Shown here one piece after another: positions 1 through 64,000 of a stretch of 64,000 bases of DNA. Made by a program: the position numbers and the translations under genes. Source of the DNA: Diplolepis rosae. Lineage: Eukaryota; Arthropoda; Insecta; Hymenoptera; Diplolepididae. Under the pieces are notes generated by a model. It did no database searches. It was not told the origin of the DNA and was given only the letters and a program-made list of their open reading frames with translations. The DNA lies in contig JAPYXD010000308.1 of the NCBI GenBank assembly GCA_030998225.1, forward strand, positions 9,062,001 through 9,126,000. Direction: 5' to 3'. The stretch's first letter is position 1. Every line of letters begins with the position of its first letter.

Positions 1-41
1 GGAAGAATGAATTAAAATAACGTATATGAAATGAATTAAGA

Positions 42-812
42 TTAAGGGGTTACTCTACTATCTTAGCAAGTTTAAAAAATTTCGTTTTTTTCATGGAAAA
101 ATTAATTTAAAATGTTCAATCTTTTTACACATTAAAGAAGAGGTTTAACACTTGTACAACAGATTTTTCATTTTTATTTTGTGTGGAAAATCTGGCTGAC
201 TCAGCTGCCTGAAGTTGACCCTGCTGAGAACTGGTTGACACGGTACCTCAACTTTCATGAGCCTGAGAGTTTTTAACCCTTTTTTGCAACTTAAATTGTT
301 TGAAAAAACATAGTTAATATGATTAAATATTTCTAATTCTGCTACCAACTATAGCTGTATATGTGTAGAATATTCCATGAAAATTTGAGCTTGATCGGTC
401 AAATAGTTTTTTCTAAATCATGTCAACCAGGACGAAAAACAATGTTTCAAGAAAAACGCGATTTACTTCTTTTTATCAAAATACTCTGTAAGAGCAGTGA
501 TTCTAAATTTTTATTTTTAAATTTGCTTCTTACATTTATTCAGCAATGCTTGCTCCATATATTCCACCTTCAGTTTTCTCATAATAGTTATCCTCTTCCA
601 ATCGGGCATTCCTAAGGGTCACCCTTTGCTCCTTAGATGCTGCGCTGCTACGTTGATCGGCAAATCCGTCGCCGAGACCCTCCGCTTACTCGTCCTTTTT
701 ACACCTGTTCCCGAAATTTCTGACCAAAATAGTGTTTTTATAGCATTTATACACATGTCTACTAGAAGAATTTGTGATTTTTTCAAAAAAAGATAGTAGA
801 GTAACCCCTTAA
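42..812. mobile_element. TTAA-flanked MITE, piggyBac-like
   Basis: A perfect 22-bp terminal inverted repeat occupies 42-63 and 791-812. Each end begins with TTAA, followed inward by GGGGTTACTC. TTAA is the target duplication of piggyBac-type transposons, so the element body is about 46-808. The interior holds only short ORFs with no transposase-like features, so this is a non-autonomous element. Family assignment rests on TTAA alone, because the termini do not start with the usual CCC of piggyBac. Confidence 0.75.
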
Positions 813-1832
813 GAAAAACGTAGAAGTTTAAAATTTGTAAAGAACGATAGAGAAGAGAATGCGAGAAAACAGCGAACGCAGATAGGTGGGACAAATAGTG
901 GAGAAAGAAGGAAAAGGAAAACGAAAGCGAAAAGGAAAATGCTCACACGCACGTAAGCTGGACCCTAGTGGCTGTAAGCACAGGTATAATTCTTGCGGCG
1001 ACGCCATGACCACCTTACGCCTGTCGTAAGCGGCTTATGCTCACCCGTACGCACTGACTTTGACGGATCCTACGCATGTTAGAGACCACGCGCTAAATTC
1101 CTTGACCGCTGGTATCGATGTTATGCATGCAATAGTATTCCTGGAACCACCTCAATCCATTAAATCACTATTCCTATTATTAATTATACCTGAAGCTTGA
1201 GTAACTGAAATTACCAAAAGAATCTGAACCAACGTTTTTCTGAAAATATGAAAAACCGAAAAGGTGTCAGATTCCAAAAACATTCTAAAGGTCAATCCAA
1301 AATTCTGATATCGACCTACGACTTGCTAAAATTCTGGATCATAATCCAGAAATGATCATTAATGAATAAAATGCCAAGTCGACAAAAATTCTCACTTGGC
1401 AATAGACATTAACAATTTCAAAGCTACCAAGTATTTAGGCCTTGAATATTTCGAAATTCTTTCTCAGCAAAATTCCTCTTCACAGGAATCATACCACATA
1501 AAAATAATTTCAAGTCATCGTTATTCCCCACCTGAATGACATCGATACAAGTGTATAATAATAAATCAATTTGAAATCAAAAACGCAATCTGACGAGCTT
1601 CTTACTCCGGGTAAGAACTCTAAACAGCAAGACACGGTTCTTTGCATTCGCCCGTCCGCGACTCAGAACAAGTACTTCCTATCACCTGGATAGTTGACCT
1701 AGATTCCTAAAAAGACCTAGCCAGGGCCACAAATTGGAGATAGTACTTGGGCGGATGTTAATACTTCTAAGATATTTTCTCCGACGAAAGCCGTTCACGG
1801 GGTTGTCGCGCTAAAAAATTATACAATTAATA
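813..1832. other. No gene seen; unique-looking sequence
   Basis: I see no supportable ORF, RNA gene or repeat boundary here. The GC content is somewhat higher near 940-1110 than in the surroundings. A short imperfect hairpin near 1371-1405 is not otherwise distinctive. Confidence 0.5.
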
Positions 1833-1973
1833 GTGCCTAGGCGCACAATGAGGGTTATTTCGTGACGAGCGACAATGCTCACGGAAGATCGAAGTCAAGG
1901 CGTAGTCAAGGCGCGATCAGTCCTGCGAGCATTGTCGCGAGTCTCGTAATTCCCCGAATTATGTGCATTGGCA
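1833..1973. repeat. Imperfect inverted repeat, 141 bp
   Basis: Arms of about 48 bp at 1833-1880 and 1926-1973 are imperfect reverse complements. The best-kept part is the inner GCGACAATGCTC / GAGCATTGTCGC. The outer ends GTGCC / GGCAC also pair. The spacer contains the near-tandem words GTCAAGGCG. It could be a small MITE, but no target duplication is evident. From 1974 to about 2490 I see nothing else apart from a short GAAGAA-rich stretch near 2200. Confidence 0.5.
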
Positions 1974-2494
1974 CGTATTCTATTTTATGTGACTTCGGTG
2001 CGTATACAAGTTTTTATGCGTACACTCGAATCTAATCTAGTATTGTAGTTGTTTGCGGCGCTAGTCATTACAGTTGATATTTCGCGACTAGTCCCAGCCA
2101 TTTTGATTTTATCGATCTTGTGTAGTAGTAGCTTGTTGTAATAGAGCATGCGCAGTTCAAATGTACAAGGCTTTGTCAGTAGGGTGCTAACGCTGTACGA
2201 AGAAGAAGAATAAGAAGAAGATTCTGCTCCGTTGTAAGACTATATGCGCATGCGCATTTTAATTTCTACATTATATTCCTCTGTAACGGAATACACAACA
2301 TTCCGTTACTCTCACCTTCAAAAATAATTCTGTCGTCGAATCTCAAAACGACGAGAAGATATTTTTCGAGAAGCCATATTAAGGTTATAAACGAATCAAA
2401 GTGGAGAAAGAACACAATAAAAAAATATTGTTTTCTTTCTGGTTCGAAACCTTCCACCCAGAAGCAAAACCTTTTGATTGAGCTCCTTCGAAAT

Positions 2495-3287
2495 TTAGCA
2501 CGATTTGAAAGTGGTGATTTTGGCTTAGAAGACGAAGAACGTCCTGGGCAGCCAAAAAAGTTTGAAGATGAATAACTGGAAGCATTAATCGATTAAGATT
2601 GTTGCCAAACACAAGAAGAGCTCGCAGAAGTTTTGGGAGTCACTCAAGCAGCCATTTCAGAACGCTTAAAAGCAGTCGGATACATTCAAAAGCAAGGAAA
2701 TTGGGTTCCACATGAACTCAAGCCGCGAGACGTTGCAAGGCGGTTTTGCATGTCCGAAATGCTGCTGACACGCCACAAAAAGAAGTCATTTTTGCATCGG
2801 ATTGTTACTGGTGATGAAAAATGGATCCATTACGACAACCCCAAACGCAAAAAATCATATGTGAAACCCGGCGCGAAGGTAATGCTCTGTATTTGGTGGG
2901 ATCAGAAGGGTGTGCTGTATTATGAGCTGCTAACACCGGGTGAAACCATCAATGGAGAACGTTACCGAACACAATTAATCCGTTTGAAGAGAGCAATAGC
3001 CAAAAAACGCCCGGAATATGCGATCAGACACGAGGCAAAAAATAATTTTCCATTATGACAACGCTCTGCCCCATGTTGCTATTTCGGTAAAGAACTATTT
3101 GGAAAACAGTGGATGGGAAGTTTTACCCCATCCGCCTTATAGCCCAGACCTTGCCCCTTATGACTACCATTTGTTCCAGTCGATGCAGAACGCCCTCATT
3201 GGAATACGGTTCGTTTGGGATGTAATCCACAAATTTCCAGAAAGATGGGTAAAAGTCATAGCTTCAGATGGGCAATACTTTGAATAA
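2495..3287 (+). pseudogene. mariner transposase remnant (DD34D type)
   Basis: This is a decayed Tc1/mariner cut-and-paste transposase. The helix-turn-helix region ends in a WVPHEL motif (about 2703-2720). The first catalytic Asp is in GDEKW (about 2812), the second in HYDNALPHVA (about 3050), and the third in YSPDLAPYDYH (about 3140), giving the mariner DD34D layout. In-frame stops near 2575 and 2594 and a frameshift near 3018-3058 break the gene. A stretch is missing after KKSYVKPG, and another is missing between the third Asp region and the final ASDGQYFE. Upstream sequence to about 2280 probably holds the degraded N-terminus, but I could not fix the start or the terminal inverted repeats. 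Inactive. Confidence 0.9.
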
Positions 3288-3876
3288 TACTATTGTACAT
3301 GTTTTTCTTAAATCCTAAATCACCGGTAATACCGCGGTCAGATTTGTCAGACGTGGTAATTCTTCCATTTCGTATAAATTCTAAATTTTACGACGAAATA
3401 AACATTGCATACGATGAAAGACATTTCAAAGTTTAGTTATAAATTAATTTCACTGCAGACAATGACTTTGATAATTTGTTATTTAGAAGAATGCACAATT
3501 CTTCAGAAGTAGATGACACAGGGACACAGGACATGAAACTTTAGTGCGTCTTTTTAAAATTTATTTTTTTGTTGGCTACTAATAAATTAATTACTTGAGT
3601 AAATTTAGTTTGATACCATAAAATGGAAGAAGAACACGGAAAATTGGGACAAATTGATGTTTTTAATGATTATTATATTATATTCCAATGGTAAAAAATC
3701 CAATAAATATAAGTATTCATTGAAAACATCTTTAATAATTGAATATTTCAACTATATAAAACTTACCACTGGTCACAGCGTCACAGGAACAGTCGCCCAA
3801 CACTAGTCGCAAGACTCGTTCCTCCAGCTATATCTATTCACGCAGGAGCGAATAAAAGTAATCAGCGTCTTGGGCA
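3288..3876. other. AT-rich spacer, nothing recognised
   Basis: Mostly AT-rich sequence with no ORF or repeat that I can support. It lies between the mariner remnant and a solo-looking LTR. Confidence 0.5.
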
Positions 3877-4104
3877 TGTAACAGGGTACAAATGAAATAA
3901 ACGCTGTGTTTAATGTTTATGTCTGAACTTGATGCAGCACTTCTTTATTCTTGTAGTAGCATGGTCAATGGTAGGCAAAAGACTGACGAAAAGGACCTCA
4001 CGCCCTAAGCAACACACATCGCTTTCTATCTAAAAAGTAGAGGGGAAAGTAGAACAAGGCAACAAACTCTAGAAAGTGTGTCGACTTTCTTTACATTCTT
4101 TACA
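3877..4104 (-). repeat. LTR (228 bp) of a retroelement, minus orientation
   Basis: Read on the minus strand, a sequence starting TGTAAAG and ending TGTTACA follows directly after a purine-rich tract (complement of 4105-4112, CGGGAGGG). TG...CA ends plus an adjoining polypurine tract are the marks of a 3' LTR. An envelope-like fragment lies immediately upstream in the same orientation (4133-4609), which supports the call. No matching 5' LTR is in the window. Confidence 0.65.
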
Positions 4105-4132
4105 CCCTCCCGTTTAGACAATTCTCAGCCCT

Positions 4133-4609
4133 CTAAAATTTAACCCTTCGATTTTTGATCAGCATAGTTTCCCCCACTATTGTATCTTGAGTCGGAGCAG
4201 TCGCATAGTATACTGTAGGATAAGCTTGCACTTGAGTTCTAACGCAGATGAGACATAAATTCTTAGGTATACATTTTTTAATAATATCCAAGGCGCCGCA
4301 CTCATACAAGGTAAAAATACTGATTAACCCTATGCTAATGTAACCTATGTACTGCAACCATTCGGTTGCTTTCTCTTTCCAAGTTTGCACTCTGTGATCA
4401 GAAGCTATTTTCTCAAGCAAATTCTAATGCTACTTTACGATAGCTTTACGATAGCTTTACGCTACAGCTTAAAGCTAGCGTTCAGCCAGTTCGCTAGGGA
4501 AAGTTTCAATTTGATTGAACAAGGAATCTAAACTCACATCAACATTTTCAAAGAGTTTTACTATTGAGTATTCGTATTCTCCCTCATTTGACGCTGTCGG
4601 TTGTCGAGT
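4133..4609 (-). pseudogene. Envelope-like C-terminal fragment, split by a MITE piece
   Basis: Two minus-strand open segments (4609 down to 4500, and 4420 down to 4133) flank a 75-bp MITE fragment. The downstream segment has a hydrophobic, membrane-spanning stretch (IGYISIGLISIFTLYECGAL) followed by a Cys-rich cytoplasmic-looking tail and the words YPTVYYATAP. Such a stem, membrane anchor and short tail next to a 3' LTR suggests the end of a retroelement envelope gene. I do not recognise the glycoprotein family. It is clearly broken and its upstream part is missing. Confidence 0.45.
4425..4499. mobile_element. End fragment of the TA-flanked hairpin MITE
   Basis: Matches one terminus of the MITEs at 41708-42314 and 50450-51028, including the tip GTTCAGCCAGTTCGCTAGGG and the repeated word ACGATAGCTTT. 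Only about 75 bp remain, with the other arm deleted. Confidence 0.85.
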
Positions 4610-5314
4610 CGAAATCAGAAATTGTGTTTTCCTCAACTCCGTGCAAAGGATGTCGCTAAACAGACACCAAATTCAAAATTACGAAATATATCATCAAAAA
4701 TATTACTCTAATTTTCTAGATACACTCGAGATTCCCTGTAACAAGGCCTCCCCTTTACAGTAATCAATGAGTTTGATGGCTTTTATCACAAATTAATGAG
4801 AAAATAATTGGTCAATTATTGGAAAATTACTTAATTGTGTAATTTTACAGTATTTGAAATGAAAAATTTAATATTTAATTTTTCTAATCTGGATTTTGAT
4901 AATTTAATTTTGATATTTCACACATTACCGTAGATAAGTAAAATTCTCTCTTTTTAAACAATATGTATGAAAATTTTATATAATAAATTACAATTAATCA
5001 GTATGTATAATTTTGCGCAGTTTATTATTGTGATCAATACTAAATGTGTAATACTATGTTTCAAAACGCATTTTTTATAAATGAAAACCAACAGCAACAT
5101 TGAATGTATATGATAATAATTTATATTTCTGTAAAGCCTTGCTTGCAAATCCAATCTAAAATGGATTGTCCGTGAAGACGATCTACCAAAAATTTTTCCT
5201 TCAAAATTACACGCTTTCTTCCACTCGTAAAGATCACCACAAGCGTCTCGAATTTCTTAACTATAGGTATAGGACAATTGAGGCTTCGGATTTCATAACC
5301 GACGGAGCGCGTGG
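4610..5314. other. Very AT-rich spacer
   Basis: Apart from short ORFs without recognisable features, nothing is visible. 5160-5314 is less AT-rich but unidentified. Confidence 0.5.
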
Positions 5315-6500
5315 CCTAGTAGGCAAAAGAGGGGATACCACAATGCGCGAAATTTTTTTTTTCATTTAAATAAAAAATTCGGAAAAATGATAAAAAAAAC
5401 GTGGCAGTACATGTTAAATGTCATTCTGCATATTTTTTCTCCCATAAATTTTTGTGTCAGAACTCTAGTTTTTTTTATAATCCAAGAAAACCGTATTTTT
5501 TGAATGTACGAAATCAATCGATTTTTTACAATCAACTCGCTGTTTTTTGTACAAAATTTTCCGGAATAGTCTGAAATTTTATCAACAGACTCAAAAAACC
5601 CTAGAGCTTCAGATAGTTATGTTCAACATAACAAAATTCTCAATTTGTTAATAATTTTTATTATAACAGTTGCGGCTGGCAAAATTCTCATTTTTCATTT
5701 TCAAAGACCAAAAGTACGCGAGGAAGTTTAGAGTTTCGAGAACTTTCAGCGAAAAAGTTGTTCATTAGGCTTTCAGGCAGTTTTTAAATATATTTTGAGA
5801 TTTTTTAATCCAAAACTAAATAATATTTACAGAGTAGATATAAATAAAGAAAACGAATTGGCAAAAATGATGTTGCAACTCTGTCGAATCACGTGCTTTC
5901 TGTATGGGTGCATCTCTTGTTCTTCGCTTTCGATCGATATATCTCTTGACGGTATCGGTGCGCTTGGACGCAGTTGAAGAGATTCCCATCCTGACCGCAG
6001 TTTTGGATTAAAAAATCTCAAAATATATTTAAAAGCTGCCTGAACGCCTAATGAAAAACTTTTTTGCTGAAAGTTCTCTCAACTCTAAACTTCCTCGCAT
6101 ACTTTTTTTCTTTGAAGATGAAAAATGAGAAGTTTGCCAGCCACAACTGTTATAATAAAAATTATTAACAAATTGAGAATTTTGTTATGTTGAACATAAC
6201 TATCTGAAGCTCTAGGGTTTTTTGAGTCTGCTGATAAAATTTCAGACTATTCCGGACAATTTTTTACGAAAAACAGCGAGTTGATTGTAAAAGATCAATA
6301 GATTTCGTACATTCCAAAAATACGGTTTTCTTGGATTATGAAAAAAACTAGAGTTCTGACACAAAAATTTATGAGAGAAAAAATATGCGGAATGACATTT
6401 AACATGTACTGCCACGTTTTTTTGATCATTTTTCCGAATTTTTTATTTAAATGAAAAAAAAATTTCGCGCATTGTAGTATCCCCTCTTTTGCCTACTAGG
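5315..6500. mobile_element. Long foldback element (arms ~500 bp)
   Basis: Arms 5315-5817 and 5999-6500 are near-perfect inverted repeats of about 500 bp around a 181-bp loop. The ends are CCTAGTAGG / CCTACTAGG. The whole element could fold into a single giant hairpin. No transposase is encoded and no target duplication is visible. Its right edge abuts, and truncates, the 3' LTR of element 1. ORFs inside the arms mirror each other and are not genes. Confidence 0.85.
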
Positions 6501-6733
6501 TTTAATATAAATTGAATTATTAAATTAAAATTGTTCATTAAAAATTCCTTTTGAATGAACGTCTTGTTCGTGAAGGCTCCAAACTGCCAAATTTTAAATA
6601 ATCAGAAAAGAAGAATAAAATTTGTTTTTATTTTGGGACTCGTATTTGCTCTCTCCTCTGACTGAGGAGGCTATACCCTTTGCACAAGAAAACCTTTTTT
6701 TTGAAAATAAAACTGAATGAAAGGATAAGCTCA
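6501..6733 (-). repeat. 3' LTR of element 1 (truncated)
   Basis: Matches 16741-16973 with few differences. Its downstream (left) end, corresponding to 16720-16740, is missing where the foldback begins. It contains the word GAATGAACGTCTTGTTCGTG in both copies. No classic purine tract is obvious just upstream of it; that stretch is AT-rich. Confidence 0.85.
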
Positions 6734-6857
6734 AAAATAATAACATATAATAACATATAAAAACAATATAATACACAAAAAAAATGTTTTGTCGGTGAAT
6801 GTATCTTAGATTCGAGAATTTTAATAGCCATGTTCCATGGTTGGTTTTATCTGGTTC

Positions 6858-8923
6858 TTATGCTGGTTGGAGAGTCTGAGATGGTAACTGAATTACGGGG
6901 GTATTCGCTGGTCGTTCCCTTGGTGGTGCAGCAGGTATGACTGCACGAGTGGAGGTACTTGTTTCCGTAGTTGTTTGTGGCAGAGAGTTCCGTGCGGGGA
7001 TTGGTTCTTGCTCTTCTTTGATGTTAATCGTGCTGAAGTCGACACATCGATCAGCTCTTGTCCCTGGTGAGCGTCGTTGATTGCAGTTGATCATTAGTTT
7101 TGAAATCCTGGGTAAGAGGATGTATATAAGTAGTCCAATAGATATGAGGCCTAGTCGGAGGTAGGATCCGTGGATCATCCTTATTTGGCTGTTTCCTACT
7201 TGTCGGGCCAGGCTGAAGTCATACAGTTGTTCTTCTAGATGCTCCAAGGATTTATCGTTAGTTTTGAAGACTTTGTCCCCAGGCATTGTCTCCTTCGACT
7301 GAGCAGACATAGAGTTTGTTTTAGTTATGTATCCTTGAAACTCTTGTAGAGCTGGTGACAGCGCAGAGATGTTCAGGTGAAGCAGTGGGGCGTAGATCAT
7401 TTCGGTTTCTCCCTTCCGGTTGGTGGTACCTGGGAGTGTCCTTTCCTTTATTCTAAGGTCGCATCCTGGAGCCAGTTGGATTATGCCGGTTCCTTTTAAT
7501 GTGACTTGGTTGTTGGCCTGATTAGGACAGGTTGTTGTAGCGATGGTCGGCTTTTGGAGAGAGTACAACCATCCGCCTAGACTTTCTATTAAACTCCAAT
7601 CAAACTGGTTTTCATATGTCACTTGAATGTTACAAATTTGGAAGGGGGATAGCGATGGATTTAGAAAAAGCTCTGCTTCGCTAGTTCTGAATTTTCCATT
7701 CTCGTTGACAGGTAAATTTCCCTTACAAATCTTACAAGCTGGTAGTTCGGTACATGCCGCGACATCCCGGTGGTTCATTAGAACATAAGTCCTTTGTGAT
7801 TCTTCTACGGCGATGTGGGAGAATTTAGGTAGGATATATGCCTTCCCGGAGTTATTTCCCAAGATTTCCTGGGGTACTGGAAGTGAATGTAGTTGATACA
7901 TCAGATGGTTAGATCTTCCCAATAATGGTATATCCAGCAGTATTTTAAGAACTTTTCCCTTGTATAACGAGGTGACGGTGGATACGCTGGTCAGTTCCTC
8001 GATGTCCACCATAGGTCCGGATATTGGGGAGGACACCTCTGGGCGATGGTCCTGGATGTCTCGGTAGATTAGTTCCAGTTGGCTGGGAGTCAATAGTCCT
8101 GGATGCATTTGATTCCGTCTTGCATCGTGAAGGGCACTCAAGATTTTTTCAGTTGCTCTTATGTATTCTTCTACAGCTGCTTCGTTCGCTCGCAGGACTC
8201 GAGTTAAGGCTTCGGTGTATTTAAGCTCAGTGATCTTCCTGGTGGCCTGACCTAGTTCTTGATTGAGATTGGTGAGTTTGTTCTTGAGCGATTTGAGTTT
8301 TTCCTGATGCTGTTGTGCTTGGTTGTGCATCTCCTCTAGTTGGGACCTGACCAAGTGGGTCTGTTGCCCTACTAGGTGTGATATGTTGGTCTGAGCTTCA
8401 TTTAAATCTTGGATTTTTGCCTCAATGAGCTGACCGTCGTCATAGGTTAGGAATCCAGCTACGGGTCCAATGATTTCGCCTAGGAAACCTAGTAGTGGAG
8501 TTGCTCGTCGTCTTCGCATTGCCTTGGGTAAACGAGAGGGGAGGATCTTTTCGGCTCGTTGTTGCATCATTGTTGTCTCTTTCATGAGTTCTCCTTGGAG
8601 CCTTTCGGCTAGGTTGACCTTGGATCCAAGAGCATGACTTGCGATAACTTGATGGCAGTGTTCTTCATACCCTGGTTGGCAATGTGCGGCTAAGTGATTC
8701 ATATTATTTTTATAGGATGATAGTAGGCTCTGGGTTTTAATGATGTCCATGAAGGTGGTGATCCTCCAGGTACTGGTCGTCCACCTTACGGTTCCCAGAT
8801 ATTCTAGTACACCCCCGTACTATTTTTCAGTGGGGTAATCCGACACGTGGCTTCCTGGTGCTTCTGGCTGGTGGCAAGAAGAGGTAACAGAAAGGCAACC
8901 CATCGATATCCCATCATTGTCAT
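6858..8923 (-). pseudogene. env: Envelope, baculovirus F-protein-like (class I fusion type), one frameshift
   Basis: Family: insect errantiviral Env, homologous to baculovirus F; acts as a membrane fusion glycoprotein. A signal-peptide-like start (ATG at 8923, with LLPLLA core) is read in one frame. A G-run near 8825 shifts the frame, and the remaining 630 codons (8750-6858) are open. Visible are a polybasic RRRR cleavage site with a following hydrophobic fusion-peptide-like stretch, a long Gln/Leu coiled-coil region, the MHPGLLTP and KVLKILLDIPLL regions typical of the family, paired cysteines, and a membrane anchor LISIGLLIYILLP near the C-terminus with a long Pro/Thr-rich tail. Length is near the family norm. 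In an intact element it would be made from a spliced RNA. Apart from the N-terminal frameshift it is well kept. Confidence 0.88.
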
Positions 8924-9165
8924 TGAATTTTGGAATCTGTAAAGGAGGAGCATTAGATTGTCTCTTCACGACTGGGTGAGCACTATCTCGAGATAGGATA
9001 TGCATTTTATACTTCTAAGAAGACTGGGGCTCTGTCTGGCTTCCCATGTAAAAGGGAAAATAAAAAATTATGATAACCGTTTTTTTTTCTTTTTTTTTCA
9101 GGTTGCACTGGAGTTCTAGTAATGCATATTCTTTCTCGGATTTTCTTTCTTTAGTCGTAATGTTC

Positions 9166-9775
9166 CTAACAGTGAGCAAGCAAGAGTTTATCCTTGTGCT
9201 TCATGATCCGTTCACCGTCCTCTGATTCCAGAATAACATTATTGTTTTCTGTGAAACCGGCGACGGCGTATGGCCCTGTGGCTCGACTGTCGAATTTTCC
9301 GTCCCTAATTTCCATAAGGGCGTAAACCGTATCTCCGATTTTCGCGTTGAGTGGTCTAATTTTCTTGTCGTATTGCTCTTTCGAGCGAGATTTTGCATTG
9401 GGTACGAGCTCGGATGAGTTTCTGTTCAAGGCAGCTCCTGCATCCTCGAATGAACTCGCTGATTTCGTCTCGTAAGCCAGGCCAGGTGTATCGCTCTCTG
9501 ATGCAGCGGTAGGTTTTTGTAATGCCCTTATGGCAGCCTATAAGGCTGCCATGATATTTGGCGATAATATTGGGTCGGATTTCTACGGGCGGAACTTCGA
9601 TTTTTCCGTGGCAGAAAGTAATAGTAATGTTGCTACCCCGAAATATTTCTGCCACGAGCTCCGTCATTTTATTTTGCGGTAACGATCCCAGCAAATCTCC
9701 TGAATTTGCCATACGGCAGGTGGTCTGGTTGTCCTTTTCTAAGGCAGTTCTAAGGTTCATTAGTCCTTGCGCCAC
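9166..9775 (-). pseudogene. pol: Integrase with catalytic core deleted
   Basis: The zinc-binding HHCC half of a Gypsy integrase (His in AKYHGS and CHKG, Cys pair in CRSC) is read from 9775 to about 9430. The next codons, in another frame, are already the post-core region (EQYDKKIRPLNAKIGD, then the GPYAV C-terminal barrel) down to 9166. The whole DDE core of roughly 180-200 residues is missing at about 9425-9440. The product could not integrate DNA. It follows the RNase H1-bearing ORF by a few bases. Confidence 0.85.
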
Positions 9776-9781
9776 ATCCTT

Positions 9782-11917
9782 TCAGTCGACATTGTCAATA
9801 TGTCGTATTTTTAGGACCACGGAATATGTTTTATGTCGACCGTGCGGAGTGACGAGGACTTGTCCCTTCTTAGGGCGGCATCCCCAGAGGTCTTGTAGGT
9901 CAAGACGCTCGGTAGCCACAAGAAGTTTCGCTATGGGGTTCGTAGGCTCGCAATCTTCGGATATAAAGTGAGCATAATTGTCATGTCTGTAGGTTAGAGG
10001 TTCTGTCCATTGGTGGATGACATTAGGTTCGTCTGTGCAGATGCTAATTGGTTTTCGGTCTGTATTTGTGGTGCCCTCGTAAGGTCTGTCAGAGGAAGGT
10101 GCGTCGTCCAGATATGGTAATTTGATGTCAATGGTGGAGATAGGATGGGACATAGGACCTTTGACAGATTCGAAAAATGGTGGTGCTTGTTCCAGCCTTC
10201 TTGGTTTCATCCCTGCTCCTCTTCCTAGTAAGTCTTTTCCGCCGTTATCTGGGTCGATGACTGACTTTGTGAAGGGCGTTGATCTGGCTCCTGGCGTTGC
10301 AGGGGCTGCTGGCGTTGCAAGCAAGGATCTTCGAGGTGGCTGTTTTCCAATTATTGGGGACTCTGATGAAGACTCGATTTCCTCAGGAGCATCCTTAAAT
10401 CGGACCATGCTTTTTCTCGCCACCCCGGAATTTTGGTCAGAAACTTCTGTTGACTTGATTATCCGTCCAGTGGCTCCAGGTTCGCCTGAGGTTTTTGCTT
10501 GGCTTGTAGGGGAGCTGGGTGTGGGTTCCCAATTTTGTGGTGTGCGTGCTTCCTTGCGTATTTCCTTTTCGTATTTTTCCAAAAAGTTCTGCACTCTGTT
10601 GGAGAACTCCACGTCGTCATATTCTCCGCAGGGATCGAGAGCTTCTAAGTTTTCCAGGAGTTCTTGATCTTCTTCGCCTTCGGAGACATAGGTGCACGGA
10701 GGTCGATGATCGTTCTGCATGTTTTCATGATCCCACCACAGAGACTCATGGGCGACGTTGGAGCTCTCGAGCCCTCGGCTTTCCATTGATTTATCCAGCT
10801 TTGAGAAAGATTTCTGTAGATCTTCTCTTAATTTGTTCTGTGATTGGTGTTGTCTGGGGGTGTCCTCATCAGTTTCGCTGCTGCCTTCTCTGTACAGGGG
10901 TTGTGGGAGGACATCAACGATCATCTGTTCGGGAAGTGACTCTTCTTCCTTGTTCTCGGTAGATGGTGAGGCTTCAATCCCTTCTCTGGCTAGCTTATCG
11001 GCCACTTCGTTTCCTGGGATTCCTCTGTGGCTTGGAACATGTTCCCAAATCACATCCAAGGGTTCCAAGGCTGTTTTCATCTTTTCAATCTCAGGTCGAT
11101 TTCTAACTGGTTTATTCTCGTATGTTTTCCAGTTGTTTGCCTCCCATCTTGGAATCCATTCCGTGGCACTGTTCACTAGAAACTTGGAATCAGTCCTTAT
11201 CCTCAGCTTGTTGATGCCAGCCTCTTGAGCCTGTTGAGCCGCTACTGTTGCTGCCTCAATTTCAGCTGAGTTGTTTGTTTGACGTCCCTGGGAGGGGCGT
11301 GAAACATTTAATGGATGGTTGGGTCCAAACAAGACTCCTATTCCTGCCCTTGGTTCCCCACGTCCATTGTAGCTGCACGCTCCGTCAACGTAACCATCTA
11401 CGTAAGTGTCCTGTAATGGGGCTGACAAAGGGCTTGGACCCGGAAGTCTAGGGGGTGCACTTTTAGGGGCAGTGTTGTCCGTTTTTGCTACTAGGATTGG
11501 CTTTAAGTTTGGTAAAACACTGCGGGAGTTGCGAAACACTGGGGGGTCGGAGTCGTCACTGTCCTCGTCATCTGAAGATGGATCACTAAAAGAGTTTTCG
11601 TTTAACACCGGGGTTTCACTAATTCCTTTTCGTCTCGAAAGTCGTTTACCAATGCAACTTTCATCAAGGTTGGTTGCTTTTGGTTCACTTTGGGATTTGT
11701 GAGCTGCTTGGGGATTTTCGGGAGTCGAATCCTTTCTTGGCCTTCCCAGTCGTTTAGGCATTGCTCCGGCTGAGGTGGACGGTTGTGGAGAAAATGTGGG
11801 TTTAGTCCTTACTGCGTTGAAGAGGATGGATCGGGGTATAGAAGGTTTTCCTTTGTTTGCGAATTTTACACCGGATCCAGAGGTGGGTTGGTTCCTTGTC
11901 TGAATGGGTTTCCTCAT
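9782..11917 (-). CDS. pol: Pol middle segment: AT-hook, extra RNase H1-like domain, charged linker (711 aa)
   Basis: A 711-codon open frame lies between the usual Ty3-type RNase H and the integrase. Residues about 55-62 contain an AT-hook-like RLGRPRK. Residues about 110-123 are a Ser/Asp/Glu run. Residues about 172-312 form a cellular-type RNase H fold: Asp178 (YVDGACS), Glu219 (NNSAEIEA), Asp243 (RTDSKF), His297 (VPSHRG) and Asp307 (NEVADKLA). Spacings of 41, 24, 54 and 10 closely follow E. coli RNase HI (D10, E48, D70, H124, D134). The rest is a charged linker. Its ATG overlaps the preceding stop as ATGA and it is in the -1 frame relative to the upstream pol ORF, so it could be reached by frameshifting or re-initiation, or the shift may be a mutation. 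It has no internal stop, in contrast to the flanking pol parts. Confidence 0.85.
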   Translation of the reverse strand: MRKPIQTRNQPTSGSGVKFANKGKPSIPRSILFNAVRTKPTFSPQPSTSAGAMPKRLGRPRKDSTPENPQAAHKSQSEPKATNLDESCIGKRLSRRKGISETPVLNENSFSDPSSDDEDSDDSDPPVFRNSRSVLPNLKPILVAKTDNTAPKSAPPRLPGPSPLSAPLQDTYVDGYVDGACSYNGRGEPRAGIGVLFGPNHPLNVSRPSQGRQTNNSAEIEAATVAAQQAQEAGINKLRIRTDSKFLVNSATEWIPRWEANNWKTYENKPVRNRPEIEKMKTALEPLDVIWEHVPSHRGIPGNEVADKLAREGIEASPSTENKEEESLPEQMIVDVLPQPLYREGSSETDEDTPRQHQSQNKLREDLQKSFSKLDKSMESRGLESSNVAHESLWWDHENMQNDHRPPCTYVSEGEEDQELLENLEALDPCGEYDDVEFSNRVQNFLEKYEKEIRKEARTPQNWEPTPSSPTSQAKTSGEPGATGRIIKSTEVSDQNSGVARKSMVRFKDAPEEIESSSESPIIGKQPPRRSLLATPAAPATPGARSTPFTKSVIDPDNGGKDLLGRGAGMKPRRLEQAPPFFESVKGPMSHPISTIDIKLPYLDDAPSSDRPYEGTTNTDRKPISICTDEPNVIHQWTEPLTYRHDNYAHFISEDCEPTNPIAKLLVATERLDLQDLWGCRPKKGQVLVTPHGRHKTYSVVLKIRHIDNVD

Positions 11918-13620
11918 TCGAGCTGTGAGTTCGGTGGGACCTGTAGGCTCCTGACTGGTGGAGGGGGATTCACTTTACTAGGTTCTCCCCGTGATGCTCC
12001 AGAGCGCGTTATAACCAACACTTTTCCGGTGTTATAGGGATTTTCCACGGAATTCTGGATTGTTTCAGAAGGTTTTGGGAGTGAAGAGGATTTGTACGAT
12101 CGGCCAGGATTGTCAGAATCGTCGGAGTCCGTAGAGTCAGTAGATTCTGAGTATTGTTCGTTAGCCACAGGGTTTCCTGACAAGGCTTCAACTCCCCTAT
12201 TCAGTTTCCCTTGTTTATATTCAAACTTATATTGATAATCCTGGAGTCTAAGTCGCCATCGCAGCAACCTTGCTCCTGGATTATTAATATAGGTCATCCA
12301 GTGAACTGGTTCGTAGTCGCAGGCTAGCACGAACTCCCTACCATACAAATATGGGCGAAAGTTCGTAACAGCATACAATACCGCCAGGCATTCCTTTTCT
12401 GCTTTCGAGTAGTTTTGTTCGCAGGAATTCATCACCTTGGAAAAGTAGGCGATGGGCATATCTACTCCATCCTTTTCTTGGGTCAACATAGCCCCGACAG
12501 CATGTTCAAAGGCATCTGTGGTTAGCTTAAAGGTCTTGTTAAAGTCGGGGTATTGAAGCACAGGTTCGTTGCAGAGGTATTTGCGTATTTTTCGGAAACT
12601 TTTTCGTTGTGAGCGTCCCCATTCCCATTTTCTGTCCTTCTTCAGGAGATTGGACAAGGGTTTTGCTAGCTTCGCGTAGTCTTTTATAAACCTCCTATAG
12701 TATCCTGAGAGGCCTAGGAATTGTCGAATAGCCCGGACTGTTCTCAGTTTTGGAAATTTTCTAATAGCGGCTATCTTAGCGGGGTTGGGTTTCACTCCAA
12801 CACGGCCGATTATATGGCCCAGATAAGCTACCTCGGTTCGTAAGAATTCGCACTGGTCCGGTTGAAGCTTTAGATGCGCTTCTCTTAGTCTATTGAACAG
12901 TCTTCTGGCTTTTATGTCGTGTTCTTCTAAGGTTTCTGAATGAATAACAATGTCATCCAGATAGAAAAAAATTCGGTCCCATGCATGCCCTTCAAAACGA
13001 TGTCCATGAGGCGTTGGAAGGTAGCAGGAGCATTTTTAATCCCCATTGGCATCCGCAGATACTCAAAGTATCCACGGGGTGTCGAGAACGCCGTTTTCAA
13101 TCGATCGTCGGGATGTGTTTCTACTTGATGGAAGCCACTGGCCAGATCAAATACAGAAAAGTACTGTGCATTCCCCAAGTGGTCCAAAATATCTGTGATG
13201 TTGGGCAAGGGGTAGGCATCCCCAATTACCTTTTCGTTAAGGGCTCTGAAATCAATAACAACTCTTCACTTCTTTTCTCCCGAGGCGTCGAGCTTTTTTA
13301 GAACAATCCAATGTGGAGAATTGTAAGGGGATTTAGAGTCACCAATAATTTCGCTATTGTATTGCCTCTCGGTCCGCAAAATGACTTGGTCTGTCGCATC
13401 ATGAGGGTATCTATATTGCTTCTTTGCAATTACCTCATTGTCCAGTGTTAGAATTCGGTGTTGGATCAGATGAGTGCTGCTAAGTCTCTCGCCACTTAGA
13501 TGAAAAATATCAGCGTAGTCACCTGCCCATCTAAGGACGTAATTCCTCTCTTCATCATTTTAATGAGAAAGGCGCATGCTCCTCTTTACTCTTTCCGCAC
13601 GCTCTGTATAAGAGCTCAGA
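11914..13620 (-). pseudogene. pol: Reverse transcriptase and Ty3-type RNase H of element 1
   Basis: From about 13600 leftwards come the pre-RT region, fingers (SPYNSPHWIV), the FSVFDLASGFHQV motif, and the PATFQRLMD region. A stop (complement of 13266-13268) replaces an expected Trp. An A7/T7 run at 12965-12971 shifts the frame just before YLDD, which is still present in the next frame. The first RNase H follows (12795-11914): TTDAF, KAEKECLAV and CDYEPVHW keep three acidic positions. The last is altered to GVEALSGN, where the family has Asp (ADALSR), so the fourth catalytic Asp is Glu here. A Ser/Asp-rich tail ends at a TGA overlapping the next ORF's ATG. Confidence 0.88.
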
Positions 13621-13622
13621 TT

Positions 13623-14225
13623 TCACCGTATCTCACTTATTTCATGAGGAGTGCCGGCATAATGAACCTGTGTATACTTATCCTCGATTGCATGTTTTTC
13701 CCCACTCAGCAAACTCTGTACCCGGTCGTAATAATCGCTCACGGTTTCCGTTTGTTTCATCCGCAGGTTTACTATGGACTCAAAGTACCATTGATATTTT
13801 TTTGAAGGGGCGAAACGTATTTTTAAATGTGCCATTAGGTCGTTTACCCGATTAAATCTTTTGTCCCTAACGCTTTCTCGCGCGACGCCTTTGAGTTTGC
13901 TTAAAACAACTTTTATGAAACCGGGTTCTGTGGATTCCGTAATGTATACTGCGCCGTTCGCGATGTCCTGTAAGAACTCTTTCAGTGGAGGATTTTTACC
14001 GTCAAATTGCGGTATGTGGTAGGTGCTTTGTTGAAGAGTCATGCATTCTAATACCGAGGTCATTGCTGCGCTAGCATCTAAATTCACTGATTGATTGGGA
14101 GGCGCGATATTAGGGTTGGGTCCGGATAATGAATTTGTGATATTCGGGCATGCTCCAGTGGTTGATTCGTCAGGGTCGTTTCCGGTTGGTTCTAGAAAAT
14201 TACGGTTTCGATTGTCGTTCGACAT
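13623..14225 (-). pseudogene. gag: Gag, N-terminal two thirds only
   Basis: 200 codons from ATG at 14225. After an Asn/Pro-rich head, a Ty3/Gypsy capsid domain starts near residue 68 (HIPQFDGKNPPLKEFL) and runs through DLMAHLKIRFAPSK and ETVSDYYDRVQSLL. It stops abruptly at 13623, directly next to pre-RT coding sequence, so the end of capsid, the nucleocapsid and the protease are all deleted. Capsid forms the particle shell; this copy could not. Confidence 0.85.
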
Positions 14226-14591
14226 TTTGCAGATGATTCGGAAAATTGGACGTGAAGTTTCAATAGGTTATAAGTTTTATTTTTATCCTAAATAGGGCTT
14301 TGTGTTCCTATGTGTGGATACTTACGAGTACAGTGCTTAATAAAAATTAGAATACATATATGCAACAACAACAAAAAATATATACAGAAGAAAAAGGGGA
14401 TTAGATAATGGCCTATTATTAAATCTGGAAATTTTTAGGCTCACAATAGGAAAATGTCGTCTTTATTATCCCAGCTGGAGCAATTCAAGAGACTCAAGGT
14501 GTCGAACTTACTAGGAATTATCTAGTGATAACAAAAGGAGTGAAATCGAACTTTGTCTGACGTATCAGATTTCGACGGTGCCGAAATTGAA
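14226..14591 (-). other. Leader of element 1, gag-proximal part
   Basis: AT-rich untranslated-looking sequence between leader ORF B and the gag ATG. No distinct motif seen. Confidence 0.5.
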
Positions 14592-14996
14592 TTATTCTGA
14601 AATTTGTCCTGTTTCTGGTTCTGAGTCCAATACGATAATTTCAGTGTCAGAAATTTCGTTCTCGGAAATATTCCTATTTAGGGCCCTTCTAATAGGAATT
14701 TGGTTGATTTCGCGTGAGGGATGATTCTCTTCTCTATAAGCTTGTCTTCTTTGCTCAAGAGCCTCACCGATTTCCAGATCTATTATTGTGGCCTGAGGGA
14801 TTCTTAGCACGTTTTCCGGTGCTGGCACTTCAATCCGTTGAACGGGTAAAACTAGACACACAGGAATATTTCTCTTAACAGGGAATATTAGGCTTCGATA
14901 AATTGTTGATTGGGTGAGTGTGTCAAGGTGTTTTCTCCCGGAACGCTTTTTCTTCTTGGGTGGTTCCAGAAGAGTACGATTCTTTTGACAGGACAT
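14592..14996 (-). CDS. Leader ORF B (134 aa) with NLS-like and SUMO-interaction-like motifs
   Basis: An ORF upstream of gag, in the element's sense orientation. A basic cluster near the N-terminus (PPKKKKRSGRKH) resembles a nuclear localisation signal. The acidic C-terminus contains EIIVLDSEPE, which fits the SUMO-interaction motif pattern (hydrophobic core flanked by acids). There is no membrane segment and no known domain that I recognise. Errantiviruses normally have no ORF between PBS and gag, so it may be an accessory protein or a spliced 5' exon of another product. Function unknown. Confidence 0.5.
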   Translation of the reverse strand: MSCQKNRTLLEPPKKKKRSGRKHLDTLTQSTIYRSLIFPVKRNIPVCLVLPVQRIEVPAPENVLRIPQATIIDLEIGEALEQRRQAYREENHPSREINQIPIRRALNRNISENEISDTEIIVLDSEPETGQISE

Positions 14997-15621
14997 AGAA
15001 CAAGGAGTATTCGAACTCTCGACGTGGCCAACAGAGTCAGTGACTCAACGTACGTACTTCAGAGCGAGAGAACCACTAGAATTTTGATTGAATTAATGAT
15101 TCAATCGAAACTCTGTTATATTATTCCCCTTCCGCCGGTATGTAACCTTCAAACACTGTGTTTAGATACAGAGCTCTTGAGAGAAAAAAAAGGAAGTACA
15201 ATTGGGATGAAATTATTATTAATCGTTTTTATAAAAAAAAAAAATGAGTAATAATGCAAAAAAATTAAACAAAACTATTATCAGTGTAGAGGTCTGTTAG
15301 ATTTTGATCGAATAGAATTTTCATCTAATGGGACATAGAATAAGTAGTATTCGAACTCTCGACGTGGCCAACAGAGTTTATAATTCAACGTACGTACCAC
15401 AGAGGGGACGAAATTCTAAGAAAATTCAAATTAGAAAATTTCTAATTTAAATTTTCCTCTCCCTATTTTATGGAAAAAGGTGAATAATCAATTCAGTCGC
15501 TCAACGGTGACAACAGAGTCAGTGACTCAACGTACGTACTTCAGAGCGAGAGAACCACTAGGATTTTGATTGAATTAATAGTTCAATCAAAACTCCGTTA
15601 TATTATTCTCCTTCCGCCGGT
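14990..15621 (-). repeat. Diverged direct repeats in the element 1 leader
   Basis: Three related blocks at about 14990-15140, 15330-15410 and 15480-15621. Two share ATTCGAACTCTCGACGTGGC, and all share AACAGAGT and AACGTACGTA. The first and third also share GATTGAATTAAT and TTCCGCCGGTA. The shared GAGTATTCGAACTC-like core is nearly palindromic. They are part of the 5' untranslated region of the element. Confidence 0.7.
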
Positions 15622-15781
15622 ACCAAAAAAGAAAAAAAATATTTTTTTTTTTGAAGAAAAATTTGGAAATCCTAACAAAAAATATTTATTGTTGAGCTAA
15701 GATTAATGGTAGAGTATACTAAATGGGTCGGAAGAAATGTGTAATATACGTGTGTCAAGAATAGAGAGCTAAACAAGCTTA

Positions 15782-16129
15782 TTATTTGGAAGTGGACGCT
15801 CCTTGAGACTCTTGTTTTGCCTGCTGGAATTTCCTCAAGTCAATTTCCGCCTTATTGAGTAGATTTTCAAAAAAGAATGAAAATTCGTCGAAATTATTTA
15901 TTTCTCTGATTTCGAATTCCTGCGGGTTGAAAGTTTGGGTTGGAGCCTCGGGTGTTGTGCTGCTAAAAGGTTCCCCAGAATCACGAGGAGTCACTCTCAC
16001 TTTATCCAACCCTTGATAAAATATTTCTCCGGCTTGTCGACCCGCACGCGATCTATGTTTGCGCTTACAATCTTGATTAGCGATAGGTGGAGACATATGG
16101 AAGAGTCCAGAAGGAAAATTTGAATTCAA
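15782..16129 (-). CDS. Leader ORF A (115 aa), unknown function
   Basis: The first ORF downstream of the PBS in element 1. It has a basic segment (CKRKHRSRAGRQ), a Pro/Thr-rich middle and a charged, probably helical C-terminal part (NLLNKAEIDLRKFQQAKQ). No recognised domain. Position and conservation as an open frame suggest an accessory protein or a 5' exon, but it could be a chance ORF. Upstream and downstream are repeat arrays. Confidence 0.4.
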   Translation of the reverse strand: MNSNFPSGLFHMSPPIANQDCKRKHRSRAGRQAGEIFYQGLDKVRVTPRDSGEPFSSTTPEAPTQTFNPQEFEIREINNFDEFSFFFENLLNKAEIDLRKFQQAKQESQGASTSK

Positions 16130-16169
16130 AAGATAATGATGACAAAAATTGAAGTTTAAAATTCAGTCT

Positions 16170-16490
16170 CTCTGCTAAAGAGCACAAGAGCTTGAATTTC
16201 AGAATTGGCTTTCTGCTGAAGAACACAAAAGCAAATTCTCAAAAACTCAATTTTTTGGAATAAAGGGGATTATTTTCTCTCTGTCGAATTAAGGTTTTCT
16301 GCTAAAGAGCACAAAAGATTTAATTCTAAGATTGACGCTCTGCTAAAGAGCACAAGAGTAAATCTTTAATGAAAGAAAATGTGAAAGAAAAGAAAAGAAA
16401 AAAAATTGAAGTTTAAAATTCAGTCTCTCTGCTAAAGAGCACAAGAGCTTGAATTTCAGAATTGGCTTTCTGCTGAAGAGCACAAAAGCT
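16170..16490 (-). repeat. Six copies of a 19-bp motif just inside the PBS
   Basis: The plus-strand word CTGCTAAAGAGCACAAGAG, or a one- to three-base variant, starts near 16171, 16211, 16296, 16331, 16429 and 16469. It lies within a larger duplicated block (about 16148-16260 and 16408-16515). The position, between PBS and gag, is where the gypsy element of Drosophila carries its Su(Hw) insulator array, although the motif itself differs. Confidence 0.8.
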
Positions 16491-16694
16491 AATTCTCAAA
16501 ACTCAATTTTTGGAAGAGGAAAGGATTTTTTTATTTTTGGAAAGGAGAGTTAATTTAGAACAAGAAATTTTTACAGATCGATAATAATGTGAATAATATA
16601 AATTATTCAAATCGGAACAAGATAAGCAGATGGAAGTGGTTGGTGAGTGTGACTCTGCAACGTGTAACGTGGCTAGGTACAGCGCGAGACAAAA

Positions 16695-16713
16695 AATCCC
16701 ACCGCTGCCACCA
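16695..16713 (-). promoter_or_regulatory. Primer-binding site, tRNA-Leu
   Basis: The minus strand reads TGGTGGCAGCGGTGGGATT, six bases after the LTR end. This is complementary to the 3' end, including CCA, of an insect tRNA-Leu (AAG-type, ...CCCACCGCTGCCA). It primes minus-strand DNA synthesis in the element. Confidence 0.85.
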
Positions 16714-16719
16714 TCAGTT

Positions 16720-16973
16720 TGTTACGTACGAAGACTTAATTTTAATATAAATTTAATTATTAAATTAAAACTGTTCATTCAAAATTCCTTTTGAATGAAC
16801 GTCTTGTTCGTGGAGGCTCCATACTTCCAAATTTTAAATAATCAGAAAAGAAGAATAAAATTTGTTTTTATTTTGGGACTCGTATTTGCTCTCTCCTCTG
16901 ACTGAGGAGGCTATACCCTTTGCACAAGAAAACCTTTTTTTTGAAAATAAAACTGAATGAAAGGATAAGCTCA
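16720..16973 (-). repeat. 5' LTR of element 1
   Basis: On the minus strand it runs from TGAGCTTATCC to ACGTAACA, about 254 bp. The shared part (16741-16973) nearly matches 6501-6733. The exact outer boundary is uncertain by about five bases because the match to the other LTR extends slightly past TG. Confidence 0.82.
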
Positions 16974-16978
16974 AAAAT

Positions 16979-18509
16979 TCCCAATCCTATATTTTATTTT
17001 TCCACACAGGTGTAAGTACATATAAATACATATATAATTGGAACGATACCTTACATTGAGTTCTTCTTAATTCTACCAGTACTAGGAGGGAGAGAGAGAG
17101 AGAGGTTTACCCCTGGGCTCCTTATTCGTCCTAGACTGGGCGGAGAGGTTTCCTATTGTTGCTCAAAACACAACTTGAGTCTTATTGGTCGGTCGCGCAC
17201 AACACACGCACAAAAATACCGTTTCGCCACTTGCTTTTTGCCGTTCTTTCCAATAAATTTTAGGCTTTAAATTAGCCCACCGAAGATTAATAAACTATGT
17301 TAAAAATATAGTTTATTATTTTGTTCTACTTCTTCCGTTCAGATGAAGACTTCTATCTTTTACGTCCGCCCAAACGCGATCCCCAATTTGAAGCCCTGAC
17401 CCAGATATTTTACGAATTAAATCAACTGGTCAGGTGATAAGACGCGATTGTTCCGAACCGTGGACGGGCACGATGCAAGAAAATTAAATTTCTTTACTAT
17501 TCTGAGGTCTGAACCCGGTCAAGACACTTAGAAGACTGCGAATTTGATTTTGCCTTGATCCGTTTTACTAGTTCATCGCGAGGTGAGCATGGTAGGGTTT
17601 TTTGATGATTAAGGAATTAATGATTGGACAGAGGTAATAATGGCAGGGAGGATTTAGGAATTTGCAGAAATGCTGATGTGGTTATTGCGCCATTTGCTGA
17701 TTTTTAGAATGCAATTATTTTTCCCCTCTTTCTACATCTATCGTGAGAAAGGAAATGTGCTCATCAATTTGTAGTATTTGATGCATGGTCATCAAATTGT
17801 AGAAACAATTTTAGTTTCCAATATATCTCAGAGTAAATCGAAATAAATATATTTAATTAGTCTAGGCTTATAATCTTTAAGTGGATTAAAGCTTTGACTT
17901 ATTTATTTAAGTATTCAGATGAGCGTTGGGTTTTAGTTACAAAAAGCACGTGGCTTTTGTGGTGGGAGATCAGCTGGCTAAAGCATTTGAGCAAGGATAG
18001 GTGTATGAGGAGGAGATGCAATTATGAGATGAATGCTAGCCTCGCGATGCACAGCAGAGCGCATCAAGATTTTCTAAAAGAGACCAGTATATTCCTATTC
18101 TATTCTTTCTCCGCTCATCCTAGTTTTTATATCATCGCTCTCACTTTACACTCATTCTTCGCTTTTCTCTTATTTCATACTTTTTTAGATCATAGCGATT
18201 GAGTGCCTATGCACTCTCGCTATCAATTAATCTAGTTTAAAAAACATTAATGCATCTGAAAAACAAAATGGGGAAATAGTCTTATTTTTAAAAGATTTAT
18301 TCAAACTTTTAAAGCTTATAGTTCTGATTCGACTCACGGTTGCGGCGCAAAGGGCAGGATAAGGGTTTTCTGCCCTTATCTGAGTCTGGAGCTCTCATCC
18401 ACCCAGGAGGGTCCTTAACCGCCTTCACTCGCGAATATTATTCGCGAAGTTAAGAGCTTAAAACTCCTGTGTGCTTGTCGCAAAGCATCAGCTAAAGGAA
18501 GTTAAGGAT
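16979..18509. other. Unassigned sequence with a GA microsatellite
   Basis: A (GA)n tract at about 17084-17104 is the only simple repeat. The rest holds short ORFs with no recognisable motif. A near-palindrome TCGCGAATATTATTCGCGA sits near 18429-18447. Confidence 0.5.
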
Positions 18510-18755
18510 ATAGATTATATCGAGCCAAAGAGTAAGATACAAACATTGGATTATATCGAGCCACGATATTAATATTTCTGGGTTAGAAATCGAAGCATAC
18601 TTTTAGATATTTATTTTGGATCTCGCAGTTAAGATTATATAGAGCCAAAACTGTCTTGAATCGCATAGCTGGTTTGTATCGAGTCATTAATCCAAAATAA
18701 ATGTGATTTTCGTTTTTAGTGTAAAGAGACGAATTTCAACAATTATCGAGCTATT
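18510..18755 (-). repeat. Dispersed repeats of a TCGAGCCA-type motif (leader-like)
   Basis: GATTATATCGAGCCA occurs near 18512 and 18549, GATTATATAGAGCCA near 18631, and weaker forms (TATCGAGTCA, TTATCGAGCTA) near 18676 and 18741. The block lies downstream, on the minus strand, of the PBS at 19237-19255, so it is probably the repeat-bearing leader of a lost retroelement. Confidence 0.6.
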
Positions 18756-19236
18756 TTTCTGATAGTATTTCATCCATAGGGATAGATTTTAATTAGCTGT
18801 TAGGTTCTCCAGGCTGATCGCCTGCGAGTAAATATTTGTGATTAGTATAGGGCGATTTCTCTCTCTTTCACTTTTAATTCATATGTGCTTTTGAGAGAAA
18901 TTATAATTCCATTTTTGCAAAAAGAAATTGCATATTTTAAGGTTAGATTAAATTGAATTGTGTGGAATTTAAAAAAGAGATTAGTTCTTATTTCTTCTCC
19001 CGTGTCCCTGAATTTACCACAACAGTTAAAGTGAGTCATCGACTCAATTAGAGATTAAATAAAATTTAATAAGGTAAAAATATAAAGTAACAATATAATA
19101 TCTCTCTTTCTACAATATATTAATATATATTTTTAAAAAAGTGTACCTAAAATTTAATTATTTATTTTTATGATTTAATCAATTAATTTATTGATTTATT
19201 ACTTTATTAATTTTTTCTCTTTTAGTTAGCTTTTGT

Positions 19237-19255
19237 TTCTCGGGCCGATGCACCA
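19237..19255 (-). promoter_or_regulatory. Primer-binding site, tRNA-Gly
   Basis: The minus strand reads TGGTGCATCGGCCCGAGAA, complementary (near-perfect) to the CCA end of tRNA-Gly. It lies about 21 bases after an LTR terminus ending ...CGTCACA at 19277. The same layout, ACATACCC then TTGGTGCATC, occurs at element 4 (38420-38457), so the two elements are related. Confidence 0.75.
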
Positions 19256-19276
19256 ATAATAATATCAAAGGGGGTA

Positions 19277-19660
19277 TGTGACGCCCTGTCACCTAATTTC
19301 CTTCAATATCATATTTTATTTTTAATGGGTACAAAATAGGAGAGAGAGATAGAGAGAGATAGTGAATCATTAAAATTTGCTTCTCGGGGTCGTATATTAA
19401 ATTGGACTTACTCAGATCCAGGCTGGAACCACTGATAGTCCGTAAGGGGTACACACCTTCCAATTCACTTCACAATATGTTGAAATTCTGATAGGTAGGC
19501 ACCAAAATCCAAGTAGGGTATCTCTGACAGGTAGGCACCAAATCCACAAATCAATTCCGGGCTGGACTATTGATGATCCCGAAGGGTCAGTTATAGATAC
19601 ACCTTTCAATATATGTGATGTGGCTTCTGTGGTTTCGCATCGTGGACACTCTTCAATATA
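19277..19660 (-). repeat. LTR remnant, interrupted by a foldback
   Basis: The downstream end of a minus-strand LTR, with terminal word GGGCGTCACA next to the PBS. It holds a near-duplicate of GGTAGGCACCAAAATCC about 40 bp apart (near 19494 and 19531). At 19660 it is interrupted by the palindrome 19661-21315; the LTR probably resumes at 21316, but its far end is not clear. A 98-codon minus-strand ORF here has no coding features. Confidence 0.6.
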
Positions 19661-21315
19661 CAGGGTTTCCCAGGACTCAAGGTACATATTAATATTTTTG
19701 AATTCCAAAAAAAATGGAATGAAAAATTCTAATACAAAAAATTCGTGAAGTGTACAATTACTGAGTAATTAGCAATTAAAATTGACCAAATATAAAAATG
19801 CGTTAGATAGACGATTGTTTATATGCTATCGCTGAGAGAGTGTGAGAATGCAAGTTCAGATCGTATAATTTCTCCTCAGTTTATTTTTGTAAGAGGTATT
19901 GATTCTTTGGTGCAACTTCACACTTAAACGAGATTCAAAAATTAACAAGTATCTTTCTCGTAGCTTCCAAATTAGAAAAAATTGCTGCCTGAGTTAATTA
20001 CCGTACTTAAAATGTATGCGTTTTTGAATTCTGTACAATCCTCCTGAATTCTTGGTATTCCACAGAATTCTCTCGAGTTCTGTAGAAACCACTTTAACAC
20101 CGTGATGCCAGCTTTTAAATATATTTATTTATCATTTTCTTAAATTTGTCATAAGAACAGACAAAAAAATTCGAGACACTAGCAATTTTGATTTTTTTAG
20201 AAAACTCATTTATTTAATATTGACTCAGCAACAAGTTTATAATGACTGTACCAGTTATAATTATAAATCAAAACAAACTTCTTGTAATTTTCTTAATTCT
20301 TACTCAATGAGTCAAGATAGGTCGATGGCTCAGCTACCAGTGAATGAAGATGTACTCGTTATTTTAATTCTGCATAGTTGTCACGAATTCAGTGGAATAC
20401 TTTTCAACACGTTTGAATTAATTTAAAAACGTCCAAATACTTTTCAAGTTATGAAAATATGCAATAAATCGTTGAAATTGAAAAATTCATAAGTCCTTCA
20501 AATTCTTACGAATTTTGCTGAGTTTGTGTAATTTCTTATAAAAATCTTTTTAATCTCTCATGATTCCAGGAAATAAATAAATAATTGAATTGAACAGAAA
20601 AAACACCTACACTCCTTTTTCATCAACTTCGTTGCCCTGGGAGAGGTAGAAATTAAAACAAAAACCATTGGTAATGTACCTTAGTATCGTTTCACTTATT
20701 TGTTTTGATTTATAATTATAACTGGTACAGTCATTATAAACTTGTTGCTCAGTCAATATTAAATAAATAAGTTTTCTAAAAAAATCAAAATTGCTAGTGT
20801 CTCGAATTTTTTTGTCTGTTTTTATGCCAAATTTAAGAATACGATAAATAAATATATTTAAAAGCTGGCATCACGGTGTTAAAGTGGTTTCTACAGAACT
20901 CGAGAGAATTCTGCGGAATACCACGAATTCAGGAGGATTGTACAGAATTCAGAAACGCATACATTTTAAGTACGGTAATTAACTCAGCCAGCTATTTTTT
21001 CTAATTTGGAAGCTACGAAAAAGATACTTGTTAATTTTTGAATCTCGTTTAAGTGTGACGTTAAACCAAAGAATCAATACCTCTTACAAAAATAAACTGA
21101 GGAGAAATAATACGATCTGAACTTGCATTCTCACACTCTCTCAGCGATAGCATATAAACAATCGTCTATCTAACGCATTTTTATGATTGGTCAATTTTAA
21201 TTGCTAATTACTCAGTAATTATACACTTCATGAATTTTTTGTATTAGAATTTTTCATTCCATTTTTTTTGGAATTCAAAAATATTAATATGTACCTTGAG
21301 TCCTGGGACACCCTG
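19661..21315. mobile_element. Giant palindromic (foldback) element, arms 617 bp
   Basis: Arms 19661-20277 and 20699-21315 are near-identical inverted repeats of 617 bp each with a 421-bp loop. Termini are CAGGGTTTCCCAGG / CCTGGGACACCCTG, flanked on both sides by TATA, consistent with a TA-type target. Arms are much longer than ordinary MITE ends. No transposase is visible. Its insertion splits an older LTR, so it is younger than that element. Confidence 0.88.
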
Positions 21316-21880
21316 TATAACCGTTCACAGGTTCCACTTTTTAACTCACAACAATGTTGCACTAAATTTCGATGTAATTTTATGTTATTGAGGAAGACAC
21401 TGATAAAAGATGGAATGAGTTAACCGGGGTAACTTCGAAGGAGAGTTCTCAATCTCAAGATGGTCCGAGGGGAACTCTGTTACTAATTTTTTTAGCAGAG
21501 TTCCGGCGTTCAAGATAGTCTGACGGCAACTGAAGATTCGCAGATTCGCAAGTACTTTTATGCACTTAATTTTTGGTATATACTGTCTACGTTTGCCATT
21601 TTTGCGATTGACACAGGCAGGCAACTTCTAGGTGCTCTGACTAGTGGATTTTATTTTTTAGTCGATACTGGCTATTTTTGATTTGCCCTGCTAATATTCT
21701 CCTGATGCTGGCCTGACCTTGGCACGTGGCTGGGCTGGCTCTTTTCCTTTGGGTCGGCATTTTTGTGTGCTGAAGAAAAAAGGGGAGACTTCGTTTTTCT
21801 AATCCTGTTTTTTCTTCTTTCTCTAATACTGGAATCTCTAGTATGTAAGTAAAGAGTCCTTTTATGACTGCTACCGATAA
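21316..21880. other. Unassigned: probable LTR/3' sequence of element 2 or of the 19-kb LTR
   Basis: The sequence just after the palindrome likely continues the interrupted LTR. A purine tract AAAAAAGGGGAGAC lies on the plus strand near 21777. No gene seen. Confidence 0.4.
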
Positions 21881-22707
21881 TTAACTGATGTCGATTGTAT
21901 GCTGATAGTTCTCTTCGTCCACGTCGAAGTGGTATCGTGTTCTTTGTTTATTTTCGAATTCTCTAATGGTTTCTTTTAACACCGTGGGTGTCAGGATTTG
22001 TGGGTGTACTATGCCGTGTTTACCATCACTAATAGAATTGATTGCAGTGTTGATGTCTTCGTTTGTTTTATCGATCAGGACCGCGGCTAACATAAGTTTG
22101 CTGTTGACAAAACTATCTCTAGAAATGGAATTTAGTCCGAGACTTCGGTTCCTTGCTAGAGACATTTCATTATTTAGCTGTTAAGTAAGGTCTTGTGTCT
22201 ACTGATGAGAAATCTAGTATGAGTTTCAATATTTTTGTGTGGTTTGAAAGTACAGTAGCGACGTTTTTATTGTCATTATATATTATCAAATTCGTGATCG
22301 ATTTGGTTCAAATCATTTTCGTTTAGCGTACCAAATAAGGTTTTGGAAATATCGCCAATGAAGTTGGCTAATCCTCTTTTTGTCCTTATTTTTTCGTCCA
22401 ATAATTTCTTTAGAATACTGTTTTTGTGAGCTAAACGTTTATAACGATTTCTTATTGATTGCACTTCGTGCTGAAGGGCACATTTTCTACCGCAAGCTGT
22501 CCCTGCTAGTTGTATCGTATCGTCTATTGCTTCTAATCGTTTTACGTTCGATGTGAAGTTTATTCCGATGATAAGTCGCCATGTTTCATGGTAGAGATGT
22601 ACTTTAGCTTCCTCTTCTATGTAAATATTTTCTTTCAGTTGTTCTATTGTATAATTTCCCTTAGTTACTAGAATTGTCGTCAGTATCATCAGAGTTTTCA
22701 GTAGCAT
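21881..22707 (-). pseudogene. env: Envelope fragment, F-protein-like, frameshifted
   Basis: ATG at 22707 gives a signal-peptide-like start (LLKTLMILTTILVTKG), then a Cys-containing ectodomain and a furin-type TKR site followed by GLANFIGDISKTLFGTL, a fusion-peptide-like segment. The frame breaks at about 22275. A further stretch reads on in another frame, and a last open segment (22165-21881) has the family's HGIVHPQILTP region. The membrane anchor is missing. It was a fusion glycoprotein of an errantivirus-like element and is now non-functional. Confidence 0.8.
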
Positions 22708-22847
22708 CTGAAAAGTAAAGCATACATTGGTCTATATGTACTCTTAATAATTTATCTTTGTTTCTTATTTTTAAATTGTTGTTGTCTACATAGTCAATTA
22801 CTTCTAAGGGGCCCTTCCATGCCTGTTCTAGTTTATTTTATTTTGTG

Positions 22848-23700
22848 TTATTTAGGATCTTGACTAAGCTTTCTTATTATTCCTTCGTCTAATCTTTTCT
22901 TCGTTTTTTCTGATTCCAATAGTATTCTTTCTCTTACCTTTTTTATATAGTTTTCATATTTTTTCTTCCATTTTCTGATTAAGTCTTGATATGTTAATGT
23001 GGAGGAGTTTGCGATAGTGGAAGGGATGTTTGGCTCTCGTTCGAAGACTAGTTCAAGAGGTGAGAATCCGGTGGTTTGATTTTTCATTGTGCTGATTGCG
23101 AAATTGATAACTTTCAGATTTTCGTCCCAATCGATTTGGTTTTCCTCCATACTTGTTTTGATTAGATTTAGAAGAGTGGATAGCATTCTCTCGATGTTTC
23201 CATTCGATTGTGGGTTAAATGCTGTGGTTTCAATATGTTTGATTTTGAGGGCTTCTTCGAATTATTGGATTAATTCAGATAGGAAATTTTGACCTTGATC
23301 GGTCAACCAACCAAAAATGTAAATGTAATGGTCGACAAGTTTTTCGACAATTGTTGATGATGTTTCGTTCATCATTGGTTTTAACACGGTGTAGCGAGTT
23401 AACCTATCTTGTATACTAATGATGTATTTATTTCCTTTATTTGTTTCTGGCAAAGGTCTAAAAGTGTGAAGTGCAATTTTTTCATGAGGTTTTTTCGGAA
23501 TATCTGGGACGAAGTTGGCATATAGGACATTTTTTGACGTAGTCTATAATTTCTTTGTCCATTCCTAGCCAAATTCCTCATTTCCTAGCTCTTTCTAACG
23601 TATTTCATTCTCCGAAGTGGTTGGCATGTGATTCTTTCATTATATTCTTTTTTTCTTCTTTCGTAAGTTCCCGAATATTGTTGAAGCACATGTGTATTTC
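22848..23700 (-). pseudogene. pol: Integrase of element 2
   Basis: The zinc region (SHANHFGE and CPIC) is near 23700-23540, followed by the core. The first catalytic Asp appears replaced by His (IALHTFRPLPE). The second is in WLTDQGQNF (about 23300), followed by a stop near 23265, and the third, Glu, is in NGNIERM (about 23190). The remaining core and C-terminal part read down to 22848. Several frame changes and stops make it dead. Confidence 0.8.
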
Positions 23701-23888
23701 TAGGTGTGGATATAGGTTTGATAAAAATTCTAGCATCTCTTGTATTGTTTCTTTTTCAATAGGTATGATAAGTGTCCTGGTTTTCTTAACCAGTCCTCTT
23801 CATTGAACGGTGGTAGTTCTTCTTTGGTTATATGTTTCCAAAGTTTGTCTATGGCGTTTGGTTTGGTTTTGACTTTGCCGAGTGTTGG

Positions 23889-24490
23889 TCAGAGTTTCCA
23901 TTTTGTAAAGTCTTCATATAAGTCTTGTTGATTTGAGGTATTAGATGTTATTTCGGAGAAAGTTTCACTGTTATGTGTTTCTCTTTCTGTATTTTTTACT
24001 GTTATCCCCGCGAGATCTACTGCTTCTTGTAATAAGTCGGTTGTTTGCATGCGGAAGAGTCGTGAAAGGCAATTAGCTACTTTTTTTTCCTTGCCCTTGA
24101 CGTATTCTATTTCGTACTTATATTTCTCCAATCTCACTCGCCATCTGAGAAGCATTTTTTAATCCAAAAGGCATCTGGTTGTACTCGAAGTGTCCTTGAG
24201 ATGTGGAGAATGCTGTATATTTTTTATGTTCTTCCTTCATTGGAATTTGATGAAACCCGGCACTGAGGTCAAATGCTGAGAAAAACTAAGCTTTTCCTAG
24301 TTGCTCCAAAATATCGTCTATTACCGCTAATGGGTATGCGTCTTGATCTGTGTCTTGGTTAATTTTTCTGTAATCTATTACCATCTGTCGTTTTTCTCCT
24401 TTTTTACGGACAATCCATAATGGTGAATTGAAAGATCATTGTGATTCCCTAATTATACCTTAAAATCAAACTAAGTTGTTTTTTAAGAAA
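23889..24490 (-). pseudogene. pol: RT fragment fused to RNase H tail by deletion
   Basis: Minus-strand RT motifs SPLWIVRKKGEKRQMVIDY and [19 protein letters not shown], then [10 protein letters not shown], are followed directly by RNase H C-terminal sequence ([19 protein letters not shown], then VANCLSRLF where most relatives have ADALSR). The YxDD palm and most of RNase H are thus deleted near 24156. In-frame stops lie near 24285 and 24437. Confidence 0.8.
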
Positions 24491-24571
24491 GGAATGGGAT
24501 GATATCCTAAGTTTGATATCACTCGACATTAACATTTTTTGTTCACTGATTCTTTACTGTGCATCCACATG

Positions 24572-25328
24572 TGTTACATCCCGGTAGCATTAAATTTTTA
24601 AAATTTTCATTATGACCCCTGTATACGTGCAATACTTCATACATGGAAGTGAATAATTATTTATACTCTTTAATTATTATCATTCTTATGGTAATTACTT
24701 CCTAGACCGGGTAACTATTCTGCAGAGGTAAGTTAATGCACTACCTCACATCGATAGATCGGTTCAACACTTGGTAAAATGTCATAACGAAGAGTATCGC
24801 TCGGTCTATATGGTAATTACCCACGCGGTAATGAGTCAGTGAGTCACACCGCGCGTCGATAATATAGCAATGCGGCGCTGGTAACCTAGTGAGACGGCAA
24901 CATGTAACTGGCATGGCGCTATTAACATTGATTCATTATTGCCTTAATTAATAATACTATACCATCCTTGCTAGTTACTAAGCATAAAATTATTATTGAT
25001 ATTAATAAAAATTGATAATAATTCAGTGTTTAAGCTTAAGATAAGTAAATACAGGTATACTTAACCACACTGGTATCTATTCGTCACCTAGATATAAGCA
25101 CAGGCAAAAGAAGGAAAAGAAGGGATGTAAAGCAAAGATAAATTCACCCTTAATTGAGACCGTGAGGCGGAAATTAGAGGGAGTCGCAGACTTTGCAACG
25201 AACGTGATTTTTATCACTTTTGCAACGAACGTGACTTCCATCACTTTTGCGCGGATCCATTCCCCCTTCAGTCACTATTGGGAGATCAATAGTATATATG
25301 CCCCAAATTTACCTCTGGTGGTTTGTCA
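24572..25328 (+). repeat. 5' LTR of element 3 (first half only)
   Basis: Matches 31557-32342 until TTTGTCATTA, after which gag-like sequence begins, so about the last 770 bp of the LTR, the PBS and the leader are deleted. Contains two copies of a roughly 30-bp unit, TTTTGCAACGAACGTGACTT (about 25190-25252), where the 3' LTR has three. Confidence 0.85.
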
Positions 25329-26432
25329 TTAACTACCATTCAAATGCTTGAAAATGAAGATATCTATGAATTCTACGACCGATTAACACTTTTAAAGTCA
25401 AGAGCGCAGGCAGTTCTTGAAAATAGATATGAAAATGCCAATCAGATGATACATCCCCTCAACGACTGTGTCTTAGAAGCATTCATTCGGGGTTTACCTG
25501 ACTGGATGTCGGCAAAGATAGAAGCGCGAAATCCAATGAGCCTGCAAGCAGCTTTCGAATAAGCTATTGACTATGAAGCAAGACACCAAACAGATAGGCT
25601 TTTCTTTCAACACTTTTCGCGGTATCAGCAGCCGAGCTATCGCGATCCGGAGGAGAAAATTTTAACGCAAGACCCAGATGAAAGGCTCAACGATATCGAA
25701 AGTCCGGTGTTTGCAAGTAACTGCGGCCAGCAACAACAGTATACACAAAATGTAAAATTCAACCCCTATCAAAATTCTTGAATGCATCAAAATTATAACC
25801 ATCGCCAATCTAATCATAGCCCCGATTATAGAATAGACTATTGGCAACGTGAAAAATTATGTATGTCAGACTCAACCGTTTTAATTAATGCATTTACAGA
25901 ACATGATATCGCGAAAGAATGCGAAACCACACGCTTCGAAAATACCATTAAAAGTGACTCAATTTTAGACTCTGAAATTTCTTCGAACTCCATCATGAAA
26001 AATCTTTTAGGGAAATCCGGAAGATCGAATAAAGAAAGAGTAAAAACTGAAGTAACTGAAAAGGAAGATTTGACAAGAGAAGAAAAAGTTATAAAAGAAT
26101 GCAGAAAACGAAAAAGAAGTACTTCGGATCCTCAAAGTAAAACCCCTTTGGCTCTGACAATAGTAAAAGCATCGACCCTATTAAATACTAATATTCCCAG
26201 GACATCATTCAATGCTTCTGAAAAGACTGCAAAAGTTACAGAAGAATCGCGGGAACTTGACATTCAAAAGGCCTTGTCTTTGCCTGACCGCGTTAAAGCA
26301 CTGATTATGAACATGCCTACGGAGCTGAAAAAGGGATTCAACCAGAAACTTAATCCTAAAATCCACGGGTTGTTCTGGACACAGTCGCCACTCCAGCGTA
26401 CACTGGAAAGGGAGCCATGTGGTATTGGTTGA
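25323..26432 (+). pseudogene. gag: Gag of element 3, stops present
   Basis: The first open segment (25323-25562) has capsid C-terminal features: EDIYEFYDRLTLLKSRAQ, then LEAFIRGLPDWMSAKIEARN and LQAAFE. In-frame stops occur at about 25560 and 25780. A second segment (25782-26432) is basic and Ser/Lys-rich (ECRKRKRS) and lacks a zinc knuckle that I can see. The N-terminal capsid half is gone with the deletion at 25328. Confidence 0.7.
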
Positions 26433-29290
26433 GTGACTTATAATCACTTTCCGGATTATTCTCAGGCAATAATGTGACATACAGAATTTTCTTATCGTGT
26501 TTCATTTAAATTGGGATAAAACATCGTCCAAGTAATATCAATTATAATAAAGACAACTGTGTCAAAATTCACTTATGCAAGGAATCTAAAACAAAATTGT
26601 TCAATGCATTACCTTCTAAATGTTACATAGCAAATTCTGACGCAATATGAGTAAATTCAGATTGTGTATCTATATTTTTTTTTGGGGAGGAGGAAAAATG
26701 GCAAAATCTTTTATAGACGTTGTACAGGACTCTCCTAGGACGGGTCTAGGCATACCTGTTAAAACCAAAAAACCCCCTCTCTCGAACCAATACATCACCC
26801 GCGAAACCGCCTTTCGGCTTTAAACTTCACGTGTGGTTGGTTCTATTAAAGTCGCGTACGACTCTTCCGTCATCCGTTCGCTCGGAACTTCCATCCGCGG
26901 CCGCACGTCCACTAAGGTAACCGACTAGCCGCGCCACCCGGGGGAGAAACAAACAGATTCCTCCCCCGAACGACGCGGACAGTCAAGTCTACCCGAGACG
27001 CAGGACCGCGGGTGCAGGCCCCGATGCGATTTCTACTGGCAACCATAATGAATTATAATCCAATCATATAAAGAAATGCAATGTGAAACCTTGCAGAACG
27101 CAACGTATCACCAGCAGTCGAGACTCCCCACAACATGGCCAGAGCGTAACTCGAACCGCCCAGCGATAAGAAGACTCGCGACCGCCTGGAATGAATCATA
27201 TACACTAAGCAGTTCTTCTGTATCTATATGAATGCCTTTTACAAGTCCATTATTAGACTCCAAAATTCATATTGCAGCGGACCTTACACCAAAGGATGCA
27301 CCGACCAGATGGCTATCATTATCAAAATCTCCATGGCAGCCCCGCAACAATGTCCACCTAATATACAAGAATTGTTGGACATACAACCACCATGGAGGCA
27401 CAAATGATACACATAGGTATGCAGAACAGCGAACTCCACATACGGTATGTTATTCGGACAGAAAAATTTAATCAGACAATCAAAATTCAGGACACTCCAT
27501 CAATAATAAATGAATGATAATCGCGAAGAATAAAAAGTAAATTACTCAATACCTATAAACCTTTAATTATGTCATCTCCATTGATCTCCATTGATACCAC
27601 AGTACTGGAACTAACCGCAGCGATGTTTCGACTAATTGATTAATTAACCATTTAATGGGATAAAGCCGAATTTTGTTTAAGAAAAACATTCACGAGCATG
27701 GTAATTAATAAAATAAATTAATAAAGCGTTGCCCGATTAATAAATCGGGTAACGCAAAACTCAACCACGAATTGTCAATTATAAATTACCCGATTTGGCC
27801 AGTAAATGAGCTCGTGCCAGCCGACTTGACCTAGAAATAAGTAATAAATGGAACCAATAAAATAACTATAATATGGATTCCTAGAATTTTGATTAGAATC
27901 AGACTATAAATTAAAAATTAGGGTAGAAATTTGTAAAATATCGATACTTTTAAGAAAGTGTTTTAATTTTCAATCACACAGAACTAAGTTACCGTTTTGG
28001 GTCAACTGAAGTTTTATGCAGTGACATGTAAAAGGAAATTCTGTCACAGAATTATAATTTTATAATAACTTTTATAAAAATCCTGTTACGGTTTCATAAT
28101 ATTGAGTAAAGATTCAAAAGGTAGATGCATGTTCCGCAATTTTAAGATACCTACATTCAAACGCCTCGGGCATGCTGTCAAATTTTACATAGAAAATTGA
28201 TTAATTTCGAGAGTTCCTAACAGTGTAATAAATTAATAATAAGAAACAAACATTGATGTGTCTTTAAGCATAATAAACAAATAATGCCGTTGAAATTGTA
28301 TAAAAGCACGTATGATTTTATACAATTTCGAAAGTAAAAAAGGAGAATATCATGACTGCCCCGTAATAATGGCTACCTAACGAACACACAACTAGACAAG
28401 GCATGGTTAGTTAAATCACTACCATGAACACTTCAATGAGATATAACAGCATGAGTGCTCCTCAAGCAGTATGCTACCCTGCTCTATACTTACTAATCCA
28501 GCAGCCGAATTCGGGTGGTCCTGTGGCTAAATTGACACAATTCACCCGGCAACCTGAAAATATTTACTAATCAAAAGTCTACAAACACTAAATTGTGTAA
28601 ATCAATCAAAATTGAGTTAAATAATTTGAGGTTTCCCGGAATAGTAGTCAATCTGAAATTCCATCATAGCAGCTGAAGTATATTTTTGGTGAGGTTAATT
28701 ACTTACCAGGTGTAAAAGGCTTGCGAAGGCCGATAACTACAAAGTTGGGAACGCGCAATGGCAGAAAGTGACCCCCCCCCCCTAGCATATCAAAATGTGG
28801 AACAATAATAATACAACTAATGACTATGAAATACCTTTACCTCACAAATATTCGGTTTTCCCGGGACAAAGGCTCAGATTCAGCTAGTGAGCGAACCTCA
28901 GGCAGATTAATTGATATAACGAATCAATCTACGGCTGTAGCTAGGTATGGGGACATCGGATATTGATCGATGAACCCATACACAGAATGAATAAGTGGGC
29001 CTAGGCATCTGTAAGCGCTTTAACTAATATCCTAACCTTAAGTAGAATCATAGTGCAAAATTTAGAGGCCATTATCGATGGGCCGGTCAAAAAGGCATAA
29101 AAGATAAGGGAAAAGGAAACAAAAAATACGCTAAATAAAGGAAACCGGCAAGTGGGGCCCACAAACAGTAAGAATGTGTAAAAGAAATAAGGATAAGACC
29201 GCCTGCCGATCTCTTAATCACAACATAACATAAAAACTGTTTAATATTTTAAAGAATTTGAAAATCTTTCTGTGGAAAAAATGACGCTTT
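26433..29290. other. Element 3 interior without recognisable pol
   Basis: About 2.9 kb where a Gypsy element should have pol. 26740-27010 is markedly GC-rich and contains NotI/SmaI-like GC words. The rest is AT-rich with only short ORFs (for example 27232-27471). A perfect 14-bp inverted repeat is at 28292-28329, a C13 run near 28776, and a donor-like site (complement of CTTAC near 28702) on the minus strand. No protein family recognised. Confidence 0.5.
28292..28329. repeat. Perfect 14-bp inverted repeat
   Basis: GAAATTGTATAAAA and its exact complement are separated by a 10-base loop. It could form a hairpin or cruciform; no Pol III or terminator context is evident. Confidence 0.7.
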
Positions 29291-29362
29291 CGACTGCGCT
29301 GGGATTCGAGCCCAGGTCTTTCGATTGCCGGTCGACTGCTCTGACCACTGAGCTACACAGGC
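29291..29362 (-). tRNA. tRNA-like sequence (degenerate; SINE head or tRNA pseudogene)
   Basis: 72 bases on the minus strand fold as a tRNA. The acceptor stem has 6 of 7 pairs, the D-stem GCTC/GAGC is perfect, and the T-stem CTGGG/CCCAG with loop CTCGAAT is perfect. A-box (TAGCTCAGTGG) and B-box (GGCTCGAATCC) are good. The anticodon loop is CCGGCAA, which lacks the invariant U33 and would give anticodon GGC, unusual in eukaryotes. A T-run follows downstream. It is probably a tRNA-derived SINE head or pseudogene rather than a working tRNA. Confidence 0.55.
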
Positions 29363-29565
29363 GTCCGACATCCCTTTCTCCACAGGAAGATCTCCTTATA
29401 TCGCCTAGTGGCTCAGCCTTGTTTATTTTACATATTTAACTCTATTACATAGGATAATCTTAACATAACTATAGATATTTACAAAAAAAAGAGCCATAGA
29501 TATATCTTATACAGTTGTACCAATAATAACTAAAACAAGGCTACAAATAGACTACACGTGTAAAA

Positions 29566-31457
29566 CTACAACTGCAGCGGATCACCCTGCGAACCACCTA
29601 GGGAGACGCCCAGCGGATCTTCGCTAATCCAGGTGCATTCTGGAAACGGAACTGCAACAATAAAAATTCGTTAATACTAGAAAAATCATGGCAAAGAAAT
29701 GCGATTTCTAAAAAATTAATCACTCACTCTGGGGATCGGCAGCAACGGAACCGCACCCATAATAAGACGCAGAAGTCAAGAAACGCCCACAAGGACAGAA
29801 GCTACCCTCATTTCCAGGAGCCCTAAAACAAGAAATTAGGTTTCAGTCAAAATAAACCTACCCCAAACAAATTGAATGCTGTACGACAGATTAGAACAGG
29901 GACGACGTTGAGGCAGGTCACAATGCACAGCCACCAACGCCTGGAGTTCCAGAGTGCGCAGGTAAGCCAACTCCAGCGCCTGTATGGACTCCTGCTCCAT
30001 CGCGACAACAGAGGGATCTTCAAATTGTTGGCGTGGCCTTCCACGACCTCTTTGAGGGGTCAGGACACCTCGCCGGGGTGGATGGGCTTCCACACTCCTA
30101 AAATAATCAATGCCCGAAAAATGGGCTGCTCCTGTCGCCAAATCCAAGACTTGCCGCATTAATTGCGGCGGGGAGCATCTGTCAAGCAACTTAGGCCGTC
30201 CGATGACACCTGCAACACAATAAAAAAAAAGAGAAGAAGAGAAATTAGTAAACAATGATTTCAACCCTAAGAAACTTAGTAACATGATAGTACACCTAAG
30301 CTACGTCCACCGAAAGCCCTCGGAGTCTGAAAAAGGCCTTGTTATCAAGAATCCCCCGCTTCAAAGATAAGGGAGAAACCCTTAACAAAACCCCGCCCCG
30401 ACGCACGTCTAATTCCCCCACGACCGAAAAGTCATTTATGGATGGTCCGGGAGCCAATAATTCTTGGCAGAGAAGAATCACCTCCCTCACGGTACGACGA
30501 GGTGACACTCTCCACACCGCCAAATAAAAAAGGCCTAACTGATCTTCGATTTCGGACACCTGAAGCTTCAAGCTGTCACGCACACCCGCGGAAGCTGGAA
30601 CACCCAAGTCTAACGCGTCACCTGAGGGAGTCTTGGACACGTGGTTAAACAGGGATAAGTCAAAGTCCCGCACAGCACTATCGTAACTATCCGCAACTAT
30701 GGAATTACTCGAATCAGCGGACCCTGCCGAAACATGGAGAGCCTCTTCCAATACAAGGTCGCACATCGATGAATCCTCGACAGAACTGTATATTCCGGGC
30801 ACTTTCGGCGACACCAAAAGCACAAATGAGTACTCACCAGTGCGTTCGGGTACCGCAATAGCCCGCTTCTTCAAACAAAGAGGGATGTTGTTCATGTTGC
30901 AGAAGTCCTCATGCAACAAGGTATCGGAACTAGAGCTTCTGCACTCTCCTTCCATGATTAAAGTACGACTAAAAGTTGCTACTGCAACTGGCCAGTGTTC
31001 ACGAGATGACATCATGTCAAAATTCTGTAACCCCTACTCTATTCCCCACTACTACGACGGACTTAAGGGACACGTGCAGTCGAGAGCCAAAACGCCAAGT
31101 CAACTTCTGCGGAAAATTGACTCACGGCAGCCACAGCATGGCATCACTATGCAGCGTCTCTGAAAAATGACATCATTCCACATCAGCTGAATCCTCGGGT
31201 AACACAATTCTCAGGATACACTAAGCCTGAGTGAAAAGAACTAAAATACCAAAAACGCTGCGCCTAAGTAGGACGAAAATTATGTCATCCGATGAGACCA
31301 TCCATAAACAGCTGCAGTATAACATTACTAGTAGCAGAAACAAAACAAAAATACAAACTTGAAAAATAAGGCTTTTGTGACAACAAGAAATGAGAAGAGC
31401 TGCTGCACTTACCTGGGATAACTGGAGCTTCCACGCATCACACGCACAACAAACCAT
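29566..31457 (-). CDS. Putative multi-exon antisense gene inside element 3, unknown function
   Basis: Minus-strand exons bounded by good splice signals: 31457-31413 (ATG, 15 codons, donor CAG|GTAAGT); 31024-30838 (acceptor TTACAG, donor G|GTGAGT); 30209-29862 (acceptor TTGCAG after a T-run, donor GTAGGT); 29822-29728 (acceptor TTTTAG, donor GTGAGT); 29651-29566 (acceptor TTGCAG, stop TAG). The first three join in compatible phase (0, then 1). Phase into the fourth does not fit its longest frame, so the model is incomplete or decayed. An AT-hook-like RGRGRPRQ lies in the third exon. AATAAA follows about 140 bases after the last stop (complement of 29422-29427). The start lies about 100 bp from the 3' LTR, whose antisense activity could drive it. 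No known domain recognised. Confidence 0.45.
30296..30837 (-). other. Open frame continuing past the second exon (part of a 239-codon ORF)
   Basis: The frame of the exon at 31024-30838 stays open through 30296, giving a 239-codon ORF from 31015. It may be retained-intron coding sequence of an alternative product. The composition is Ser/Leu/Val-rich with no domain I recognise. If the splice donor at 30838 is used, this stretch is intron. Confidence 0.3.
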
Positions 31458-31543
31458 CGAGACAAGACATAATCACTAATCGAACACGGAGATCAATTAA
31501 CCCGAAAACCTCTATAATTTTCATCGAGGACGATGATTGTTCT

Positions 31544-31556
31544 AAGGAGGGAGGAC
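31544..31556 (+). promoter_or_regulatory. Polypurine tract of element 3
   Basis: AAGGAGGGAGGAC directly precedes the 3' LTR start at 31557. It would prime plus-strand DNA synthesis, which fixes the element orientation as plus. Confidence 0.85.
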
Positions 31557-33114
31557 TATTACATCCCGTTAACATTATATTTTTTAAATTTTCATTATTG
31601 CCCCTGTATACGAGCAATACTTCATAAATGGAAGTGAATAGTTAGTTGTACTCTTTAATTATTATCAGTCTTATGGTAATCACTACCTAGACCGGGTAAA
31701 TATTCTGCAGAGGTAAGTTAATGCACTACCTCACATCGATAGATCGGTTTAACACTTGGTAGCAAGTGATAAAGAAGAGTATCGCTCGGTCTATATGGTA
31801 ATTACCCACGCGGTAATGAGACAGTGAGTCATACCGCGCGTCAATTATATAGCAATGCGGCGCTGGTAACCTAGTGAGACGGCAACATGTAACTGGCATG
31901 GCTCTATTAACATTGATTCATTATTGCCTTAATTAATAATTACTATACCATCCTTGCTAGTTACTAAGCATAAAATTATTATTGATATTAATAACAATTG
32001 ATAATAATTCAGTTTTTAAGCTTAAGATAAGTAAATACAGGTATACTTAACCACACTGGTATTTATTCGTCACCTAGATATAAGCACAGGCAAAAGAAGG
32101 AAAAGAAGGGATGCAAAGCAAAGATAAATTCACTCTTGATTGAGATCGTGAGGCGGAAATTAGACGGAGTCGTGAACTTTGCAACGAACGTGATTTCTAT
32201 CATTTTTGCAACGAACGTGACTTCCATCGCTTTTGCAATGAACGTGACTTGCATCACTTTTGCGCGAATCCATTCCCCCTTCAGTCACTATTGGGAGATA
32301 AATAGTATATATACCCCAGATTCACCTCTGGAGGTTTGTCATTAAGTTCCGAACAACCGTTTGTTAGGTCTGGACCGGTAATTCAACGTCGTGAGCAGAC
32401 CCTTCGATAAACGTAAGTCTCATTGGATTTCTATGAGCAACTCAACATTCAGTACTTGGTAAATAAAATCCTTGGTCCTTAAGTGGTGCAAGTCCGGAAA
32501 CCGTAGTGCTAGATAGTTCCTTTGGATTACGTGTATCGTCGTATTTAGTCGTGTCGGTTAATAGTGATTTAATTCTGAAATCGGGACGAACTAACCTATC
32601 TTGTTAACAAGTGCATGTTTGATTCATTTCTCGTGTACTCAACTAGATACGTAAGCGGATAATTGATCACATCAGTTGCTGGTGGACTTGCATCCCTTAC
32701 ACCATACCTCCTGCAAGATTTATCGTTGTTTGGCTACTTCACGGAGACTCAAACGAAACCCAACTATCCTGCAAGGATTTGTGCCGTTGACTTGCAATTA
32801 TAGGAGTAAAAAAAGACAATTCTCTCTTTTGCCCTCTAAATTAAGAGGTAGACAAGTAAGTTACTACCTAAGTATCATCCTGTGTGAAAACTTGCGCAAC
32901 ATCTTATTCGTTCATAATAAATTATTTCATTTATTTATATATTCAGTGTTTTATTATCATTGTGAACAACTCAGGGCCCATAGACCTGACAAGTGACAAC
33001 GTACGCACAAACAAAAATAAATTATCAGGCCTTACCAACCTGATATAATCAGCTAACCGCCTCCCTTATATCCAAAAATCCAAACTACCTTCGTCTTTTG
33101 CTCGGGACGTAACA
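31557..33114 (+). repeat. 3' LTR of element 3 (1558 bp)
   Basis: Begins TATTACATCCCG (the expected TG is mutated to TA) and ends GGGACGTAACA before TSD CATG. A TATA box (AGTATATATACC near 32305) precedes a likely start region. Three copies of the roughly 30-bp TTTTGCAACGAACGTGACTT unit lie at about 32176-32263. The second half has no counterpart in the truncated 5' LTR. Confidence 0.88.
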
Positions 33115-33118
33115 CATG

Positions 33119-35461
33119 TGCCAGCATACTGAGTTTAATTAAATAAACTTACTTTAATCATAATAAAAACGGACGTAGATAGACTCTTTTTGGTTTTGAA
33201 AATGAAAAAAAGTTTTAATTGTTCTTATTATACTGTTTTTATTAATGTTGGTTAACTATTTTTAAAAATATAAATTAATATTCACCATATTTTATATTCT
33301 ATTTTCTTTAATTATTCATAATTATTTCCAACTAATTACAACTCTCATCGAATTCATTTCTTGTTCAGGATTTTTCACTTTTTTCCATTTTTCAACTTAA
33401 CGTAAACAATTAATTATATATTATTTACATATATATATATATATATATTAATATTATAACCTTAATTTTTAATTTTCATTGATAGAATGAGGATTTAAGG
33501 AGGTTAGGTTAGGTTGTATTTCGAATAAACATGAATTATTGCTCGAATCATTAGTCAAATTATAACTGGTTTATTAATTAGCACTAACTGTACAAAATTC
33601 GGGGTAAACTACTTGACCCCGGGCAACCTAACCCGAACACAAACCAATACCGGAAACTAACCTTGAATTTTACTACTAGAATTCGTTGAGCGCCAGGTTA
33701 TTTCCTACAAATAACCAAAGTTACTAGTTAAATACAAATTATGAATTTATTAATGGACCAGTCCACTCAGGCGGGTCACCCTGTACATTGGTAAAGGACG
33801 TTACAGGGACCACAGAAATACCGCGGAGAGCGCGGGGTAAGAAGTAGCGTCTCTGCTCGCGATCACGGACACTTGTAAGTTCGACAATGAAATTTCGATT
33901 GTTCTTGGGCGCAAACACCGTGCCCATAAATGACCTCGCGAGATCCAATTAACGATATTCGCGAAACACTGAATTTAAATTTAATCATTCAATTAACGAG
34001 GCTGACCCATAGTCTGCCGCCTCGGAATCTTAGTGGCGAGGTGTTTCGTCGCACACCAGCCAAAACTCTACCGCTCACTTTACTTGAATAATTTGGATAT
34101 AAAACATAATATAAATAGAAAGAGGTCAAAGGCTACCTGTTATTCGGCGGCGTCCTCGCCAGCAACCGCGGCTCGCCATTTCGGGTACTTTTATAAGAGA
34201 TCAAAGAGTGTTTGATATATGTTCTGGCACCTGCCACTTGGAACGTCGAACAGAGAGTAAGTAACTATGGCGAGATCCGCTGGCGTGCTCGCAAAACCGG
34301 AAAACGGTGGCACTTACAAAGTTTACCGACATTACCGATATTTACGCTTAGTTCATATTCGCGAGCAACAGATGGCGAAGGTACGCCGATCTTTAGCGCC
34401 GCTACGTGGCGATTACCGGAATTAACCTCGTCGCTCAGGTTAGTTTGTCGACAACCTGTCAACAAAGCGACGGCGAACTCCTCTCCTTGGTGTTCTTGAG
34501 CAGGCGGGACTCACATCCGCCTGACGCACCAAGGATCCTCTTCCTGGTGTGTTGAGGTGTCGTGGTGCTGTGTCCGGTTATTTCCTCCATCGCTCGCAGT
34601 GAAACTTCGGCCGTGACGTGAATATTGATCGCCATCGACCGGGCGGTGAACTCGTGGTGCTTGCGTGTGAATGTGAAAATAAAATAATAAGAATTAAAGA
34701 TAAAATTTAGTGTTGTGCATGGTTGGAACCCTGAGTCTGGCAATTAGGAATAGGTTCCCCGGGAGTCTAACCTCTCCCTTCAGGTAACCCGTACTGTGAA
34801 TTTTCAGGGAGTGATGGTTCAATTAGCGCCGCGTGTGAAGATTCGGCAAACTAACTTAGGAAGTCAACTTAGAACACGAACGAGGCACCATTTTCTTTTC
34901 TGATGCATACGGCTGATTTAAGTAGTTTTATTTTTGAACTTTCTTTGATTTCACTCAATTAATTTTGAATATTGTAAATTTATAATGTTAATAAATTGTA
35001 TTTTTTTGAAATTTTTTTAAATAATCATAATTTTTACTCAATACATCCTGTCATAATTACCTTTCTTGTAATTCTATTTTCTGAAAATATAAAAACACTA
35101 CTTTAAAGAAAAATGTGGAAACCTAGCCTCAATTTTGCTTACGTAGGAAAAACTTTGCAACACCTTTAATGACTGAAAATACTTACTTCCGTAGGTTCCA
35201 ACCGAAATTTATGGAATAAGTATAAATATATAATTTCTTACAGGAAATAATTCTTTAATTTTTCCTTACCTATACCTTAGGTAATAAAGTACATCTATGA
35301 AGGGAAAAATTGTTACTGTCAATATTTTTGGCCAAAATGAGAAATTGGAATTATTAGTTTAGAATTTAGATCCAATACTCTTACAATCTTGCAAATGAAA
35401 ATTAAAATACAGATATTAAAGTTTCACAAAAGTACAATATAAATCAGATAAATTAATGGTG
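33119..35461. other. Unassigned sequence, partly GC-rich
   Basis: 33119-33560 is AT-rich with an (AT)n tract near 33427-33450 and a short AGGTTAGGTTAGG word near 33502. A minus-strand ORF of 69 codons (33948-33739) and a GC-richer stretch (34140-34800) may be remains of an LTR or exon, but I recognise no family. The rest to 35461 is AT-rich. Confidence 0.4.
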
Positions 35462-37064
35462 CAATAAAACTCTAGCACATAACTCTAAGGTAAATAGACT
35501 AAAAAACTAGTATATATTTTGTCTAAATGCAACTGAAGATATAGATGCAAGTACATATGTAGTATACAAATTTCGCAGGATTATTTATGAAAATTAGCTT
35601 AGAATTGCTAATACAAATTCTAAACTGTTAGAAATTTCTACTGCAATTTCCCAGAACAAGTGAGTGGAGTTTCATTCAGCTACAGCTTCCTAAAATTCAA
35701 ACAGAATTTCAGGAAAGTTTTTTACTTCTTACTAAATTTATGTGAAAAACTTTTTGTATTAAATTTCAGTTACAAAGTCTTAAATATTTTGTATATTCTT
35801 TCCTGGAAATACTAATACTTGTAATAGGAATAATTTTACGGTTTTTGCAACTGAAGTTCAATGTAGTCACATGCAGATGAAAATTCAGCCACATGCAACT
35901 GGAACTCAGTTACAGTTACGCAATTTTATGATAAATTTTATAAAAGTTCTATTACAGTTTGGTAGTTTTTAAGATACATTTTTTTAAAATTCAGTTGAGC
36001 TCCATAATAGTAATAATTTTTTTTTTTTTTTAATTCAGTACATTTTTTCCAAATTCAAGATACCTTTATTCAAAACCATCGCGACATTTCTAACACTGTA
36101 GTGTCCAAATATTTTTTAAATCTAATAACAACTTCTGGTAAAAACGCGTAAAAAAACACTTAGAGTAAAAAATTTAAATGTAGCGAATAAACTTGCAATA
36201 TAAACGTAAATTATAATTCAATTGCTAATAAGAATGCCACTTTTCAAACATTAGTTTTATAAAAAGAATTTATGTATTCTTACAAAGGGATATGTAATTT
36301 TTCCATCTATTCAACATTTGGAATTTTGAAAATAAATTGAACTAACCGTATGTAATGTAGTATCCTAATCGTTAGAACTGAGGGATTATAATACCCTCAG
36401 ATAATTTTTAAAATTTTTTCCTTTTGCGTTTCCTGGCCACACACATATATTTCGATATAACCCACTGTTCACTATAACGTGATCTATGTATCTAAAGTTT
36501 GACTATGACTTGAAACCGAAAGTGTGAGATGAAAGTGGAGGGTATATTTTTTGCTATTGTATTTAGAGTTAAGATTTTGAGGAAAAGGAGGAAAAAAAGT
36601 TGGAAGAATGTGCTCAAGATGACCGGAGTACTACGACAAAAGGAGACCATAAAGTATAATAGAAGTTAAATATTTCGATTTTGACAGAATTCCTATTACA
36701 AGTATTAGTATTTCCAGGAAAAAATATACAAAATTTTTAAGACTTTGTAACTCAAATTTTATAACAAATTTTTTTACATAAATTTACTAAAAAGTAACAA
36801 AATTTCCTGAAATTCTGTTTGAATTTTAGGAAGCTGTAGCTGAATGAAACTCCACTCACTTGTTCTGGGAAATTGCAGTAGAAATTTCTAACAGTGTAGA
36901 ATTTGTATTAGCAATTCTAAGCTAATTTTCATAAATAATCCTGCGAAATTTGTATACTACATATGTACTTGCATCTATATCTTCAGTTGCATTTAGACAA
37001 AATATATACTAGTTTTTTAGTCTATTTACCTTAGAGTTATGTGCTAGAATTTTATTGTTATTCC
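35462..37064. mobile_element. Long inverted-repeat element (arms ~370 bp, loop ~855 bp)
   Basis: Arms about 35462-35831 and 36687-37064 are reverse complements with scattered differences. Shared words include TCAGCTACAGCTTCCTAAAA, with its complement on the other side. The loop (35832-36686) is AT-rich and without a gene. No target duplication or terminal motif could be defined, so boundaries are approximate. Confidence 0.75.
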
Positions 37065-37511
37065 TAAGGAAGTTTTTATTCAATTTACCGATGTTTTCTG
37101 TACAATTTTATGTAAATTTTCCGACGTTATTTTACATTTTTTTACATTTTGACATTTGCAAAGTTTATTCCAAAATAGGGCTCATATGTGCAATACTTTA
37201 CCTACTGTTTTAAAAATTTTAGAAATAAAGGTCACTGATAAGAACTCCGATTACAGTCGAAACGTTTGAAAGTATGTAACTTTCTGAGTTATCATTTCTG
37301 GACCCTAAAGCCAATTATTATAACAACAACGTCGTATGAAATAATGTATTTATTCATTAGAAAAATCAATGAGATTATATAATATGTAATATATTAATTC
37401 TAAATTTATGCACTTTTTAGTACCTTCAGCTTATAGTTGTTTCATTTGAAATATTTCATTAATTGGAAGTTGAAATGATCTTCATGAATAAATTTTTTAG
37501 TTTTCTAAAGT

Positions 37512-38422
37512 CTCTCACGTCCCGCGACTCTACAACCTAGAGTAACAAACAAATTACGGAACCAATGAAGGGATCAATGCAACATTACCACGTCCTTGAT
37601 TATATTGACTCAACAGCAAGATCTAATAAGAAATAAGAAGATCGTTATAATCGAAAGGTAGATTTGAATAGAATTGAGATATTTGGCTGTGACATTAACG
37701 CCAGGCAATAAATTTCATCGGAACATGAGTCATCAGTGAAGGCAACTCATTCGAGCTTAAGCTTCAATACCAAATATGGGAAAGGTGGTAAACCTTGTTT
37801 TTTACACCCACCATAGGTGACCTTTCAAAGGCCTATAAAAAGCGACAGTTCCAATAGAGTTCAGTTCCGTCAGTTAGTCAACATCCGATTTCTACAATGT
37901 AACCAACGTGAGTCCAGTCCAGTCCCATCATCTCTACACCGCGAGTTCAGTCCACGCTAGTCCAGCCTCATCAGATTTTACCGCTACCCAAACCAATTCT
38001 AATTCGACGCTGAGTTCAACGACTGTAAAAAGTGAAGGGGAATCGCCTTCCAAATTCTCTTGAAACGGGGATCAAAGAATCAACTATATCAACAGGCTAG
38101 ACTACGAATTTCCCATCTGACAACATTTATCTCAAAGATTACAACGAAGACTCAACTTACCACATCCGCTCTACTGGACTCATTTATTCATCAAGCAAGT
38201 TACAACGCAGGGTAATTACAAGGGTACTTCAACAATACAATTCAATCTCCATTTCCATGGTGCTTACTCATTTCACAATTTGATTGTTAATAAATATATT
38301 TTATATCATTCACCATTCTCAATCACTGACTATTCCTCATCCCTTAGAGAGGATCCTTCCGATCCTTAAATAAAACGAGGAGATCTTTTGAAGAAGAGAA
38401 GTGTTACGTTTCTGACGTAACA
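37512..38422 (+). repeat. 5' LTR of element 4
   Basis: The end is fixed by TGTTACGTTTCTGACGTAACA-like terminal sequence (38402-38422, itself a small palindrome of 8-bp arms) just before the PBS. The start is placed at CTCACGTCCCGCGACTC by analogy with the inverted LTR termini of element 3 and is uncertain. AATAAA-type signals occur near 38291 and 38371. Confidence 0.6.
37834..37866 (+). promoter_or_regulatory. LTR core promoter: TATA box and initiator
   Basis: TATAAAA at 37834-37840 is followed 27 bases later by TCAGTT (37861-37866), a good match to the arthropod initiator TCAGTY. This is the expected spacing for Pol II start of element RNA. Confidence 0.7.
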
Positions 38423-38438
38423 TACCCAATCTCTTTTT

Positions 38439-38457
38439 TGGTGCATCTGCCCGGGAA
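38439..38457 (+). promoter_or_regulatory. Primer-binding site, tRNA-Gly-like
   Basis: TGGTGCATCTGCCCGGGAA, complementary with about two mismatches to the CCA end of tRNA-Gly. It lies 16 bases after the LTR end. Confidence 0.75.
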
Positions 38458-38559
38458 AACTTAAAGTCAGTGAATGGGATATCGAAATTTTATAATTACT
38501 AGGAATAAAAAATTAATGAATTACAATTCTAATTTATCTGATTTTACACATATTTTGTT

Positions 38560-39090
38560 AAAATAAAATAAATTTGATAAAATCACGGAGGGATTTGACC
38601 TTGAGGCTAACCTGAATAATTAAATAATCATTTTCTTTTATTTGAAATTTTACACACATATTGGTTCAAATAAAATAAATTTGATAAAATCACGAAAAGA
38701 TTTGACCTCGAGGCGAACTTGAGTGATTAAATAATCATTTTATTTTATTTGAAATTTTACACACATATTGGTTCAAATAAAATAAATTTGATAAAATCAC
38801 GAAAAGATTTGACCTCGAGGCGAACTTGAGTGATTAAATAATCATCTTATTTTATTTGAAATTTTACACACATATCTTGTTAAAATAAAATAATTTTATC
38901 GAATCACAAAAGGATCTGACCTTGCGGCTAACCTAAGTGATTAAATAATTATTTTATTTAAAAACTGTTCAATTTCCTTATTTCTTGTTATTTTGTACAA
39001 ACTGTGTTGAAATAAAATAAATTTTTTTGAGTCACGCAGGGATTTAACCTTGAGGCTAACCTAAGTGATCGAACGACTTATTTTATTTGA
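38560..39090 (+). repeat. Five tandem ~107-bp repeats in the element 4 leader
   Basis: Units start near 38560, 38669, 38775, 38883 and 39010, each with AATAAAATAAATTTGAT, then a TTTGACCTYGAGGC-like word and GTGATTAAATAATCATTTT. The second and third are almost identical; the last is the most diverged. A separate pair, CTTGAGTCATGCCTGTCTAA and CTTGAGTCAGGCTTGTCCAA, lies near 39142 and 39397. They sit between PBS and gag. Confidence 0.85.
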
Positions 39091-39933
39091 AATTTTATTA
39101 TCTGAATTTCTGAAAGTACAAGGATTACATAGGATTTTGTGCTTGAGTCATGCCTGTCTAATCTCGTACTTCTTTAATTCTAAACTGTTAACTAAATTCT
39201 AATTCGAGTTAAAACGAGAAAAAACAGCACACGAGACTATAAGTCCTTTTTAGATTCGTTGAACGGTCACCATTGATTTAATCAATTAGGTAAGGCAAAA
39301 TTCAAGTGCTCATGCAGTATCGTTTGAAACTTCTATTTCAACTCTGTTGACTAACAGAATATTTTCAATTGCAAAAGATTGACCAAGATGTTGTACTTGA
39401 GTCAGGCTTGTCCAATCTTACATTACTAAAATTCTGTAAATTTTATAGTTTTGTTTATGTATGTATAATAAAAAAATATAATAAATATTAAAAAAAAAAA
39501 TTTCTGTGATTGTAACAATTATTTAAAAATCATTTATGACCCATACCATTTGACAATTATATTTTAGAAAAACAAGGTAAAAAACACATCAAGTATCCCA
39601 GGTAAGACAAAGACCAAAATTAGTTTCAATAAGAATAGTTTTGAAACGAAAATTCTGAATGAATATTTTTCTGTAAGCACATGGCAATTGGTAGAATTAA
39701 GGCATATTATTTTAAGAATTTTGGTTGATGACTATAAATTTACCTGACTCGGAACATTGAGACAAATTCATGTTTTATAATAACAAATTATCAATCACAT
39801 TTATTGATTACAAAAATATTTTAAAACGAAAGATATTTGAAAAACTTTTCTGTTGATCCAATTGAATATTTATGTATTGTAATTTTAAAAGTGTCTCCTG
39901 TACGTATTAGTAAATTTTTTTTTATAATAACCT
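39091..39933 (+). other. Rest of the element 4 leader
   Basis: AT-rich 5' untranslated sequence up to the gag ATG at 39934, with the duplicated CTTGAGTCA word and an A-rich run near 39490. Confidence 0.6.
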
Positions 39934-42480
39934 ATGTCGGGACCCAATCCTAGCGAATCAGGGAAATCACAAATTCAAGAAAATCCTATTACACGCAGTC
40001 AAGTTAAGAAAAATACTGAACTTGCAAAATTCGTGGCACAAAATCAAACTGGTCCCCTTAAACCAAAAAGAATAGTTACTGTGAAGGAAAAGGTAAGTAA
40101 AGATAAGTTTGAAAATTTTTCTAACAAAGACAAAACAAATATCAGTTTTCAATCAGATAATATTTCCTTAGAGAAAACCTTAACGTTTGAACAATTCGAA
40201 TCTCCCGGAACAAGCAATTTATCTGACTCGAATAATTGGCTTAATTCAAATTCAAAAACTAATTCAAGTATTATTTGTGGATCAATTGACCAAGACGAAA
40301 CATTAAAAAACGAAACTACTTATAATTACAACGAAGATATAAGTTTACTTAGTTCAACGATAATTCAAAAAAATACAGTTGAAGAAAGAACTAAAATAAA
40401 TTTATCAGAAAAAGCTCTTACACGCCAAACAATTTTAAGTAATCACGATAGCGACGATAATAGTACCGACAACGAACAAATGGAGCAAATTGTTCACAAC
40501 AATCCTGAAGAAAACGTTAATCCAATTATAAACAACGAAATGGTCCTACTTAGTAATCAACAAGTATTCTTACGCGACGCGTTAGAAGTAGTACCCTTAT
40601 TTGATGGAACTAACATTCCATTATCACATTTTATTGAAGGATGTTATGAGGCAAAGGCAATGCTGCCAACGCCCGCAGCTCAAGAACATTTATCAGGAGA
40701 TGCGATAAAATTTATATTTGGATCGACTTATAAAAATATCGAGGAATTAATTGAAAAACTCAAAAGAGTATACGCCCCAGCAAAAAGTGTGTATCAGTTA
40801 CAAGCAGAATTAGGAAATTCCTATATGTGGGAAAAAGAGAACGTACTTTCCTATGCAGCTAGAATTAAGGAGATTGCCGACAAAATCGAAGACGCTCAAA
40901 GACTCAACAATAATGGACAAGTAGATACTACCATCAAACGGAACCTTGAAAGAGACGTTATTAAATGCTTTATTCGCGGTCTGCGTACTGAATTAGAAAT
41001 TCGAGTAAAAACAAAGGAAACATTTAAAGAAGTTTTCAATGACACAATCAACGTAGAAAGAGATTTGGTAGCATCTTCCTCACTACGGAGAAATAAAAAC
41101 TCAGGTTATTTAAAAATGGATGATTCTATAAATATTAGAAATAATAAAAGAACTCGATTCAATGTTGCACGAGATAACAATATAAATTGTATAATATGCA
41201 AAAAAAACCGGGTCATGTTGCTGAAAGTTGTTATCATTTAACTAAAGCACAAGAAGCAGTTTCTAAAGAACAAAACCTTAATTTTCTTATGCAAAATCAA
41301 CAGCTTAGTAATAATCAGCGACAACGAGATAATATTTACAATAATTCTGCAAGAAATAATTACCGGAATAACCATTTTTTAGGAAACAGAAATAACAATT
41401 ATGATAATAATATCTTTGCACTAAACAATTATCCGAATAAAAATTTTTTAAGGAACAGGAACAACAATTACAATAACTTTTTAAGTAACAGAAATAATTA
41501 TCCTAACAGCAATAGATTCCATAATTACAATAATAATAATTTTTCGAGAAACAGAAATAATGATAATAGACAAGAAAATCTAGATCACAACAGGTATGCA
41601 AATCACAGACAATTTTTAAATCAAAATAGACAACGTGAGATGCGAAATCAGCAATTAAGTAGACCAAATCAAAATTATCCACAAAAATCAGAAGTTATAT
41701 GCAACTACCCTAGCGAACTGGCTGAACGATAGCTTTACGCTGTAGCGTAACATTATCGTAACATTATCGTAAAGTTATCGTAAAGTAGCATTATAACTCA
41801 TGAATGAGGCAAAATAAATATTCAAAATGTTTTTATCCTTATTCTACGTTAAAAATAACGTTAACTGGTAATTGAAATATGCAATAATTTTATTTATTTA
41901 CGCTAAAAATTAAAAAAATATAATACCTGTCATTGAAGGCAGTGCAGTGGTTCACCTTTTGTGGAACTTCTCCGTAAAAGTTGACGATTGGTTGGAGTGA
42001 GACACAACTATACTTTCATCTCACTCTAACAAATAGTCAATCCTGACGGTGAAGACATGTAAAGTGATGAGCCACTGCACTGCCTTCAATGATAGGTATT
42101 ATATTTTTTTAATTTTTAGCGTAAACAAATAAAATTATTGCACATTTCAATTACCAGTTGACGTTATTTTCAACGTAGAATAAGGATAAAAACATTTTGA
42201 ATGTTTATTTTGCCTCATTCATGAGTTATAATGCTACTTTACGATAACTTTACGATAATTTTACGATAATGTTGCGCTACAGCGTAAAGCTATCGTTCAG
42301 CCAGTTCGCTAGGGTATTGTAAAAAACCAGGACATATAATAACAAATTGTAATTTTAGATTAAATAAACAGCAATCGCAAAATTCGGAAAACTCAAACGC
42401 TCTCCCCAGTACGGATGCACTGAGGAAAGCATAAAGCACGAACAAGAAGCATCCACTTGTAACGATCAACCAGCTATAAA
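39934..42480 (+). pseudogene. gag: Gag of element 4: capsid plus nucleocapsid with two broken zinc knuckles
   Basis: The ORF from ATG 39934 runs 435 codons: a Ser/Asn-rich head, then capsid from about residue 215 (VVPLFDGTNIPLSHFIEG) to about 395. A first knuckle (Cys pair at about 41188-41199) is broken by an indel in an A-run. The frame continues at 41187-41700 as an Asn/Arg-rich nucleocapsid with many RNNNYxN repeats. A second knuckle is split exactly by the MITE 41708-42314, leaving its first Cys before the insertion and the remaining Cys-His-Cys after it. Stops follow in the linker towards protease. In intact elements Gag packages the RNA. Confidence 0.88.
41708..42314. mobile_element. 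Hairpin MITE with TA target duplication (copy 1)
   Basis: 607 bp. Ends CCCTAGCGAACTGGCTGAACG and complement, flanked by TA (41706-41707 and 42315-42316). The whole element is nearly palindromic, with a short centre near 42000. Subterminal ACGATA-TTTACG words repeat. Removing it with one TA would leave the gag frame unshifted at that point, confirming the TA target. Probably mobilised by a Tc1/mariner-type transposase. Confidence 0.92.
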
Positions 42481-42826
42481 GATAAGCGTTTCGAAACCAA
42501 GTACAATTCCATCGATAATGATATGCGCAGAAGGCCTTCAAAGCCCTGCTCGCATGATGATAGATACCGGTGCTGGTCGGAATTTGATTAAACAAAATTC
42601 CGTAATTCCTAATTTGCCAATAGATGAAAAAATAGTGTTAAAACTTACAGGAGTAAATAATTTACCACTTTTTACAATGGGACAAGTACAAATAAACACT
42701 CTAGGATATCCAACAATATTGAATATAGTTCCTAATGAAGTTCCAATAGATGAAGACGGAGTTCTAGGTTCAGAATTTTTTAGAGAAAATAAAGTCAATA
42801 TAAATTATGTATCAAAATGTCTATAA
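42480..42826 (+). pseudogene. pol: Retroviral-type aspartic protease of element 4
   Basis: The open segment contains the active-site motif MMIDTGAGRNLI and the flap/C-terminal GVLGSEFF, as in Ty3/Gypsy protease of about 100 residues. It stops at 42824-42826 before the pre-RT region, which resumes at 42909. It would cleave the Gag-Pol polyprotein. Confidence 0.85.
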
Positions 42827-42908
42827 ATACAAAAGAAACTGTATCCATTTGAATCAACACAGATATTAACAATTCCAGCTAGAACAGTAACAACATTTTA
42901 TATTCCAA

Positions 42909-43293
42909 TTGAAAATACTGAAAATACCAGTTATTACTTTAGAAGCCTTTGAAGAAAGAGATTTTCAAAATGTAACAAGACAATCAAGCAATTTAAAAAA
43001 CTTAAGTTTTGACGATTTATCTAAAAAAATTCTGAATCCCTTCTTAAAAACCGACAATTTTTTCGACAATCCATGCAAATTTTTCAACATAACAGATGAA
43101 GAAAGAATAGAATGCATCAAAAAACTTCTTCGTTTGGATCATTTGAATCAAGACGAATACGAACATGTAGAAAGATTAATTATTAACAGTGAAAACAGAT
43201 TTCAAATCCCAGGAGAACCACTTGAAGCTATTATCGTTTTGCAACATTCGATTCCAACTACAGATGATTCTCCAATTTTTTCAAGACAATACA
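42909..43293 (+). pseudogene. pol: Pre-RT linker of Pol, element 4
   Basis: Open frame including DEERIECIKKLLRLDHLNQD and HSIPTTDDSPIFSRQY, the typical run-in to Gypsy RT. It ends where a mariner-derived fragment begins at 43294; the frame then runs on into that fragment to a stop at 43331. Confidence 0.8.
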
Positions 43294-43478
43294 CAGTGTG
43301 TCCCAAAAATAACCGAACTTTTTGGATATAGAATAAGATAAACATTATATTATCTTTGAAAGTTCTTATTAATGCAAAATAGGTTCCATTAGACTCAATA
43401 CAACGTTTGGAACAATCAACCAGCACATGCAAAGATTTTTTTAAGTCATTTATAAGAATGTTTGTAACCAGTTTGGAT
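43294..43478 (-). mobile_element. Mariner-type 3' end fragment replacing the RT fingers
   Basis: About 185 bp starting with CAGTGTGTCCCAAAAATAAC, which resembles a Tc1/mariner terminal repeat. On the minus strand it reads a transposase C-terminus-like segment (KRCIESNGTYF). RT residues that should lie between SRQY and WIVPKK are missing here, so the insertion came with a deletion. Confidence 0.65.
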
Positions 43479-43479
43479 T

Positions 43480-44736
43480 GTTCCTAAGAAAACAGACTCT
43501 AAAGGTATAATAAAACGGCGAATGGTTCTTGACTCCGGAAAACTTAATGAAAAAACAATTAGAGATTCTTACCCACTACCTAACATAAACGATATACTCG
43601 ATTCACTCGGATCTGCCAGATATTTTTCAGTATTCGATTTAGCTACTGGTTTTCACCATATAAAAATGGACCCAAAAGACTCTCATAAAACCGCATTTTC
43701 TACACCTCACGGTCATTACGAATTCGATAGGATGCCTTTCGGTTTAAAAACTGCACCAGCCACATTTCAGAGATTAATGGATTTAACATTAACTGGACTA
43801 ATCAGAACAGAAATTTTTGTATATCTTGATGACATAGTTATATATGCAAATACTCTAGACGAGCACGAAATTAAATTTAACAATTTAGCAGAAAGACTTA
43901 GAAAAGCAAATCTTCACTTCCAACCAGACAAATGCGAATTTTCACGGCCCGAAGTAGGATATTCAGGTCATATAATTGATAAGAATGGAGTACGTTCAGA
44001 TCCAAAAAAGATAATAGCTGTAAAAAACTTTCCAGTCCCAAAAACACAGAGAAATGTTAAACAATTTTTAGGCTTAGCAGGATATTATAGACGATTTATT
44101 GATGGATTTTCAAAAATTGCAAGTCCTTTAAATCAACTTCTGAAAAAAGATATACCTTTTAATTGCACAGAAAAACAACAAGCAGCTTTCAATATTTTAA
44201 ACGCAAAATTATGTGAAGAATCTCTTTTACAACGAACCGATTTTTCTCAACCCTTTGTTCTCACAACAGATGCCTCAGGATATGCAATAGGTGGTATATT
44301 ATCACAAGGCAAAATAGGTAAAGATAAGCCAATAGCATATGCTTCACGTAGTCTAAGTGATACTGAGAAAAAATATGATACATATGAAAAAGAAGCTCTT
44401 GCTATAATATTTTGTGTAACTTATTTTCGTCCTTATTTGTATGGAAGAAAATTTACTTAAGTGACTGATCACAAACCTCTACTTTGGTTTCAAAATTCTA
44501 AAGACCCTTGTTCACGAGTTTCACGTTGGAGACTAAAACTCGCAGAATATGATTTTGATGTAATTTACAAAGCAGGAAAAATGAATGTAAATGCAGACGC
44601 TCTCTCAAGAAACCCCATTGATGATGACAAAGAGAAATCAAAATATTTACAATTTGATGACAATGATACTTTTATGACTTCTCAAGAAAAAATGTTTTCC
44701 AAGAAAACTTTTACAAGAAAAAAACAAGAAAACTAA
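43480..44736 (+). pseudogene. pol: Reverse transcriptase and RNase H of element 4
   Basis: Reads WIVPKK, then FSVFDLATGFHH, PATFQRLMDL and the active-site YLDDIVIYA, followed by the thumb and connection. RNase H shows TTDASGYAIGG, YEKEALAIIF, TDHKPLLW and NADALSRNP, the full acidic set of Ty3-type RNase H. A stop (TAA 44458-44460) splits it before TDHKPL. The fingers are partly lost (see the mariner fragment). Confidence 0.92.
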
Positions 44737-44938
44737 AAATGAGGTAAGACCTTCAAAACGAAGAAACTTGAATACAGAAATCGTACCAAACGACGTAGAT
44801 CGTTTTGGCGAAATTTGAGAAGCCCAAATATTAAATATTGACTCAAAATTTCCAGAATATTTCCAGGAATTTCTTAGTGAAGAATCATTTAGTGAGATTA
44901 GTGAAAATATTTTAAAATACACAAATTTATTCAAAAAT

Positions 44939-45660
44939 ATGGCTTCAAGACTTATTTTTATGACAATATTTTTATTAAGTCCAATGTTTTCCAAAAAATA
45001 CGAAAATTTATCATGGAAAACTATAACTACAAGAGCTCAAAAGAGAAAAGAGCAAGTAAAAGCAAAAAATTTGAATCGAAATGAAACTCAAGAAAAATTA
45101 GACGAAAATTTTTCTTCTAAACCTCTTGTGAAAAAACCACGAGGTAGGCCAAGAAAAAATCTACTTACAAATTTGAAAAATATTCCCTTGCAAACAAAAA
45201 GAAAGAGAGGTAGACCAAGAAAACAAATATATGAAGATGAATTACCAGAAATAAATATGCAAAAGGGAAGCCGAACAAAAGTAGAATCAGATTCTGACTC
45301 TGATCCTGATCATTCAGATTATTTAAAACAAACTCAAGCAAGAAACAGAAAAAAGAAGAACATCAAGAATCCAAAAAAATAGGAATGAATTCGAAAGCGA
45401 AGAAAGTGAAAATTATTTTTCAACCTCAGAAGATGAAATCAACGACATTGAAACCTCACACGAAGGAAATGATGGAGAAAATTATGAAGAAAATTTGGAA
45501 GAGAATTTTGAAGATGATCTTGAAGACAATTTCGAAAAGAATTTCGAACAGAATTTTGAAGACAATATTCAGGAAAATTTTGAAGAAAATTTTAAAGAAA
45601 ACCAAGAAGAAAACTTGGAAGAAATTGAAGAGCCTTATTTTAATGAAAATTTGAAACTAA
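44939..45660 (+). pseudogene. pol: Pol insert between RNase H and integrase: AT-hooks and acidic repeats
   Basis: One frame (44939-45382) holds two AT-hook-like motifs, KPRGRPRK and KRKRGRPRK. Another frame (about 45385-45660) encodes an acidic repeat tract of EENFEDN-type words; the basic Lys/Ile-rich ORF there is its shadow. A frameshift near 45378 separates the two. AT-hooks bind the DNA minor groove, so the insert could tether integrase to AT-rich chromatin (inference). Element 1 has an analogous insert. Confidence 0.65.
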
Positions 45661-45662
45661 AC

Positions 45663-46879
45663 TGAAGAAATTATCCCAAAAATTTAAATTACGATCAATT
45701 AGTATTTCAAAAACTTCCAGAATTAATCATATACCTTGGGAAGAAGTCAAATCAGTTTTCGATTCAATTTTTTCAAATTCAACTACAAAAATTATAGTTT
45801 GCAATGGAATAACGCAATATCCAACAAAGGAACAACGAACTCATTTAATGGAAGAAGCTCATTCTTCAGCATTAGGAGGCCATGAAGGCGTTACAAAAAC
45901 TTATAGCCGAATTCGCCAAAAACTTTTTTGGGAAAATATGAAAGTAGACATTCAAAAATGTATTCAAGGCTGTTTACAATGCCAAATAAAAAAATTAGTT
46001 CCGCTTAAAACTAAAAATCCTATGGTTATTACTGATACACCCACTACTGCCTTCGAAAAAATATCAATGGATATTGTTGGTCCACTACCAGAAACAAAGT
46101 CTGAAAATTTGTATATTCTTACAAAACAAGATAATTTTACAAAATACTCTTTAGCAATACCTCTTCCTAATCACCAAGCTAATACGATAGCAGATGCTTT
46201 CGTGAAAAAATTTATTTGCATATTTGGATCACAGAAAGGAGTACTTACTGACCAAGGCAGAGATTTTTTAAGTAATTTATTAAAAAGATTGGCAAAAAGT
46301 TTTAGAATTAAACAATTTCGTACCACAGCTTTTCATCCTCAATCAAACGGGTCATTAGAACGTTCACATCATGTTTTAGGAGAATATCTCAAACAATTTG
46401 TTGCAAAAAATTCATTATGGGATGATTGGCTTGAATTAACAATGTTCTCGTATAATACTAGTGTACACGAAGGCACAAAATGCACACCCTATGAATTGGT
46501 TTTTGGTAAACTAGCTCGTGAACCTTCCAGCGAACCTTTATCACAACAAGAAAAATTACAAACATATCACGATTATTTAATTAATTTCGTAACACAACTA
46601 CATGAAATGCGAACACGAGCAAGAGAGAATCTTATTTCAGCAAAAGAAAAATCGAAATTATATTATGATAAAAAAATAAATCCTTTAGAAGTGGAAATTG
46701 GAGAAAACGTATTGTTATTGAAAGGAGGTAAAATTAAAAAACTTGATAGCCATTATACAGGGCCTTATGAAATATTGGAAGGGTTAGGAAAAGGGAATGT
46801 CAAAATATGCTATAAAGGCAAACCTACTGTAGTTCACATTAATAGACTGAAACGCTCACATGTGCAAATGCAAAATTAA
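45663..46879 (+). CDS. pol: Integrase of element 4, apparently intact
   Basis: Open from about 45663 (first ATG 45848). The zinc domain is HSSALGGHEG with CLQC. The catalytic core has Asp in SMDIVGP (about 46070), Asp in LTDQGRDF (about 46250) and Glu in GSLERSHH (about 46350), correctly spaced. A C-terminal GPYEIL barrel and HINRLKR end complete it. Three catalytic residues and all zinc ligands are present. It belongs to the Ty3/Gypsy integrases that insert the cDNA. No chromodomain follows. It is the best-preserved enzyme of this element. Confidence 0.92.
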
Positions 46880-48437
46880 TAAAAATGAAACAAAATATCT
46901 TTACTTGAATTATAAAAAAAATATATATATATATATATATGCATATACAATTTAAATAAAGATATAAAAATTTTATTTTGTTGATAAATAGTAAAAATAT
47001 AAAAAAGAAAATTTTTGTTTTGAAAATATGCATTTTATATATAAAATAATATATATATTATAAGGGGTGACCTCCGCTGAAACGTCAGAAATAAAAAGCA
47101 TTTAACAAAGCGGACCCGAGGATTCGGGATTACCCTCGATGTCACCGGCGTTACTAAGGCGGCTAAAATAATGAGCGCCTGGCGTCTCTCGACGCCATAT
47201 TTATAAAAGCAACAACACTGAAAATAAAAGCTTAGCATGCAAAAAAAAAGGCGAAGCCAAGCAGGGTTTCCGGCTAGGGTGATTATGGATTCGGGAGTCC
47301 GGATCAGGCAAGGTTTTAGGTCAGGAAAGGAATCTTAACCTAAACATAGAAGCTCTTGTGCAAATAAAATAATAAAATTAATTAAGCAAATAAAACTAAG
47401 CTACAATTTATTTAGTTATCGGGCAAGGCCCAGGCTCGATACAAATTCAAAAGAGCTGACAACAAAAATTATCAAAATATCGTGGCCGACATGGCTCGTG
47501 GTACAAGAAAAGAGGCAGAGCTCTAAGAGAGCCTGAGAGCCACGGTTAAAAAAAGAATAAGAATTTTTAATACAGCCCGGAATAGAGTCTCACAGACTTA
47601 CCGAGGACCTGGCCGCGATCTCCCGCCTAACTTCGTCCAGGTTAAAATCTCCGGTGGCGTCCATTAGGAGATAAAAGAATAATTTTTCCTCTTTGGCTGT
47701 TTGCCACTCGGATCGCAACGACAGAATAAAGCTGCGCGCCAAAGGTGTCGCGCAGTTTTATTACATCAGCTGGAAAGGCTAGCGCACGCGCGTGAAGCTC
47801 AGGTTTGCGCGGGCGACTCGTCTTGTGAGGACGACGGCGCCAGGCAACCAATGAGCTGAAGCGTCTATCGGTCAGCTTGCCCCATTGGCTTAAAACGTAG
47901 AGGGGTGCGTTTAAACTACGTTGAGTTTGTACTGCACAACACAGCAGTTACAAATAGACGAGGCTAATATACAATGTATAATACAATTTCTAATTGTTCC
48001 AACCCGTCATGCCCTCTCTATATTAATTATAATAATAATGGTGCGACGGTGTTGGAAACCATGGGCTGCAGCACGTGGTCGTTTCAGATGCCATGCCTGC
48101 TGGGTGATGCCCTCTGTGGCTTGCCTGTGAACCCCTCTGCGTGCGATGGTAACACAGCGATCTCCTTGGCGGCGCCTTTCAAGCTGGTGTTTTTCAATGT
48201 AACAAATAAAAAAGAAAACGGCCAGAAAGACAATAAAAAAATAAAAGAATTTTATGAGCAGCTCTCAGACTATCCCTGACAGTTTTGAGTTTTAATTAAA
48301 AGGTGGCTTGGGCTCGATCCTGTCGTTGCCGGTCGAGGTAAAAAAAAGTTAACGTAATTTACCACGTTACAATATATATGTATATATAAAACAAAATAAA
48401 AATGAAATTTCAGACATAACATATTATTCTAGATATA
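46880..48437. other. Spacer with AT microsatellite and a GC-richer insertion
   Basis: An (AT)n tract is at about 46919-46940. From about 47040 to 48340 the base composition becomes GC-richer than both sides, with CCAAT-type words near 47848 and 47880, and may be a separate insertion. On the minus strand a short start exon is possible (see next entry). Confidence 0.45.
47602..47664 (-). CDS. Possible first coding exon (21 codons) with strong splice donor
   Basis: ATG at 47664 opens 21 codons (DATGDFNLDEVRREIAAR core) ending at a consensus donor, TCG|GTAAGT. CCAAT-type promoter words lie upstream on the same strand, a pyrimidine-rich acceptor-like CTCTCAG downstream near 47540, and AATAAA near 47400. 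It may be the 5' exon of a host or transposon gene. The rest is not identified. Confidence 0.3.
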
Positions 48438-48719
48438 ATGGAAAAAATTCATCGCAAACGCATAGACAATCTCATTGAAATAGTTCTCTGTTTTATCGAC
48501 ATGGTAGCTCTCTGGTCATATTTAATTCAAACTGGAATTTTTGACCAAGACGACTGTAATATCCCCACATGGAACAGAAACCTGAACAATCTAGATATAA
48601 TAAAAGACATTTTTTCATCAATTAAAACAAGAGGACCGGACGCATATAAAAATTTAATTCTCAGTTTACGGCTATCAAATCACATTGTCATAGACGACAT
48701 GTTGGATATAAAGAACTAG
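48438..48719 (+). CDS. CARD-domain small protein (93 aa)
   Basis: The whole protein looks like a caspase-recruitment (death-fold) domain: the start MEKIHRKRIDNL, a hydrophobic helix with WSYLIQTGIFDQDD, then DIIKDIFSSIKTRGPDAYKN and a terminal LSNHIVIDDML helix. The TRGPDAY turn is the best signature. No other domain is attached, so it resembles the CARD-only proteins known as regulators of apoptosome-type assemblies. It is intact and AT-rich like the neighbouring viral-type genes, 140 bp upstream of a chuvirus-like glycoprotein gene. A role in modulating host cell death is inference; a captured host CARD exon is the alternative. Confidence 0.65.
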   Translation: MEKIHRKRIDNLIEIVLCFIDMVALWSYLIQTGIFDQDDCNIPTWNRNLNNLDIIKDIFSSIKTRGPDAYKNLILSLRLSNHIVIDDMLDIKN

Positions 48720-48859
48720 GAACGCAAAATATAAAAAGTAAATCAATAATTTTAAAAATATACATATGTAACGATAAAACATTTTTCTATTCTTATATTA
48801 CAAAGCAAGCTGCTAATTGGAACCTCCTTTTTTCAGAGACGGGATTACGAGGCTTCCTT

Positions 48860-51434
48860 TTGGCACTGCTCACTTGCAACTTCAACTATATCACAACAGT
48901 CTACGCCATCATAGGATTCGATTGCGGTTCAAATCAATCAAATATTACGAAATTATCTTTAATAGAGATAGGAGAATTTGATCTACCTCGATCTCAAGTA
49001 CATGTTGAAAGAACTTATATACAACTTTTACAATTAACTGGATTTTCTAATACAAAAGTAATAGAATGCAAAATAGAAATTCAACGCGCCATCTCTCATT
49101 GTGCTGTGCATTCTCACAATTCCATAGTTGCAAATGGCCACAGTGAATATATACATGATGTTACACGAGATCAATGTAATCAAATGCACACAATAGGGAC
49201 ATTTTAAGTAACCCCTTCTCTTCAGATATCAAAGTTAAAAGTAAAAGAAACTTCATTTCATAGCGTTACTTTAGCAGGTTCTGTAACACCTAACGGAGAC
49301 TGTACTGGTACACAATTTTCTGATCAATATGGAACATAGAATAATGACGTAGTCCAAGCAATATTCATAATAACTTTACAAGAACATTACGCGACTATTC
49401 ATTTAAATTCAAATAAAATTCATTTAGGATCTGGAATAATATGCACACTTTCAGACACATTTTGTACAGACAAATTGATCAAGAAAATAATGTAATTTTT
49501 TCTATTCTTATTATTACAGGGCGTATATTTAAAATTGTAGTAATAAAATTAATTGAACCTAAAATTGATGATACCCCACCTAAATGCAATGAAAAAATTA
49601 CTAAATCAACAGAAACCCCTTCATGCCCAATATTTAAAGATAATGGAGGATACACAGTTTACTCTGTCCCTGCTCCCTGATCAATAAATATACTTACAAT
49701 TAATAAAATAAAAGAAAGGAACTAATAACCAAAATCTTATATTATTTAATCGAGGAAAAGATATATCTGGAGAAGATAATATTAATGGAATCAAAATGGA
49801 CAAACATTCTGGGATACATTACCTATTGACGAATGTAATTTTAACAAATATGAAATTATTTATAAAGGACCAGCAAATAAAACATATGACAACACGAAAG
49901 ACAATTCTGAAACCTTTTATTCTTTAACTACTTAAGATATAACCTTTGTATTGGCTGCAAAAACAAGAAAACCCGTTTGTAATTACGTTTTAATACAAAC
50001 AGAACATCCAAAATTATTAATTTTTTAAACCAGGCCTGGAACCCAATCACCAGACAAATGTGCATATCATTTAATGAAAGGCTCAGGATATGTGTCAGTA
50101 ATTGCAGGAGAAGTAGTAAATATCGTAAAATGTATACCGGTTGAAGTAAAATATCGCAAAACTGAAGAATGTTATCTACAACTACCAATATTTAGAGGTA
50201 ATCAACCCTTTTTTCTTTCTCCACGAACTCATATATTAACAAAATCCGGTATACAAACAAATTGCAATTCTTTCCTTCCACTAATATACCTTTTTGGGGA
50301 AACCTGGTACAAATTACTTCCAAATCCTGTCGAATCCATAGCACCAACTATAGTTAAACCTCTCACAAAAGCAACCTGGAAATACACAAATAAAATTGCT
50401 GAATCCGCATGGGGTAGATTTTGGATAATTTTTTTAAGTTTTGGAACTACCCTAGTGAACTGGCTGAACGGTAGCTTTACGCTGTACCGTAAAGCTATCG
50501 TGAAGTAGCATTATAACTCATGAATGAGGAAAAATAAACATTCAAAATGTTTTTATCCTTATTCTAAGTTGAAAATAACGTTAACTGGTAATTGAAATAT
50601 GCAATAATTTTATTTATTTACGCTAAAAATTGAAAAAAAAAACATAATACCTGGCATTCAAGGCAGTGCAGTGGTTCATCACTTTCCATGTTTTCACCGT
50701 CAGGACTGAATATTTGTTAGAGTGACATGAAAGTACAGTTGTGTCTCACTCCAACCAATGGTCAACTTTAACGGAGAAGTTCCACAAAAGGTGAACCACT
50801 GCACTGCCTTCAATGACAGGTATTATGTTTTTTTAAATTTTTAGCGTAAATAAATAAAATTATTGCATATTTCAATTAGCAGTTAACGTTATTTTCAACA
50901 TAGAATAAGGATGAAAACATTTTGAATGTTTATTTTGCCTTATTCATGAGTTATAATGCTACTTTACGATAGCTTTACGATAGCTTTACGGTACAGCGTA
51001 AAGCTACCGTTCAGCCGGTTCGCTAGGGTACTAGTGCAGGCCTAATTGGATCAATTATAATAATTAGAGGGAAACAATTGATAGCGGATACCATTATTCA
51101 TGGATATGCACTACACACATTATTTGAATGGTCTCTCCATCTACTAGGCGCCTTCTGGGATTCGGTCACTAACCTTTTATTACACTTAGGTACACATCGA
51201 CCTTCTGGACCTCCTGCTGAAGGCCATCAACTTCTGCCAACAGCTTCAGCGCCACAAAGCTCGAAAGAGGCACCTAAAAGTTCATCGTATAACGCAAATA
51301 ACACTTCAGGTAAAGATCACAATAATACAAACACAACTCTTTATCCTCACTCTGAACTAAAAGAAGAACTTAGTAGAATACACTACCCTATCCAAATCTT
51401 ACATCTTCAGAATTTCGCCTGTTCCTTTTACTAA
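48860..51434 (+). pseudogene. Chuvirus-like glycoprotein gene, broken by stops and a MITE
   Basis: Open pieces at 48860-49207, 49441-49680, 50074-50508 and 51078-51434 together read as one envelope glycoprotein. Features: a hydrophobic start, then IIGFDCGSNQSNIT, a Cys-rich N-terminal region with YIQLLQLTGF and SHCAVHSH, later VSVIAGEVVNIVKC and FFLSPRTHIL, and a membrane-associated end (FWIIFLSFGTT) interrupted by the MITE at 50450. This layout matches glycoproteins of chuviruses, a negative-strand RNA virus family whose glycoprotein genes have been captured by insect LTR elements. Stops lie near 49207, 49338 and 49935, among others. Family recognition is from memory of its general pattern, so moderate confidence. 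Confidence 0.6.
50450..51028. mobile_element. Hairpin MITE with TA target duplication (copy 2)
   Basis: 579 bp, same family as 41708-42314, with TA at 50448-50449 and 51029-51030. Nearly full-length palindrome. It splits the glycoprotein gene within its membrane-proximal part. Confidence 0.92.
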
Positions 51435-51559
51435 TTTATTGAACACACTCATTCGACAAAGAGGAGATCCACCCCTAAATTACGAAATACTCATTGAACA
51501 AACCATTAATAACGAGTATTTATTTCATGTAAATTTACAATAAAAAAATTACATAATTA

Positions 51560-52949
51560 TGAGTAGTGGCAAAGATAAAGATAATGTAAAAAAAGGGTAA
51601 CACAGAATTTATATCAAACCTTAACTAATGAATCGGATAAAACCTATCAAAATGACCAACCAAATTTTATTAGTAAAAATTGCAAGAAATTAAACGAAAT
51701 TTGCACTCAAAACAAATTTTCATATCCAAAATATACGGTATTACGAGTCAAAACTTCATCAGAAGATTCAGCATACATAGGAATTTGTTTCATTAACAAC
51801 ATTAAACAAATAGGAATAGCAAACTCGATAAAAAGAGCTACGGATTTTGCAGCCATAAAAGTTATTAATTCTCTCTCGCATAAAGACGAGAAATGTGGAC
51901 TAAGTTTGATAAACTCAATAGAACATTTGCATGTAACAATTCAAGAATCATCTATAAACGATCCAAAACCATCAACAAGTAGCCAAATAACAAAAACTAT
52001 TACTTCAAATAACAATCGCGTTAAAAATACAAATTCATATCAATTGAAAACAAATAATAATCATACTGCATCATCTTTCTCTACGAAAAGCTTTAAAAAA
52101 TGTTTTAAATGCGGATATAGACCTCCCAACCAGTACAATAAGTTCTGATATAAAAATTCCATACCAATTCAGGAAATCAACTGCAATGGAGCATTACTAC
52201 GACGAGCCTACACACGTATCATGTTACTCAAAAAAGAAATACAGAACAGACTCCATGGGATTTTTAAATCATGTAGAAATTTTAAGAAATTTCACGATAA
52301 AATATGGACTGCCGTTACCGCAATATACGGTGTATCCTGATCCAAATTCGAAAACAAACTCATTTTTACTTGCACAAATTAATATAAATGAACATTTTGT
52401 TATACAAGCCGGCCCTACAAGTGAATTAGAAGAAAACAGAGCAGCTTTAAAATTACTATTACTACTAATGAGATCACACGATCTCTGCGACGAAAAATTT
52501 TATAATAATGATGATAAAAAAATGCAAAAAACCAAAAATCAAAGTATTCCAACCGATCCAAGACCAAAATTGATACCTTGGGAAAATTCCTGTAGATTTT
52601 GTAACACTCAAATCCATGCTACAAAAGAGTGCCTTCTGGGAAGCCTAATGAATTTCCTTAATCAACTAGCATCCAGAGTGTATTCAATTTTAATTCCACC
52701 CCTTTTCTCCAAAGCAGAAAAATACTTCATAGATTCACAATTTTCTCATTCTTCAGGGATTCTTTTTTAACCAATTTCAAAAGTTCGTCTTTTTCTGAAA
52801 AATATCATTTTATATCTTATATCGATATCTTTCAGCCAGACGTACTTAAATACAAAATAATAGATTTCTCACATAAATTATATGAATATTGCATACTTTC
52901 AAATATTGCCAATAATTGTAATTTATACGATCATCAGACAACTTGATTT
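51560..52949 (+). pseudogene. Protein with two dsRNA-binding-like domains and CCHC-type zinc motifs, frameshifted
   Basis: A start (ATG 51560, MSSGKDKD) and several frame changes lead into a first dsRBD-like segment (51681-51890: KKLNEICTQNKFSYPKYTV ... SIKRATDFAAIKVINSL), then a Ser/Asn linker and CFKCGYR. A second dsRBD-like segment (52264-52478) has HVEILRNFTIKYGLPLPQY, AGPTSE and RAALKLLLLL. A CX2CX4HX4C motif, CRFCNTQIHATKEC, lies at about 52590-52632. The L-x-E-x2 / P-x-Y / AA-K pattern is that of dsRBDs. dsRBD proteins encoded by insect viruses often bind viral dsRNA away from the RNAi machinery; here that is inference. At least three frameshifts or stops leave it non-functional as read. 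Confidence 0.6.
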
Positions 52950-54350
52950 TATAGAACAACGAATCAACTATTTTCTTGAAGAAATATTATTTATATCTAG
53001 ACAAGCTCGTAATATCATGAATATTTCTAAAACTAATGATCAATTCTTGCAACAGGTACAAAAAGTACTTTCAAAATTGAGAATGAGACAGGAAACCTCC
53101 CTTTACTGGCCCAAAGAAAATTTATTTCTACTTCCAAATCTATTTTTCCAAAAAGTTACAAATCTTCCTTCAAAACTTGGCAACATTATGACCTACAAAA
53201 AATGGCATGATTCTCAAAAAGATCCAAATATTCACCTATATCGAATATTAGCAGAAAATTGGCTTAAAGACCTCCATGCAATTTCTAAATCCTTTCTTTT
53301 GCTCCTTGACCAACTCACAGAAGCCATTACCCATGCCGCAACTAATTTATGGCACCCTATGTTACTTCCTGATACCTTCTTAGACTTCAAATCTAACAAA
53401 GAAGACCCACACCTTTTAACATCCCTTTTTTCTATGATCCTTCCATTATCTAAAATAAAATACTTCTTATTCGATAAGTACTTGATTTTTATTATGACTA
53501 TACCAATCCAGTCTGCTGAAAGAATTTCAATTGTTTAAACTACACCCAATTCCAATACATCTCGATTTTAATACTGACGTAATTTCCTCTATTTACATAA
53601 AACCTCAAAATTCTTATCTCGCTATTTCTTCAAATAACCAATCATACTTTACAACAAATGAAAATTTCCTCAATGCATGTTATCAAAATGGATTCCATAC
53701 ATTTTGTCACCCACCAAGATCTATATCTAATATCGATAACAATCCTATTTGTGAAACATCAATGTTTCTAAATTCTCAACCATACAAGTATGAAATATTA
53801 ATCAGTTTTAGTGAATATCCCCTTCTAACGCCATTGCAATTTCATCATGGATGGCTATACTCAACAAATTTCCCCCGACAAATTTTTTTATCATGTCTAA
53901 AAAACTGTAAGACCTTAATCACACTCCAAAGAATAGGAATTTTGCAAACAGTCAGGTTGCAATCTAGATTCATCAACTCCATATTACCATCTCCAAAACC
54001 AGTTGAATATAATGGATAATTCAATTCTAGTCAGCAAATCAACCACATCACTTGCTATAATTTCACCATTTTTATATAATACTTCTATTCAAGAGCCTCA
54101 CTTACTAAAAAAGGTATTACTTCTTCTTCAGCAAAAAGAAGACATGCCATTATCAATCTTCGAAAACTATGTCTTTATCCTTACAAAATATGCAAACATT
54201 CAAAAAATCATTCCATCTATTTTTATTTCTAGTGCACATGAAATAACATTAGCACTAATTATTATCACTTTACTTATGATTACAATTTTAGGATTAATAC
54301 TATTGAAAATTCAAAAAATATCTAAAAAAACAAAACGCCAACACGTATAG
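52882..54350 (+). pseudogene. env: F-type envelope remnant
   Basis: Three overlapping open pieces (52882-53538, 53531-54019, 54003-54350). The first includes LLLLDQLTEAITHAATNLWHPMLLP, like the heptad and HP-L region of insect F-type envelopes, and then YLIFIMTIP. The second holds KLHPIPIHL with paired cysteines. The third ends with a membrane anchor (LALIIITLLMITILGLILL) and a short basic tail. The cleavage site and fusion peptide are not visible and the start is uncertain because an upstream frame also reads family-like sequence into 52949. This is a different fusion-protein family from the glycoprotein at 48860-51434. Confidence 0.6.
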
Positions 54351-54677
54351 AACTTATACAAAAAACTCCTTTAAGCTCAGTGACAAAACCTTTACTGACC
54401 GACTTGACATTCACCTTTCGACCTTTCCTTTATTCTATCTTCCTTTTACCCCCTTTTTTTTAAAGTCACCTTAGAAATTTTTTTCAGATACAAGCATATT
54501 CTATCCTTCCTTTTTTTTTAAATCACCTGCATGATAGTTTAAAGTTCTATACCGTCAGAAGGACAGTTTTTGTACCCACGCCTTTAATGTTTCTAACTAA
54601 AGAAAAAACAAACTGTAAAATAAAAGTTGTTTTTCTGACGAAAAGTAAAATACTTTTAGAAAAATCTTTTACCTTGC

Positions 54678-55467
54678 ATGATTAGAAAATGTATACAAAG
54701 TTATTATTCAACCTCCTCATCAGACCTTAATAGACCCTTGACATTGTTTTTATATTGTAATCACCAAACCACAAAAATATATTGTCAATTCTGTTTCGAG
54801 AGATTAGTTCAGGAATCTGAAAATAACTGTGAGTTTTTTACTTCATGGCATTCCATTTGTATTATTACATTATATTACTACGGTTGTCAAGAACTATTAA
54901 TTAATCCGTGACAAAGAGCAGCTAATTGTAACGAATGCACCGAAACATATTTAAATAACAAATTATATATTAGTCAAGAAAACGAAGTTCAGGTAGAAAA
55001 TATCCCTGCATGATCCATACGTATCTACCTTCCACGCATGTACTCACCCATGAAAATTTTTGTAAATTTCAATAGATTCCTCAATACTAAAAAATTGTAA
55101 AATTTTTCAAATATTTCAAATTCCTTAAATATTGTAAATTTCTCCTTGGAAAAATGCTGCCCCAAGAAATCGGAACAATCGAAGCAGAAGAAGTTCGAGC
55201 AAGCGAGCAGGATGTTCAGCCGTATTTTGAACATCATTTATGATCGCAATACTGCTGCACAACCCTTATCAAAAATTTCTATATGAACGTCCTCGAAAAA
55301 ATCTTGTTTGCGAGGATTGTTACATGACAAAACTTAGCTTCTTTGAGGCCGAATTAATATTGCGTGTCCGAATAGATCACATAGTCACTAAAGACTTAAA
55401 TTGCAGATTTATGCGTAACTTGTGCCGAACGTGTAATTTATTTATGCCAACAAGAAGCATTATATAA
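54678..55467 (+). pseudogene. Cysteine-rich ORFs, possibly one broken zinc-binding protein
   Basis: ORFs at 54678-54911 and 55240-55467 carry CXXC-type pairs: KIYCQFCFERL, and further on VCEDCYMTKL and LCRTCNLFM. A further NCNECTETY lies between them in another frame. The repeated Cys pairs could bind zinc. No family recognised, and the stops between them suggest decay. 54351-54677 before it is pyrimidine-rich, with no gene. Confidence 0.35.
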
Positions 55468-55570
55468 CGACGTCGATTCCGAAGTATCCACCATTATTTA
55501 TAATAACAACGAATAAAATAATAAATCAAACCATATTTTTCTATTAATCTTTTTTCTAAATATAAACAAT

Positions 55571-57322
55571 ATTGAAACATTTCGACTCTTGGAATTTTAA
55601 CTTGATTAATATTTAATTCTTTTTAACACGAATTTTTGCCTATCTGTGCCAAAAGTTTCGCTTTTCAAGTCAGAGTTTAAATTTTATATCTACAATTTTT
55701 AATTAAAACGATTTTCTAAATTTTTATGTGGCAATTTTGCCCTATCTTAGGTCGAAATGCTCCTTTAAAGTCTACGTGTGGGTCACACGAAGGGTGAAAA
55801 TTTCGCGAAGTGGAATTCTTAATTTAAGGAGCAAGAATACCGAATAAAACTCACGATATTCAAGTTTTTTGAGAGAGCAAAGCAAAATGGGCGCGTCCTC
55901 GTGACTATAGTCCGTGATTCCAATCTTGAGATTTCGAATCTAAGAGCATAGGGAAATTTTAATTAATTTTCATTTTGAATAATTTCGCGCAAACGCGCCA
56001 CGAACAAAGACACGTTCTAATTTTGGGGAATTGTCCCTATAGCTGAAAATAAAGGGTTTTGATCAATGGTTTTTTATTCGCAGCATAATTAATTCTTTTC
56101 CATTTCTCTTCTTGGCCAAACCAACTCCTCCCTTCTATTCAAAGTTAATTTTAATAAAAATAAGCATCAGGTGTGAACAGGGCACTGCAAAGTTTGTGAC
56201 ACAGGCCTGCCACTTATCATCATTTGCTTCCTCCCGGAAAACATTCAATATTTATATTTTACGCGCGCAACTCGGCAGGCTTCACCCAGTGGAAAATAAT
56301 AAAATCATGAAAGGAATTGAAAAAGAAAGGAGTTACCATGCAAGCGAAGGTCCCCGTGGGGATTAGACACTTGCGTGGCGTGGATGTGGAAAAGGAATTT
56401 CAGATGAAGCTCTCCGAGGGGATTCGACACCCAAATTTCCTTGGAATTTTGTTTATTTAATTTTGTTTGAATTCCACGTTCGATGTTTCTCTCGATATGA
56501 GAGTTCACACTACTAGTGGCACGAGTTGAGCTAACCGAGTTGTAAAAAGAGTTTTCTCTTTCCTTTTTAAAACGTAAAAAAATTTTTTTAAAGAAATTCC
56601 CAAGAAAATAAAATTTTAGACACCCAAAAGCATTGATCCCTAACTAGGGGGGGACAGGAGTCATGTGCGAAGAGTTCTCACAAAGATTAGGTGCGTTGAT
56701 GCTACAATGCACCACACCTAATCTCGAGCCTCGATCTATGTCTTCCTTGGATTTTGCGCAAGGCAATAAGTCCTTACCTTATTAGGGTGCGCAAGCGGAC
56801 TGAAAATTTAGGATCCGCAACCAAACATGTTACCTCGGTTTTCCACCTCTTTAATAATTTCCTCCCTTAATTAATATGCGCACGTCTCAATTAGCGACCG
56901 CGATCGAGTCTAATCAATTCAATAAATTAAGAATTTTATACACGGTCTTTTCCCCCTTTTCGCGATGGTTTTAAGGTTGGAAATCGGTATCAGAAGAAAG
57001 ATAATATTCTCGCGATTATGACGATGTTTTTCAGATTTCAAAAAGTCGCATATTTCGTCCCGTGGAAGCGTTTAAAAATTGATGTGCACTCGAAAGCGAA
57101 AACGCCCCGCGCGACGATGACGAGAAAGCCTTTCCCCCATTTCACCTCCCGCTGGCGCGTGCTACTTGCGTGGGTACGTGTTCCTATTGGACAGCGGTGT
57201 GGGCAGGCTTGAACGTCGTGTAACGATTTTTATAATAAAAAGGAAATTTCAATTAATCAACCTCAATTCATTATTGTTAAGTGACTTATATCTATAATTA
57301 CAATTATTCATAATGTTCAATA
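55571..57322. repeat. Large repeat, copy A, first part (R1)
   Basis: Matches 61479-63300 in the same orientation at lower identity in the first half and higher in the second. Shared words include TGGGTCACACGAAGGGTGAA and TAATATGCGC followed by TCAATTAGCGACCGCGATCG. It contains a conserved hairpin (56684-56724) and two copies of an AAG-TCYCCG-GGGATT word near 56346 and 56405. A CCAAT word lies on its minus strand near 57190. ORFs are not conserved between copies. About 100 bp between 55468 and 55571 hold nothing clear. Confidence 0.85.
56684..56724. other. Conserved hairpin, copy A
   Basis: A 10-bp perfect stem AGATTAGGTG / CACCTAATCT encloses a 21-base loop. The same hairpin in copy B has a different stem sequence but the same pairing and nearly the same loop. 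Confidence 0.8.
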
Positions 57323-57340
57323 CTAATAGTGTTTGCTATA

Positions 57341-57423
57341 TGTCAAATTATGCTTATTTTTTCTTGTAAACAGAAAAGGCGTTAATTTATGATCTGAGTA
57401 TATTGTAGACCGTTCGCCTCAGA
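57341..57423 (+). repeat. 5' LTR of the BEL/Pao element, truncated
   Basis: Its 83 bp match 59604-59687 closely up to CGCCTCAGA, where pol sequence begins abruptly. Confidence 0.85.
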
Positions 57424-57429
57424 TTAAAT

Positions 57430-58212
57430 GAATTTATTTCTAATGCTAAAACAGCGATGGAGTTAGGAGGTTTCGACTTGCGAGGGTGGGAGTATAATGG
57501 TAATAACTCTCACAAAAATCAAACTGCAGTTTTAGGAATATTATGGGATAAGCAGCTAGATGTATTGGCTTTGAATACACCGGGTATAGATCAATTGATT
57601 AATGAAAAGGTTACGAAAAGGAGTATTTTATCTATTGCGCACAGAATTTTTGATCCGCTAGGATTTGCATGCCCGGTGGTACTGTGTCCGCGAATATTAT
57701 CACAAGAAACTTGGTCTTTGAAATTATCATGGGACGAAGAAGTCAACGAAGCAATTAAAATTAAATTTCGAAATTGGCTGCTCACTTTAAAAGATTTAAA
57801 TAAATTGAAAATTCCGCGATGTTTTTTAGGAAATATCTCAAAGGATGATGACATTAGTATTCATATGTTTGGTGATGCAAGTAAATCGGCATAAGTGGCC
57901 GTTGTATTTATTCGTATAGAGAACGCTTCGGGTATAAAGGTGCATTTTATGCAAGCTAAAACGCGAGTCGCGCCCGTAAAGAAAGATAAGTCAGATGCCC
58001 GACAAAGTATACCACGGTTAGAATTATTAGCTGCAACCATAGGAGTAAGATTAACGTCTTCTATCTTAAATTCTTTGCAATTAAGAAAAACAAAAATTTA
58101 TTACTGGACAGATTCTACTACGGTTCTAGCGTGGATCCAGAGAGAACCCTTTAAAGATGAAAACGGTATAATTCGCTTAAACACCAAAATCATTTTCCGC
58201 TCCGATACGTAA
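57430..58212 (+). pseudogene. pol: BEL/Pao RT end and RNase H
   Basis: Begins inside RT thumb/connection (LGILWDKQLDVLAL, then RSILSIAHRIFDPLGF, a Pao signature). RNase H follows with FGDASKSA, SIPRLELLAA and YYWTDSTTVLAWIQRE. One stop (57892-57894) lies just after GDASKSA. The region between RNase H and the integrase (about 58160-58228) is frameshifted and shortened. Confidence 0.88.
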
Positions 58213-58227
58213 AATTTTCGCTGTCCG

Positions 58228-59502
58228 ATGATTTTACCCCGCAATAATGAGATAGTAAATTTAATAATAAAAGAAAAGCACGAAAATCTTAAACATGCGG
58301 GTGTCGAAATAACCATGAGCGCTTTAAGAGAAAAGTTTTGGATTTTGGGAGGCCGTAAAGTATTGAAAGCCGTAATTGAAAAATGCATGAATTGTCGTAG
58401 ATTTGATTCGAAACCGTTACAATCTGTTCCCGTAGGTTTACCGCTCAATAGAGTCCGAGATGCAGGTGTCTTTGAAGTGGTAGGCGTAGACTTTGCTGGG
58501 CCAATATACCTGAAGGGAGGTAAGAAGGCATGGATTTGTTTGCTTACCTGCGCTGTATATAGAGCAGTACATTTAGAATTAGTGACCTCATTATCTACCG
58601 CTTCATTTCTAATGGCGCTAAGGCGATACATTGCACGCCGAGGCAGGCCCAGGGTTATATACAGTGACAATGGCACGAACTTCGTAGGTCTAAACAATAT
58701 GTTCGAGCGTCTTGACTTTAAAAAATTGTCTAAAATTCTGGCGACAGAACAGATAGAGTGGAAGTTCAACCCCGCTACTGCAGCCTGGTGGGGTGGTTTT
58801 TGGGAACGACTTATTGGTATTTTAAAACGGTTATTGCGTAGAACTCTTAAAAAATCGTATTTAGATTACGAGGAAATGCTGACGATACTTTTAGATTGCG
58901 AAGCTGTAATTAATTCAAGACCAATAACTTTTATGTCCGATAATAATCATGAAGTTGTACCGTTAACTCCATCTATGTTTTTGCAGGAAGTCAAAGAAAT
59001 AGGCGTTTTAGATTTGGATCGAATAGAAAACTGTCAATTAGATAAACGTTACTCATATCGTCAGAAAATAAAAGAGGAATTACGACAAAGATTTCGTTGT
59101 GAATATTTAGGAGCGTTATTAAATCGATCAAGCAAAGAAAGCAATGTTCAAAAAATATCTGTTGGCGACGTTGTATTTCTCGAAAATGAAAGTGTAAAAC
59201 AACTAGACTGGCCGTTAGCGCGAGTAAAAAATGTAATACTAGGTAAAGATAATAGTGTACGGGTAGTTCGCTTAACTACTGCTACCGGCGAGTTAATTAG
59301 ACCGATACAACGAATATATCCTCTAGAACTTAAATGTAACAATGTTGAATCGCACGAAGACAAATGTTTAACGGAAAAATATAGGAGTGTGAAAGGTCAA
59401 AAGTTGACAGTAGTAAGTGTGTATGATAAGAGGGAAGAACGATGCGCTGTGACGAGAAGTGGTAGAAATGTAGTGAACCCTGATAGACTCACATACTATT
59501 AA
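58228..59502 (+). CDS. pol: BEL/Pao integrase, apparently intact (424 aa)
   Basis: Zinc domain: HENLKHAG with CMNC. Core: Asp in VGVDFAGP (about 58486), Asp in YSDNGTNF (about 58660) and Glu in FWERLIG (about 58800). The C-terminal region (SVGDVVFL, then WPLARV and VRVVRLTTATGELIRPIQRIYPLE) is the typical Pao-integrase tail domain. The stop is close to the PPT. It would join cDNA ends to target DNA. No lesion seen in this segment, in contrast to the upstream pol. The first ATG may not be the true start because Pol is a polyprotein. Confidence 0.92.
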   Translation: MILPRNNEIVNLIIKEKHENLKHAGVEITMSALREKFWILGGRKVLKAVIEKCMNCRRFDSKPLQSVPVGLPLNRVRDAGVFEVVGVDFAGPIYLKGGKKAWICLLTCAVYRAVHLELVTSLSTASFLMALRRYIARRGRPRVIYSDNGTNFVGLNNMFERLDFKKLSKILATEQIEWKFNPATAAWWGGFWERLIGILKRLLRRTLKKSYLDYEEMLTILLDCEAVINSRPITFMSDNNHEVVPLTPSMFLQEVKEIGVLDLDRIENCQLDKRYSYRQKIKEELRQRFRCEYLGALLNRSSKESNVQKISVGDVVFLENESVKQLDWPLARVKNVILGKDNSVRVVRLTTATGELIRPIQRIYPLELKCNNVESHEDKCLTEKYRSVKGQKLTVVSVYDKREERCAVTRSGRNVVNPDRLTYY

Positions 59503-59593
59503 AGTTGTATGCAAAGTGTGAATTTCTATTATTTATATGTTTTTTAATATCTTCTATTTTTAATTTAGATGAAGAGTGCAATCTTCATCTAAA

Positions 59594-59603
59594 TGGGGGA
59601 GGA
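59594..59603 (+). promoter_or_regulatory. Polypurine tract of the BEL/Pao element
   Basis: TGGGGGAGGA directly precedes the 3' LTR TGTCAAA. Confidence 0.85.
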
Positions 59604-60196
59604 TGTCAAATTATGTTTATTTTTTCTTGTAAACGGAAAAGGCGTTAATTTATGATCTGAGTATATTGTAGACCGTTCGCCTCAGAACTTTACATTTTAT
59701 TTTATTTCAGACTTAATATTTTCAGACCAGGTGTTTAGAATTTAGCTATTATTTTAAATCATAAAAATTGTACGTGCGTTTTCCCGAAATAATACTTTCT
59801 GAACTTTTACTAGTATTGTCGTCATAAAGTAATTTACGATACTCTCTCGACACTGCAGACAACCGTAATAAAGTGTATCGGTTGGAAATTAAGAAAAGGT
59901 CCTCCACCATGAGAAAATGCATGAGAAAACAGAGGCAGTAGTTTTAAGAGTAGGGATTTATGAAGGTTTGAAAGAACTCTTGGAGTGCATTTTGGAGTAA
60001 GTGGTTATGTTTTGCAGGCAGTCGATTTTAAGATAGAGTTGAGACTGGACATTTGTCCCTCTTGAATACTCGCGCACTTTTATACGTCCTTTTTTTTAGT
60101 TTTTTAATAAATATATTTTTTGTAATTTAAACTCGAACTTTGATTTTGTGTTCATTTATTCACACTTATATTTAACCCCAGTTCCTTATTAAAACA
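59604..60196 (+). repeat. 3' LTR of the BEL/Pao element
   Basis: 593 bp from TGTCAAATTATG to TTAAAACA. An AATAAA-type word lies near 60107. Confidence 0.85.
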
Positions 60197-60214
60197 CTAA
60201 TAGTGTTTGCTATA

Positions 60215-60834
60215 CAATCATAATTATCTTTATTTATAACATTTTATTATTATAATATTTTATAATGTAATGATTATATTTAATTATAATTGTCGTATTT
60301 GTATGATTATTAATTTTTATTTATTATCTATGATTAACCTTTCCCATGTACATAAATAAATAAGCCTATCGTAGCTAATAAATAATAAAAAATAGAAAAA
60401 ATAACAGCGTGGGATGCCCATCCAGCGATCATGCATTACGCTGCTTGACCCGGGTGATTGGTCGTGTGGCAGCAACCACAGGTTAGTTTGGCGCTCGCTG
60501 AGAATACGAACGAAAATCTCCGTGAAAAGCCGACTGCCTCGTTCTTGCCACATTCACTTCCGCTTTGGAAGTAAATCATTAATTATTGGGCGAATACTCA
60601 ATGAGACATCGCAATTCCTTCGTGCGAGTCTCGTGGGAACCTGCTTGTTCTAAAAATAAGCCCAATTTCGCGGATTTTGCCCCCGTTTCATCGCAAAAGG
60701 CGGATACTTGAGGCTGGGCCGTCTCAACGCCCCCCCCAAACGAAGTGATCCTTTGCTTACAAATGATGAATTCGTTTCTTTGAGCGGCACCGTAATCGTA
60801 CATAAAGTCTTTCTATATAATTTTAAATAAACAA
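60215..60834. repeat. Large repeat, copy A, second part (R2)
   Basis: Matches 63556-64000, with shared stretches such as GGTGATTGGTCGTGTGGCAG and AACCACAGGTTAGT, and a shared CCCGTTTC-TCGCAAAAG end. It is separated from R1 only by the BEL/Pao insertion. The ORFs on either strand (for example 60414-60653) are only roughly kept between copies and have no recognised domain. Confidence 0.85.
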
Positions 60835-61478
60835 TACTTAAATTCTGATAAAAAAAAAGGAAGGATAAAATTAATATAAAAGCGTATACTTTTTTTTCTT
60901 TTTGTGTTTTTCTCTATTTTGTTGTGAAATAATATTTATTAAAATTTTAAAATAAAAAAATATAAGTGGAAAATAATTATTTACTAATTTTTTCTTATTA
61001 TTCGATAATAATCATAAAATTATTATTTTGTTATTTATTATAAAGACCAAAAAAAAGAGAAGATTGGAATTGATAATAGTTTTTCTTACTCTAATTCATA
61101 ATTGTACTTCAAATTTATAATTATGATCATATTAATTATATTAGTATTAATAATGCCATTAATTATTCAAAACTTAAAAAAATATATAAACATGAGAATT
61201 GATGATGGTTTTTCATACCCTCTTATTGTAATCTTGCGATCATTTTATTATTTTCTGGGTTAAAGTTGTAGTAAACCATCTCAACGCCCCCCCCCCCCCA
61301 CCTCCCAGACCATTTCTTCAGTAACCTATAACATATACTTTTCGAGGCGTTACAAACTTAACTTCTTAATCATATTGCCTATTGTACTAAATTTGCGTAA
61401 TTTACACGATTCTTAAATATATCTGCTTAATTATTAACAATAATTGGACTATCCCTTATATCTACGCGTGTACCTACT
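60835..61478. other. AT-rich tail between repeat copies
   Basis: No gene. Contains a C-run (about 61289-61303) after CTCAACG; the same CTCAACG-C-run words occur in R2 near 60724. Confidence 0.5.
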
Positions 61479-63300
61479 GAAACATTTCGACCTTTACGAT
61501 CTTTAATTTATCAATTTTTAAACATTTATAATTCTATTTTTGCATGATTTGGTCAAAAGTTTCGCTCTTTAACTTCGAGATTCGATTTCAGGTTTGCAAT
61601 GTTTAATTACATTGATTCTCCGAATTTTTAAACAACAATTTTGCCCTGTTTTGAGACAAAATTACTTTCGAAATATATGAGTGGGTCACACGAAGGGTGA
61701 AAATTTCGCGAATTTTTATTCTTTATTTAAAGAGTAAGAACGGCAAAGAAACTCACGATTTTCAGTTTTTCGGAGTGAGAAAAAGTAAGACGGAGGAATC
61801 TTCGAAATGTTGCCCGTGTTTTATAGATTCGTATCTAGAATTCATAAACAAAATTTCGATCAATATTCGCTGCGTTATTTCGCACAGTAGCGCTTTTAAA
61901 ACACGTTTTAATTTTGGGAATTCCCTACTCCTGAAAATAAAGCTGGGTTGACTGGCAGGCTCTTTTCAACATGAATTTTCCCTTGTTCATTACGATTCCG
62001 TTCTCCACCCTCGAAGCATTCAAACACTAACAAGAACTAATTTAGTCTTTCGCTTGCTCAAATTAAGGAAATCTTCTAAATTTATAGCATCAGAGGTTTT
62101 GTGGTGACTAAAAGCACTTGGGCTTACACTCACAGAAACTTTCATCATTTGCGTTAGAAGATGCGTTCAATTCCTCAATTATCGAAATGAAACCCTCCCC
62201 ACCTGACCACGCGATTTCGCGTAGATTTGTTCATCAATTCTCCGGGGGCAAGGAAGTACGTGTCACTGGTAAAGTGCCCAAAGGCACCAGATCCACAATT
62301 GAATTTACCAAAAAGAAAAAAAGAGAAAAAGGATGTCGTCTCCCAAGTAAAGTGCCCTGAGGGGCTACGGCACCTAGTTGACAATTTGGTTTGTGATATA
62401 TACAAAAAAAAAATGAAGAATTATTACCTCACAGGTAAAGTGCCCTAAGGGGCTACAGCACCTGATTGGCAATTTACGAGACAGAGATTCCTTAAAATAG
62501 CAGTGACTTTCCCAATTTCTCACTCGGGGTGAGTCAACGGGTACTCGACACTCAAGAATTAAAGAACAAATCTATTTATTATTTTCTTTTGACAATTAAA
62601 TCCCTCACGTAACGCCAATGTCAAGCCTAAAAAGAAAACCAGTAAACCGCGACAAAATTCAATCAAGAAACGCGTCCAAAACAAAAAAAACGTGAGCCTG
62701 CTAATCCCTATCTTAAAAGGGGGCTGGGTAACATAGACGATCAGATTCTCTAATAGTCAGGTGCGGTGATGCTAAAATGCACGTCACCTGACTATGAGCT
62801 CTGACCTGAAATTTCGTCCAAGAAAAATCGCCGCGACGAGCGACAAGTCCTCATCTTTTGCAGGTGCGGAACTGGACTCAATTTTGAGGATCGGCAATCA
62901 ACCACGTCGCCTCGGTTTTCCACCTCTTTAATAATTTCCCCCCTTAATTAATATGCGCGCGCCTCAATTAGCGACCGCGATCGAGTCCAATTAAATCAAT
63001 AAATTAAGAATTTTATGCACGATGTTTTCCCCCTTTTTTCGACCGTTTTCGGGTTGGAAATCAGTATCAGGAAAAAGCTGACATTTTCGAGATCATGATG
63101 ATGTTTTTCAAATTTCAAATCGTTTTATTTTTCGTCTCGCAGAGGTGTTCAAAAATTGATATGCGTTGATAAGAGAAAGCATGCCACGCGACGACAAGGA
63201 GAAAGCCTTTCCCCCATCTCACCTCCCGCTTGGCGCGTGCTATTAGCGTAGGGGCGGGCTCCCATTGGACAACAGTGTGTGAAGGTTTGAACGTTGTCAG
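61479..63300. repeat. Large repeat, copy B, first part (R1)
   Basis: Second copy of 55571-57322. It holds three tandem units of about 85 bp around GTAAAGTGCCC and GGGGCTAC-GCACC (near 62262, 62347 and 62432), where copy A has two related words. The hairpin equivalent is at 62753-62795. The minus strand has a CCAAT word near 63264. No conserved ORF. Confidence 0.85.
62753..62795. other. Conserved hairpin, copy B
   Basis: An 11-bp perfect stem ATAGTCAGGTG / CACCTGACTAT around a 21-base loop. Compared with copy A, stem positions 6, 8, 9 and 10 from the loop differ, and in every case both partners have changed to keep pairing. Confidence 0.8.
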
Positions 63301-63555
63301 AAAATTCAAAATCTTCTAAGAAAGATTGAAGAGATTATTATTACATGCTGATAATTCTCAAAAATAAAAACGAGCCTTTAAATAAAAGAAATGATCAAAT
63401 GGTCACGCATTGTTCATTTGCCAATTTGGCATTTTGCTGATGATTTACCAGTCAAAATTATTTTCAGATAATCAATGCTAACCTTTTGTCATTTTCTGTT
63501 CAAATTATAACTGTACTTGTTTATTGTATTTAATATTAACCAAATTTACCACATG

Positions 63556-64000
63556 ACAATAATTATCTTTATTTATAATATTTCATAATGCAATGACAAT
63601 TATGTTTATTTATAATTGTCGTATTTGTATAATTGTTTAATTCCATTTATTAGCAATAATTAACAAACCTATAAAAACTAAAAATAAAAAAAATAAAAGA
63701 AATGTGAGCGAGGGACGCCCATCCAACGATCATGCATTATGCTGCTTGACCTGGGTGATTGGTCGTGTGGCAGCAACCACAGGTTAGTATGGCGCTCGCT
63801 GGGAGTACGAACGAAAATGTCTGTGAAAACCAGACTACCTCGTTCTCGCCGCGTTCACTTCCGGTTTGGAAGTAAATCATTAATTGCTGCTCAAATACTG
63901 GATCATACCTCGCAATTCTTTTGTGCGAGTCTCGTGGGAATCTACTTGTTCCTAAAGTGGCCTTAGTTTCGCGGATTTTACCCCCGTTTCGTCGCAAAAG
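63556..64000. repeat. Large repeat, copy B, second part (R2), runs off the window
   Basis: Matches 60215 onward. The repeat unit (R1 + R2 + tail) is about 3.0 kb once the BEL/Pao insertion is removed from copy A, and it continues past the window end. 63301-63555 is an AT-rich linker without a gene. Confidence 0.85.

What the first reader, a model, noticed from the sequence alone, without database searches (positions are those of the whole stretch)
48438..54350. Candidate accessory cassette: CARD protein, chuvirus-like glycoprotein, dsRBD/zinc protein and F-type envelope in a row
Four unrelated virus-type or defence-interacting modules lie in the same orientation within 6 kb, with similar AT-rich composition, downstream of a Gypsy gag-pol. 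CARD domains function in apoptosome assembly and dsRBDs in RNAi. Both are classic targets of insect viruses. Inference: a retroelement or RNA-virus-derived locus that had picked up counter-defence genes. The genes are broken here, so this is a fossil.
Basis: partly seen in the sequence, partly recalled or inferred. Interest (0 to 1): 0.9.

Follow-up and report, generated by a model that had tools for sequence, protein, structure and literature searches.

The report
Decayed retrovirus-like element with extra genes
This stretch of (probably insect) DNA is a decayed copy of one retrovirus-like mobile element that carried two unrelated cell-entry proteins plus small proteins resembling parts of the cell-death and RNA-silencing machinery, so it may record how such elements countered their host.

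Summary
Downstream of a Gypsy gag-pol, on the same strand, lie a CARD-like ORF, a chuvirus-type glycoprotein, dsRNA-binding domains (dsRBDs) with a CCHC knuckle, and a baculovirus-F-type envelope. The host genome could not be searched, but 145 related proteins from unnamed assemblies decide whether this is one element: deletion fusions in other copies tie pol to CARD (2), CARD to glycoprotein DNA (2), glycoprotein to the second dsRBD ORF (1), the two dsRBD ORFs to each other (9) and dsRBD to F (4). So one Gypsy-type element family carried all of it. Corrections: CARD is intact here (93 codons, as in 23 of 45 relatives); the dsRBD part is two ORFs with three dsRBDs; a hairpin MITE splits the glycoprotein; 47060-48372 looks like a foreign insert. 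The dsRBDs' best solved-structure matches, all weak, are Dicer partners (Loquacious, R2D2, TARBP2). Counter-defence against RNA silencing and apoptosis is the best reading, but inferred. No LTR pair was found, CARD has no structural support, and the closest survey in print (Chary and Hayashi 2025) could not be read, so novelty is provisional.

The parts
38439..38456 (+). Primer-binding-site-like stretch ahead of gag, just after a possible 5' LTR end (tentative)
   Evidence: Read by eye; resemblance to the 3' end of a tRNA-Gly is recalled, not tested. No matching 3' LTR found.
39931..41732 (+). gag region, frameshifted
   Evidence: Two overlapping open frames ahead of pol; a CCHC-like knuckle is split by the shift (by eye). 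The piece 39931-41238 has no Pfam match, so gag is named by position.
42368..46879 (+). Gypsy-type pol, broken: protease-like, RT, RNase H, integrase
   Evidence: the protease matches (0.0066, 0.03) are below cut-off.
47060..48372 (.). GC-rich segment between pol and CARD, probably a later insertion (solo LTR or similar; not identified)
   Evidence: GC 0.448 against 0.312 for pol and 0.325 for 48373-51434; no counterpart upstream of gag; the pol-CARD fusions P0092 and P0097 do not contain it, but they are deletions.
48438..48719 (+). CARD-like ORF, 93 codons, intact
   Evidence: 23 of 45 relatives are exactly 93 aa.
48738..48836 (+). Candidate intron of 99 nt (GT-AG) before the glycoprotein
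   Evidence: Coordinates; P0072 lacks exactly this stretch at the protein level, P0094 reads through it.
48837..51434 (+). Chuvirus-type (class III) fusion glycoprotein, broken by frameshifts, stops and an insert
   Evidence: no methionine in frame ahead of the domain.
50450..51028 (.). Hairpin MITE flanked by TA, inserted in the glycoprotein gene
   Evidence: Inverted arms and a second copy at 41706-42316; flanks by eye; relative P0139 has no insert there.
51411..52148 (+). dsRBD ORF 1 (two dsRBDs), broken here; its start overlaps the glycoprotein's end
   Evidence: intact relative P0002 of 245 aa with two dsrm stretches.
52186..52647 (+). dsRBD ORF 2 (third dsRBD plus CCHC knuckle at 52591-52632); in this copy its frame runs on into F
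   Evidence: intact relative P0098 of 194 aa.
52648..54350 (+). F-type envelope, broken by frameshifts
   Evidence: Baculo_F on 53498-54016; N-terminal relative P0142 matches Baculo_F positions 17-127 at 0.0036, below cut-off, and maps to 52648-53214.

Best explanation
This is one decayed copy of a multicopy, envelope-carrying Gypsy-type retroelement with the order gag - pol - CARD - class III glycoprotein - dsRBD ORF 1 (two dsRBDs) - dsRBD ORF 2 (dsRBD plus CCHC) - F-type envelope. Shown by calls: the domains, the order and strand, and that other copies join these genes. Inferred: downstream genes were expressed from spliced subgenomic RNAs; one or both fusion proteins let particles enter cells; the CARD-only protein interfered with CARD-dependent caspase activation; the dsRBD proteins bound dsRNA or Dicer complexes and blunted RNA silencing. 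I put about 0.9 on the single element and about 0.5 on the counter-defence role; the figure given is for the single element with these genes.
For: Links in relatives, frame by frame: pol to CARD in P0092 and P0097, leaving pol at different points (46816, 46759); CARD to the first DNA of the glycoprotein gene in P0072 and P0094 (not in the glycoprotein frame); glycoprotein to dsRBD ORF 2 in P0139 (Monjiviricetes_fusion 2.4e-39); both dsRBD ORFs in 9 proteins; dsRBD to F in the F frame in 4 (P0011, P0128, P0134, P0140). The pol part of P0097 is 67% identical to this pol and 44% to the other Gypsy in the window. CARD. dsRBD. Weak Dicer-partner matches. P0115, 61% identical to P0098, keeps length and CCHC. 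A 99-nt GT-AG stretch exactly missing from P0072.
Against: No LTR pair found. No fusion bridges the glycoprotein directly to dsRBD ORF 1; that boundary rests on P0139 (to ORF 2) and on the overlap of the two ORFs in the window. The relatives come from short contigs of unnamed origin, so single fusions could be assembly errors. CARD in this copy is below cut-off and its model finds no CARD. Dicer-partner matches are weak (E 0.007 to 0.05) and profile searches with A2 and A3 found nothing. No function was tested.
Confidence: 0.85

Rival explanations
1. Several independent insertions (a Gypsy element, a chuvirus-derived endogenous element, an F-type element) lie side by side by chance.
For: Nested insertions are common in this window: a hairpin MITE, a BEL-type element and the GC-rich segment at 47060-48372. 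No LTR pair encloses the whole.
Against: Fusions between neighbouring genes in other copies, with different breakpoints, in the same order.
Confidence: 0.06
2. One element, but the dsRBD/CCHC proteins are structural (genome packaging or nucleocapsid cofactors) and not silencing suppressors.
For: A CX2CX4HX4C knuckle follows the third dsRBD in 12 of 50 hits that reach that far or keep it and in this copy; such knuckles bind RNA in retroviral nucleocapsids (recalled).
Against: gag seems to have its own knuckle (by eye); the dsRBDs' best structure matches are Dicer partners, though weak.
Confidence: 0.35
3. The CARD-like ORF is not a CARD but a small helical protein of other function, the match being a coincidence of helix pattern.
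For: Below cut-off in this copy; poor model with no CARD hit; PDB profile search found only designed repeat proteins.
Against: CARD is the one family matched by 25 of 32 members, the next ones by 3 at E above 0.05; P0079 passes the cut-off.
Confidence: 0.25
4. The cassette is a domesticated host locus that once came from a retroelement.
For: CARD and dsRBD are domains of host proteins; the CARD ORF is intact here.
Against: Many variant copies, often fused by deletions to pol or env parts, look like a mobile family; most genes of this copy are broken.
Confidence: 0.04

Closest known systems
Errantiviruses / insect endogenous retroviruses of the gypsy/gypsy clade
   Same: Gypsy-type pol followed by an F-type envelope on the same strand; env made from a spliced subgenomic transcript in the known ones (PMC12992720, passages), and a candidate intron here ahead of the glycoprotein.
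   Different: Known ones are described there with a single third ORF, env-F; here four further genes precede F. Clade of this pol not tested; no LTR pair found.
Gypsy elements with type III fusion glycoproteins (mentioned in PMC13172572, passages; survey Chary and Hayashi 2025 not held)
   Same: Gypsy pol with a class III glycoprotein.
   Different: Here a second, F-type envelope plus CARD and dsRBD ORFs; whether that survey saw such elements is unknown to me.
Anakin, a BEL/Pao element with a chuvirus-derived glycoprotein (PMC10084718 and PMC12440569, passages)
   Same: A retroelement that captured a chuvirus-type glycoprotein.
   Different: This pol is Gypsy-type, without the DUF5641 seen in the BEL-type element downstream.
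Viral CARD-only proteins, such as the 91-aa grouper iridovirus CARD (PMC4457926, abstract)
   Same: A small protein that is little more than a CARD (93 aa here).
   Different: Iridovirus of fish, anti-apoptotic effect shown there; no sequence comparison was made here and no function is shown.
Dicer partners Loquacious, R2D2 and TARBP2
   Same: Tandem dsRBDs; best matches among solved structures.
   Different: Matches are weak (E 0.007 to 0.05 for the best ones); dsRBDs are split over two overlapping ORFs and followed by a CCHC knuckle.

Membership tests
Errantivirus-like envelope-carrying Gypsy element | pol in the order protease, RT, RNase H, integrase | tested here: met
   the protease matches are below cut-off.
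Errantivirus-like envelope-carrying Gypsy element | F-type envelope downstream of pol, same strand and same element | tested here: met
   for the domain; for the links.
Errantivirus-like envelope-carrying Gypsy element | Pair of LTRs enclosing the genes | tested here: inconclusive
   None found in the window; the copy may be truncated, and the host genome could not be searched.
Errantivirus-like envelope-carrying Gypsy element | env made from a spliced transcript | tested here: inconclusive
   One relative lacks a 99-nt GT-AG stretch ahead of the glycoprotein; nothing seen for F.
Errantivirus-like envelope-carrying Gypsy element | pol falls in the gypsy/gypsy clade | not tested
   No named reference set was at hand.
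Chuvirus-type (Monjiviricetes) fusion glycoprotein | Match to PF24664 over most of its length | tested here: met
   Three pieces at profile positions 6-120, 353-470, 551-650; P0139 at 434-562.
Anakin-like BEL/Pao element with chuvirus glycoprotein | BEL-type pol | tested here: not met
   No BEL-type domain in this pol's scanned pieces, DUF5641 in the BEL-type element downstream.
CARD protein | Match to the CARD profile | tested here: met
   25 of 32 members, one checked member above the curated cut-off; this copy itself is below it.
CARD protein | CARD fold | tested here: inconclusive
   Model of pLDDT 61; no CARD among the matches.
Dicer-partner dsRBD family | Several dsRBDs | tested here: met
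   Two in ORF 1, one in ORF 2, but on two ORFs.
Dicer-partner dsRBD family | Closer to Loquacious/R2D2/TARBP2 than to other dsRBDs | tested here: inconclusive
   They rank first among solved structures with weak E-values; no tree was made.
Dicer-partner dsRBD family | Binding of dsRNA or Dicer | not testable with these tools
   Needs the bench.

The most novel reading that the evidence does not exclude
A lineage of retroviruses of insects (or other arthropods) that carries two unrelated membrane fusion proteins, one chuvirus-type and one F-type, together with a CARD-only protein and two proteins holding three dsRBDs like those of Dicer partners: a retroelement with its own kit against apoptosis and RNA silencing.
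Probability: 0.4. Interest if true: 0.9.

Novelty: new variant of a known kind. Interest (0 to 1): 0.77.

Why it matters
Insect endogenous retroviruses are described as gag-pol-env elements (PMC12992720, passages). A family with CARD and dsRBD genes would make accessory counter-defence genes of such elements directly testable, and two unrelated fusion proteins in one element raise the question of alternative entry routes. It would also bear on an open point: a 2023 survey saw Gypsy fragments beside chuvirus-type glycoproteins in Hymenoptera but found no clear capture by a Gypsy element (PMC10084718, passages); here the fusion proteins show such a capture, if the host is in that group, which I could not test.

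Tried and rejected
Chance neighbourhood of insertions: rejected on the fusion proteins. 47060-48372 as the 3' LTR of this gag-pol: not favoured, as it does not match the stretch upstream of gag where the 5' LTR should end. LTR pair for this element: searched, none found. Context in other collections: viral contigs with the dsRBD, F, integrase and glycoprotein pieces and with alignments A3 and A1 and genome contigs with the dsRBD and RT pieces returned no relative. CARD by structure: no support. PDB profile searches with A1 gave only designed repeat proteins, with A2 and A3 nothing. Selection was not tested, as no DNA of relatives was available; the 23 of 45 relatives of exactly 93 aa are only suggestive, since the database holds open frames.

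Recount of links: the first script flagged 25 of 145 proteins. Checked frame by frame: of 11 flagged for both dsRBD ORFs, P0116 and P0117 stay in the ORF 2 frame and P0022 in the ORF 1 frame, so 8 remain, and P0040, not flagged, is added: 9. Of 9 flagged for dsRBD ORF 2 plus F, P0103, P0105 and P0113 are dropped because the ORF 2 frame itself runs over the start of F; P0118, P0121 and P0135 reach or may reach F DNA but in another frame; P0128, P0134 and P0140 are kept and P0011 makes four. Deciding that P0128, P0134 and P0140 hold F residues was partly by eye.

Full report
What is in the window. The finding lies in a stretch full of mobile elements. Upstream on the + strand are a frameshifted gag region (39931-41732, named by position; no Pfam match) and a broken Gypsy-type pol (42368-46879) with RT, RNase H and integrase matches and a weak protease match. 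At 48438-48719 is an open ORF of 93 codons whose only Pfam match is CARD, E 0.02, below the cut-off. From about 48837 to 51434 three pieces match successive parts of the Monjiviricetes fusion glycoprotein: one broken gene. Two dsRBD ORFs follow (51411-52148 and from 52186), the second with a CX2CX4HX4C knuckle at 52591-52632, then a broken F-type envelope (52648-54350).

Later damage. A hairpin MITE flanked by TA sits at 50450-51028 inside the glycoprotein gene; a second copy lies at 41706-42316 between gag and pol. The relative P0139 has no insert there. The segment 47060-48372 has GC 0.448, against 0.312 for pol and 0.325 for the stretch after it, and no counterpart upstream of gag. It is best seen as a later insertion; what it is was not resolved.

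One element or several. The host genome could not be searched: nine identical requests did not complete. Related proteins were used instead. Three searches gave 52 hits for dsRBD ORF 1, 45 for CARD and 50 for dsRBD ORF 2, 145 different proteins of unnamed origin; all 145 match the scored segments of the window. Some are fusions left by deletions in other copies. P0092 and P0097 pass from the integrase end into CARD and leave pol at different points, 46816 and 46759. P0072 and P0094 pass from CARD into the first DNA of the glycoprotein gene, though not in its frame. P0139 passes from the glycoprotein into dsRBD ORF 2. Nine hold residues of both dsRBD ORFs, and four (P0011, P0128, P0134, P0140) pass from dsRBD into F in its frame. 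The weakest place is glycoprotein to dsRBD ORF 1: no fusion bridges it directly, only the one to ORF 2, and in the window the two ORFs overlap. Assembly error could explain a single fusion, hardly the whole ordered set.

Identity of the small proteins. CARD: 25 of 32 aligned members match the profile, best 1.3e-5, the next families by 3 members at E above 0.05; P0079 passes the cut-off; 23 of 45 relatives are exactly 93 aa. Against it, the AlphaFold model is poor (pLDDT 61) and finds no CARD. So CARD is probable, not proven. dsRBD ORF 1: intact relative P0002, 245 aa, dsrm 5.7e-11 in two stretches. dsRBD ORF 2: 18 of 27 members match dsrm, best 9.4e-5. Its model is weak (pLDDT 51) but shows helix, three strands, helix, and the first 23 Foldseek rows are dsRBD-bearing chains, best E 0.0074, none at 0.001 or below. 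By sequence the best solved structures are Loquacious (0.0077) and R2D2 (0.012) for P0002 and TARBP2 (0.0068) for P0098, which is weak; profile searches gave nothing. P0115, 61% identical to P0098 in the alignment, keeps length and knuckle, which suggests constraint.

Expression. The glycoprotein frame has no methionine ahead of its domain. A 99-nt GT-AG stretch (48738-48836) precedes it; P0072 lacks exactly this stretch at the protein level, P0094 reads through it. This fits splicing as known for errantivirus env (PMC12992720, passages). In P0072 the junction leads into another frame than the glycoprotein's, so the exon that normally supplies its start is unknown.

How it most likely worked. 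Shown: the anatomy and the links. Inferred: an infectious, envelope-carrying Gypsy-type element; a CARD-only protein that interferes with caspase activation, as reported for the 91-aa CARD protein of a grouper iridovirus (PMC4457926, abstract); dsRBD proteins that bind dsRNA or Dicer complexes. By eye the second helix of the third dsRBD lacks the usual basic run (the motif is recalled), so this domain may bind protein rather than RNA. A structural role in packaging remains a live rival because of the CCHC knuckle.

Novelty. Gypsy elements with type III glycoproteins and errantiviruses with F-type env are each known (PMC13172572 and PMC12992720, passages). PMC10084718 (passages) reports Gypsy fragments beside such glycoproteins in Hymenoptera and other orders but no clear capture by Gypsy. 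Ten paper searches showed me no report of a Gypsy element with CARD or dsRBD genes, or with both fusion proteins; I went by the listed titles and starts of abstracts and looked into five papers (outline with abstract or passages). Chary and Hayashi 2025, a survey of envelope-carrying retrotransposons cited there, is not held, so I cannot say that it lacks this.

Limits. No LTR pair, no host name, no DNA of relatives, no selection test, no function. That the host is an insect is inferred from the kinds of element present.

Noticed in passing
window 55570-63297, + strand: Probable BEL-type element: diverged direct repeats 55570-55881/61475-61783 (73%) and 56768-57219/62845-63297 (81%) flank a pol with DUF5641 and integrase matches.
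   Followed up: partly
window 6858-14267, - strand: A second Gypsy-type element with an open 653-codon F-type envelope frame (Baculo_F 2.3e-33) and an extra RNase H domain (PF00075, 3.4e-33) in a 730-codon frame of pol. No CARD or dsRBD in the two long frames scanned.
   Followed up: partly
window 44819-45665, + strand: Between RNase H and integrase of the Gypsy pol lies a stretch with an AT-hook match just above cut-off (17.5 against 17.4 bits) and a 12-nt tandem repeat.
   Followed up: no
window 54351-55500, + strand: Downstream of F the C-rich strand bias of the element continues (GC skew -0.18) and open frames hold paired CxxC motifs; possibly one more decayed gene of the element. Pfam gave nothing above cut-off.
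   Followed up: partly
window 24574-25332 and 31559-32345: Direct repeat of 787 nt at 91%, about 7 kb apart: a possible LTR pair of another element.
   Followed up: no
window 5315-5817/5999-6500 and 19657-20277/20699-21319: Two long inverted repeats (503 nt, 95%; 621 nt, 97%) with short loops, possibly foldback elements.
   Followed up: no
window 22276-22731, - strand: Fragment of a third F-type envelope (Baculo_F 5.2e-8), with an integrase-like frame beside it at 22848-23261 (by eye).
   Followed up: partly
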